Below are positions 1-64,000 of a stretch of DNA of 64,000 nucleotides, piece by piece; the stretch's first letter is position 1, and every line of letters begins with the position of its first letter. The notes beneath the pieces were generated by a model that was not told the origin of the DNA, did not search any database, and worked only from the letters and a program-made list of their open reading frames with translations. Both the position numbers and the translations under genes were made by a program. Source of the stretch: Dillenia suffruticosa (Eukaryota > Streptophyta > Magnoliopsida > Dilleniales > Dilleniaceae). The stretch is from contig JAVTVX010000010.1 in the NCBI GenBank assembly GCA_033439265.1, positions 17,267,490 through 17,331,489 of the forward strand, in the 5' to 3' direction.

Positions 1-1150
1 ATCGGGTTTTAAATTTTTTATTGTCTCATTACATAAAAGATAAAACATGATTCTGATGTTTTTCTTTCATGGCCATTAGCTACTTAAAAAAAAAGGGCGT
101 ACCCAGTGCCGAAGCTCCCACATTATGGGGTCTAGGGAAGGGAATACCTAGGCAGCCTTCCCCTTGCTTTTTTTGCAAGGAGGCTTATTCGAACCCTGGA
201 CCTCCAGGACACAATGGAGAGACTCCACCATTGCGCCAGGCCCGCCCTTCGACCATTAGCTACTAGTACAAGATAATTATATTTCAGTTCTTAGATAAAT
301 ATAGATTGTGTTTGTGATGTATTTCATAAAATATAGTCTATATAATTCATGGATGGTGCATCTTAATCCTAACTTTTCTATACTTTTTCGAATGTTTATG
401 CATTGCTACTCAGCTAGTTTGGACCTCAAATGTTAGTACAATCTTCTTAAGATATTAGGTTGACTTTACGTTAGAAAATTATTGAGTCAACTCTGGAAAA
501 CAAATGTAGCAATTAACTTTATTAATACCATATTTATCTTTGAATATTCAAAACCACAATGTATTTAACGTAGGGGAAGGGTTTTAGTCCAATTAGAACT
601 TAAAAATTATAGTTAGAAAGGGGTGATTGTAGTTGGAACGGTGACAATGTTTAAGGAAATCAAATAATATTTTTTATTAAGAGAGAAAATCAATAGTATT
701 ATTAAGAAAGTATTACTAATATCCTAGTTAGGATAAACCTAAATTTTAAACTAAGAAATTTCTAATTATTTAAAATTTCCTACATAGTTAGATAAAATAA
801 AAAAGAAGAAGAGAAACTCACTAAATAGAAAGCTAAATAAAGTAGGAGAATTAATAGAAAAGTAAAACTATGAAACTTTTCAATTTCTCGGATGTTCTTA
901 TATGAGAATCTCTTAATTGTCTCCCTTTTTTTGTTCTCCACCTCTCCAACTTTCTCTCTCTCCTCTCCAACCCCTTTGAGTTTAATAGTAGTTTGATCTA
1001 ATTATCTTTCTTACCTCTCATCATTATCAAATCTTTGTACACTTTCTTAAGACATTATCGTCTCCACCTCTTTAAAATTCAAAATATATAACCGTCACGA
1101 AACAATGTGCTTTTTCTTGAGTTTTCATCTTATATCTCCTTCTATCATCA
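1..1150. repeat. AT-rich dispersed repeat, copy A
   Basis: This stretch reads as a diverged duplicate of the DNA at 6735-8130 and 8630-9480. Shared landmarks in the same order are a 'tttaaattttttatt' start, a run ending in 'ttcataaaatatagtct', blocks about 'aaataaagaaggaaaattaatagaaaa', a 'gtctccctttttttgttc' block, and a 'ttaccacctct/ccacctctt' block near the end. No coding capacity is visible. The family is not recognised. A SINE is inserted in this copy only. Confidence 0.65.
85..252 (-). mobile_element. tRNA-derived SINE, Au-like
   Basis: Read on the minus strand, the element has an A-box-like 'ggcgcaatggtgg' (225-237) and a B-box-like 'ggttcgaat' near 187-199, as expected of a pol III promoter. 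It ends in a short T tract (seen as AAAAAAAAA on the plus strand), which is the usual tail of plant Au SINEs rather than poly(A). The 12-base direct repeat ccattagctact flanks it at 73-84 and 253-264, a clean target-site duplication. The element looks close to full length. Confidence 0.82.
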
Positions 1151-2558
1151 TTTTGGGATTGCTACTTTGCCTTTTGATTTCAAATCTTTTTTTTTTCATG
1201 TGTGCGCTACACGTGAATAGGAATAAAGGACTGAACAGGAAGACTACAGCTTTGAGAGCTTGGTGAGTAAACAAAATAAAATAATAATTGAATAACTATA
1301 ACAATAATCTTAACATAAACTGTTAAGTGAAATTTAAAAAATTCAATTCATTTAACAAAATGTGGGCCTTGCTACGTGTCCTGGAAAGTAAACAATTAAG
1401 TAAAATAAAATGACCTATAAAACAAAACAAATAAATAAATAAGCAACTGAAAAGTTAAATCGTCTACAAATTTTAACGACACGACAACAACAGGAGGCAG
1501 AAAGAAGTGGTGGTGGAAAGATTGAGCTCAGGTGATGATGTCTTGGATTAGAGTAAACATCAAAAAGCAACTAGAGACCCAAACAAAAATCAGCAGTGGC
1601 TGGACTCGGAATTTCCTGTGATGATACCTTAAACACAAAGGCATTGGAATTGATGGCAACAAAATCAAGCGAAGGCAGCTAGAAAATGAAAAGAGAGTGA
1701 AAGGAATTGAAATAGTGACTGCAACGATGATAGAAGAAATTGAGGACAACGAGGAAGTTTTCCCCACCTGCTATCACCTGCCATAACTCCCCTCTTATCC
1801 TATCTTTTTTCTTTTTCTTTTTAATGTTCTCGTTCCCTTTTATAGAATTTCCATCCCTTGGCCCACAAAACCTTCCTTCTTCAATTCAATGGCTAAATCT
1901 TCTTGTTTCCATTTCATCTTCAAAATTTTTTCCTTTTCCTCTTCAATCACTTGCAAGACACTCTTCCCTGGTTTTTGTTCTTCTTGTCTGCTGTGACTAT
2001 TTCTCCTTTTCAAGATAACTCTAGCTCTCTACTTTATTCCCAAACAACAGCGTTTCTTTTCTCTCATTTAAAGCATCTCGATACTCATATTCTTCTTCTG
2101 CGTGTTGAACTTGTATTGCTCTCTTGAATTGGCATTGGACTTGGGCTTGACAGATTTGGTGGGATTTTTCTCAAATTGATCTTGAACTTGGATTTCAATG
2201 TTGACCTTAGACTTTTCATTGAAAATTCCAAAATTTGTACCTATGCATCTGCAGTAGGCTAACATGAAAGCCTATTTCATCATTCCAGAAATTCTAGTGC
2301 CGTTTCTTGTCTCAAAGAAAAGGAGACATTAACTGCCTAAAACTATGGGATGGAGCTCTTGGTTATGCACACGCCACCAAGTCGGAGACACCAATCAGTT
2401 CATCTTGTTATTCAAATGAGCCAAATTTAATGGGGTTATTAGGATTTTGGTGAAGAAAATTAGCATGGATCGAGTTTGAAAGAACCGAACAACTTTTTTT
2501 TTTTTCCTGTGTGTGATTTGATTTCGCAGGCAATAAAACCTTTGAAACCAACCAGGCC
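1151..2558. other. Intergenic, no gene recognised
   Basis: AT-rich sequence with pyrimidine-rich patches around 1800-2100. Short reading frames on both strands have low-complexity Ser/Phe/Leu composition and no recognisable motif. The right end may include decayed 5' sequence of the GH36 gene that follows. Confidence 0.5.
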
Positions 2559-5290
2559 TTTACCTGGTTCGCATGCATGCTGAGACAAAACCATTTGAAG
2601 AAATCAGCGAGGCTGTCATGGAGTCCATCTTAAAATCTTTTCTGTTTGCTCAGCTGCATCAACATATTCCTTAGAATGATTCATGATGAAGTATGATTTT
2701 TAATGGATGATGAAACAGGGCAGTGGAAAAACACATGCAAATACTCCTTCACCATGAGAAGAAAAAGGTAAGAACTTTCGTGTGGTTTTTGTTGAGAAAT
2801 TGCTTACATATTTGGAAAGGAAAAGTTATATATCTTAAATTGTTTCCCTTTTCCTTGGTTTGGCCGGTGCACATGGGATGCCTTTTACACTGATGTCTCC
2901 GCTGAAGGTGTCGATGAGGGCCCTAGAAGGTAATTAAACATTTGGTTCATAATTATGGACGTAATTGGTTTGAATCAGGTTCCATATTATATGACTTTGT
3001 GAAGGTGCTCTAAATGCTTTGCTTTGTTATCACTGCAGTTTATCTGGGAAGAACTCCTCCATGCTTCCTTATCATAGATGATGGCTGGCAGCAGATTGGG
3101 AGTGAAGGCAAGGATGCCAAGTGCGTTGTGCAAGCAGGAGCCACAATGACATTTTACATGACCTCCCTGTCACAGATTATGTCTCGAACCCTTGCTTAAC
3201 TTGTAAAAGGAGAAAACGACTTCGTAGAAATAGACATGTTTAAATAATTCAAAATTTTCGTCACTATTTTGTCATAGTTAAACCATTCATTTATTATTAA
3301 ATGAATTTATTTCCTTGCAGGTCTGCAAGCAGAATGACATGAATGAAAGAGAATGCAAAATCCCAAAAGAACAACCCAAAGGATGACTAGACACTGGGCT
3401 TGAAGCTTGTTCTGGATGACGCCAAGCAATGACACCATGTCAAGTAAGTGGTCCAACACACTATTTTTCTGCTACCCGTTTCCCTCCCCTGTTGATAGAG
3501 CTATATCATCACCACTGTTTGACATAATAGGAGATTCATGAGTGATTTACTTGAGCTTAGATTTTGATTCAACAGTTGGGCTAGTCTATTGGTGATCCAA
3601 ATTCATAAATAATGTAATTTAATTCTCGTATGACTTGGTGAAATTAGAACACGAGATCATTTATTCCTTTCGGATTTCTTCAAGTCTCTGGTTCTAGCAT
3701 AATTTCCCATAGAATGCTTAAATGGACATCTTTATTGTACTCATCTATCCTTTCAATTAGCTTCATGGTGGAAGACGTAAGAGTTTGTTAAGATTAGGAA
3801 ATATTGACCTATGTCTGTGGCCAGAGTTTTCTTTTAGGAACATTTACCCGCCAAAGCATATTTTTATAAATGACCTATATTGTGATTTAAAATGGTACTG
3901 TGCTCTTTAACTTTCCATGAGCGAGTGAATAATAGGTTTTGTCTTTTGGATGACGTGAATTTGGTTAGCTTAGCCTCCAATAATTTATATAGGGAATGAA
4001 GAAGTAAAGATTTTCCATTTTGAAGTTCTAACTCTACATTTCTAACGAATTTTGAACACGAATGTGTATGTATGGCATGCTCTGGCTGGTTAATGGGGCG
4101 AGTGAAGCCAGCAGCTGGTGGTATGGAACACTATACAGGCATTGGCATGCCCAGTACAATCCACTGGCGTGATGGGAAATCAATCAGACATTGTCATGGA
4201 CAGCCTATCAGGGTTCATGGCCTTGGTCTAGTTCACCCAAATAAGGTCTTCAACTTTTGCAATGAGCTTCAAGCAACATGTGGAGTAGATGGAGTGAAAG
4301 TCGATGTGCAGAATATTATAGAGACACTTGGTGCTACACATGGCGGCAGAGTTTCTCTTACACGTAGTTACCACCAGGCCCTTGAAGCATCCATCGCAAG
4401 AAACTTCTTGGACAGTGGTTGCATTGTTTGTATCCGTCATAACATGGATATGCTTTGTAGTCCCAAGGAAACTGCTGCAGTGAGAGCTTTGGATGACTTT
4501 TACCCACAAGATGCTGCTTCCCACACCATTCGTATTTCACTTGTTGCCTACAATTTGATCTTGTGGTTTGGGTCTTGAAAATATATGTGAACTGTAAGGG
4601 AACATTAGGTGTCTTTTAAGATCTTAAAGAAACGGCATTAATGGAGAGAACTTTACTTTGCAGGGCCTGCTGAATATCATGCTGCAGCTCAATTGGTGGA
4701 TGTCCAATCTGTTTTAGGTATGGATCAATTATTTTGGATACCTAGGTTCGAAGTCTTGTACTCACTCTGACAACGAAAACCAACGGGTGTCCATTTTTCA
4801 CGTGAACAGTGATAAGCCAGGAACCAGGAACCACAACTTTGAACTTTTGAAGAAGCTGGTGTTGCCAGATGGATCAGTTCTACAAGCCCAACTACCTGCA
4901 GGCCCGCATGTGATTGCTTATTTGCTGATGCAGCAAGTGATGGAACAAGGTTTGCTAGTTTACTATGCTGCTTGGTGTAAGGTTCAGAAGAAGACTCCCT
5001 TCCAGGATGCATCTCCTGGCACTTTAACCGGTTCTGTTCGTGCTTCCAATGTTGATCGTATTGCTTCAGTTGCTGGGCTGGAATGGAGTGGGGATGTGGT
5101 GGTTTACTCGTACAGATCAGGTCATTTTCTCTTTCCATGATTAGAATATACATGTTAGGGATTTTAACAACATCCTAAAGCTTTACCTCTGAATCCTAGG
5201 AGAGGTGATTTGATTGCCTAAAGATACATCACTGCTAGTGACACTCATGGTTCTTGAATATGAACTTTTTCACTTCTGTCCCGTTAAGGT
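2559..5290 (+). pseudogene. Raffinose synthase family (GH36) pseudogene
   Basis: Pieces of a raffinose synthase / seed-imbibition-type alpha-galactosidase homologue lie in the correct order on the plus strand. They include a 'VEKHMQ' block near 2720, '[15 protein letters not shown]' near 2873, 'FLIIDDGWQQIGSE' near 3060, 'KENAKFQKNNP' near 3345, a long block with '[18 protein letters not shown]' at 4072-4578, 'HNFELLKKLVLPDGS' near 4835, 'GTLTGSVRASNVDRIASV' near 5020 and 'VLEYELFHFCPVK' near 5255. Introns are still in place, so this is a decayed gene copy and not a processed one. It is broken: the '[11 protein letters not shown]' segment before 4072 has a frame change and a stop, the 'KDD' segment near 3385 has a stop, and several exons are incomplete. 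The intact family makes or breaks raffinose-type oligosaccharides from galactinol and sucrose; this copy should make no such enzyme. Confidence 0.88.
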
Positions 5291-5325
5291 GAGTCCCATC
5301 TCATGATCCAATCTATGGCCACCGT

Positions 5326-5334
5326 TGGGGGGGG

Positions 5335-5381
<47 letters not shown>
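5326..5381. repeat. G run followed by (GA)n microsatellite
   Basis: About eleven G residues run directly into roughly 22 GA units. It lies just past the last recognisable GH36 exon. Confidence 0.97.
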
Positions 5382-5384
<3 letters not shown>

Positions 5385-5924
5385 GAGGGAGGAATTAATC
5401 ACTTTCCTTTTAGCGGGGTTCGTCTAAATCAAGAAGTTGGGAACTTATATTTTGATTAACGCTTCAATAAGCAGCATAAAATTGTATTGAAACCATTTGA
5501 AAATCCCGTTATACGCATGAATCAATTGGAATAGAGAATTTAGAATTAGAGAAACAACTAGCTTTGCTTTAGAGTGTGGGCGCAGGGGAGAGAAAGTGTG
5601 GGGGAGAGAGAGCTAATTCTGTTATGTTATATATAAAGGGAAGAAACGGGGTTCATTTTTAGGTATGATCCCTTAGACTTTGATCCCAGAACAAAGTCCA
5701 TTAAGTTACTGGTTTCATGCACTTCTCTGATGGTCAACTACTTGTAACTATTCCATTTGCTTGCAGTGAAGAGCCCTAGACAAGTTGCCCTGTTCAGGCA
5801 TCAAAAGGGCACAAGTCCTGTCTTTGATCAACCTTGAACAACATGCAAACAAAGCTTGGTACAACCGTTACAGCTCTTCTGCTCGCCTTTTTTTATATTA
5901 TTTCAAGTAGATGATTTCCTATTA
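5382..5924. other. Intergenic, ends in LINE target site
   Basis: No gene is recognised. The last 21 bases (5904-5924) are the left copy of the target-site duplication of the RTE LINE. Confidence 0.5.
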
Positions 5925-6712
5925 CAACAACAACAACAAACCGAGTCTTATTCCCAAAATTTGGGGTCGGCCATTTGAGAGACAAATTTGTATAAAATAG
6001 AAAAAAGAGAAAAACAAGAATAAAATATATATAGAGAAAAATAAATAAAAAGGAAAAGAAAATAAAGAAAAATAAGAGAAAAATAAAATAAAAATAAATA
6101 AAAGTTAATAGATAAATATCATAAATATATTGATTTAATTTGTGCGGATTCTATTACGCCATCCATTTCTATCTAAAACCATTTTCTCTTTTAAACCCTT
6201 AACCTCCATGTCTTTACGGATAACTTACATCCAAGTTTTCAATGGTCTACCTCTACGTTTTACTAGATCTTCTATAATTAAATTCTATGTTCTCCTAACT
6301 AGTGCATCTTTAGGTCTTCTTTGCACATGCTCGAACCACCTCAAACGACACTCTCGCACCTTATCCACAATTGAACTAACTCCCAACTTGTTACGAATCT
6401 TTTCATTTCTAATTTTATCTTTTTTAGTTTTTTAACACATTCATCTAAGCATTCTCATTTCTGTTATAGCAATTTTTTGTTCTTCTTGTTGTTTAATAGC
6501 CCAACACTCAGTACCATACAATAGTGTAGGTCTAACCGTGGTTTTATAGAACTTTCTCTTCAGGTGTAATGGTATCGTCCGATCACAAAGAACTCCGGAT
6601 GCCTTTCTCCATTTCATCCAACCCGATTGAATCCTATGGTTCACATCTCCATCTATATTGTCATCATTTTGAATAATAGAGTCTAGATATCTAAATCGGT
6701 CATTTTTGGGGA
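5925..6712 (-). mobile_element. RTE-type LINE, 5'-truncated
   Basis: The minus strand carries the C-terminal part of a non-LTR reverse transcriptase: 'FRYLDSIIQND', 'HRIQSGWMKWRKASGVLCD', 'KFYKTTVRPTLLYGTECWA' and 'EMRMLR' (6441-6737 frame). These are typical of plant RTE elements. The 3' end reads '...ccccaaattttgggaataagactcggtttgttgttgttgttg' in pieces, that is, the family's TTG-repeat tail, at 5925-5990. The perfect 21-base repeat caagtagatgatttcctatt(a) is present at 5904-5924 and 6713-6733. So this is one target-primed insertion of about 790 bp, truncated at its 5' end within the reverse transcriptase. The reading frame stops early past the 'EMRMLR' motif, so the copy is inactive. Confidence 0.92.
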
Positions 6713-6734
6713 CAAGTAGATGATTTCCTATTAT

Positions 6735-7490
6735 CATATTTAAATTTTTTATTATCTAATTGCATAAAATATAGATCTCCAAGTGCAAGAAAATTATATT
6801 TTAGCTTTTATATAAAATATAGATTGTGTTTGTTATATATTTCATAAAATATAGTCTGGTAGCTCATAATTTGTCCATCTTAGTCCTAACCTTTCTCTTT
6901 ACATGTTAATACAAACTTCTTGATATATTAGGTTTGCTTTAGGAAATTATTGAGGAAAGTGTGGAAAACCAATCTAGCAATTAGCTTCATTAATGGCACA
7001 TCTATTTTTTGAACATTCAAAACTATAATAAATTTGACACAGGGGAATGGTTCAAGGCAATTTGAACCTAATAGTTATGGTTACAATAGGTGATTGTAGT
7101 CAAAATGGTAAGTAAGTGTAAAGAAGATCAAATAAAATTCTTTATTGAAAGAGAAATTCAATAATAATATTGAAAAATGACTACTATTATTTTAGTTAGG
7201 AAAAATCTTAATTCGAGACTAAAAACGTTTTATTTACCTAATATTTTCTAAATAGTTAAATAAAATAGAAAAAAATAATAGAAACTTAATAGAAACCTAA
7301 ATAAAGAAGGAAAATTAATAGAAAACTAAAATTTTTCAATTTTTCAATTTCTTAAATGCTTTTGTAATGGAATCTCTTTCACATGTTGGGTATATTAGAG
7401 TAATATGAAACCATGCATGCATGCCTTTATGCTTAAATGTCTTAAATGTCTCTCTTTTTTGTTCACCACCTCTCATACACTTCTCTTTGT
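6735..7490. repeat. AT-rich dispersed repeat, copy B
   Basis: Diverged duplicate of copy A (1-1150), starting right after the RTE target duplication. It lacks the SINE found in copy A, so it serves as an approximate empty site. Its right part (about 7080-7490) is repeated again in tandem in the next copy. Confidence 0.7.
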
Positions 7491-8130
7491 AGTCAGAACG
7501 GTAAGTAAGCGCGAAGAAAATCAAATAAAATTCTTTATTGAAAGAGAAATTCAATAATAATATTAAAAAATGACTACTATTGTTTTAGTTAGGATACACC
7601 TTAATTTTAGATTAAAAATTTTCTAATAACCTAATATTTTCTAAATACTTAAATAAAATAGAAAAAAATAATAAAAACTTAATAGAAACCCAAATAAAGA
7701 AGGAAAATTAATCAAAAACTAAAACTTTGAAACTTTTCAATTTCTTAAATGTTTTTGTATCGGAATCTCTTTCACATGTTGGGTATATTAGAGTAATATG
7801 AAACCATACATGCATGCCTTTATGCTTAAATGTCTTAAATGTCTCCCTTTTTTGTTCACCACCTCTCATACACTTCTCTTTCTTTCCTCTCCAACCCTTT
7901 TGAGTTTAATAGTAGTAAATTAGATCAAGTTCGATTGGTTTCAGGTTTGGCTCTGGTCTGTTTGCTAAACAAGTCAAGTTTGTCTGCGTACTTTATACTC
8001 ATTTATGAATTAAGACGTTCATGGCTTATTTGCAACTCTACATGCTCCCCTCATCTTGGCCTCTAATTACGAGACATTTTAGCAAAATCACTCTAAGCAT
8101 AACTATTTTTTCCTTTCTTTTTCCTAACTC
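7491..8130. repeat. AT-rich dispersed repeat, copy B'
   Basis: This tandem duplicate of about 7080-7490 shares 'ggtaagtaag', 'aaattctttattgaaagagaaattcaataataat' in pieces, 'cacatgttgggtatattagagtaatatgaaacca' in pieces, and 'catgcctttatgcttaaatg'. It continues further right than copy B, into a block ('ctaaacaagtcaagttt', 'tctaattacgagac') that is also seen in copy C. Confidence 0.75.
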
Positions 8131-8629
8131 CTCTTACATCAACTATTCTCTTGAGTTTAGTTCCTGTGTAACACACTTTTTTCTTTGCATTTTTATTCTA
8201 TATATTTCTAATTTTCTCGCCCATTTTTGTCTTTTTGACATAAAACTATAAGTTATGTTAGAATTAAATTTATTACATATATAATTTCATCTTATTTCTA
8301 TTTTTCAACTATACAACTCATTCCTTCCCTTTCTTCTCAAGCATGCCCTCGTGGCTATCAAACAATTTTGGAAGTTTTATTTCTCTGTGTTCAAATATAT
8401 CATGAGATCAGATGAAAGAGCCGATTAAATTTACTTAGACTTAGAAATTGAAAGTTTTGAAGTAAAATAAATCTAAAATTATAGAACCAAAATTTAGATG
8501 AGAAATATATGTAAAAATATTCTAAATAAATTTACATGCCTATATTATTTTAAAGAAAATTACACAACTATGAAAGTATGGACTACCCAAGATTAGGAAT
8601 AAAAAAGTGAAAATAGGGAAAATGAACTT
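8131..8629. other. AT-rich intergenic
   Basis: Nothing recognisable. Possibly a diverged internal part of the repeat family. Confidence 0.4.
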
Positions 8630-9480
8630 TGGTGATGATGACTAATGGCTTGGATTAGTCTGAAACAGTGTGAAATTGGAACCTAGTAAAGAAGGAAAAC
8701 TAATAGAAAAATAAAAATTTGAAACTTTCCAATTTCTTGAATATTCTTGTATCATGATCTCTTTCACATGAGGGGACATATTAGAGAAATATGAAACCAT
8801 GCCTGCAAGCATGCTTAAATGTCTTCATTGTCTCCCTTTTTTTGTTCTTCACCTCCCTATCTTTCTTTTTCTTTCCTCTCCATAGTTGCAAATTAAATTA
8901 AATATCTTTCTTACCTCTTATTGTCATGAAATGTTTATACGATTTTTTAAATTAATATCTTCCTCTCCACCTCTTAAATTTATTAATTGCATTTCAAAAA
9001 TTTAACCATCATGAGGCAATGTGACTTTTCTTTAGTTTTCAATCTCCTATCTTCACTTTTTCTCTTTTCAACTCTTTTACAACTTTCTTTTTATTGCATT
9101 CTTTTTATTTTTATTTTATTTATTTTTTCAAATATTTTTGCCTTTTTCAACTATTGTTGTGTAAAATGCTAGAATATCTTGTATTTTGACAACAAAATGT
9201 GAAGCTTCCCTTAGAGTTGCAAACAATGTGAACTCCTTGCCAGGGGTTCATTTGAGAGTTATTCATTAAAAAAATGTACGGCTTAAGTTTGGCCTAATAT
9301 GTATGTAACAACGTTTTGAGTTCAGCTTGGGTCAGTTAGCTAAACAAGTTGAGTTTAGTTATCTACATAGACTTATTAATGGATCAATTTCTGGCTTATT
9401 TGTAACCCTACATGCTCGATTGCGTCTGGTGTCTAATTATGAAATGCTCTAGTAAAATCACTCTCTGTGTCATATTATGG
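8630..9480. repeat. AT-rich dispersed repeat, copy C
   Basis: A more diverged copy. Blocks in order match copies A and B': 'aaagaaggaaaactaatag', 'gaaactttccaatttcttg', 'cttaaatgtcttcattgtct', the 'atctttcttacctctta' block seen in copy A near 1000, and the 'gctaaacaagttgagttt ... tgtctaattatgaaatg' block seen in copy B' near 7960-8080. Confidence 0.65.
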
Positions 9481-10388
9481 ATGCTTATCCTATGAAAACT
9501 TTTTTGCAGTTTGTTAATGATAGGGTGGTGGTGATGGGTGATATGTGTTATCCTATGAGTTCATCATATTAAATGTACTATTACCGAATTGGTTATCTTT
9601 TTTGTTCTGGGGCAGTGGCATTGAAGCTTTGCCATATAACAGTAAAGGTTCACATCGTACCCTTCTCTGAATTCTGTGAATATTTATAAGCACTTTGTAA
9701 TGCCTAAATAAGCTTCAATTTCAATTTGTAACTTCCAAAATTTGTCAAAATTTCTTAGTTAACTACTTTAATTTATTACACATTATTCAATTTTTAATAT
9801 TGTCATGACTTGTTTTAGCAATAGTTCCTATAATCTCCCCTTACCCTATGCCAAAAGAAAAAAGTATATTATCTCATACACGATGTCTGTGCTCATGAAT
9901 TGTCTTGCAAGTTCGTTGTTTATTGAATTTTTAGGATAAAGTAAACTATTTAGCATTAAGATCATAATGGATTACCCCAGTGCAATGGTGGCCCTTTCAG
10001 TGCTAATATCTGCTGCCACAGATGATGTGAGTAAACATGAGAACATCTAACATGGATTTAATAAGATTATGTCATTAATCGTCTCATTGTACAGTAAATT
10101 TGATCGATTGCATAGACATGAAATTGAAGATTGATCGGTCCTCTGGAGGCATAATTGATATTGTTTATAATGAAAGAATGTCATATTGCAACTATGTATA
10201 ATGCCATGAGTTGTCATTTTGTGTGTTTAGGAGCAAGATTGTTCATCTGACAGAATTTTGAGTAAGGGGCAGCTTTTGGAGAATATGATGCCAGCACTGA
10301 AAGGCCTTGTGGTGAGCAACCGTCAATCTTGATCAAGTTGAAGCCTCAAAAGCCATGTTGACATGATGGCAAGCTTCCGTAGCACATA
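9481..10388. other. No gene recognised; possible coding remnants
   Basis: Short stretches near 9970-10030 and 10232-10310 on the plus strand look exon-like: an open frame followed by a GT and, for the second, preceded by a T-rich tract and AG. They match no family I know. The rest is AT-rich. Confidence 0.3.
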
Positions 10389-10886
10389 GCAGGTAGTTGT
10401 CATTTTTCTTGTTTTTGAAATATAATTAACGGGAATATATCCTTTCTGCTGGCTTATTGAAGCAGTCAAGCAAATTTAAACATAAGATGCAAAAACAAGA
10501 TTATTCTCTAGGCTTGGAATTCTAATTTCAAGTACAGTCACTCTATCTTGTTTTCCCCCGCAGGTAGTTGTCATTGTTCTTCTTTTTGGAATATAACTAA
10601 TGGGAATACTGCCGGCTTATTGAAGCATTCTAGCAAATTTAAACATAAGACGCAAAAACAAGATGATCCTCTAGGCTTGGAATTCTAATTTCAAGTACAG
10701 TCACTCTATCTTGTTTTCCCCCCGCAGGTAGTTGTTATTGTTCTTCTTTTTGAAATATAACTAATGGGAATACTGCTGGCTTATTGAAGCATTCTAGCAA
10801 ATTTAAACATAAGACGCAAAAACAAGATTATCCTCTAGGCTTGGAATTCTAATTTCAAGTACAGTCACTCTATCTTGTTTTCCCCC
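10389..10886. repeat. Tandem repeat, three units of about 165 bp
   Basis: Units start at 10389, 10560 and 10724 (171, 164 and about 163 bases). Each begins with gcaggtagttgt and ends with 'tcactctatcttgttttccccc'-type sequence. The second and third are nearly identical; the first is more diverged and has a small insertion. The start of each unit resembles a splice acceptor followed by a donor (pyrimidines-gcag|gtag), so the unit may derive from intron DNA. Confidence 0.93.
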
Positions 10887-11929
10887 TTTCTGTTGATCCC
10901 AAGTAGTTCTTTGTTGTATCTGCACACGTGTGCAAGGGTTTTGGTGCAGGGGTTTTGCTCTTTAAGAGTTACTCTTGGAATGTAAACCACTCTTAGTGAG
11001 GCTAACTTAACAATGTAGCTGTAGCAGATCCCTTAATTGAGATGACGGAAACCTCAATCTATTGTCGTAAGGTGAAACTAGGTCAAAGGTAAAATAAAGT
11101 TGTAAGCAGTGTGTTATGTACTTGAGTGCTCAGATGTACATAATATCATTCATGAAGTACCTGCGAAGATGTGTGAACTCGCATAGAAATGTCTCTGCCT
11201 TTGTCACTTTGGCAGGTCATGGTTTTGCTTGTTTGTTTTTCTTTTTTTTTGGGGGGGGGGGTTGGTACTGATGTCTTTCTTGAGGGTCATCCATCAAGCA
11301 ATGCCTCCTGTAAATTTTTCTAGCATATTAAGATATGATATACATCTTTTTTTTTCTTTTCATTTTCTTAAAACTTGATTCACATTAACCAGCAAACCTT
11401 GATGTCTTAACTACTTCGAAATGGATTTTGAAATTATCATTTACCTCATTTTTCTATTTGTTGCCCAACATTGATAATTATGCATATGATAAGAATAGCT
11501 TATCTAGCATTTTGTTTGTGCCATTGTCTAGTTCCTGTGTCATCTGCTTTTTTCTGTATAATACTGCTGAAAAATTTTGTATGTATTGTATTGCTATAAC
11601 ATTGTTTATAAGAGGTTACATTGTCGTCTAGTCTTTGTCTGATTTGGTGCGTGTAATGTTCTCGGTGGCTCTATTAATGGTTCAGAGGACTCTGGTGGAT
11701 TGGGGAAGCATAAAGAACAGAATTGCAAGTGCCAGTTGAAAAGGTTGATAGGAATGCACACTTCCAATATCTGATCCTTGTTTACATGTATGGGAAATCA
11801 AACAGACCCCAAACATACAAATCCAGGTCATTGTCTGAATCTGATGTCCTTTAAAGCCCTTTTTCAGTAAAATCTGCACCAGCCTTTGTTCCCATAAGTT
11901 GCTGAGCTGTTATCGTAGGCTTTACAGAA
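10887..11929. other. Intergenic with homopolymer tracts
   Basis: Contains T and G runs near 11240-11260. No gene is recognised. Open frames here have intron-like composition. Confidence 0.45.
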
Positions 11930-12838
11930 GTTGCTGAGCTGGAGATTAATGAAACTAGGCAGTTTGATTCTATGTGAATGGTGAGATAATATTAACCCGG
12001 AATCCAGAGTATTGGACATTCTCAGGGGCTTGGGCAAATTCACAATCAGAAGGGACCTTGACTTCAGAGCTATGGCCAACAGAAGACTGACATTGCCTCC
12101 AATTATCAGTGCTATTGAAGGGTATACTGCTAGTGATTCACTTGTTACAACAGGAACATCACAGGATGATGATTTTGAGCCCCCCTTTCACAATCTTTAT
12201 CACATGCCTTATGCTATAGTGATGAAAGCTATTAATTTGCTTGGCAGTGGATGTCTTTACAAGCAGCTTTGTGCAGATAAGGGATGGAGCGGAGAACCTT
12301 GTCTCCCAAGTGTTACTGTTTGGCAATGGCTGACTTGCAGCAGTGTTCACCCTCCAAGAGTAACAGCAATGTATGTATTTTCAACTACAGAAATGTGAGA
12401 CCTATTTCAAAGCGCTTGTTAGAAATACACCATTTTTCTGCAGAAAACTCTCAGGATATGGTCTGGATGGTCCCCTGCCAGATTTGAAGCAAATGCAAGC
12501 CCTGGAAACTACGTTAGTTGTTAATCTCCCATCACTATCTTATCTGCTTTTCTCTGCAGCCCTCTGACCAAATTTTGTTTTCCCTTCCTGTTTTAGAGTT
12601 CGTGGAAACAACAGGCTTGATGGTCAAATTCCAGATTTTCTTGGAAATCTGCCCAATCTAAAGCTGTTGTAAGATCCATAACTCAAATCAGAGGCAACCC
12701 ATGAAGCTGATTTTAATCCGGTCATATTTACTATCTTAGATTTTTTCTATGCCGCTTTAACCCTTCCCTTTTGTTTTGCCGAAAGCTCAACAATAACTTT
12801 TGTGGACAAATCCCACAAAGCATAAAGAACAAGAAGAA
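11930..12838 (+). pseudogene. Malectin-like/LRR receptor kinase gene fragment
   Basis: Plus-strand pieces match the junction of the malectin-like domain and leucine-rich repeats of plant LRR receptor kinases. Near 11930 there is 'FTEVAELEINETRQFD', and from 12012 'LGKFTIRRDLDFRAMANRR', 'LTLPPIISAIEGYTASDS' and 'VTTGTSQDD'. Next come 'WSGEPCLPS', 'WLTCSS' and 'PPRVTA', the usual Cys-bearing cap before the repeats. The LRR pieces are 'NNRLDGQIPDFLGNLPNLKLL' (in part) at about 12600-12670 and 'LNNNFCGQIPQSIK' near 12785. Frames change between blocks (for example after 'RQFD'), the N-terminal signal peptide and most of the malectin domain are missing, and no transmembrane segment or kinase domain follows. 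Intact relatives are plasma-membrane receptor-like kinases. Which subfamily is uncertain. Confidence 0.75.
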
Positions 12839-13939
12839 AGAAAGTAGCTCCTATGATATCTTTTTTTATTTTTTATTTTTTTTTTCGCGGGGTTCAAATT
12901 ATTAACTTATATCCACAATTTCATTCCTTAATCCTTCCACCTTCTAATATTCATTATTCCCAAAATTTCTTTGACCATAATTTGTTTTTTTTTTTCCCTA
13001 TATGCATCCTTCTCTTTCACTGCTAACTTTTGAGCATAGAAGAGACAAAACCATGATCAAATTCAACAAAAAGTAGCAGAATTTTTACATGGGAGAACCA
13101 TGTCATAAACTAAATGTCTATTGATAGCATATTAATTTGTAAATCCAATTCAATAAACCTTTTCTTATAAGTCTTGCATCTACTCTTATTTATCTAAACC
13201 CATGCAATTGGAGACAACCCAAGAACTTAGCTGTTACATAAATATAAAATTTTATTATATCTACTCTGGTTTGTTCATCTGTGATTAATCATAGGGATAA
13301 TTTTGGACTTAGATTTCACCTTTCTTTTTTTAAAATATGATCTCTAAATTTAAATTTGAATCTACTAAATACCATATAGACAAGATAAATTAAACCTTAA
13401 AATTGATATATGCCACATAAAAAGTGTCGTGTGCCTTAATGTCATGCTAATGTAATATTTTGTAATCAAACTAGATAAAGAATTGAAACGAAGAGTCTGA
13501 ATTTATAATTCATATTTTCATTAAATATGAAATGTATACTCTGATTTAGATTTTAATTTATTAAATATAAATAATATTGGTACCTAAAAGGTGAACAATT
13601 TTTTTTCCCTTTGTGCTACATGACTCACTTCAATGTTCATTACTACTTTTTGTTGCTATAGACAATTAATTGATAACTTTTGATGATAAAATCTGCACTA
13701 CCAAGACAAAACGGGAGAATTGGGAATTCTTTGGGAAATGTTAAGTTGTTTCAACTTAGCTTAATTTATCACTATTTTATCTTATTGTATATTTTAATAT
13801 TTCAATTAAAGTAGAAGTGTTTTTTTTTTTTTTTCTTGGTAAGAAAATGTATAGTCTTGAAAATAGATGTTAATCTTTTTTAGTAAAGGAACAAGAGCTT
13901 TGTTCGGAACTAACCTAAAAATAATAATAATAATAATAA
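12839..13939. other. AT-rich intergenic
   Basis: No gene recognised. T tracts near 12860 and 12985, and an (AAT)n tract at about 13920-13940 next to the MITE. Confidence 0.5.
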
Positions 13940-14170
13940 TTTAAAACAATACCGTTCAAAAATTATTTTAAAATCTAACACACACATATCATGACTCGAA
14001 ATCATGACATGTACTATTCATTGAACAATACTATGAACAGTATTAAGTCACGACATGTATTATTTATAGTACTGTTCAATAAATAGTACATGTCGTGACT
14101 TCAAATTACGACATGTGACGACATGTGAGTGTTAGATTTGAAAATATTTTTTAAACGGTATTATTTTAAA
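13940..14170. mobile_element. Foldback MITE, long terminal inverted repeats
   Basis: The left end 'tttaaaacaataccgttcaa...atctaacac' (13940-13981) is matched in inverse by 'gtgttagattt...aacggtattattttaaa' at about 14128-14170. Inside, 'catgacatgtactattcattgaac' in pieces pairs with 'gttcaataaatagtacatgtcgtgac' in pieces, so nearly the whole 231 bases folds into one hairpin. There is no coding sequence. The target-site duplication is obscured by AT-rich flanks, so the superfamily cannot be assigned. Confidence 0.85.
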
Positions 14171-14689
14171 TTTTTTTTAAAAAAATAAGATTATATTCAT
14201 ACAAAACTCAAGAAACAAAACTTATCATGGTATCCACATGATCTTACTTGAATCTGAGCAGAACTTTTTCAAAGGCTCTCGATGTCAACGGGGGCAATGA
14301 CATGTAATTCATACATTAAGCATGAGTATATTTGTGAGGCTGTCTTGGTTTGTCTTCATTTGTTATGGAAATGCAATCTCACGGTATGATTTTGATTATT
14401 ATTATTATATTATTAGATGTCTCTAGTTTGCTTGCGTAAGGCTCCAACAATGATAGTAGAATTGCAATTTTTTTTCCCCATTTTGCTTCCCATATGCACA
14501 TTCATGTCACTTGATATGATGACGGCATTTATTTAATTAATTTTAATACAGCAAAAGTTTTGAGGAATTAACAAAAAATGCAACCGGATTTTTGTTTGCA
14601 TTGCACCCCAACTTACATCTGCTATCATACTAGAAATCTTGTACGGAGTATAATTCTGTTTATTATTATTATTATTATTATTATTTATT
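14171..14689. other. AT-rich intergenic
   Basis: No gene recognised; ends in a (TTA)n tract at about 14660-14685. Confidence 0.45.
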
Positions 14690-14890
14690 TTACACTATTC
14701 CAACCAACCGATATTCAAAATCATATTCCGATTAATCCGTTCCGTAACTTGTAGTTGTTCATTTAGGGGTTATTCTCACAACGTAATCTATTTTATATTC
14801 AAGTCGTGAGTTGAATTTGGAATCTTGGTTAAGGAATCTAATGTCACATCCTATTAGATCAATTGACCGTCGGTGGAGAGTATAATTCTT
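14690..14890. repeat. Dispersed repeat, first copy
   Basis: Related to 15593-15790. Shared blocks are 'ccaac..gatattc', 'aatccg', 'ttattctcacaa/ttatcctctcaa', 'caagtcgtgagttgaatt / aaccataagtcaaactcg' and 'ggttaaggaatctaatgtcacatc / agttaagcgacctaacaccacatc'. A third truncated piece may lie near 23350-23400. Family unknown. Confidence 0.6.
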
Positions 14891-15592
14891 AAAATATGTA
14901 ACAGCAATTAGAGGCAATACTTTTTTTTTTTTTCGCAATAAGAGGAGAGATGATATTTAAACCTTAACTCTTAAGGCGGACAAATATTTCAATTTTCGGA
15001 AAGACCATAACCTTTGCTCAAATCATAGGCATATCTTTAATTGAATGTTTGGCAAAAAGAAAGTGACAATGTTTATCCTTTTGATATTTTCAAGATTTTA
15101 ACGATTTTATATTCTTTTGAATATATGATTTTAATTTTGACTTTCTTTTAATAAAATATATATAAGAAGGGAAAAAACTATTTGAAGGTATTTTAAAATC
15201 TAACAGTTAATACAATTTTATGATTTTCTGAGATTTGAGATTTTTCATGTTTACAGTGAATATACATATATTATTTTGATCAAAATATTATTTGACCAAA
15301 GCCGATTGGCTCTTAAGAACATTCCGGCACATTATGTTGAATAGCCAACCATTAGATGCTTGCTTCTTTTTTTTTTTTTTTTATTTTTTTAATAGTGGAC
15401 CGGACATGTTCAGGTGCATGTAACATAACATTTTTTCCATTTAATATATGATGGTGAAATTTGTATAAAATATTGTTAAATAGGTATTCATATAATTTAT
15501 GATTTTTTATTTTATTTTATAGGTATTAACATCAATAGAATGAGTAATTATTAGATAACGGCTATCAATTATTTTATTATTTTAATCATCAT
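14891..15592. other. AT-rich spacer between two repeat copies
   Basis: Nothing recognisable apart from poly(T) tracts near 14922 and 15367. Confidence 0.45.
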
Positions 15593-15790
15593 TTTTTTAA
15601 TACTATACCAACTGATATTCGGAGTCATATTTTAATTAATCCGATTCAGAACTTATAGTGGCCCATTAAGAGAGTTATCCTCTCAATATAGTTTTTTTCA
15701 TACCCAAACCATAAGTCAAACTCGAAAACTTAGTTAAGCGACCTAACACCACATCTAACTAGACCATCTATCCATTACTCAGAGTGATTC
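15593..15790. repeat. Dispersed repeat, second copy
   Basis: Diverged copy of 14690-14890 in the same orientation. It ends about 85 bases upstream of the TATA box of the small gene, so it may contribute to that gene's promoter region. Confidence 0.6.
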
Positions 15791-15876
15791 ATAGTACTAA
15801 ATTTGGGTCCTAACATCTAATTAAATATTGATGAAGTGTGAGAGGCGTGATTTATGACGAGATAGATATTTCCTTT

Positions 15877-15884
15877 CTCTATAA
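15877..15884 (+). promoter_or_regulatory. Putative TATA box of the small gene at 15985
   Basis: 'ctataaat' lies about 100 bases upstream of the ATG, leaving a plausible 5' leader of about 75 bases rich in C, A and T, as in many plant genes. Confidence 0.6.
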
Positions 15885-15984
15885 ATTTGAGGGAGAGTTA
15901 ATTGATTAACCCACCATAACCACTAACACTTTAGCTCCTTTTGTTTAGTACTTTTTCTTTTCCTTTGAGGCTTTCAATTCAAAC

Positions 15985-16224
15985 ATGGCTGGACTTCTCT
16001 GCAACTTCTTTCCAACTGATTTTTATTATCCTCTACAACAATCAACCATCCACTCAGACAGCAATAATGGGCACATGATTTCCTTCCAAGTGAAGAAAGA
16101 AGATTCGTGCACTGATTCTGACGTAGATAATAATAACAAGTTGATTTATAAAGGAAAAGTTTCTTCTTCTTCTTCTTCGGTTGCTTTCATCTTTTCCAAT
16201 AAATCGGCTTTGCAAAGGCAATAA
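15985..16224 (+). CDS. Small uncharacterised plant protein, 79 residues
   Basis: A single-exon frame starts at an ATG in good context (A at -3, G at +4) behind a TATA box and ends at TAA. The protein opens with 'MAGLLCNFFPTDFYYP', which reminds me of a group of short plant-specific proteins starting MAGLQ..FFPTDF(F/Y)YP; this is a recollection and not a search result. The middle is acidic and rich in Asp/Asn ('DSDVDNNNK'), then comes a serine run ('SSSSSS') and a basic, Gln-ending tail. No signal peptide, membrane segment or known domain is seen. Function is unknown. Support comes from promoter layout and composition rather than homology. Confidence 0.6.
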   Translation: MAGLLCNFFPTDFYYPLQQSTIHSDSNNGHMISFQVKKEDSCTDSDVDNNNKLIYKGKVSSSSSSVAFIFSNKSALQRQ

Positions 16225-16281
16225 AACTTTAGCTAGTTTGATCATGCTTCAGGGTCTTTCTCTTTCTTGGGCTCATTTTGG

Positions 16282-16314
<33 letters not shown>

Positions 16315-17998
16315 TTGTTTTCTTCAACAAAAGTCCATTTTATCATGTAGCACGTATTGAAATGCAATGTTTCTTTTGGCGTTTCATGGATTTGCCCTAT
16401 TTTTGAAAGACTAATGACAAATTTTACTACTTATTTGTCTGCAACTGGTTGATAGTTTTGTTAATATCCAATTTATGTAAGCATGAACTTACAAAGAGTG
16501 GATCATACACGCACGTGGTTTTGCTTCTTCTTCTTCTTCTTCTTCTTCTTGTTCTCCTGTATGTTTGCTGCTTTTTAATTTTGTTGGAATATTCTAGCCT
16601 AAATCTTTTAATTTATGATTTTCCAATTCTTTCCTACTTCAGAGTGTATTAACGCATGAACTTACATGTCTGTACTTATATGTATATCAGAAAAATCATA
16701 TTCTTAACACAAACTGAGTTTCAAATTGTTCCATAATTGTTAGAACAAGCAAATGTGGAAAGCTGGTAATCATTTGTTATACGAAGAATCTTTTGATCAA
16801 GAAAAACACCAATAGCATATTCTTTTGATAAATCCAATATTTTCAACAACTATTTTGTCACCTATCAAGACCTCTCTCTCTCTCTCTCTCTCTCTGGTCA
16901 AAGATTCCATTGATTTGGGTCTCCTGCATTTCCATATCAAAATTTTGCTCTCGGTCTTCTCAGTGTAACGCTCGTTGCCATCAAGGACCCTCTTATTTTT
17001 ATGCAATACTACCTTAAAATTTTGTTGTGCATAAGAGTTCTATTAAGGGAGTGAGATTAAAATTAGGCTTCAATGTTAGAGGAAGGAGGAGTCCGGGAAA
17101 ACATTCAACTCCTAATATCAATTTGAAGCTTGCTTGTGCGGTTATACGCTTTGGTTTCTTTTGGTGTTCTTTCGTTTTGGTATGGTAGATGAGTTGGAAA
17201 GAGAGTGGTTAGAAATAACTCAAACAAATTTATAATGTGTTTTCGCATGTGGACCTGATATATTATTATAAATATTAAAGTTGGCGATACTACTCTTAAG
17301 GTGAAAAGTTTTATTTTTCTAAATCGTTTCACCTTCTAAAGAGAGGCCCATATCATGGTTGTGGGTTCTCCACGAGCAGCATAAACAATGTGCTTGCAGG
17401 TTTGCCATCGCTTCTTATCCATCTTTATCAAACTCAATATCTGTATTAAGTTCATCACTTTCTCTTCTTCCCAACTGAAAAGGTTTCTTATCCATTCAAG
17501 TTTCCATCTTAATATCTATCTCTGCTTCATATATTTGCTACTACTCGTAGAAAACTGCATGCACTGAAAAAAGATAATCCACTATTTTTAAATGCCACGT
17601 ATTTAGAAATATGGCAATGCTAACTCTTACGATACGGCTCTCAACTGATGGCATTGCTCACTTATGAAACAGTGGAAGAAGCTATCAGAAAGAGAGTAGA
17701 TAAATGAAAGCAAAAAAGAATAGACAAGAAGTGAGGATCGTTGATGACAATGGTACGGCTGATCAAGGGTATAAAATCAAGCCCACCTTAAATGGCCAAT
17801 CCGTATACATTTGGACGATAAAGTGGTTTGTTTTGATAACGTAGTTATCCTTTGATCCAACTGAAAAAATGGTTTCTTTCTTTTATAGGAAGAAAATTGT
17901 TAGAAATTTATGTTAATCACAAAAGTAAATCACTTTACTTCTCGGAGTGAATGATTTGTATGAACCACAGAGAGAGAGATATAATAACTCAAATTTAG
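16225..17998. other. Downstream and intergenic DNA with microsatellites
   Basis: Begins with the likely 3' UTR of the small gene, including a poly(T) tract near 16280-16307. A (CTT)n tract lies at about 16526-16552 and a (CT)n tract at about 16871-16895. No gene is recognised. No 5' exons of the uncoupling-protein copy are found before 17999. Confidence 0.5.
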
Positions 17999-19002
17999 GA
18001 AGGATTGACAGCTCTATGGACTGGGCTTGGTCCCAACATTGCCAGAAATGCTATAATAAATGCTGCTGAACTAGCTAGTTACGATCAAGTGAAACAGGTG
18101 AATTTACAATCCTAAGGCTTAACTTGATGTCTTATCTTTGTTATATCTCACATATTTGTTTTCTAAATTTGTATTTTGCACCCTTGTGCAGACTATTTTG
18201 AAATTACGAGGGTTCACAAATAGTGTCCTAACTCATCTCCCTGCTGGTCTCGGTGCTGGTTTCTTTGCTGTCTGTATTGGCTCTCCAGTTGATGTTGTAA
18301 GCTTTCTGTCTCTATGAACTGGATCAGGATTCTAATTTTTAGGCACTCTGTACCAAAAATGGACAGGACTATAAATGATAAATTAGACTATAATGGAATG
18401 GGCCATACAACCTCTAAAAGGCTTCCTTGTAGACCGTAAAAAGTCTCTTTTTTGTAATTGATCCATTAATGTTATTCCTATCATGTTAGGCCAATGTTTA
18501 TGCCATGGAGCTAACACCAGATTGAATTTTTCACGTTGTGGTCCAGGTGAAATCCAGAATGATGGAGGATTCCAGTTACAGGATACCATCGATTGTCTCA
18601 TCAAGACTCTAAAGAATGAGATATCTGTGCTTATTTGCCTACGGGGCAAGGGAAATGTTGTTCACTTAGTGATCATGTAGTCTTATCTGATCCAGCCAAA
18701 CCCAGAATTAAAATGAACATAACTAGCACACGTTCTACTAAAATCTTCTTTCTTGTGAATATCTAACTCGCTGTAAGAAATTAGTTGCGATTCACAATTC
18801 TTCTTACTGTTATAGCTTAAGCTCCCTATAGAAATTAGTGCCTAATTTGACTTGTGCTACCTTATGTTTAGCAGGGATTTTTGCCTTTTTCAAAGGTTAT
18901 GTTCCCAATTTTGGTCGAATTGGATCATGGAACATGATCATGTTTCTTACCCTTGAACAAATAAGTGAGAAATGCAGTCTTGCATGTTGCCTTTCTTCTT
19001 AG
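17999..19002 (+). pseudogene. Mitochondrial uncoupling protein gene, 3' half only
   Basis: Four C-terminal exons of a plant UCP/PUMP mitochondrial carrier are present with introns. Exon 17999-18097 reads 'EGLTALWTGLGPNIARNA..' through 'AAELASYDQVKQ'. Exon 18192-18296 reads 'TILKLRGFTNSVLTH..' through 'CIGSPVDV', and carries the carrier-signature start PxDV. An exon from 18547 reads 'VKSRMMEDSSY..DTIDCLIKTLKNE', and an exon at 18875-19002 reads 'IFAFFKGYVPNFGRIGSW..MFLTLEQ' to a TAG. The first half of the carrier is absent upstream. The third exon lacks one base around 'YxDTID' and has no clear donor at its end. Intact homologues sit in the inner mitochondrial membrane and dissipate the proton gradient or carry dicarboxylates. 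This is best read as a partial duplicate; a short truncated transcript cannot be excluded. Confidence 0.88.
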
Positions 19003-20061
19003 TGTCAGTTTTGGTAATGGCCATTCAGAAAATATACCAGTCATCACCAAGGGAAGTGCTTTAGTGCTGCTTTATTTTACTCTTAAGTTGTTTGGTTCGG
19101 TTTTTAGCCGGGAGGGGTGCTACAAAACTCATCCTGCTTGCAAACATGTTCAATGGTCTCTGCTTGCATGGTCAAGGGCTCAACATTGCAATTATTGGCG
19201 TGTAAGTCTCCAATAAATCAAACAGACAACAAGAAAAAAAGATGGAAAACTTTGGGAAGGTTGTACTCTGGTTCTTGTAGAATCTAGCAAGCCTAAGCTA
19301 GTAGAGCTTTATCGATTTAGCACACTTGGCCACTTTGTAGGGTCTTATTTCATCTTCAAGCATTTTGAATTAAAAAAAAAGGGTATGGGGAACGGCGATC
19401 TCTTTGAAAGAACACTATTTTATACTTCAACGTAAATTCGCATTTATACTCCTCTGGATTGAGGTTTCAAGTCGCAGTTTCCTACTCATTCAAGCATCAG
19501 AAGTTGCTTATCTCTCTTTTCTCATTTTCGTAATAGGTTAAACGACTTATCGGGGTTTAAGTATAAACGTTTTCTGCTGCAACATGATTCTTGGCGTGCA
19601 AGACAATCACAGCTTTTCCCTCGAAACTGCTGCCTTCTCAGTTTTTAACCTAAGCAAAGATCCTATCAGAAGCACTCCGATGTCTTTTTCGTGTCGCAAG
19701 TTGCCCTTTCTGGGTTCTTTTTCTTTTTTCATCATGTAAAGGGATACCATCGGAACCAAGCTAGGCCACCATACTCGATCATTATCGAGTATTGGTCTTG
19801 GCATTTCTAAAGCTTGTTATGATCAATTCAATTCTTATAGGAATTTGAATCTTTTGAAATCAGGTAACAGGCACAGAGTAATTTGCCTTTAAATCGAACT
19901 TGCTCAGCTCTTACAGTAAAACACCATACGACATTTCAATACAAACATTGATAGTCAAATTCCTAAACAATTAGCAGCAACTAACCACACAGACCATTAA
20001 ACCCTAGACCTTAACAAAAACAAAACAGAACAAGCCTTTTAACAATCTGATGATGTTCTTC
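19003..20061. other. Intergenic
   Basis: No gene recognised. The part next to 20061 should hold the 3' UTR of the minus-strand DUF641 gene. Confidence 0.5.
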
Positions 20062-21592
20062 CTAGGACCTGGACACAAGATAAACCCGAGCCTTGACAAC
20101 CAATCCATTCCCAAGCTTAAACCCGGGACAAACTGGAAACCCAACAACCAGATCCGCCGGAATACTACCGGAAAACCTAACAACACTCTCCATATAATCC
20201 GGGTGAAACTCTGCTCCTCTACTCGCCTCGAACTGACAGGGTGAGGGCTCCATTGAAAATGCCAGCAAATGCAACAACCAAACCGCCTTCGCTAGCCCCA
20301 AAAACTCTCCATAAAACTGATTCCTTGGGTGGTTTCCTGCAAGTACTTGTCTTCTTTGCTCTAAGTCTCCGAACAATGACTCTTCCATCTTGTGGTGAAC
20401 TATGGAAAGATACCTTTTGGAGCAGAATTTCCCGAAATGGCAAGTTGGTAATATCCCAAGAAGCTCAATTGGATCCATCGCTTTCATGTCGTTGTACTGG
20501 GTGAAGCAGTCTCGTCTGTACTGGTCGGGGTTAAGAAGCGAAGAAAGACTTCCGTCCATGTAGAAGGTTTCATGATCGAAGCCTTCGAAGATTTTCCTGC
20601 AAACGTAGGACTCAAGCGCGTATTTTGCGTGCTGAGCTCCGACGACGGAGACGGCGGCGGCGGTTATTGTGCTGGTGGTTGTGGCGGCCTCGATGGAGCG
20701 GACTGCGGCGGCGATGTTCCAGCGAGCGGAGCGCATGAGAGACAGTAACACTGCGGTGAAGGATTTTGCTGTTTCTCTAACTTGACTCATCGTTGCTTCA
20801 AACATTTCATTTCCCGGCGACGCTGCAACTGCATACGTGGCAGAAATTTGGTCAATCATAATCCTGTTGACGAAAATACCCCCGTTTTGGAACAAAATTA
20901 CGGAAAGAGTAGGGCTTACCTTGACTGATGCAGCTGACTCTCCTCTTTGACTGGTGAGAATGAGATCTCCCCTTCTTTCCACCTTCAGCGTTCACGCTTT
21001 TTAGCTTTTCCTTCAGATTGTCAATCTCAGCTCCTTTAGTCTTCACTTCTCTCTTCAACTCCTCCACCGCCGCTTCATACGGCGCAACCAACTCTTTCAG
21101 TGACAATACCGCCGTCATCGGCCGTCCTTTCCCGTCCGCAAAACTCCGGCGGAATCTCTCTCTCAACACACCGAGCCTCCTCAGCTCCGCCACCACCGCC
21201 ACGTCAGCCTCCCTCATTTTTTGCGCGTCCCACGGACAATGCGCCTCTTGTAGGCTAACGTACGCTCTCTTCATAACCGAGACCGCATCGAACACTTCAA
21301 CCATCAGTTCCTCCATGTCTCTTTTTCTCTCCGAACTCATCGTTTTCTCTCTCTTCCAAACCCTAACTTTCTTTTCTTCCTCGTCTTCCTCGTCTGTTAG
21401 TTCAACTAATTTGTCTCCGTCTTCGTCGTCGTCTTGATCTTCGGTGGTTTCGGTTTCGTTGTCGTCGTCGTCGTCTTCGTCCTTGTGTCCAGTTTTCGAG
21501 ATTTCTTCACGCTCGGCGGCAAGTGGATGAAGGAAACAAGAGGCTGTCACTCGCTGAATCAGATCGGAGAAATTCGACACTTTAGTTGCCAT
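20062..21592 (-). CDS. DUF641 family protein, IRK-interacting/GIL1-like
   Basis: Two exons (20920-21592 and 20062-20828) joined over a 91-base GT..AG intron in phase 1 give 479 residues. The join reads '..CISQ' + 'VAASPGNEMFEATMSQVRE'. Residues 38-74 are strongly acidic (Asp/Glu runs). The DUF641 core covers about 91-225 with 'MEELMVEVFDAVSVMKRAYV', followed by a heptad-like coiled coil about 172-200. The C-terminal half has the family hallmarks 'SLMRSARWNIAAAVRSIE', 'LLGILPTCHFGKFC', 'MEESLFGDLEQRRQVLAGNH', 'FYGEFLGLAKAVWLLHLLAF' and 'GFPVCPGFKLGNGLVVKARV'. Relatives bind the receptor kinase IRK, or act in light-dependent gravitropism (GIL1) in Arabidopsis. A nearer acceptor at the intron end would create a stop, which is why the downstream one was chosen. 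A (GA)n tract lies about 60 bases upstream of the start. The family assignment is firm; the exact orthologue is not. Confidence 0.9.
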
Positions 21593-21649
21593 TTCTCCCT
21601 TCTTGTTCGTCCTCTTTACAGGACCTTCGTCTCTGCAATGTATAGATCA

Positions 21650-21672
21650 GAGAGAGAGAGAGAGAGAGAGAG
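21650..21672. repeat. (GA)n tract upstream of DUF641 gene
   Basis: Reads as (CT)n on the coding strand, about 60 bases before the start codon, so probably in the 5' leader or core promoter. CT-rich leader tracts are common in plant genes. Confidence 0.9.
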
Positions 21673-22728
21673 CGAGCCGGTTGGGGTTGCGCAGGATAGG
21701 ATAATAATTAGCATCAGAATTTTTAATTAAAAACAATAATAACTAATGGTGGAGTTGTCAGGAGGAGACCTGAAGGGACGCTGTGATCTCAGAGCGAATC
21801 TCTTGGGAGTGTCTGTTAGATCTGTGTTGAAGGGAAGCGAGTCTCTGGTGCTCGTCCGATACAGTTCTTTTTCTCTGCTCTTTGTCTTCCTTCTATTCAA
21901 TTTTAATAGATTTTCACCATTAAAACACAGATATAATCCTCGTACGCTTAGACCCACGGAACCCTAATCTCTTGTGTTAATTACCCTTATCAATTGGGTT
22001 CAATTTTAGATCATAATATGAACACCGCTCCACATGATTTGTTGCACGAATGCAAAATTACATTGACTAATCTGGTGGAATTATGATGACTAATGGTTGT
22101 CATCCTCAAAATTTTAAGTTTTGATTAATGTTACCATGCAAGAGTATGCTTAGTACGAACACATTTTTTGAATTATTAGGTATGGTGGGTGAAAATTATT
22201 ATCGATTATTTTACATGTATAGTCAGAATTAAAAATTATAATTACGCCTTTTGACTTGGAACCCCAAATATTGGTTATACTTTGGCTTCTATATAAATGT
22301 TTTGTTTCTTTTGAATCAAGAGAAAGAAAATAATGAGGCATGCTTGATTGTGAAACAAAATCAGCAGGGACAAATAAGTTATGGGAAAACCTGTTTTGGG
22401 TCGGAATTTAGAATTATGAAAAGTGGTAGATGGTGGGGGCAATGGCCTACAAGATTAGAATGCAATTAAGGTGCATGAGTGGAATGTCACTGTTGTGTGT
22501 TGTGTTGTTAGTATATTGAATGAAGTTTCGATTTGGTGCACAAAAGTCTAGGATTGGTGTAGCTGTTCTCGTCACATGGATGGCGGATGTATTATTCTTC
22601 AAACTTTAATTTAAAGAAACATCAAATCTTGAAAGAAACAATTAAAGTTTAAGAAGCTTTTCATGCTTACCTTGAATTTTCAGGCCGGAGCTTGCCTAGG
22701 GGAACACATATACTAGGAAACATAGTTT

Positions 22729-22779
<51 letters not shown>

Positions 22780-24476
22780 TGACGGGAACTGGCTTGAGCA
22801 ATTCCTGAAAATAGAACCTGGATGTATGTAAAGAATTTGGGAGTCTTTAAAGAATTCTCAAACCTCAATAATCGAAAAGATGAGAATAATAGCAAACCAT
22901 AAAGGGCCAATGACAAAGGTGAAAAGGGAGTAACCTAGCCAATCTTAGCTTAAGCTACTGCAATTTGTTGCACGTCTCTAGGTTTGGGGCATGCATGCAT
23001 CTTGTCCGGTGACCATGACCAACCGATGTGAACACTACAAGCCAAGAGAGAAGAGAACAACGAAATATTTATAGCACAATGAACATCATAGCCGGTGCAG
23101 AAGAAGTCAGGCTATTAGAAGACAAAGGTTTAACACATATTTTCTCCCCCATAATTTTAGTGGAGGTCGTTTCTTTTCTTTTCTTTTTTTTTTTGGGTGT
23201 TTGTGGAGGTCGTTTCGAGCTCTTCACGAGTGATCTCGATGAGCTGTGGACCCTTTGAAATTTGGGTCCGGGGGCATTATAATTCATGCTGTTCTTCGGC
23301 TTAGTGTCTCTCTCTTTCTTTTTATTTTTATTATTTTTTTATTATGAAATTAATAGATATTTAAAATCATATTTTGACTAATTCGATTCGAATCATCATT
23401 AGTCATATTTTTTTTTTTAAATTCTCTTAACATATATTTTTTTTAAATTTAAATTTAAATATTATTTAAGAGATTTAATACGTTTTTTTTATTAGTCGAA
23501 AGATACATCGGTGGCTTAGTCACTTGTTCCGAAGCCAAAATGTCTACTCCTTGCGCTTCGCTGGCGCTTCAATGGGCGGGGAAGTGATAGGCATGTGGTT
23601 TGCTATGATCCAAGGGAACTACTTTGTGAATTGTCAATCTTCCGAAAAGTATGTGACGACTGGAAACAGTGGATTCATTATCCGTTTCCCCTTGCCTTTT
23701 TGTTTAAACATAATTATCATCGAAAAAATCTCATAGCTTTCATGTGCCCCTGCTTTGTAGATATTGGAAAATATCTCATATTACAACTTTCTCTCAAAAA
23801 TTGAGAGATGCAATAAAAGAATATGAAATCTAATCATTACACTATTATATAAAGCGGAAGTTATTATATTAAAAAAATATAATTCACATCTCGTGGCATC
23901 CCACCCATTAGTGCAGGCCGATCTCCAGTAACCATGTAAAACGCGAGGGTTTGTATATTAAAAAAAATCAAAATAAACTCTATAAAAGCCTGTGTGTTGT
24001 ATTTTTTTTTTTTTTTATTTGGGTGAAACCTGTGTGTTGTATATTACTAATGATATATGGATGTAGTAATCAGACTTTAACTTTTTAAGTAAAGTCTGGA
24101 ATTCAAATATGGGAATGGAAAGATAGGTATCGAAAAATTCAACTTCTTAATAAGTTTTACAATATTTGATTGGATTAAATCCGAATACCGATCAGTGATA
24201 ATTATCCACTTACGTCAAAAAAGAAAAAAGCCTGTGCGTGCATCCTGCTTAATATTTTTTAACAAATGGTACCAATTAATAATTATAAAAATAGGTTTCA
24301 AGTTCATTTCGATTGTTTCCATGAACAAAATTCAAAAAAATTCCATATTTTACATTTTTATGTTGAGTGACAAAAAATTATTTTAAACAATCACCAATAA
24401 TATTTATTTATAATTTTCTTTTTAAGCTGTTTAAACGTTTACTCTTGGGTAGCTCCACTGAGTCACCAAAGTTTCT
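21673..24476. other. Intergenic with microsatellites
   Basis: Contains the promoter region of the DUF641 gene, a (GA)n tract at 22733-22774, T-rich tracts near 23175-23195 and 24002-24017, and a possible third truncated copy of the 14.7-kb repeat near 23350-23400. No gene is recognised. A short plus-strand frame at 21746-21967 has no known domain. Confidence 0.5.
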
Positions 24477-24577
24477 AAACTGGATGCCAATGAGTCAACT
24501 GGCATTTTCCTCTTTTCCCTTGTGGAGATATGAGGTTCAACCTCCTTATATACAAAAAAAAAAAAAAAAAAAAAAAA
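24477..24577 (+). mobile_element. Short tRNA-derived SINE with poly(A)
   Basis: Just over 75 bases carry an A-box-like 'tgagtcaactgg' (24491-24502) and a B-box-like 'gaggttcaacctcc' (24532-24545), followed by about 24 A residues. The repeat aaagtttct occurs at 24468-24476 and again at 24575-24583, a 9-base target duplication that shares A's with the tail. It looks like a short SINE or a 5'-truncated one. Confidence 0.65.
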
Positions 24578-24583
24578 GTTTCT

Positions 24584-24893
24584 GGGTTGGCTGGATCGGG
24601 GAAATCCAGCAAAGAAGGTTTTAAGGTCCGATTGAAGTCCGCTATAGCGTGGAGCCCAGCCCAATAACTAAATGGGCTAAAACTAAAACAGACAACACGC
24701 ATGTGCGGGGATCATGAGCGGTACGCGACCATGCGCTCTCCAGTATCTAGGTTCCAAATTCATCTCTCTTAGGGGTGTGGAAACGTTGCTCCCTCTGCCT
24801 GAAAAGAAACAAAATCAAGGACTTTCCTCGACGATCTCTGTAATGTATCAAATCTTTACATCTCCTTTACGATGTATCAAACCTTTACTTCTC

Positions 24894-24932
<39 letters not shown>

Positions 24933-25339
24933 TGTCGCAATTTGTATCCTAGAATGCATTTCTTCAAACATCAGTCGACACAACAATATTGATCACACAT
25001 ATTTATTAATTTATTCGACTAATTAGTTTTCGAGGAAACTGCTGTTTAAAACTATTTTTTAAGCACCCAAATTAGACAAATTATGTTCTTAAGAAATGAC
25101 TTCTTTAAACCCTAACCCTCGTACAAACGCCGCTTCGGATTTGTTGCGGAGGTCTAGTAATGGCATTAATGGGGTAGCATTAAGAGTTTTGGAGAGGTCC
25201 AGTTTAGTTTTGGGTCAAAAAAGGATTGAATTTACATTGACAATTAGCGCCAAATTTAGAGGGGTGGCGAAGAAGAAGCACGATATGAGTATCTGTCGCT
25301 AGCCGAACCCGATCCTATAACTCACCTTTCACATTTAAG
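24584..25339. other. Intergenic with (TC)n tract
   Basis: A (TC)n microsatellite lies at about 24896-24929. A short open frame at 25096-25302 begins with sequence coding 'MTSLNPNPRT' and has no recognised domain. Confidence 0.45.
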
Positions 25340-25668
25340 CATCTGAAAGAAAAGCCAAATCCAAGGGAAAACCCCTTTTGGATTTGAAGAAAAAGATGAT
25401 TGATGTAAGCTTGTTCTCCATCCCAATAGACCAACCTTTTTCGACCATGTACTAAACTTCACCCACAAGGTTTGTGTATCGTCTCCCATGGCGGATCCTT
25501 GAACATTCCTTAGTTATTTTAATTAGTAAGAAGTTTCAACAGCGTATGATATACTGAATATCATTTCATCCGGTTTGTAGAGCTCCATGGCGATGGAGCA
25601 GGTCATGATGACCCTGCCATTGTTACTGGTATCGGAAACATAAAGGGTACGAGGTACATGTTCTTTGG
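25340..25668 (+). pseudogene. Plastid acetyl-CoA carboxylase alpha subunit (accA) fragment
   Basis: Three plus-strand blocks match the nuclear gene for the alpha-carboxyltransferase of heteromeric plastid acetyl-CoA carboxylase. They are 'LDLKKKMIDV' near 25385, 'HPNRPTFFDHVLNFTHK' at about 25421-25471 followed by a GT donor, and after an intron ending in gtag, 'ELHGDGAGHDDPAIVTGIG' and 'GTRYMFFG' from 25581. The sequence between the first two blocks, about 40 residues in the family, is missing. The catalytic core after 'GTRYMFFG' is absent too: what follows does not code for it. So this is a broken, partial duplicate that still keeps one intron. The intact enzyme subunit makes malonyl-CoA for fatty acid synthesis in plastids. 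Confidence 0.82.
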
Positions 25669-26232
25669 CCTCAGAGCTGGAGCTTGGAAGTCATATTGCC
25701 TATAGAAATCTGATTGAAGTCTGTTCTTTCTTGTAAATTGCATTCCTGGTCTGCTTGGCTGCACTGCAATAAGGAGTTCCACCAGAATGACTCACATGGT
25801 GTTAAATTTATATTTGTAGCATATAGACCAATTGGGCTTTCATTTGAAGCTTCATTCCCCATCCTCAGTTTTCCTGCTGTAGGAATGTATCCCCCCATGT
25901 CTGTTTGAGGATGCCAAAGGTGATATGCAAATGGGAAAAATGGAAGCTGCTGACGTTGGTTGCTGCAAAAGTTCACCAAGCTGAAGTTATACTGCATTTT
26001 TATTGTGCTCATGGTGATGAAAACGGATAGATTACTTTAATATTGAATGCATCTCATAGAAGACTGATGTTTATGCTTTACAGAGTTGGAAAGTACACTT
26101 GGGAACACTGTTATTCAGTTAAGGTAAGAAATACATAATAGATATAGCATAACCCGTGAAACAACATTCCAATCAAGACCACAGTTGTTACAAACTCCAT
26201 GGAAGGAATTCGTGCATCTGCTTGCCTCCATC
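25669..26232. other. Intergenic; likely MEE59 3' UTR at right
   Basis: No recognisable coding sequence. A 113-residue minus-strand frame at 25671-26012 has no known motif. The right end lies just downstream of the MEE59 stop codon. Confidence 0.45.
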
Positions 26233-26600
26233 TTAATTCTCACTCCTTTTGGGCTTGTCTGAAGCTAGAATCACCTGAGACATAACATCGCATTGCATCG
26301 ACAACAGTTAAAAGAACTTCTGTTGGAAAGCTGGATATAGCAATAGTGCAATTATTCAATCTTACCTCATCAGCAGCAGCAGGGATCCAGTCATTGGTTG
26401 CTGGGTTTCCTTTGCAGGAAGCATGACACTCGGTCACAGAATCGGGCTCCAGACTGAAGGAGTTGTCTTTTGTATTATCCACCTTGATGAATCCAGTCCC
26501 CGTCTGCGAGTTATTTGGATTAGGATAGCGTGCCCCTCTTTTTTCATTTTAGGCCTCACAATTTTGTTCTTATGAGGTTGAATGGTTAATAATTTAGTTT

Positions 26601-26653
<53 letters not shown>

Positions 26654-27358
26654 TTCCGTGCATAATTGAACTAACGCAATAAAATGTAATGCAGGCAACA
26701 AACAAAAATGATCTAGTTCTTGGAGATAAGTAAACCATCCTCATAATCATGATAGGCCTGTGAAGCCTTCGGATCCAGCGAGGGGGTTTTAAGGTAAGCT
26801 TTAGGCTTAGAAATCAGAAATTTCAGGTTTCATGTTTTAGACACGAGTGTGTAAGTTACTATGTGGATTCCAATTCTCAACAGTGATCGTGTGAAGAACT
26901 TTTTGGAAGAAGAAATTACGCTGGAGGCATTACCGTGTGGTGGTGTTTATCCACGCAATTGAGATCCTTATAATACTCGGTTTCCACGAATTCCTCTGTC
27001 ACTTCGCTTGCAGTGCAAACCAGCTTCTGCACGCCCAAAGAGAGAAGAGGAAGATCTAATTGGTACGCATGGTATGGAATGGGATTCACTAGATCTGAAG
27101 AAATAGACTGAAGAATAGAAAAAGACCAACCTGGGGATCATTTTCGAGACGTTGGAACTCGGTGTATTCAGGAATGACCTGGGTGTTGGGATCGGAAAGA
27201 GCATCATGATACAGGGAAGAGTATTCACTGCGTTGGGGCTTTGTGTGCCTCTTTGGAGCCAAGGTATCAAAATGGTCTCTAGTTTCTCTCTCTATCTTTG
27301 CCTCTTCCTCTCTTGGCAGATGAGTGTCACTGCGATCTGGTCTCGTACGGCACTCCAT
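26233..27358 (-). CDS. MEE59: MEE59 family protein, 166 residues
   Basis: Four exons, all joined in phase 0: 27131-27358, 26934-27026, 26366-26503 and 26233-26274. The protein begins 'MECRTRPDRSDTHLPREEEA' and continues through 'RDHFDTLAPKRHTKPQRSEY', 'VIPEYTEFQRLENDPQ', 'SEVTEEFVETEYYKDLNCVD', 'TGTGFIKV', 'SFSLEPD', 'ECHASCKGNPATNDWIPA' and a basic end 'SDKPKRSEN'. This layout matches Arabidopsis MATERNAL EFFECT EMBRYO ARREST 59, a short conserved plant protein of unknown biochemical role named for an embryo-arrest screen. Every splice site is GT..AG, and the last exon codes only 13 residues. Intron 2 holds a (TC)n tract at about 26606-26650, and the leader upstream of 27358 is GA-rich on the coding strand. 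No signal peptide or membrane segment is seen. Confidence 0.9.
26606..26650. repeat. (TC)n microsatellite in MEE59 intron 2
   Basis: About 22 TC units; reads as (GA)n on the coding strand. Confidence 0.95.
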
Positions 27359-28494
27359 CTCTCCCTCTCTCGTTCGCTCTCTCTCTCCGCCTCTGTCTCT
27401 GTCTCTGTCTCTGCCTCTCTCGTTTGTGTGATGTAAGAACTGAGATCGCAGATTTTATACCGTGAGGGATATTTAGAGAAAATATCAACGACGACCAACG
27501 CTATTCATGATGAATATCTTGCCCTTATCCGTTTACTTGCCATTCGGCGGGTGGCTTGGCCCCAGGGTTTTCTTCTTTTGCAATTATTGCTTTGGTGGGC
27601 CGCATGTTTGTTTTGAATTTGGCATCCAAGCTGAGAAAAAGCAAGACCTTCAATTACGTGGGTAACAATTCAGAAAACGTGGGCTGATCTTCTGAATGAA
27701 AATTTTCTGAATGTTTATATTTAGTGATGGCATCAAACTTATAGGATATATTAGATATTGATTTGATTTTAAAAATATTTAATTTTTTTTTTTAATTTTT
27801 ATATTACGATATTTGAAATATTATGTTTTTATATTTATAACAATAAAATTTTTATATAAATTTAATTTATTATAATAATTTAATAAAATAATAGAATATA
27901 AGATATTTTTTTATATTACTTCACACGGTATCAGAATATTCAAATTTTTTTTTTTTTTTTTTAAATCGTATCGCAGCATCATTCACCGATTTTTACGTTC
28001 AAATTTATAAAGATTATTATCTGGACATTATCATGGTTTCTTCGATCTTCAACCTACAAGGGTTTAACAAATTCAATTATTGCACCACACAGAAAATAAA
28101 CCTTAACAAATTAAGCATGCTGATTTCGTTGCTAGATTCCCAGATGTCAGGTTAATGTAGTCCTTATAGTGTCTATTAAGGACAAGAAATCATTTTACTC
28201 CAATTCAAGGAGAAAAGTATTGTGGGAATTGGGCTATATTACTCGCTTGTTCCATTGAATGTGGCTAACATGCAGATGTAAGCTTCATGTAAATCCCTAT
28301 AGGAAGCAAATTACTCAAGCAAAATCTCAAAAATTTAAACAAGTCCATAGAACATGCACAACTTGTCCCACATTAAGAACATGCATGAGGTCTCCAAAAA
28401 AAAAAAAAAAAAAAAAAAATGAGGACTCTACACTCTTGAATGATAAAACTCAGAGGGTGCTCCTCTAACTGCTTCTTCTTCAGTAACTGCACTA
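27359..28494. other. MEE59 leader/promoter and intergenic
   Basis: 27359-27420 is a compound GA-rich tract on the coding strand ('gagaca' and 'gaga' units), the probable MEE59 5' leader. 27750-27980 is very AT-rich. A run of about 24 A residues lies at 28397-28419. No gene is recognised. Confidence 0.5.
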
Positions 28495-29160
28495 GACTGT
28501 CAGAGTCAACCTTGACCTCTTAAGTCTGAAAATCCTTCCCTCAGGGCCAACCTGAGCCCCTCTCTGAAAATCTTTCCCCTCCTCATTAGTCATAAGCTTC
28601 TTCATTCTGACCAACCACATGAAAGTTTTGATCCTTTCCGCGACAGTGATCTTTAAATCTGACCTGAATGCTGATGAGGAACCTCTTCATTCAGAATGGT
28701 GTAGGCTGATGCCACAGTGAATTGCCCGTCACTATTTCCTTTCCAATAGATGGAATCTGAGATATTCCGGTTAAATGGCACCATGACATTCTTGATCTCC
28801 TACACTTTCTCAGCTGGCAAAACCTCCCTAAGCTCCTCTATTTTCCAGGCTCCATTATCATCAAGAAAATGCTTCACTTTAAGGTTGGGGACGGTTGAAT
28901 ATTGAGAATAATCAAGCAACTATTTCCCACCCATTTATCCCTCCAAAAGTTTATATCTTTGTCATTCCCTACTTTCCACATCAGCCCTTTTCTTATACAG
29001 TCCCTGCTCCTCAAAATACCTCTCCACAAGGGAGAACAACCAACTTCACAGCTTTGATCCTGGAGGTTGTTGCCAACTAAATACTTGCCTCTAAGGACTT
29101 CACACCAAGGAACCTTATAACTCATTCTTGATCACCAAGCAATATTTCGGGCTTTATTTT
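28495..29160 (-). mobile_element. L1-type LINE, C-terminal fragment
   Basis: The minus-strand frame 28874-29125 reads 'WCEVLRGKYLVGNN', 'PLWRGILRSRDCIRKGL' and 'WKVGNDKDINFWRDKWV', the region after the reverse transcriptase of plant L1 elements. Continuing left in other frames come 'DDNGAWKIEELREVLP', 'IYWKGNSDGQFTVASAY' and 'RIKTFMWLVRMKKLMTNE', the zf-RVT region. Stops and frame changes separate these blocks. The reverse transcriptase and endonuclease are missing. No target duplication or tail was found, so it is an old fragment. Confidence 0.8.
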
Positions 29161-32100
29161 AAGTTGTATTGGGCCTCATTTTGGGCCCTTTTTCATATTA
29201 TGAAATTCACAATCTTTCCAATCTTTAAAATAGGAAGAATCGTACCCAAGAAAACAAAACAGTCTAGTGATAAAAACTTTCATCACCTGATGATCACAGA
29301 GTCAAATTCTTGTACAAAAAAGGAACAATCGATCCCATAAAAAATTAATATTAAATTCACTTCAAATTAGGTAAAATATTAAATATAAAATAATTATCAA
29401 TATAATATTACTCTTAAATTATTTTATATAAAATATAATTTTTATTTATAAAAACCAATATTTTGTATAAAAATATTTTTATTTTAATTTGAAAAATTTT
29501 GGCACGTATTGCCCTCATTCAAATCCATTCTCAATTGTCCCCAAGGAGACAACCTAATAATCATAACCTTCTCTTTCAATTTGATGATCTTGAGTTCAAA
29601 TTCTAGTGTAATCAAATAAAGTGCGCACATAGCAGGCAAAACCATGATAGCAATGGCCAAGCTATTTCCTATGCCGGCATGCTTGGAGTTTCATTCCCCT
29701 GCCACGGTCTAGGCCCCCCATGTCCAATGGCCAAGCTCAGAAAATTGTCTTAGCAAAACTATTGAGAATTAAAATATTTAATATATTGCAGGAGGCACAG
29801 AAAGAAGAGTAAACAAGATTTTCACCAACTTATTTAACTAGTTTCTGTGCTGTTGAGATAGAAGCCAAACTGAGTGGAATAACCTACAAGAGAAAAAAAA
29901 AATGTGCAAGGAAATTCCATTTGTTTGCTTTTCTAGCTGCACTTCATTTTATGTTCCATCTCCACAGTCGGCAGCTATTGTTAGTGTTGTTCTACAACTT
30001 CAATGTGGGTATAATCCAACTGCTACAAGTTACTGATCTTTCATCGACATGAACCGAGCTTGAAACTAGATCTAGAAAATGACATCAGCCCATCCCACAG
30101 CAATTTGCACTAGTCCTCATTCACCCAAGTATGCTTTCAGTCTAGCCCATGAAAAAACATCCTAATTGTACACCAACAAATCAAACTGCAGCCAAATAAC
30201 AAAGCAGATCAATCACGATTCTGCAAAAACTGCCGATCAATCTTGAGCTAATTTAAAACAAAAACACCAAGAGAGCAGTAGTCAATTCTGATCTTTAAAT
30301 TTGGAGGATTTCATGGACGAGGTTCTATACAGGAAAATTTTGGAATGCTGACCTTCTACTCGTCTAGAATGACCTGTCTCCAAGACACTATCCCAAATGC
30401 TTGCCTTGTGTATATTTAATGCTTCTCAAAGACACTTTACAAACAGAAATCTGCAAGTAACGAAATGTGAGTCATACCTGTATTGAAGATTGATTAATTA
30501 TATGTCTATGTCAGTACAAGATCATGCAGGTAGGTGCATGTGATTGTGACGTGTGTGCATATGTTGTTTTTTTCTGTAGGTAGATATTACCCCGTACTTG
30601 TTATAGATACCATGACAACAGAGAAAAGGGTGGGGACACTGCTGAAACTGGTCTTAATCTTAATGCATAGCATTAACACTAAGCTGAATGAATCTTCCGA
30701 ACAAAATAACCTACTACATTCGCAGTGTGATGTAAGAACAGCAGAGCCATTCCATGTCAATAAAATTGACAAACACTTAGTAATTAGTGGGGCTGGTCAT
30801 AAAGCTACTTCTCTGCACATTTACCTGATACAGGGATGAAAAGAAATGCCTTGGGTGACTCCCAATGCAGGGAATCAAAATCTTTTCAGTAACTATCACC
30901 ATTATCACAGAAAGTATCAACAATGGCATGTGAATGATGTCAAACTGCATGGAGTAACCTGTGGAGTCATTTAGGTGATGAGTAATAAAGAAGAGGATGC
31001 CATGCAACTTGCCACCTATAGCAACAACAAATTGACTTACTGCTCACAATATTGAAAACAAGATTACACGAGGGTATAAAGCTCCCAAATTAAGGATTTA
31101 CAAGGGTTAGCGTAGTCTTACAATTTATACAGAAGGGCATATTCACAGCCTATTCACTAATTTTCTCAAGGTTTTAGTCTTCATAGTTACAAATCTAGTC
31201 ATAGAAGCTAGGAAGATTTAAATATAGACATAATAGAAGAGGAATTAGATTTAAATATAATTTGTATGATTGATGATTTTTACTTGTAACCAATAGCGAT
31301 CAATCATGCATTCTGATGCTTTAAGGCAAAATGCAATATTTCATAAGGTGATTAATTGCAGAACATATCTGTTATCCTGTTGCATTTATTGGATGAGTAA
31401 TATAAGCCAGAATTCATCAACATTTACAAATGGCAATTGATGGATTGCAACACTGTAAAAAACATACGTTCAAATCAAAAAGTACTCAATCAATGGAACC
31501 ACTGGATTTTGGATGCAGTACTTTGAGTTCCGATGAATTTCTATATGCAAAGTTGCAAAACTATCTTTTACCCAAAAGATTGCTAAAATCAAGGCCAGCA
31601 AATCATGGATTTAAAAAGAAAACACCATTATTGCATCTTTTAGGCTATAGATTCGTATCCCATGACTCTTGTCCTATTTTGCAATACATTGTCATGCACA
31701 TTCAATAATAGGTTTTACAGAATTTTCTTCTTCAGCACAACCCAAACACCAATTTCTTTCAATTTTATTTTTCTTAGTTACTATGGGCCATTCAACTTAT
31801 GAACAACCACTTATTGTTTAAATTCTCATTAGTAATTGAGTAAAGAACTAAGATCTAACTGACCAAAAAATTATGTACTAACATTACTGAACTTGAACTA
31901 ATTGAATACATAATCAGCACAACAAAACTTCGAATATCTATTGCTGTTGTATCTTCCCCATCTATTAACAAGATCACAAGATTGCCGGTTCACAGCCATG
32001 GCCACCTCATTTTAGTATCCAAAAAATAGTGCTAGTATCTTTCTCCCGGAAAATGATGTTATTCACATTTTTGAATTGTTCATGTCACTGAATCAAATGC

Positions 32101-33239
32101 TACAGAAACACCACCATCACTTAGAGACATGTTCACATCTTGCTTCTTCTTTTCCCAGTGGCATACTCCTGATTTGGCCCCAAACTCGTTTTCCAGAAGA
32201 CTTTTCATGCCTACAAGTTTGAGTAAATTTCCAAGTCACAATAGAATTTGATTCCAAAACTAACCATCACCCATATTTTGCAAATATATACATTGCCAAC
32301 TATGGAATCCTCCCTGTTCACTGTTGCAGATACTTCCCTACTTTCTTGGTTGCAAATATCTTCTTATCCAAATTTGTTATCATAAATTTTTCGCCCAATC
32401 GCATCAATGATGACAGAATCAAAATAGCATTTGCTAAATTTGCAAAAATTTTCGAAAATAGACCAAACAATACCACTTCATACTAGAGAATAATATGCAA
32501 AATGAAAAAGTAGAAACTATTTTTAGCCCATCAAAATATCACAAAAATGATTAATAATTGCATCACCATCATTTTGTTATCATCATTGTGGTTCTCAACT
32601 TCTTTTCGATCACATCCAATTCCCCTGTTACATTACAATCGTACGAAGCATTGACACCTAATTTACTTTTCTATGCAATGTAAAGTAGCCTTATATGAAA
32701 TTACTTCAAAAGCACTTCAATTTCTGAAGTGTTGCTACAATCCCCACATCACCATTACAACCATTTAGCAACTATCAACCACTAGCACAGGTATAACTAC
32801 CAATTTTCTTGAATTATCAAATGTTATCTTACCCCAATATACATTTAATTGATTCTAGTAAATTGATCATGACTACGATTTTGAAGATTCCATATTCGAT
32901 CTAATTCCATCTGAGTTAATGAAGATAATTGGGACTCCCTAAAATTAATTATGACTCATTGTGTTTAGCATTTGATCCTATTGTGTTTATCTTTTAAGAT
33001 ATGACCAATTTTCAATAGCGTACTCTTTTACAGTGCGTTTTCAATATTAACTCTGTTGATTTATGTACTCATCCTAAGTTTATATCAAAGACCTCTGTTC
33101 GGGGCCAGAGAAGGCCTATCTATATTACTAGACACATGCCACGTGTTTCCTATAATGGCATCCATAACTCTCCTTTTTAATTCATATTACTTTCTCAATT
33201 GGCTCGGGTGCATGACAGTCTTCCCTTGTCATATCTCTT
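29161..33239. other. Long intergenic stretch, no gene recognised
   Basis: AT-rich sequence with scattered short frames (for example plus 30534-30839 and plus 31430-31708) that lack known motifs or splice logic. A B-box-like 'gagttcaaattct' near 29593 hints at a decayed SINE but has no matching A box or tail. Confidence 0.45.
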
Positions 33240-33910
33240 ATTTGCTAAGGTCCAAGATATGGCCTGCACAAATCATCATACGGGAACCGTTGAATCTTGC
33301 GATATTTAGTGTGGTATACACAATCCAAGATATCTTGACAAAGTTTGGTGTAGCTCTAAGATATAAAATAAATAAATAATAACAATAATATAAACAAATC
33401 TTTTTATGATCTAGAGTATCTAATCTTAATGACGAATAACAGGTGTAGATAGAATCAATAACTAGTTCTAATATACAAGCTGCCACATGCTAGGTGTCGA
33501 AAAAAGACTGTTAGTGATGGGTAACTCCTTACATCTCACACATTACACTTGGCATCATTGCATCAACAACTAAAATCATGATCTGGATTGGCATTTTTGC
33601 CACTAAAACCTATAGATGACCTTCATTATCGGTCCACATGATCATGATTCTAATTCATCAGCATCAATTTATTTATAGTGTTTCTCTCACTTATATCCAA
33701 ATATCATGTATTGAGCACATGTTTGTGTGTCTTCTCTCTTCCATTTTGATTAGGAGGCAAAGCCTTGTATTTATAACTCAGGCATAAAACACTTCTTTCA
33801 CATAGATTCGGAAAATGGGCTATATCAATAGGGGGTGAACCAATTTTGATCCTAACGGGGGTTTATTACGACCACTATGACACAACTGATGTTGAATTTA
33901 CAATAATTCA

Positions 33911-34140
33911 CTCTTACCTTTAGTGCCACCAACTTTGCAAGGTGCTAATAGAAAGGCTTGGCCATCACCATTGTCATCAGCAACAGAAGTATATTTGATA
34001 TAGTCATTCGAGACCTCACAAACTGAAGATGAATTCTCAATGCAAAACAAATTGTTCCTTGGATGCTACTATTTCCCACTTTAATACATAACGAGCCTCG
34101 GCAAGTAATAAAATGGGAAGCAATAACATCCAAGGAGGAA
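33911..34140. repeat. Exon 8 copy 1 with truncated inverted partner
   Basis: 33911-34090 is an exon 8 copy in the same orientation as the gene (minus): 'gctgatgacaatggtgatgg' and 'gcaaagttggtggcactaaa' on the minus strand. Just to the right, 'gggaagcaataacatccaag' at about 34111-34131 is the start of exon 8 in the opposite (plus) orientation, then similarity ends. Confidence 0.72.
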
Positions 34141-34830
34141 GATAAGGCGCTTCGTATTTGCTGATTTGAGTCAAAGCATCCAAGATAAGGCCTGCACAGA
34201 TCATTGTACGGGGAAACATTGTTGAATCATGCCAAGTTGAGAGTGACATACACATTTCGAAATACCTTAGATTGATCACTAAGATTTAAAATAAATAATA
34301 GTAATAACAATATAAATAAAACCTTTTTATGATCTAGAGTATCCAATCTTGCAAGAAAAGGATGAATAATAGCTTTAGAAGGATCTAAAAATTAGTCTTC
34401 AATACAAGCCACCACATGTTAAGTGTCAAAAAAACTGTTAATGACGGGTAACCCCTTGCATATATCACATAACACTTCGCATCGTTGCATCTACAATTAC
34501 AATCATGATTTGGATCCACATTTTTACCTCTAAAACCTATAGAAAAACTTCATCGAGGGTCTACAAGATCATGATTCTTATTCTTTTAACATCAATTCAT
34601 TTATAGTGTTTATCCATTTCACTTATATCCAAATATCATGTATTGCTCATGTGTTTGCATGTCTTCTCTCTTCCATTTTGAGCCTTGTGTATGTAAAAAC
34701 TTTGGCATATAAAACTTCACATAGACTCAAGAAAAAGGGCTATGATAACAGGGGCTGCAACCATTTTGGTTCCTAATGAGGTTTATTACGGCCGCTATGG
34801 CACAACTAATGTACAATTTAGAATAATTTG

Positions 34831-35226
34831 CTCTTACCTTTAGTTCCACCAACTTCGGGATTTGCAATTCACAAGGAATAAATAGAAGTGCTTGCCCCAT
34901 CATCATTGTCATCAGTAACAAAAGTAGACTTGATATAGTCATTTGACACCTTGTAAACTAAAGATGAAGCTTCAATTGGAAAATAATTGCTCCTTGAATG
35001 CTATTCCTTCCACCTTAAGAACATGATAAGCCTCACCAGGTTATCAAAAAGAAAGTAATAGCATGCAACAAGCAAGCGTTTTTTCCATTTGAAACTGCGC
35101 TTTGATTGAAAAGGTCTCTAATTGACTATATCGGGTCTACATCACGCACTGATGACCAAATGAAAGGGCAAGCGCTTCTAAAGACAGCTTACAAATTGCA
35201 ACTCCTAAAGTTGGTGACACTAAAGG
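34831..35226. repeat. Exon 8 copy 2, head-to-head inverted pair
   Basis: 34831-35010 is a minus-oriented exon 8 copy ('gatgacaatgatgatggggc' on the minus strand). 35050-35226 is a plus-oriented copy ('gggcaagcgcttcta' at about 35166, 'cctaaagttggtgacactaa' at about 35204). The exon starts face each other across a spacer of about 40 bases, so a transcript in either direction could fold into a long imperfect hairpin. Confidence 0.75.
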
Positions 35227-35439
35227 AAAATGTGAACTTTTCTAAAGTTAAACATAAATTACATGCTAAATTTATCGATAAATAGTATAATCTAGCAAAA
35301 CTCCAAGTGACTACTAAGCCATTTGTTGCGTCCTTCCTTGTGACATCACCACAACATACAAAGCGTGTCATTGAGTGGGTTCACATAGATTCAAAGGATG
35401 GGTTAAAACAATAGGGGCTGCAACCATTTTGGTCCTCAC

Positions 35440-35462
35440 CCCGCGGGGGGGGGGGGGTGGTG
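35440..35462. repeat. Poly(G) tract
   Basis: A run of about 13 G residues within a G-rich segment, inside the exon-copy array between copies 2 and 3. Confidence 0.9.
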
Positions 35463-35510
35463 TGGGGTTATAAAAACCGCTACAAGTACTGCTCAATTCA
35501 GAATAGTTCA

Positions 35511-35850
35511 ATTTTATTTTAGCGTCTCCAACTTCAACAGTTGCAATTTATGAGCTGTTGAAAGAAGTGCTTGCCCTATCATCACTGCAATGGCAAGTGT
35601 AGTAATTGTTCCTTGAATGCTATTACTTCCTACTTTAGGACATGATGAGCCTCACCAAGTTATGAAGTGGGAAGCAATAGTATGCATGAAGCAAGTGCTT
35701 TTTCAGATGAAACGCCATCTTTGATTTTCAAGATCTTGGATGACTCTAAATCTACTTCACCTTCTGATTACAATAATTAAGAGGCAACCCTTCTAATAGT
35801 AACTTACGCATTGCAACTCTTGAAGTTGTTGGTGCTAGAAATAAACATGA
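35511..35850. repeat. Exon 8 copy 3, head-to-head inverted pair
   Basis: 35511-35638 is a minus-oriented copy, more diverged and shortened. 35664-35850 is a plus-oriented copy starting 'gtgggaagcaatagtatgca' and running to 'cttgaagttgttggtgctag'. The spacer 'acatgatgagcctcaccaag' resembles the spacer of copy 2, so the inverted pair was probably formed once and then amplified. Confidence 0.72.
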
Positions 35851-35990
35851 ATTTTCTAAAATTTAACATCAACTATAGTACAATCCAGCAAAAGTCCTCA
35901 TGACTACTAAACTAATCTATCTATTACAGCTATCATCGCGACATCACCACGCATACAAAGTGTGTCAACGTGTGATTTCTGATCACCAAC

Positions 35991-38140
35991 ATTTACAGCT
36001 GTTAAACTTGATATATTTGTAGCTTCACTTTCAGTAGGACCAGATTTTAATTCAAGCATGGTGATCTCGAAAAGGAGAAAGCTGTAGGAGGTATTTCTAA
36101 TACAACACATACTCCCCTCTTGCTACACCATGCCAAAATTCTATTTCTATTCTATCAATTATTTGAAACATGCTGAATCAGGAGAGAGAGCTTTTCTTCT
36201 ATTTCACTTTTAAGCATAAATTAGGCCACTAGTTTGATTAGATTGCATTAATTTTTAGATGCACACTTTAAACTCTTAAGGAAAATTGTGATGATGCCAT
36301 ATTTACTTTTCAATCTTAGAAAGTTTCACACCACGGTTCGTGGCTACATCTGTCCCATATCAGGAAGTGTAATATGATCATTTACAAATAAAAGGATATT
36401 TGATTTGCCTGAAGACCAGCTTATTATAAATGTTAACTTGTTCTAATAAGAAAGATCAAACAAAAAGGGTGGTGTAGCCCTACCATATTATTTTGGGGAT
36501 CAGAAATAATCTCATCTTTGATTCATTATATTCTTGTATTATTTACTTCCATCCTTTCTGCTTTAAATAACATTTTGCCTTTAAAGTCATTCATGGCAGT
36601 ACCTAATCATTATCTTTGATTCACATATGGCATCTCTAAATTACTGTTTTCCAACAACTTCAACATGTGAAATTCCAATATTGGTTCCCATAAAAAGATC
36701 AAACAAAAATATCTTTGTTAGCTTAGGATTTCGTATAATTGATTCTTTCACATGCCACCAGTACAAATGCACCTTATATTTCGGGCTCCACACATATTTG
36801 TGTTTAATGGTCCACTGATGTTGGAATTGAAATGCAACAACTCTTTTCCATTAATTATATTTCATTTTTATTGAAAAACCTCCATAGTTCTTGCGACTCC
36901 TACGGCAAGATAAAAGCATGAATCGGTAAAAAGGACATTTGTTTACACTAACCTGCTCAATCTTTATCATGGAGGTATCTTTATATTCACTAATTTACCA
37001 AATCAATAAAACACTTTTTGATCAATAGAGACAAGACAGCAAGAAGTTGGGAATTTTAGAATATAAAAAATTAAGATATTATCACAGTAAAAGTTTTTTT
37101 TACCCCATAGTACTCTTTCTGCAAAATTCAAATCCTTTCTAATAATTGACAAAATTATCCAACTCCTACTAAAAGTCAATACCACCGATAACTCATTTTT
37201 GGAATCTAGCTAAATCACATGTAGGACTCTCATTTCAATATGAATTACAACTTTACAAAATGGGCAGAAACTGACTAAATTGTCTAGGTGAAGCTGAGCA
37301 AATTGTTTACACTTGGGTTTTTTTTTAGCACTAAATCGTTGGTGTGACCTCAATAAGTGTATAATTGATAGTAAGTGGTTTTGGTCTTTGAAATTAATGG
37401 AATAGCAGTGGCTGAACAATCTGATATCTAATATTTTTCCAACCTAAAAAAAATACCTTTTTCACCTTTCTTCTTTATATGTATGATCACCCATTATTTA
37501 GAAGTCATAGGCATAGAGCTCTTACATGCCCTTAATAATCTAATCAGATATTAGTAGGTCCATAGCGAAGAGATAGATCTAGAGAAGCACAGAATATCAA
37601 ATGTGCTAATAAAGTTATAAAGATCAAAATGGGTATATCAGCAACAAATAATAAACTGCAATTTTCACACAATGGATTGTGCAACTAAGATTGGCCAACT
37701 TGATGTACAACTTGTCATGAGTGTGACAAGGGTGACCATATAACTTAAAAACTATCGGTGCTTAATCTATGCAGTCCTAGTATGTGACCCCGGCATTCAA
37801 CTTAGTCTGACATCATAATAAGTTAGTTTTGAATCTGTAGCCTGTTATTCTGTTATGAATACCTATTAATTTCATTCTCCATCAAGGATATACCTTGTCG
37901 GTGTCTTGCTCCAAAATCTCATGACATAAAGAAATTATTCATAAAGCATGCGAAATAAATATGATATACCAAAGTCTATGCAAGAGTCAGAGTGCAAACT
38001 CAACAAAAAGCAATAACTTAGAAAAAGGGGAGGGGGTCATTGACAGAAAGAAAAAACAAAGATTCTCACATAAAGATCCAGGAGACCTGAATCTGCAGAT
38101 GCTAAAACGATGCAGGATGATGTATAAAAAAGTCATGTTT
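35991..38140. other. Intergenic; LisH gene 3' UTR at right
   Basis: A minus-strand coding-like stretch near 35970-36110 ('MLELKSGPTESEATNISSLT') is not recognised. The rest is AT-rich. The right end follows the LisH stop codon and should hold its 3' UTR. Confidence 0.45.
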
Positions 38141-41100
38141 CTATAGCTTCATACTTAGATCGTCCCCGGCTGAAGAAACCCCTCTCACAGATGAAGAATC
38201 TGCAAATCCAGAAGCTAATCCATCAGTGCTCGAATGGCTATTGGTCTCCTCAACTGGAAGAGAAAAATTCCAGTTTTGACATTTGAATCCTACTCACAGG
38301 TCTAATAAATAACAAGAAGTTTATTTTGATGCATATCAGATTATTGAAGTTGAGACTGAAAATTTAGGGCCTTGACATGAAAAAACTTCAAGGATGAGAA
38401 ATCCTAAGAGGTGAGAAAAGGAACAATACATAAACTAGTGAAAGAGTGCTCTCCAATCTCACTTCAACTCCTCTAAAAAATAATCTTGAAAAATCTCTAG
38501 AAGGGAAGAACTAATGATCCAATTTATGAAAACTCTAGCACTTAGCACCCTTCTAATACACTAATGAATAACCAAAAATGCACATCTTCAGGATGAAGGA
38601 GCATCTTTATATCCTCCAAAACCACCAAATTTTGCAAGAAACAATTCAGCAAGGCTTATAAGACAACTTTGGTCCTTATCAGAAACAGAAAATGGGTTAT
38701 TCCACATCTCTGGTGCAACAAGACAATGCGCACACATATGATCTCTGGTTTTGGATTTACCATAGCCCATGACACAATCATGTGGACAAATAGTTTTAGA
38801 AGGTCTCCTCTTTTATATCAAGTCATTCGTATTGATCTTGATACGCAACGGACACAAAGTAAAAGCCTTAACCTTGGCAGGAACATTTGCCTTCCACATA
38901 AAATTGGTTAATGAATCAGGATGATTTGGGCAAAGGGCAATAAGATTTGGAAGAAAGATTTGCAGAAAAAGGCACCCAAAGCATTGAGACTCCAAGTTCT
39001 AGTATCTGGAGGAAAGATTCATTTCCTCGTAAGAAGAAATTAAGGAAGAAAACTCTATAATCTCTCTACCATTAACATTTCTTAAAAAGTGAAAATTACA
39101 AGAGATAGGATGTCCCTCCCAAAGAAGTCTCTGACACAGATATTATGTCCTCAAGTCACATGTATATTTCTCATCAACTATTTTAAGTAAAAAATACATG
39201 GCCCATTTTTGAAAGTTTCCATTTACAACATGACTTTCTTACTGAAAATTCACCAAGTAATAACGTGTTGAATTGATTAGTGGAAGACATGTGGATATTC
39301 TAATTTTGCATCTTTGAAGAAAACAAGGATGCATGGAAAATTAACTCAATGCAAAGCCAAAAAAAGGAAATAAGTAAAGGTATCAAAGAAAAAATGAAAA
39401 TGCTGTTTTACTTCAGCATCTGGACCATGCAACCCAGCATTTTCTCAATGATAAATATGACATATAGCATAGCAGTCACCAGAAATTTTGCAAAATTGCA
39501 CCTCTTGTGCAAAAATATGGCACAACTAATGCTGAATTTTCAAAAAGTTCACTCTTACCTTTACTACCACCAACTTCAGCAATGGCAGTTTGAAGGTTGC
39601 ACATAGAAGCGCTTGCCCCATCATCATTGTCATCAGCGGGTGACATAGACTTGATGTCATCTGAGGCCTTGCAGACTGAATATGAAGTTTCCACAGGAAA
39701 AGGAGTTGCTCCTTGGATATTATTGCTTCCAACTTCAGAACCTGGAGGACTCTTTCTCTTCTTGATGCTCTGACCAATTAGAATTGCAGAACATTGACTA
39801 ACTTATCAAAGTTAAAAAGCAGTTGATGTCGAACTTTCCCTTGCAGGCTACTATGCTAAATATTAAAATTTGCCCATCTACTGTGATTCACTAGTACTCC
39901 TCATTACATTAGTTATCACTTTCATTTTTTATCTCAATGTTTGATAATATCCATCCCACTCTGTATACTAAATTTGGCATCGGGCAAAACCATGTTGGTA
40001 TAAATTAAGGGGCGTTTGGTAGAAAATGTTTGGGTTAATACCATGGGAATGAACATTTTGGATTCATACCTAAAAATCTAGGAATCCACAGAACCCAAAC
40101 AAATTGGTGGGTTTTGTTGGAAACCCATGTCTCATTCCCAAATAACTATTTACTCTCACACTTATCCAAAATTATCCAACCCTTTCCACTCTTACACTTC
40201 CTTGTCTTTTCACATTCTAAAAAAAATTACCTAAAATCTGAATCCTTGATTGGACAATATTTTTAGACCACTTTTTTTATTTGAAAAAAATAATAATCAA
40301 TTCAAAATTTTATAAAGTTAGATTTCAAATTTTAATAAGTGAAATATGATTAATTTTACAAGATAGATTTTAATGCAAATTCCCAAATCCTTTTCTAAAA
40401 TTTTGAGTTCATGACTTCATATATATAAAATAAAATAAAAAAACTAAAGAAGTGAAAAAATATAAAATTTTCATTATTAAGTTACTTTCTTCTTTTTTTT
40501 TTTTGAAAAGGATATAAAGTTTACTTAATAAACTCATATAATATTTATTTTTTTCAAGTGAAATTAATTTCATATAATAATTTAAAACAGTTTATTTTAA
40601 ATTATTTATAGTTTTTATTGTATATTAGAGTAAGGGTAAAATTAACAAATTGTTAATTCCCATTCTTAAAAAAACAACCAACCAAACTCTAGCCATGGTA
40701 ATGATACCCATTCCAGTGTACTGAACCAAATTGATGAATTGGAATGATTTTGTTCATTCCGAATCCAGAGGATATGATTCTGATTCCGATTCCGATTCCC
40801 AGGACTGCACTAAATGCCCCCTTAGCCTCTTTTTTCCTATGTAAAATTTCCAACCAAGAACACTAAGTGCTGGTATTTTTCGCAGAGGTCACCTACTCTG
40901 CTTTCATATGGTCAAATCTTAGTTATAATGTTTCTCAAAATGACATGCATGAAACTGAGTTCATTTTGAACTGACCAGCACAGAAGTTGAGCAAAAACCA
41001 TCTCAAATGTTGGTTTCTACATTCTGGAATCAGATTTCTTAAACCATTTGTACTATACTCACACTATGCATCAGAATCAATCTGATCTGGTAAGTCATTC

Positions 41101-44100
41101 CTCTTCAAACAACCAAAACTCATTTACTAAGCTAGAGTTTATTATATGGCCTGTGGACAGATTTTAATTGCACTTATTACCACTAAGCTCATTACACTTT
41201 CTCCCCAAGATGCTCCTTAAGGACCTTGGTCCAAGAGTTGTCCAAGAAAACTTTTCAAAGCCAAGAAGGTCTACGATGTTCTATAAAATAGAAAAAGAGT
41301 ATAGTTATGCACATATAAGCAACTTGTCATATACACATAAATTTCATTATTTGTTTTGCATACAAAAAATATTATCAAATGTCCACAATCACAAGCATGA
41401 CAAGGGGAAGGTTTAAACCATTATTCTTACTTTACACTAACCACTTTTAACAGTTAAGGGATTTTCACAACTTCTGAGATCAACACTTCATACCTCTACT
41501 ACAATTTCATTGCACAAGATATGAAAAATGTGATGGATATTACCTTAGACAAAATAGTGTCTTTCAGTTCCAACTGGCTTTCTTCCATGGCACAGAGCAT
41601 TTGAAGCATCTGATCCTCAAACCCAGGAGACAGTGTGTCAATTCCCTACAACTCCATCAGTTAGATTAGGAATTAGATTGAAGCCCTAATGCTACCAAAG
41701 TTGTGTTTCAGTCATGTGCTAATTTAATGCAAATGACAGCAATTGTCTCCAGCCTTTCATGCATAAGCCACATTAGCACCTATCTCACATAAGAAGATGC
41801 AGATGGATATGAAGATGTAACAGCATATTTTTATTGACCCCCCTGAAGTTTAAATCACTATAGAATCATTACCTCAGCAGATGGCATACTTGCCATTTTC
41901 AAAACTTCTTCAGCTGAAGAACCTCTGTCTTGAGGAAGCAAATCCGCAAGGTTTCTCAGAGGCTTCAGTGATCCTGTTCCACATACCAGCAGCTCCTTTT
42001 GGCTTTCAGATGATAGACAGCCTTCATTTTCCCTCATCACATCCTGTAACAGGAAAAGTCAGATTAGACTTGCAGCAAATTCTCCAGTCAATGAGCATAC
42101 CATCTCAATCTACTTACAGATGGAGCCCAACCCAGAGCAGACAATGGAATGATGTTCTCTGCAGTCAGTCCTGTAGATAATAAGATAAAGCACGTCCCAA
42201 CTTTAGAATAATGCTCAATGATATGGTATGATTATAATACTAACTCCCACAGGCGTACTCTAGACAAAATCAGGAACAAACAAGAAGCAATATCTCTTTG
42301 ACAAGAACAAGAGACAGCACCAACTACCAAACCTTGCACTCGCCACTCTTATCTTTGTTAAATCCTTTGCGAGGCTTGGAATTGTCTCACGTTATGCAGG
42401 TTCTTACCACCCCCCCTTTGGTTAATATTCACAGTCCAATCATGAAAAGATACCAAGGAGACGGGTAGTCCACTCAGTAAATAAGCATGGGAAAGGACTT
42501 TGACCACCTAATATTCACTCTAAGAAAATTAACCAATCTCCTAATGTTCACTGTAAGAAAAATAACAAATCACAGAAAAACTTTTTTGTGGATTTCAATC
42601 TTATGTCAGTGTTGATGGGCTTTATGTTTTGATGGAAAATAGTTAAGTATCCCAATTTTTCTTTAATGGGATCGGAGAAGATTAATGTCTTGCCATTTAC
42701 TCCCCCAAAAAAAAAAACTATTTTCATTTACAAACATTTTCCAAATTAGTCAAATTGTTGAAACATGGCTGATCGTTCAAGAGCGTTGAGACATAATACC
42801 AGAACCAGAATTGTCCTGTTGATGCAAAGTATATTGTGCATTCATTGAGTATGTCCCTGGGAAAATGTCCCCATGTGTGTTGATTACTTGTTCACTTTCA
42901 GCCTGATACAAACATCACAACAAATTATAGCTCTTAAAGAGAACATTGCAAGGTACAAGCTGATCAAGTAATTACCAAAATGGAAGGCTTGTTGGTTTGC
43001 TGGTGAAGGTTCTGATGCCGTGCACGGTACATTTCATAAAAGGTTAGCCACCACTCATGCAAGAAACCATCTGGGACATCAATCGCTGAAGAGCCAGAAA
43101 AGAAAGCACAATGCCCCCCCACCAAAAAAAAACAACACCATTTTAATCACTTGTAACATAAATATGACAACCATCATTAAACTAATGTGTCTGTTTCAAT
43201 TAGACAACTTTGAGTAGTAAGAAAAGCCAAATACACACCAAGCAACAACACTACAACAAAAGGAAAAGTCTTATGGTTACTTTGACTACCTCAGTCATCA
43301 TAAAAGTAGTAAGAAAAACAAAATACACACCAAGTAACAATGGTTACTTTGACTACCTCAGTCATCATAAAAGTAGTAAGAAAAACAAAACATACACCAA
43401 GTAACAACATCAACAACAACAAAAGGAAAAGTCATGTGGTTACTTTGACTACCTCAACAGCAATTCAACTTCTCCATTCTTGTCATCATAAAAACACATG
43501 ATAAGAATTTCAGGCACGATATAGTGTGCCGGGACATATTGAATAGGCTGGGGGATTCCGAGGAATACAAAAAGCCTCTGTTTTTTTTTTTTCAAGATTT
43601 GGCGAGCATCTGGAATAACCAGTGTAATTTAAGATTAGCATTTACGGAACATTAAAATGGAATGAAAAATTTAATAATACCAATTCATCACGCAGATGGC
43701 AAATCAATAAATCCATCATACGAAAATTGTACAGGTTTAATGTTACATTTTAAAGCATAAACCGGCATAAGATACATCTTGAATGCCATCTAGATGAATT
43801 AAGGGACCCACAAAAAATGGAAAACCAAAATGGAGTAAAATAAGGGGAATCCGCCCATCCAAGATTCAAATAAAAAAACTTGTAACAGAGCAGTAATTAC
43901 ATTTAAAAAATTAAAAAAAAAAATACAAAGAAAATCCTCAAGCAATTCCCAACAAGAATTGTGAGAGAGAGAGAGAGAGAGAGAGAGGAAAAGTCACCGA
44001 GAGGAGATTTTTCGTCGATATCGACACCGGCTTCTTGCCTAAAAATCTCAGCCGTTTGGTGACAGTTCTTTTTCATCAAGTAGTCGTAGATATATCTTTC

Positions 44101-44138
44101 AAGCCTACAACGAAACAACGCAGATTCAACATCCATCC

Positions 44139-44170
<32 letters not shown>

Positions 44171-44232
44171 TTCAGAGATCAAAAGGAAGAAACTCACATG
44201 ACCCGATTATCCCAACCAATGGGGCTCGACAT
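38141..44232 (-). CDS. LisH-domain transcription co-regulator-like protein
   Basis: Nine exons give 334 residues with consistent phases: 44198-44232, 43998-44104, 42976-43085, 42800-42902, 42118-42170, 41873-42043, 41544-41645, 39559-39769 and 38141-38253. The LisH motif is at about residues 13-45 ('LERYIYDYLMKKNCHQTAEI'), followed by 'DVPDGFLHEWWLTFYEMY' (50-67). This is the LisH plus F-x-x-E-W-W arrangement of LEUNIG- and SSDP-type co-regulators, where it serves dimerisation and partner binding. No WD40 repeats follow, so it is not LEUNIG itself. Later parts include a Glu/Gln-rich segment 'QMLQMLCAMEESQLELKD', a basic patch 'IKKRKSPP' from about 229 (possible nuclear signal), and a Ser-rich end. 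Exon 2 is bracketed by (CT)n tracts. Intron 7 holds a Harbinger-like element. Degenerate copies of exon 8 lie downstream. Function is inferred from the LisH region only. Confidence 0.88.
40008..40821. mobile_element. PIF/Harbinger-like non-autonomous element
   Basis: The left end 'aggggcgtttggt' and right end 'actaaatgccccc' form imperfect terminal inverted repeats of about 13 bases, flanked by TTA at 40005-40007 and 40822-40824. The GGGGCxTTTGGT-type end with a TTA duplication is the Harbinger/Tourist pattern. No transposase is encoded. It sits in intron 7 of the LisH gene, away from the splice sites. Confidence 0.72.
43962..43988. repeat. (GA)n tract in LisH gene intron 2
   Basis: (CT)n on the coding strand, beginning only about 10 bases after the exon 2 donor. 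Confidence 0.95.
44144..44170. repeat. (GA)n tract in LisH gene intron 1
   Basis: (CT)n on the coding strand, about 40 bases before the exon 2 acceptor in a 93-base intron. Confidence 0.95.
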
Positions 44233-45664
44233 GGTTGATAATTCAAGTTTTCGCCCAAAAATCTCAGAGATGAAAACGAAGAATCAAAACAGAGAGCAGC
44301 CGCAGAGTAATGAGAACCAAAATCAGCGAGAACAATGACCAAGAAACCCTAAGATCGCTTTCGGAAAAACAGTCCCAGAGAGAGACAATGCAAAGAGGAG
44401 AGGAGCGGTTTCATGCAGAAAAAGATGATAACAGAGAAATAAATTCAGAATGTCCAAGTGGTTCTCTGTACCGGGTTTTCATTCTCTGTGCTCCAGTCCA
44501 GATGAAAATACGGTGGGTCCTTTTCACTTCTTAAAATACTGACGTGGCATGTGTTCGTCGGCCATATGTGGACCTGACTGTAATTAAACCACATATTTTA
44601 ACTCTTGTGGAAAAATATATTTAGTCATCTTTAAAAAAGTATTTTTTGTTGGATTTTCTCTTTTATTGTCAATTTTGAAGAATTCAAGGTACAAATCTAC
44701 CCTTTTTTCTTCATTTTTGGAAATTAGTTTTTTTAAATAATAATATATATCATAAACATGAAAAGATTTTTTAAGAATTCTTTTTTAAAAATCCATAATT
44801 TTTTTAATAATTATATAATAATTTCGAATCATTAAAATATATTCTCCTTTATTTGAGAGTTTTAAAAGAAAAAGAAAAGAAAAAATTATTATTATTTTTG
44901 CAACAAACAACTTATGTGACAATAATAGTAATAATTTAAATTTTATAATAAATAATTCTACCGAACAAACAAAATAGCGATAATTTGAGCAAGTTTTACA
45001 AATGGTTATGCTTGTAATCGGAGAAAATTTTAATTACTCTTGCATTAATTATTATTTATTTGAGATTTAAAATAATTGAAAAAATAATCCGAGTAAAAAA
45101 AGGAAAATATTGGAAAATATTAATTAAGTGTATTTAGGATGAAATGAATCAAGTAAAATCTTTTCCATACATGGCGATGTTATATTTAATACTAAAAATG
45201 GATAGCATAAAAAAGTAAATTATGAAACAATGCCTTTTATTGAATGATTGTACTTTCATTTCATACCCTTCTTGGAACCTTAACAACTCTATGAAAAATG
45301 CTAATTTTAATTTCAATTACACAATTTTCACGACAAAAAAAAATGCAAAATTCAACTCTATTGATATTTTTTTTTTCGAAATTCTAATGATGTAAAAATA
45401 TACGTGACAAAGGGTAAATTCTTATTAGGCAGATATATGATACGTGAAAACTTTTTAACATTAACATTTTTCTATTTCGGAAATATTTCGATTTTTAAAA
45501 CGTTTCAATAAACTAAATTAATTAATATCTATATAAAAATTTTTATATTTTTTTACATAAATTTTCAAATTTAATAAATTATTTATTTATTTAATAATAT
45601 TTTTTTTATATTATTTATCTTATGATTAATAATTATATATTTGATTATTTTAATTTTGTATTAT

Positions 45665-45728
<64 letters not shown>

Positions 45729-46457
45729 TTCCTCTAAAAAACTTTCTATTTCCTTCGAGCCTAATAGCAGTACTCTACTGCTGGTTATCCTCTCCTCGCC
45801 ATAAGTAAAAAAAAAAAATGAAAAAAGAATAAGTAATATATACTTTGCCAGGGAACTGTACAAATATATTTTGGTTTTTTATTCCTTAATTCTTAGGTAG
45901 GGTATGAGCTAGAATTATTTCTTTTGTGTTTGTCAATAAGGAAATAGTTCCATTTAAAACAATGATAACATTCAAATCCACCTATAAAAGAGAAATAGTT
46001 CCATGACACACATTTTAATAAAACCCTATATGATTTAAAATCTCAATTCAAAATTTTTAGCAAGTAACAAATGAAACCATAGCAAGATGTAGTTCTAAAT
46101 AAAGCCCAAATAAATTTAATAAAGCACCGTATGACATAAATAATAATCAAGCTTTGGCAACCAATCTGCATTGTACAATAAGAAGCGAGAGCCACCAAGT
46201 GTGCTCAATACCCGAGACTGCAAACAAAATCTAGCCACATGAAAGCAACATTTTCATTGAACGATGCACTATCTAACCTGCATTACACACGACTAATGTT
46301 ACATATCATACAAATGAATCAGAAACTACTATAAAACTAAATCAGTCGATAGTGCAGCAGATGAGGGAAATTATGGCTCCCATGACAGTGGTACATTACC
46401 TCCTCCGGAATCTCTCCTTATGATTAAAATTACCCCAAGTTTACTTGGGTGGTGCAT
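44233..46457. other. Intergenic between LisH and SKI2 genes
   Basis: Left part is the LisH gene leader and promoter. 44580-45650 is very AT-rich with no gene. An (AC)n microsatellite is at about 45667-45727. The right end should hold the SKI2 3' UTR. Confidence 0.5.
45667..45727. repeat. (AC)n microsatellite
   Basis: About 30 AC units without interruption, likely polymorphic. Confidence 0.97.
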
Positions 46458-49400
46458 TTATTGTACTCCCGTAATGTACAAGCTAGCTGCAAAAACGATG
46501 TCCCTTTTTATGGCATTTGAAGCGGCTTCCATTTTCTTGTAAAGGGCAGAGTTTCCCATAATTGCCGCAGCACTCCTGAATTCACGACATGTTTCATCGA
46601 GTCTGACGATAGTTCTCACAATCAAGCCTTCAGGAACATCGGTGAGCTCACAGATATCTGCAAAAGGAGTGCCCTGCCATAAAGAAGATGAAAAGATTAT
46701 ATGCAATGACATAAATTGAAGATGGTTTAACAAATATATTGTGTATAATAGGAACCTTTGCCCATTCGTAGACCACTTCAACAAGTCCAAATTTGAGATT
46801 TTCTTGAGCATATTCTTCAGGAGTTATTGGTAGTTTAAACTGCACCTGAAGCTCGCCAAGTCTGATTGCTGTATTATACAATCTACACAGGATTTACACA
46901 TCAGAACTAGAATCAAGATGACAAAAAAGGAAGTAACAAAATTGGGATAAAACAATTAGATATGAATTGCATTAGGTTTTCTGCAATCAATTTTCTTGGT
47001 GGGCTTGCCAAAATATACTCGAGGACGGTAAGTTAAAGGACCCGAGTGTTCTACGACGATAATCTGCAACCTTATAACCAAGTACAAAACCAGCATTTGC
47101 CCGGTTAGATATCCTCCTCCCAAAAGTCTCTCCCCCAATTTTCTTCTTTTCTGCAAATATAAGCATTTTGAGACCAAAAGTTGCATTACCTTCGAATCAC
47201 TCGGACTAGTAGTTTCCTATATAAAACTCATTTGGTCAATAGACCAACAAAACCATTCTCCTAAAACTTCTATTGGAAGTGCAGCAAGGGTAAAACAAAT
47301 TATGAGCAACATGCCATGTCTTGCCACCTCAACCAACAAATTTTCATTTGAACTTACCATTCACCCTTTCACTGCTCTCTCTATTTTGTGTGCACACCTA
47401 TGCACAAGACATCATCACTTTATTTCATGTATAAATTGGTTACAAGGTTCAGTTCAGATCTTTGAAAACCTCAGCTTGAGATAATGGAGCAAAAAAACTT
47501 GCGACCTAAAGTCCAAGATTTTGTCCACTGTAGATAATCGGAGGTTCTTTATTATATTGCAGCTACTATACTCTGAATGATAAGACAACCTTCAAGAGTT
47601 TGAAAATAGATCTCCCTTTTATGAAAGATGAGAAACATTAAATTACCTTTGTCTGGCCAGTGCAAGCCTTGGAGTAAGAGAGGGCTCAGAAGTATTCCTC
47701 TGTTGAAACACAAAGGCTGACATTAATGCCACTGCCTCTTCAGGTTCGAGATCATCAAGCTGATTCTCGAACAGACACTCTGTGCAAATCAATTCCTCCC
47801 CAGAATTCATCTCACAAGCAACACGACCTTTGATCTGAACGACGAGGTCATCATCAATGCAACCAATTTCCTTCAAAATATCAATCTGCAACGTACAGCT
47901 GAAGTCTTTCAGATGATTTAATTTTATCATGGAATAGCCCGACAATAAGTTACAACAAGAAATTTGATCATTATGAAGACACAACCTTTAAAAGGAAAGA
48001 AAGATGAAGGAAACATACCCGGCCTTGAAACTCTGGCATCTGTTGAAGTGCTTCATCTGACATTTGAAATTTCAAAGCATTTACTTCGTCTTTGTGCCTT
48101 TTTAACTCTGTAGCTACTTTTATGTGCTCCTCGAATCTTACACAACCATGGCATTTGTTTTCTGTCATCTTTTGCAATAGACTGTTCCATTTGTTGTATG
48201 CGTCAACAAGATTTATATCTTTTACCTTCAAATCTGCAATAAATGTACAATAATGAATCTCAATATGATACTGATAGCAAGAAAAACTCTTCTTTTCTGG
48301 ACCAAAAAGTACTCCAGAAACCAAAGGAAACATATACCAATATAACCAACACTGTTTAGCTCCATGGAAACTGAATACCTTTCCGTGGCAAAGATCTCTA
48401 ACGATAATATTGAACTAGCACAACATAAATAGATCAATCTAGACATGTATAACTCTGCAATAACCCCAAAAATACTATAATGTATATATATTTGAATTTA
48501 TGGTGCAATCAATTTATTCGTTGAAGCTACCGTTCTTCAATAAAGCAAGATGCTGTCTCAAAAGACAAACCACACTCCGGATTTCCAAGGCTAATACTTC
48601 CTTCAAGATTACAATGCTTAATGGACTAAATCAGGTGGAACAAGGTGTGTGGGCAGCTAAAATAACGAATTCGAGACTTAATCACCACCGGCAAAGGGGG
48701 CAGAATCATGTATGGGCAACTCATCAGCTGCTCAAATAAAGCGACGGCAGAGTTTAAGTTACCCCTGCATAAGGGCAAGAATTTGCAGAACTGTTGGTTC
48801 CAATTTCATGTGTCAAAATGTAATATCATCATTTTTGTGCTAAATGGGTCAATAAACAACCGATTATCATACCAAGCAATTAAAGATACCAATTGTGCTA
48901 TTTACATAATTTTCTGTGGTAGTTATGGCCCATGAAAAAAAAAAAAAAAAAAGAAAAGAAAAATGACCTTCCTATTTGCCAGTTAACAAGTGTTTCTTCA
49001 CAAATGAAAAGGAAAAGAAAAACAGTGATAATTGCATCATCCGAACCCTCAATCCAAGAAAGAAGCCACTTTAATTTACAAAGTCTTTTGGGTGGCTGAT
49101 ACACGTCAGGTCAATCACCAGTAAATTTTGAAGCAATACCACTCTGTGAAGTTACCAATCTCCCCATATTGCCAAACTCCAATCTCAGATGATGACTTAA
49201 GAATCTAAGCTATTTAATAGGGCGTGGATAACAAGGGAGTAAGAACACTCAACAATTAATTTGGTATCACTGTAAAATTTGAGCATGCAACATATAAGGG
49301 TACACCATACAGTGTATAATTTTTCAGTTAAACAGCTAACAGCAGGGGATTTCTATTAAAAAGCAGACCAACTGATAAGTCATGACTACAAGATGAATAG

Positions 49401-52400
49401 AACTTTTGGAAAATCCTCTTCATATAACATTTCCAACAACAGACATCAAGCTATTAAGTGCCGTTTGGATTGCTGGTGGGATCAGAATTAGAATCATTCT
49501 CATTCTCATTCAAATTCCTGGGAATGGGCATCAGAAAATCATTCCACTCATACCATCCATATTGTTTGGAGTTGTCCAGAATGAAAGCTGTTTTTGAGAA
49601 TGATTCCTATTCCTAGAGTTTAGTAATGTTTGGAATGGAATTTGAGAATGAAATATTAAACTATTTTATAATTTTATATTTAAAATATATTCACTTAAAC
49701 TTTGTAATTTTACACTTAAAACAAAACTACATTAGATTATACCTAATTACAATGAGTTTAACTCATAAAATTAATTTAACATTCCGAAACACATTTCTAT
49801 CTATTATGATTTTTATTAGTTTAAATTATGAAATTAATTTAACCATATTTAAAATATCAAATACTACTTTTACTAATTAGGATGTCTCTGACAAGGTCCA
49901 TTGCCAGCAGTGAGTAGACAGAAACATGTTTTGGATTCATGAACTTGTGAGGAGATAAGAACATATTGCAGATTCATGTTGTCATGAAATAATTTCTAGT
50001 ACACTAGACTATTTTTCGTCAGTCAAACCATGAAAGTGCTTTCCCCAAGTCACTTTCACAAGCAAACAGAGCCTAATAAGAAAAGAAAACACATTAAACA
50101 ACATAAAACATGCATCCCTAAAATGCACCAAAGGCATGACGCAGTAAGAAAAGAGAGGAACAAGCTTGACCAGACACATAAAGCAAATATAATCAAAATA
50201 TTAAAATTGTGTACTGGCCATACCTTTCAATGGGTCAAGTGCTGGAGGGTACTTATTTTTATCAGATTTTAGATCCAATATTTGTTGAACTGTCTTGGAG
50301 TAAGCCACGCTGCTGTCATCTTCCAAAAGTCCTGCTATGTCAACCTTTATTTTGCAGTTGCGGATGCTGAGGAACTCTTTATTATCAATTCCTCTAACCT
50401 CGTAGTTGACTCCAGCAGCGGTACCCGAATGAGGTAAGTTTATGTTGATGTTACCTGATCCCTTCCGGTTAGTGCTAGACGCATAATACTCCTCATCCAA
50501 GGGACGCTTAGATTTAGGGATCATGAAGTATCCTTGAGCAAAACCAGCACTTTGTTTAGCTTGAAAACTACCACTAGTTGGTGAATTTTGCACAGCTGAT
50601 GGTGAATCAGGCAACAATACCAAAACAATGTATTGCTTGACACTAGTTGAAGGTGCTTTTACAACAATTCCAAACAAGTGATCCTGGGCCTGCAAATTAT
50701 CAATAAAACCTTTAGCAAGCATGACAATATTATCATAATCAAATTAAGTTTCCAGCTAGCAAATGACTTTTATATTGTCATATATAGAGTCACATGGCAA
50801 ATGGGAACAAGATTTTAACAATCCACAACATCGAGAACTAATCTTCCATTCCAAAACAGGGTGGGGCCCTAGGTCTCCAGTAAGCAATTAACTTGAGCAA
50901 AATACATATCTTAAAATGTCTTGAAATATACATAATGGATAAACAGCCAGAGCAGCATGGTGTAGAATATACTTTGCAGCACATGGGAGCAAAATGTATC
51001 CCATGATGCTCCATCATGAATTCAATTGAAGCATTGGAATAATCACTCTGCAGGGTACAGGAAGCTTGATGAGTTAAAATTGGGCAACAAAATTTATTAG
51101 CAGTGAAATTACTGCTACTGCAGAAAAGCGCAATTCTGTTGTCCTGAGCACTACTATGGTAATTAGTGTGTTATTGTTATGAGAACATTCTTTCTCCAAT
51201 ATATCATATCAGAGCAGCGACTGTGGATGATCTCGCATCCCATTCACAAAAAGCACACCAAGCTCCAGAAGAAGGTAACATAGCATTAACCACCCAAAAC
51301 CAAAAAGTTCCATATAAATTTGGAATGTTCACAAAATCACATGGCAGCACCAAAACTATTTTAGCATTTGAAATAAAGCCCAGCATCATTAATTATATGC
51401 AGTCGATATATTTCAACAACATAAACCAACTGCAATAAGATCTCACCCTTTCTCCTTTCACAATTACAACCCTCCCTGGTGTAAGGTACTGTTGAGCTGC
51501 CTGAGATTGCACAACCTTCTCTAAGATCTCGTCCCTATATTTTTCAGCTTCTGAGTACATCTCGTAGTATTCCTCAATTGCAGGTTCACCTTTCATACAT
51601 CTACATGCCAATACCAAGACATGATGAATAACGACCAAAGATAACAGAGCTTAATTGATTGTGCAATATCAATTAAAAATAAATTAGCTCCATCAAAGAG
51701 TAGTATGCTCCACGCACACACCGACACACACATTTCAACAAGGCACTTACTCAATATCTGTTTTAGGCTGGGAAAGCATCATCTTTAGAAGATGATGTTT
51801 TTCTGGAATATTTTTTTGAGCATGAAATTCAGCAAAACTTCTTTTCAACATATCCTCAATCTGCAGGTCAAGTCCAAGTCAACTATGGATATTGAATTTG
51901 AGCAGCACTTGTCAAACTTTTGGGAAAGAAAATAACGGAAAAATAATTGCCTAAACATGGCCAGTGCAGTAGCAGTACAAAATTGAGAATATTGTGTTTT
52001 AGCATCAATATCCACTGTACCATATACATTTATCATAAATCTCAATAAAGCAATCATAGTTGAGGCAGCAGCAGCATTCCACAGCCTCTAGTGAAATCCC
52101 AAGCTCCACCATACAAGATAATGATGGATGTACAATGAGCTGGATACTGAATTGTGAATGACATTCAATAGTCTAGTTTTATTTCACCACAATATCTAAT
52201 TGGCATAGTAAGGACAGGGTAATGGCCTTCCTCTACCCCAGAAAGAAAGATTTGGAAAACCTTTAGCTTCTTATCATCATTTATACTCTTTTTGGGGTTT
52301 TGGCTGCAATCGTACTAAAGTGCCATGGGAAAGAGCCGAAGTTGGTATCCTAAGTTGCATCGTGTTTTTGAAAATTACACAAAACATGAGCAGAAACATG

Positions 52401-55400
52401 TTCTTGCACTCTATGAAAGTTTTTATGCTGCAACAGAAATTCAATGCTTTCTTAAAACAATACACTACCTTCAATTCTTCTACACGAAGGAGATGCAGGA
52501 TCATTATATAGGTGAGTCGAAATTGAGACTCAAGCTTGGTGGCACTACCAACTATGACACGCTTCAGATCCCTCTCATCTGGGATTTCATCACGACACAT
52601 AACAATAACAGTGCCAATTTTGTCAAGTCCTCTTCTGCCAGCACGACCAGCCATCTGTGTGTATTCTCCGGGAAGCAACTGTCTGAATTCCTTGCCATCG
52701 AACTTCCTTAGAGTATCAAAAACAACCTGCAGGGCATCCCCCCCCCAAAAAAAAACTCTTATATCTTAAAAATAAAAATAATAAAAATAATAAATAATTA
52801 ATAAAAGCTCAAGAAAGTAATGAAAAGGTTTCTGACTGCATCTTCTCAATTTAATGTTTCTTCAACTTCACATCTTTTTCACATCTACTCCAAGATCTTG
52901 TAGACATTATTTTGCAACTACTATAAACCACACCTATTATGTAATGATTAATATGAAAGAAACTACCATAAAGTAACAGCACCATCACATCCATTAACCT
53001 GATCCATAACCTATTTACTGAACCAACTGATGTCCACATCTAATTAAGGTTTCGCAAGCTGGTTAAAATGGCCATGTCCTAATTATGAGCTGAGCTGTGT
53101 ACCACTAATATCAAATGGCTGTATCTTCATGGAAAACTTTATGGGGGAGCAATGAACATGCTACCCCTGAGGAAAGCTACAATTCACTTCTTATCATAGT
53201 AATGACTAGAGCCATTGACAATCTGTGCTTATGGGATCAGGGAGTGTTAGCCAAGGACACCCAAGCACGTTGACAAGGTTGATTCCCCCAGATTCACTTA
53301 CTCATCGTTGCTGCCACCCAGCCTCTAATTACGCCACTTATTTCATCCAACATTGCTATCACCATCTGCTTGTAAGTGCCATTCCGTAGATTGCAACAAC
53401 TCTCGATCTCAAATAGGAAAAATCATACATACGGACACACACTTGACCATAGAACTGGTAGCATGAATTTGTCTGAATACAGACATTTGCTGGCATGAAA
53501 ATAATGACTTGAAGCAAGACCATGAAATATAACTCACCGTCCTAGCTGGGGCATTAACTCCCATTGCAAATGTCTCAGTTGAAAACAGTACCTACAAAAA
53601 TGAGGGAAAAAAAAACATGGGCTGTCATAGCTTCTCAAATAACCTTATTTTATTCAATTTCACTCAAAAAGGCAATATACAACAATCATGGAAGACTGAA
53701 AATTTTTAAATGGAAAATAAAGATACCTTAATTACACCACGGCAGAAGAGCATTTCAACAACTTCCTTGACAATTGGGAGCAACCCAGCATGATGAACAC
53801 CTATTCCTCTATGGAGAAGGCTTTGCACTCTTACAATCTGTAAAATGCATTAATATGACACATCTGAGTCCAGAAGTTAATTTGAAGCAGATCAAACAAG
53901 TTACTAATCCATCAAACCTGTGGTAGGTTCCTGTCAGATCCCTTTAATCGTGAAAATGCTTTGTCACAGAAAAGACGAATCTCACTTTTCTCAGAACTAC
54001 TTGTAAGGTCTGTTCCCGGCATATTATCAGCGGATTTATCACAACGATTCTTTGAGAAACAAAATATAACCACCTAAGATTCCGAAATAAACAATGTTTG
54101 AGTTATTACAAGCATGACAAAAATTCCTTTGCAAGAACATTTTAAGTCTCAAATGGATATGTAAAACAAAAAGAGATAGATGCATCTTGCAAGCACTAAA
54201 TGCAAATAGAGTTACAAAAGTCCACTGATCCATTAACTTAATATGAAATGAATGTTGGCAATAACATAAGAATTCAGTATTTTCATGAAGCTGTCTCCAT
54301 ATTACTGTGTATGTAAGAATAAAAAATTCCTCACTTACAGGTAAGAGTGAATTCTTTGAAAGCTTCTTTATAAGTTGCAACCACAAAGAAGCTTCTGATT
54401 TCCTTAACCCCCAATTACCTTGACTGCCGCCATTACTTTGATTTCCCCCAACAGTCCCACGGAAGTTCCCTAAATTTTGAAAACCAGAATTTTTATTCTG
54501 TTTGCTTTGACCAAAACTTTCACGTTTCTGAGTTCGAGCCCCACTGTGGGCTGATGATGACCCAGCATATGATCCTTTACCACTTCCACCTGCACTGGGA
54601 TTCTTTTTATTGTATGAATCTTTAGCAGCTTTCAATCCCTGTGAAAGGAAAGTTTCACTTTCACAGATTTTGTACAATTCGCCTGAAAAAAAAAGGAAGT
54701 GCTCCAAGGGAACTGGCCTTTTTGTAGTCCTGTCAACAGAAACATGTCAAACGGTACAAAAGCTAAGTAAAAATCTAACAGCAAATTATAAGCATCTCTG
54801 CTACATCTTTCACTTTAAATGAGACACCCAACATTAAAGAACAAGAAGTATGGATAGACAGAATTCAGGCTTTAGTTCTTACAAGGAAATTATCTCGTGA
54901 ATTTCTACTTACCCAGTAACATGGATTTTCTTTTGCTTTGTCCGACCAATCCAGTCTGCAAATTCTAATGTGTTTGGCACCTAGAAAAAGAGCATAGAAA
55001 AGTTTATACTGCAGACTGCCTTTCACAAAAGTACCAAACCATATTACTCAATACGTGAATATTCAAAATAATCAAAACTTGCAACACATAAGTTCTATAT
55101 CAGGCAAATAACCATTGAATGGATGCCTTCCAGAAGGCTGCTAAAAGAAGAAGACTTTCACTTGCCAGTCAAAGGAACAGCAGAACGAGTGATTGAGAAA
55201 TCTCACCACCCAAGTGTTAATGCCATAAAAATTAAGAGGGCTTAACAGCCACTAATCAGCCTAGTTTAACTTGTGAGACCAGATATGTCAAATCTGAGGG
55301 AAGTGGAGAATTTTGTACAAAATAACTTAAATTCAAGGAGTTGGAAGCTGAATATGAAGGATAGGATAGAGCATTCACAATACATTCATAATGATAGTAA

Positions 55401-58400
55401 AAATTCAAAACAAAATGAGCATCTAAAATATAAATCTTCACACAACACAACATACCGTGGCTGAAAGAAGGACAATATTGATATGTCTTGGAAGCATGAT
55501 AATAACTTCTTCCCAAACGACACCCCTTTCAGCATCATTGACATAGTGCACTTCATCAAATATAACCTACAAAAACAAGAAAACAAAAAAAATCTCCAGA
55601 TCAACTCAAAGCTGATTTATTGGTTAAAAGAAAATACAGAACCTAATCAAAGTAATACGATAGACAAATAGGACAGCAAATGAGCCTCATTACCCATTCA
55701 ATATCTCGTATAATGTCAGCACCTCTATAGAGCATTGACCTTAATATCTCTGTGGTCATGATTAGACATGAAGCATCTGGTCTCAAGCTAACATCACCAG
55801 TGAGAAGGCCAACATCAAACTTCCCACAAAAATCTCTATATTTCTGGTTGCTGATGGTTTTAATTGGAGCAGTATACACCGCTCTAGTACAATGCTGCAT
55901 AAGTATCATTAAACATATATTAGCAGCAAAATCTGTATGACTATCACATAATGAGATTTCATATGAGACTCGCTATAGTTTCTAGATTCAACTACTGAGA
56001 CACAACGTTCCAAACGTGTAGCCAAGCATGAAAAAATTTCTTACTTTTGAAGCCAAAGCAAATGCATATTCCGCAACAACTGTCTTTCCAGCTGATGTGT
56101 GAGCTGCCACAAAAACAGAGTCTCCCTTTTCAAGATAATAGATTGCCTGTATATATCAAAGGACCAGAGATGTTTAAGTTCATTTGCTCGGTAGATAACA
56201 CCGCTTTGCCAGTTTCTGTTTTCAAGATAATACGTAACCCCGCTTCCACTAGAAGAAATCTTAATCATTTTCTTTTATATCAAAAAAAAAAAAAACTTAA
56301 TCATTTATGGAGCAAATGACAAGTAGCAAAAGGGTTAATCTAAGTTGCATACATAATATTTGAGCTCCCTGACTAATTAAAATGGGCAAGTTGCAAAAAG
56401 ACTAAACATAAATTGTGCTGAAAAATATACCTGCTTTTGGAACCTGTCCAACTCAAATGGAAACTCTAAAGCCATGTCAGGAACCAGGTCATGGAAGTGA
56501 TTTGCTACGTCTTCACTTTCACTATCTCCACAGACAACCCAGGCCTATAGAAACCAATTAAGATATTCAACCCATCATCAACAAAATACCATACAAGATA
56601 AACATGACACTTATCACCTCCTAGGTAGTTCACTGGACTACATAACAAACTATTACCTCTGGTTGCTGCTGTCCACCATCATCACTGGTTTTGTCGGACA
56701 TTAATGATGGGACTCCAGATTCAACAAACAAAAGTTTATCTAGTGCTGATGATTCAGAGTCTCCAGCCTTAACAGAGGCATCCAACTCATCCGCTTGATC
56801 TTCCAGCTTAATAGACACTGATTCTGTTGCATTACCTTTAGAGAGAATGACGGCATTACATTGGCCAAAAGAAAATCATCAGAGACTACTCACAAAAACA
56901 AAATATAAAATAGATTAAAATAAAACAAAGAGAGTATGATAAGATTCTCTAAGAGATGAAATCACTGATTGTGGGATTAAAAAACCATAACAGCAGCAAT
57001 ATGAATACTAGCGAAGCAAGGCTGTCTGAATTAAAGCAGTACCAAGTGCGAGAATAAAATTCAAAATGCAGTTTAAGTCCAACAAAATATTAATAATGAA
57101 GGCAGCAACAATATCGGACAATGAATGAAATAGGCATTTACACATGTGAAAGAGGAAAAAAAATGTCATTAGTTTCGGATTCACATGGTGGATCTATGCT
57201 ATAGAGACGGGGTAGATGAAGGGTGAAAACATGGCATGCAAACAAACGATATAGATTTAAGCCAGAAGTTTTCACACGATAAGCACAATCTGAGCCAGAA
57301 TATAACTCGAAGTTTACATCACCCATACCATCTTCCTTGGGCTCTGCAAACACATCATCTTCCCAAGCTTTCTTGAATAAGTCATCAAAACGCACAGACA
57401 ATTCAGTCTGCGTATAAAGTAGCAGAGAAATCAATGGCGTGCATGATACTCATTCAGTCACCCCAAAAAAAAAAAAAATTCAGGAACAAGCATCATACAC
57501 TTTTCAAGGTTCAAATGAACGTATAATCCACAACAAACGCTTTCACTCGTTTAAATAGTCAAACACACCAAATAATTCAAGCGGCTTACCAGCTTTTCAG
57601 TGGATGAGTTCTTTGGCAACATTTGTTCCTCATAAACATTCCAAGAGCATGAAAAGCCCTTCAATAAACAAGGCCAAGAAGATTAAGAAAAGCGCAAAAC
57701 ACATTTCATTGTGCAAAACAATACAAATTATAATTCTTCTGATAATTTATATTAGAGAAACCATAAACTTCAATAAAATTATGTGTAAAATTTCCACAGA
57801 ATTTCCTGTTAAAAAGTGAAAATAAAGATTAAGAAAAATGGGTACCTTGAAATCCCCAAGATCCATTCCTTGCTTAAAACTTGGAGGCACGGTCTGAACA
57901 TGACCACCATCAAGAATTTCACTAACCCATTCACCATTAAGTACTCCTTCAGGAAGAATCCTTTCCAGAGACTGAGACTCATCCAAGCCTCCAGGACGAA
58001 AAGGCCGGTTATTAATACTTCCGCGAACAAAATCTTTACTTGATCCAGCTGCACGAGGCAAAGAACCAGAATCTTGAGTTCCCCCCATTAGATCTGATAC
58101 CTCTACCTGAGACATTAAATGAGCCAATCTCCATGGGAATATCATGAGAAAAAGGATGATGATGTCAACAATAACATTAACAAAATATAGTTAATATTCG
58201 TAGAATATTGAAGATATTCGACATTTTCAGAAGTGCCCTTTCTAATAGAACATATACTAGCCAAAAGGCACTTAGCAAGATCTTAGTTTCTTCTCCCCAG
58301 CAACTAGGAGAATCTGCTTGAAGAAATCGACAAATTAACTTTCAAAACACCTCATACCTGTACGGACTTCGGTTCCCATTTTCCTTCCACTAATGCACGC

Positions 58401-59413
58401 CTAAATGGTAATTCCCAGAGAGGAACCACAACTGACCGAGGTGCTGATGGCTCTAAATGCACTTTTGCTTCATCAAACCAGTCGAAGTCCCATTGCCTCC
58501 CAGCTTTTTCAGCAGAAAATTCATCAGGGTCCAACACTGGCAACAGATATTTCTCTTCTATGAACTCTTTTATGGACTCGGATGTTTCCTTTACAAAGGC
58601 GGGCGGCTATTTGAGAAAGACACACACATTGTGCAGTTATTGTTGAGAATCAGAGAATATCCAAACACCTAAAAATTGATTATTTGAGTGTCAAACTAAC
58701 AAAGATATCAATTATTTGTAATTGAGCACATTAACTGCCACGAGCGAACCCAGGGCCTATTTCATGCTCCTGACCATAACGGGCCCTTGTTCAGTGAAAA
58801 ACATGGGTTAAAACGAACCGGGACAAACATTAGAAGCTGCACTCGAGATTTTTCTATCCTTTGGATAAGCCTCGCTGAACGTTAAAATAGATGCCTCAAA
58901 CAAAAAGACATACATACACAAACATGACGAGATGAATGCGTTTTGCCTATTATGTACAACGTCTGCTTCAAATGTGAACCAGGAATAAACTCAAAACCCA
59001 AAAGAAGTATAACAAATTTGAAATGGTCATGAATGCCACTTCCCCCTTTAAGGCAGACGCAATCCAATATCGCAACATAAAGGATAATGAAAAACATCCA
59101 AATCCAGAAACTATAATTAAGAAATTACATCAAGCACGGTAATGCTAAGACAAAAGCCGTTCCTTAGTCATTCCCTCTTTAAGGAGTCATCCTTTCCAGA
59201 AACCCTAATTTCCCAAGAAAGTGGAAAATGGTGGTTTAAAACCCTAAAAAAAGTAAGAGAGAGGAAGAGAGAACTCACGAGAATGAAGTCGGGTAGATGG
59301 TCGAGGGGTTTGGGGCGTTGAACGGGAGGGAGAGGCTCGACGCGGAGGTGACCGCTGTGGCCGGAAAATGCAACTCGAAACGGGAGCCCGTTCGCCGCTT
59401 CAACGCGGTCCAT
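46458..59413 (-). CDS. SKI2: DExH-box RNA helicase SKI2 (DExH11)
   Basis: Twenty-three exons give 1354 residues, close to Arabidopsis SKI2. Exons, high to low: 59279-59413, 58358-58606, 57846-58106, 57590-57658, 57329-57407, 56657-56835, 56431-56544, 56045-56146, 55694-55894, 55456-55566, 54913-54980, 54339-54729, 53918-54073, 53727-53837, 53538-53591, 52469-52726, 51751-51860, 51447-51600, 50224-50689, 48019-48233, 47647-47885, 46756-46882, 46458-46673. All join in phase at GT..AG sites. Helicase motifs: 'AHTSAGKT' 377-384, '[15 protein letters not shown]' after 400, 'DEVH' 467-470, 'SAT' 498-500 and '[10 protein letters not shown]' 784-793. An arch-type insertion lies roughly 935-1120. The C-terminal DSHCT region ends '[16 protein letters not shown]'. 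SKI2 is the motor of the cytoplasmic Ski complex that feeds mRNA 3' to 5' into the exosome. A Gly/Ser/Asn-rich linker (about 550-635) is typical of the plant protein. No defect is seen. Confidence 0.96.
46960..47190 (-). other. Coding-like fragment inside a SKI2 intron
   Basis: In the intron between the last-but-two and last-but-one SKI2 exons, the minus strand reads '[20 protein letters not shown]' followed by '[17 protein letters not shown]', then a stop. Composition looks like conserved protein. I do not recognise the family. It could be a decayed gene fragment or chance. Confidence 0.3.
49458..49880. mobile_element. Possible second Harbinger-like element
   Basis: The start 'gtgccgtttggattgctggt' and interior 'cctgggaatgggcatc' resemble the ends and interior of the 40-kb element (repeated gattcc/cattcc motifs). 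A clear right end was not found. It lies in a large SKI2 intron (48234-50223). Confidence 0.35.
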
Positions 59414-59497
59414 TGCTGCTGCTTCTACCGGAATAAAAGGCTTTTTCTATTTTTGTTCTCGCGTGTGACGCCTTAGTAAAGTTGCAGGTACCGTAGC

Positions 59498-59528
<31 letters not shown>

Positions 59529-60808
59529 GGAGAGAGAGAGAGAGGGGGGGGGGAGAGAGAATACGGTCGGTTGCCGTTTCTTGATTCCTGGGTCGATAAT
59601 TTGGGTTGGGTTCGGAGATCCGGATGTTTGAAACCGTGTGTTTGCCAAAAAGAGTCGGTAGAAAATACTAGTTTTTAAATTTCTTTATAAATTTTAAATT
59701 TTAAATTCTCTTTTCAAAGATTCTGTCGAAAATAATTTCTAATTTTTCTTTTCAAAAAGTCCATAAAAAATAAAAAAAATAAAAAAATAGTTTATAATTT
59801 TTTTCCTCTTTCCATTTTTTTCTTCTGTAAAAGGAATTAAAATAGGGAAAGCATAAATTCTAAAATTTTTTCACCTTAATTTTTTTAATTGAGTTAAATT
59901 TCATAATATTGAACTAATTTTTGAATTTTTTGTTTTCTTTTTTTTCTGAGAATAAGTAATCATAATATGTATTAAGGTTTATTTTATTCTTGTGACAACA
60001 TAATGTTCTTTATGCACGGCGGTATGCAAACAATAATAAATTTGTTTAAAATTATTTTTTATATTTTTTAAATATTATTTGTAATAATAAAATTAGGTGT
60101 ATATAATATATATTATGTTGATCCATATTAGTTAAATTTGTAATTAATGCTTCTTTTTCTTAAAAATCTTAGTAATTCTAGAAATAGTAATTATACTCTT
60201 GGGGACTTTGTAGATTAGATTTGCATTATGAATTCAATTAATATGTATGATCAATAAATTATTGCATGTAAACGGTAAATTTCATACTGAATAATAAATA
60301 ATTAGATAATTTTAAAAAAACTTTCTTAATAAAAAAAATTTCTTTCAATTCAAATTCTACAAAACATGCCTAAATATAATTTTTCTTTTATAGAAATTAA
60401 ATTTCAAATTAAAATTTATCGAAACATTTGATTAAAAAATTTTATATTTTCTCAATCATTTCACTTCTTTTATAGAATTTTATATTTTAATTTAGTGATA
60501 TTACTAGTAAACCGATTAAAAAAAATAACGAATTACAAAGAAAGAAAGAAATAGTCTTGTTTAGGTTTTTTTTTTTTGGGTTTTTTTTTTTTTTCCAAGC
60601 TACCCGAACATGGCCCAACGAGAATTCCACCTCTCTCACTCGGCTACGCCCAAATGGGTTGGCAGTTACGCCCAAATGGGTTGGCAGTATGGTCGTCAAA
60701 CCAGTGCTCCATAAAACTGGAATTTAGGGTTTCCAATTCCAAGAAAGATCCGAACAAACGCGAAGCGAAGGAGAAGAAGACGCCGAACAGCATCAGCAGC
60801 AACAAGGA
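59414..60808. promoter_or_regulatory. Shared upstream region of SKI2 and MAC5-like genes
   Basis: The two genes start head-to-head about 1.4 kb apart. Next to SKI2 a (GA)n/(G)n tract at about 59498-59559, (CT)n on the coding strand, lies in the probable leader. The middle (59660-60540) is AT-rich without a gene. Next to the MAC5-like gene a 22-base unit starting tacgcccaaatgggttggca is duplicated in tandem (60645-60666 and 60667-60688). No convincing TATA box was found on either side. Confidence 0.5.
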
Positions 60809-63800
60809 ATGGCGCATAGGCTATTGAGAGATCCGGAGGCAGATGGATGGGAACGCTCTGACTTCCCCATAATTTGCGAATCATGTCTCGGCGACAACCC
60901 TTATGTTCGAATGGTGAGCCCCTTTTCTTCATTCTCCCCAAATTAGGTTATTGTTTGGTTCGCAACCCTAATTTTGCAATTCCTTTCTTTATAATAACCC
61001 CACAAATCCAAACCTGGAGATAGAGATTTGTACTTAGCTTGGGTACAATGAATTGTTTATTATTTAATTTTGCGTCTGTAATTTTGCTTAATGAATGGGG
61101 CGGCTTTCAATAGGGCTGCATGAAAACATGGCTACTGGGAAAGTCTTATGTATATCATAAGAATCCTGTTTAGAAGAGAAAAGCTTCTCTATTGTGTTGC
61201 TCTTACAGATTGTTTTTAATGCCCTAGTACTACTCATCAACCTGCACTTTAGCATTTTTTTTCCTGTAAATTGCAAAATTTTAGTTAGCTAGTTTCCATA
61301 GATTTGCTCCACTATTGTCAATTCTTCTCCGCTGCAATTAGGTTGTCTTCGTCAATTTTTGTCGAGTTAAAAGTAGTTATCCTTGCAAATCATTTTCATG
61401 CTGTTGCAGACTCTTGAATAGTGAACCCTTTTCTTCATTCCCCTTAATTAGGTCTTCCAGGGTTTGTTTGGTTCTCAATCGAAATTTTGCAAATCTTTTA
61501 TTTATATTTTTTCCTCGATCCAAAAATGGAGACAGAGACTTGTACTTAGTCTTATCAGATTAGTTTTCATGCATACAATGATCTGTTTACTATTGAATTT
61601 TGCGTCTTCATTTAACTTAACCACTTTGATGCCTTTCAATGGAGCTGAATGAAAACGAGGCTGCTGGCAGGTTTATGTCTATGATAAGAATCCCATTTAG
61701 AAGAGAAAAGCATTGTATAGTTTTGACTTGGCACATTGCTCCTCTCATCTGTTCCTCTTACTGGATGTTTTTAATGGCCTTATACCATTCATCAAACCGC
61801 ACTTAAGCATTTTTTCTGCATATTGCAAAAATTTGAGGTTAGCTAGTTTCCTTAGATTCGCTGCATTATTGCCAATTCTCTTTCTCCTGTGGATTTAGGT
61901 TGTATTCATTGTTTTTTCTCAAGTTACAAGTAGATATCTGTACAAATTATTTCCATTTTTTTGCAGACGAAAGCGGATTATGATAAGGAGTGTAAGATCT
62001 GCACCAGGCCATTCACCGTTTTCAGGTGGAGGCCAGGCCGTGATGCAAGATTTAAGAAAACTGAGGTTTGCCAGACCTGCAGCAAGTTGAAAAATGTATG
62101 TCAAGTTTGTCTTCTTGATCTTGAGTATGGGTTGCCGGTTCAAGTCAGAGATACTGCACTGTCCATCAATTCTAATGATGCCATTCCCAAGAGTGACGTA
62201 AACAGGGAATACTTTGCCGAGGAGCATGACCGAAGGGTATCTTTTCTTCCTAAAACTAAATTTCCCTCAAAATCTGTTTATATATGACACTTCTTAGTGA
62301 AGAAAATGAATTCTAGCTGGTATATTAGCAAAATATTACGGGAGGTAGAATTGGAGGTGCTAGAGGCTAACATTTTCATAACTGACTGGGTTTTTAATGT
62401 CATGTTTAATGAGGATTACAAATTTGTCTGGCATATTTTGATTTGTTTCTTTATCACCTTTACTGTCCTATATGCTATCAGTGGATATCACCCTTTAGAA
62501 GTTCATCTCAGGACCAGGATTTGGGGATAGTCTCTTCCTGCATCATGAACCATCTAGCCGGGTATGGGCTGGAGCTTGGGATATTAGATCTTGGCTGAAT
62601 TTGCAGTTTATGTTGAATTCTGCTTTTGCAGACTTGTGTCTTATTCTATCATTCTCACCCCATACAATATGATTCCTGAATGAGTTATGTGTGATGTGTT
62701 GGCTTGAATTAACCTGTTTATTAAAGCATTATGCTTTTATGTTTGCCATGTTTGAATTTGTGTACATGAATATGCGTGCTCTGTAATTTTGAGCAATTCC
62801 ACATATTTCTTTATTCTTAGTCTGTGAAGCAATATGAATAAGCACACCAACATGGCCACCAGATCCTTTGGTGGGCCAGATGATAACCCCATTGCCTTGC
62901 CTGGATGGAAGCTGTTGATGAGAGCCATATTTTTTTTCCTGTTTGAACTCTACTGTTGTTCTAGTTGTACTTCAAGTTCTGTTTTTAAACTAATAGTTGG
63001 TTCATTTATGATGATGTGGGTTAATTCTCTCATTTTCCAGGCCAGAGCTGGCATAGACTATGAATCTTCTTTTGGAAAGGTACGCCCAAATGATACTATT
63101 TTGAAGCTTCAAAGAACTACACCTTACTACAAAAGGAACAGAGCACATGCTTGCAGTTTCTATGTGCGGGGTGAATGCACAAGGGGCGCTGAGTGCCCTT
63201 ATAGGCATGAGATGCCTGTTACTGGCGAGTTATCACAACAAAATATTAAGGATCGTTACTATGGGTAGGTGCAGTGGTGGTGCATTTCTTTCGGTGATTT
63301 TGACATGGTTGTGCATTGCATGTAATGTACCCATGAGGATGCTTCTAATTTGTACTAGATGTTTCAATTTCTTTTTTCTTCTCTTTACAGAGTAAATGAT
63401 CCTGTGGCCCTGAAGCTCCTTAACAAAGCTGGTGAAATGCCATCTTTGGAGTCTCCTGAGGACGAATCCATCAAAACCCTTTATGTTGGCGGGCTCGATG
63501 CTCGTGTGACTGAGCAGGACCTAAGAGATCACTTTTATGCACATGGTGAGATTGAATCAATAAGGATGGTTCTTCAACGTGCTTGTGCTTTTGTAACATA
63601 CACAACCAGAGAAGGTGCAGAGAAGGCAGCAGAAGAGCTCTCGAACAAGCTGGTCATTAAAGGTCTAAGGCTCAAATTGTTGTGGGGCAGACCTCAGCCA
63701 CCAAAATCAGAGACAGAAATTTCGGAAGAAGCAAGACAGCAGGCAGCACTTGGTCATGGTGGGATGCTGCCAAGGGCGGTTATATCCCAGCAGCAGAATC

Positions 63801-64000
63801 AGCCGCAACCACCTGGTGTTCAGGACCAACCTCTACCAATGCACTACTTTAATATCCCTCCTCCTCCTCACCAGGAGAGAACTTATTATCCTTCGATGGA
63901 TCCTCAGAGAATGGGTGCCCTTGTTCCTTCTCAGGACGGCTCTTCTAGTGGACCTTCATTGTGTGAGAACATGTCTGGTTCTGAGAAGCAACAACAGGGG
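60809..64000 (+). CDS. MAC5: CCCH-RRM spliceosome protein, MAC5/RBM22-like (3' end outside)
   Basis: Exons 60809-60913, 61967-62236, 63041-63264 and 63391 to the window end, joined in phase, give the first 403 residues. The start '[20 protein letters not shown]' and 'IICESC', '[13 protein letters not shown]' and '[14 protein letters not shown]' form the N-terminal Cys-rich region. A CCCH finger follows at 163-181 (C-X7-C-X5-C-X3-H: C163, C171, C177, H181). An RRM lies at about 228-300 with RNP2 'LYVGGL' (230-235) and RNP1-like 'CAFVTY' (265-270). Then comes a Gln/Pro-rich tail with '[13 protein letters not shown]'-type sequence ('[16 protein letters not shown]'). This is the order of Arabidopsis MAC5A/B and human RBM22/yeast Cwc2, which bind U6 and pre-mRNA near the spliceosome active site as part of the Prp19-associated complex. 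Intron 1 is a tandem duplication of itself. The gene is cut by the window end and shows no defect inside it. Confidence 0.95.
60914..61966. repeat. Whole-intron tandem duplication (MAC5-like intron 1)
   Basis: 60914-61409 and 61421-61966 are two copies of the same intron, sharing in order 'ccttttcttcatt', 'gagatttgtacttag / gagacttgtacttag', 'gaattttgcgtct', 'ataagaatcc.tttagaagag', 'tgtttttaatg', 'gttagctagtttcc' and the end '(t)gcag|ac'. The first copy keeps an acceptor-like 'ctgttgcag' at 61401-61409; the second copy begins with a decayed donor 'atagtgaac' where the true donor reads 'atggtgagc'. Confidence 0.88.

Follow-up and report, generated by a model that had tools for sequence, protein, structure and literature searches.

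Downstream of a LisH gene in Dillenia suffruticosa, three copies of the eighth exon of that gene are each followed by an inverted copy, and the resulting structure is very probably an old array of inverted gene fragments in neutral decay, with a latent capacity for hairpin formation. The window analyzed here is the whole 64,000-nt stretch C10:17267490-17331489 (C10 being contig JAVTVX010000010.1), and the genome searched comprised 596 Mb in 37 contigs. We demonstrate below the anatomy of the array, the equal substitution rates of its parts, its foldability and its complementarity to the parent exon.

The parent exon and the anatomy of the array

The LisH motif is encoded by the minus strand near 44.1 kb, where the ORF at 43903-44178 gave a PF08513 match (E = 9.5e-07). 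Exon 8 of this gene, a number taken over from the original prediction, occupies positions 39559-39769 of the minus strand and is bordered by splice sites (acceptor CAG/AGC, donor AAAG/GTAAGAG). Between the window and its paralog in the segmental duplicate described below, the exon shows 19 differences in 204 nt, and the estimates of dN and dS (0.039 and 0.36 by NG86, 0.037 and 0.41 by YN00, 0.045 and 0.32 by LWL85), with dN/dS near 0.1, indicate that it is under purifying selection. By our visual reading, a terminal LisH exon follows exon 8 in matching phase and ends at 38141, so that the array units lie about 2.3-4.9 kb past the LisH stop codon. Five differences between the LisH copies are crowded into the 10 bases at 39716-39725 of an otherwise conserved exon 8, a stretch that faces the unit 1 hairpin arm.

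Self-BLAST and repeat finding identified three exon-8 copies in the parent orientation (d arms), with an inverted copy (i arm) behind each. These similarities are far above chance and confirm the original prediction of three exon-8 copies downstream of the LisH gene: unit 2 matches exon 8 at E = 3e-41, and the two arms of unit 2 match each other at E = 5e-64. Unit 1 (33229-34141, plus strand) consists of a lead of about 650 bp, the direct arm d1 (33876-34086, plus; matching the exon-8 region in 162/216 aligned columns) and an inverted arm, i1 (34087-34141, minus; 33/53 columns), which is cut at the tandem-unit boundary. A copy with a truncated partner had been described at 33911-34140, and we observed the partner as the short right arm of a pair that spans 33876-34141. 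Unit 2, of which self-BLAST aligned the part at 34152-35076 (plus), carries d2 (34796-35021, plus; 170/230 columns) and i2 (35022-35326, minus; 161/247 columns). In unit 3, d3 (35482-35640, plus; 111/167 columns) has an internal gap relative to the exon, whose middle part is missing from this left arm in both copies of the segment, and i3 (35641-35870, minus; 157/237 columns) has lost its inner part in the duplicate. Of the two full inverted pairs proposed earlier, the one at 34831-35226 stands, with borders refined to 34796-35326, and the one at 35511-35850 does not stand as a full pair, its borders now being 35482-35870. Likewise, the proposed tandem period of about 925 bp holds for units 1 and 2, which show 74% identity in an alignment of 913 with 925 bp (33229-34141 with 34152-35076), and fails for unit 3, which follows at 619-679 bp.

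As read from our alignments, the palindrome centers lie near 34086, 35021 and 35640, with next to no spacer between the arms; all arms derive from a single protein-coding gene and lie in opposite orientations, as in an inverted-duplication locus. The homology to exon 8 extends through the donor-side intron to about 39516 (to 39460 in one arm), which shows that genomic DNA was copied rather than mRNA, and the d arms retain the donor site and intron flank and stop short of the acceptor. Elsewhere in the window, tandem repeats are present at 7094-7881 (393 bp; 2 copies, 91% matches) and 10389-10886 (164 bp; 3 copies, 92%).

The segmental duplicate and the order of events

Positions 29680-64000 (about 30-64 kb) have a diverged inverted duplicate on the same contig, at C10:19471112-19514192, 2.2 Mb away; comparison with 50 kb of that region showed it to be collinear with the window, with gaps. 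The duplicate contains a second copy of exon 8 (C10:19486861-19487066, 91% match), and it carries the array in the same order, with pieces near 19495-19496 kb and the counterpart of 33.2-36.0 kb at C10:19494.4-19497.0 kb, lacking the inner part of unit 3 and having an extra partial copy of the lead at C10:19509782-19510246. Genome searches were made with exon 8, 33240-34150 and 34960-35990 as the three queries; the program omits very common words and scores the best candidates only, and the counts are accordingly lower bounds. Exon 8 gave at least 7 matches, array pieces included, at the two LisH loci and the arrays beside them, and 34960-35990 gave at least 12, all at the window locus and its duplicate. 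For 33240-34150 there were at least 13 matches, 8 of them on C10 at those two loci; the other 5 lay on different contigs and were 35-49 bp long.

Other features of the duplicated segment may be recorded here. The stretch at about 29.7-33.7 kb of the window is present twice in the duplicate, at about 19496-19501 and 19509-19514 kb. A helicase-like gene extends, as judged by eye, over about 46458-58650 of the minus strand, with a DSHCT domain in the ORF at 46458-46823, the sole ORF tested; in the duplicate, the helicase-like region has no match to 48.9-53.2, 54.4-55.9 and 57.4-59.5 kb of the window, and this copy therefore looks incomplete. The ORF at 61934-62287 encodes an STL11 N-terminal domain (PF21369), and the stretch surrounding it is 89% identical to the duplicate.

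The two copies of the array allowed us to compare rates of change, which were measured as identity between copies over 33.0-37.4 kb in aligned columns only. The arms were identical at 790 of 942 positions (83.9%), the rest of the array, or spacer, at 1332/1584 (84.1%) and the flanks at 1388/1635 (84.9%), and the array minus its centers did not differ from the flanks (Fisher p = 0.93). Since arms, spacer and flanks are alike, there is no sign of constraint on the arms. The centers of units 1 and 2 change faster (146/194, or 75%, identical, against 1976/2332 for all other array columns; p = 0.001, in a test chosen after the divergence profile had been inspected), and the third center, that of unit 3, is deleted in the duplicate. 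The longest run identical in both copies within 33.0-37.4 kb is 49 nt, at 35188-35236 in i2.

In an unrooted IQ-TREE phylogeny of 14 arm and exon sequences, the d arms (support 85), the i arms (79) and the two exons (99) each formed a group of their own. Window and duplicate sequences paired for d2 (100), d3 (100), i2 (89) and i3 (82) and did not pair for d1 and i1; FastTree recovered the same groups, with a support of just 0.59 for the i3 pair. Identity between d and i arms is 58-77% across the array and, in units 2 and 3, 58-75%, well under that of the same arm between copies (d1 175/211, d2 199/231, i2 207/248, d3 87/102, i3 93/106; 83-88%). For the unit 1 center, d and i agree at 28/38 and 34/44 positions, about as well as i1 does between copies (37/51), so that identity alone cannot date this center before the duplication. 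Presence of the array in the duplicate, together with the tree, indicates that the palindromes predate the segmental duplication. A sequence of inversion, then amplification, then segmental duplication fits these data and is supported by the tree. The original prediction had described a candidate small-RNA locus in formation, and this part of it is contradicted by the tree, by the array's being common to both segments and by arms that diverge at the rate of the flanks.

We propose that a copy of exon 8 and its flanking intron arose downstream of the gene in the form of a palindrome with hardly any spacer, presumably through template switching or replication of a hairpin-capped end, and that the palindrome and its lead would next have been amplified to three units. 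The 30-64 kb segment would later have been duplicated in inverted orientation, after which arms, spacer and flanks would have drifted at a single rate and the centers would have changed faster or been lost. A read-through transcript, if one was ever made, would form a hairpin RNA with stretches antisense to exon 8.

Folding, complementarity and co-evolution of arms and exon

Folding of both inverted pairs in silico had been set beforehand as a test of the original prediction, and it was passed, clearly by unit 2 and less so by unit 3. With 60 dinucleotide shuffles per sequence, z-scores for the plus and minus strands were -11.6/-14.1 for unit 2, -4.9/-7.0 for unit 3 and -2.5/-3.7 for unit 1. 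The outcome carries little weight, since an inverted repeat in partial decay will fold in any case, used or unused. The unit 2 hairpin is weaker in the duplicate than in the window (-135.7/-144.6 vs -167.2/-186.0 kcal/mol).

At the center of unit 1, the minus strand of 34056-34136 is predicted to form an 81-nt MIRNA-shaped hairpin with 26 of 27 stem positions paired, and its counterpart in the duplicate, also on the minus strand in window orientation, likewise has 26/27 paired. We also folded 120-nt windows in steps of 20 on either strand and kept those with at least 25/27 paired; the 6388 folds of the 64-kb window left 2 clusters and the 4988 folds of the 50-kb duplicate another 2, and in each copy one of the clusters is the unit 1 center. 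The other clusters were at 19506320-19506439 in the duplicate and at 13981-14120 in the window; the latter is a strong palindrome, foldable on both strands, and is perhaps a MITE. The MIRNA criteria in Table 1 of PMC12594335 include no more than 5 mismatches in the miRNA/star duplex, asymmetric bulges that do not exceed 3 nt, a 2-nt 3' overhang, reads for miRNA and star, and 75% precision; a precursor of at most 300 nt enters as a warning in the tool of that paper. We scored the first 19 nt of each duplex and counted G:U as paired. On the minus strand of the unit 1 center 55 windows of 21 nt passed the duplex criterion, 30 with at most 2 unpaired positions (41 and 23 in the duplicate), and on the plus strand 54 passed, 0 with at most 2 unpaired (38 and 6 in the duplicate). 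The duplex criterion is not selective, as numerous windows in other parts of the array also pass it. As to length, unit 1 at 81 nt is within the precursor limit, and units 2 and 3 as folded measure 467 and 391 nt. The earlier proposal that an array transcript could fold thus holds for the predicted structures, in the form of stable hairpins and miRNA-like duplex windows. No Rfam family matched the window above its gathering score.

By 21-mer and exact-run searches, a 26-nt stretch at 34890-34915 (plus) was found to be a perfect antisense match to exon 8 in each of the two LisH copies; alignment by eye placed 22 nt of i1, at 34116-34137 (minus), antisense to exon 8 with one difference (G:U on the mRNA). 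Using our own implementation of a position-weighted mismatch score with a cut-off of 4 or less, we counted 67 array 21-mers (36 plus, 31 minus) against the window exon, a number that includes whatever matches descent alone would give. The window array had 58 such 21-mers against the duplicate exon, and the duplicate array had 61 against its own exon and 54 against that of the window. In d2 of the window and d1 of the duplicate, the runs that match exon 8 exactly, of 26 and 28 nt, exceeded position shuffles (p = 0.008 and p = 0.0015, respectively); these two were the best among 12 tests of arms, a set that includes one artifact. The artifact was a p of 0.0 for i1 of the duplicate, which we dropped because a stray piece had been aligned far upstream. 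Compared by eye over 22 nt, i1 differs from its own neighbor's exon and from that of the other copy by 1 vs 5 and by 4 vs 5 positions.

None of the co-evolution tests was significant. Pairs altered on both sides numbered 4 over five centers, a count that 38/500 shuffles reached; the covariation score was reached by 34/500, the number of paired cells by 46/500 and that of further pair types by 175/500. When arms were swapped between copies, the observed stability was reached at the unit 1 center by 86/600 permutations on the minus strand, where native arms out-folded swapped ones by a summed 11.5 kcal/mol, and by 146/600 on the plus strand; at the unit 2 center by 444/600 (minus) and 302/600 (plus); and for the whole of unit 2 by 93/200 (minus) and 60/200 (plus). 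Unpermuted swaps favored the native arms, with native-minus-swapped differences, for plus and minus strands, of -5.4/-13.5 kcal/mol in the whole of unit 1 and -11.3/-19.8 kcal/mol in unit 3, the latter confounded by the deletion in the duplicate. Columns paired in both, one and neither copy were 27, 6 and 2 of 35 at the unit 1 center, 157, 28 and 44 of 229 in unit 2, and 59, 17 and 11 of 87 in unit 3. Site patterns shared between exon and arms, over six arms, were 4 concordant and 2 discordant (i arms 4:0, d arms 0:2), both informative i1 sites being concordant with the exon. The unit 1 center leans toward the direction expected from selection or conversion.

Two further lines were set aside. 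Neutral evolution simulated between the two extant hairpins suggested very strong apparent retention at the unit 1 center (on the minus strand 0/300 as stable in both directions, on the plus strand 0 and 2/300) and in unit 2, the unit 3 rows being distorted by the deletion. We rejected this as evidence because stationarity is assumed, whereas a palindrome begins perfect and decays, and each descendant should then pair better than a sequence derived by mutating the other. Wobble pairs among the arm differences, counted as minus:plus RNA, were 4:2, 26:15 and 16:18 in window units 1-3 and 3:1, 32:26 and 6:4 in those of the duplicate; this lean to the minus strand, in 5/6 units, was not taken as a signal, as composition or a strand bias in mutation would produce it equally well.

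Alternative explanations and known systems

The array might instead be a putative active hairpin small-RNA locus, born of the inverted duplication, in which a folded transcript of either strand would be cut by Dicer-like enzymes into products that silence the LisH pair. The strong fold of unit 2, the MIRNA-shaped stem of unit 1 in both copies, the 67 21-mers (those due to descent alone included) and the slightly better fit of i1 to its own neighbor's exon would agree with this; yet the arms are without constraint relative to the flanks, covariation (38/500) and arm swaps (86/600) fall short of significance, the exon-arm patterns are 4 concordant to 2 discordant, and the inner unit 3 hairpin is lost from the duplicate. 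We consider such a locus unlikely. Several observations do count against simple decay: the unit 1 center keeps its 26/27 stem in both copies despite belonging to the fastest-changing class, its 27/35 columns paired in both copies compare with 157/229 in unit 2, and there are the exact 26- and 28-nt exon-8 runs and the 49-nt identical run in i2. That the 34056-34136 minus-strand hairpin and its counterpart are paralogous proto-MIRNA hairpins drifting with their targets, through selection or through conversion between arm and exon, seems to us still more doubtful. The between-copy rates and the co-evolution tests gave no clear sign of selection for a hairpin, and we infer that function is absent.

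Capture of exon 8 by a mobile element can be given very little weight. Captured gene fragments and inverted arms are typical of Pack-MULE, Helitron and foldback MITE elements, but the matches in our genome searches are confined to the locus and its duplicate, the five lead matches of 35-49 bp being the only dispersed ones, and the scattered copies of a gene-capturing transposon were not found. Comparably improbable is an array that came first and from which exon 8 was recruited: the unrooted tree of exon, d and i sequences leaves the direction unfixed, but the exon is under purifying selection and has both splice sites, and the d arms end before the acceptor. Neutral decay of an old inverted gene-fragment array remains our preferred reading. 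The case is also a caution: an inverted copy that has decayed in part inherits its foldability and its antisense matches, both of which are poor evidence that it functions.

In the standard model, new plant MIRNA genes are born by inverted duplication; what becomes of inverted copies that never turn into genes has, to our knowledge, received less attention. The locus and its segmental duplicate offer a paired example, in which arms change at the spacer rate, two centers change fastest and one hairpin is MIRNA-shaped. In the literature searched, without the species name, we found no report of this array and nothing related that joins LisH, exon and inverted duplication. The inverted-duplication route is well described (PMC1790633, PMC3237417). 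According to PMC1790633, some of the resulting miRNAs have drifted so far that they no longer interact with the parental family, and a new repeat is taken to sit near a functional promoter. As described in both papers (PMC1790633, PMC3237417), young loci of the MIR161/MIR163 type resemble the present one in their inverted gene-piece copies, arm similarity beyond the target site and foldback potential. The present locus differs from that type in having three palindromes in a row and unconstrained arms and in being older than a segmental duplication.

The CHS repeats of soybean are inverted and nearly identical. According to PMC6710647, CHS gene repeats at the soybean I locus give rise to endogenous RNAi, and that locus is like ours in placing repeated gene sequence, able to yield silencing RNA, beside segmental duplications; its repeats are gene-length with a demonstrated seed-coat effect, whereas ours are diverged exon fragments. 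Template-switch mutations, as treated in PMC8794818, create and mend hairpins and copy briefly. A reverse-complement copy beside its source and a center that changes and yet stays paired are common to such mutations (PMC8794818) and to this array, which differs from them in that its arms in units 2 and 3 run to about 160-300 nt and that no single event was identified.
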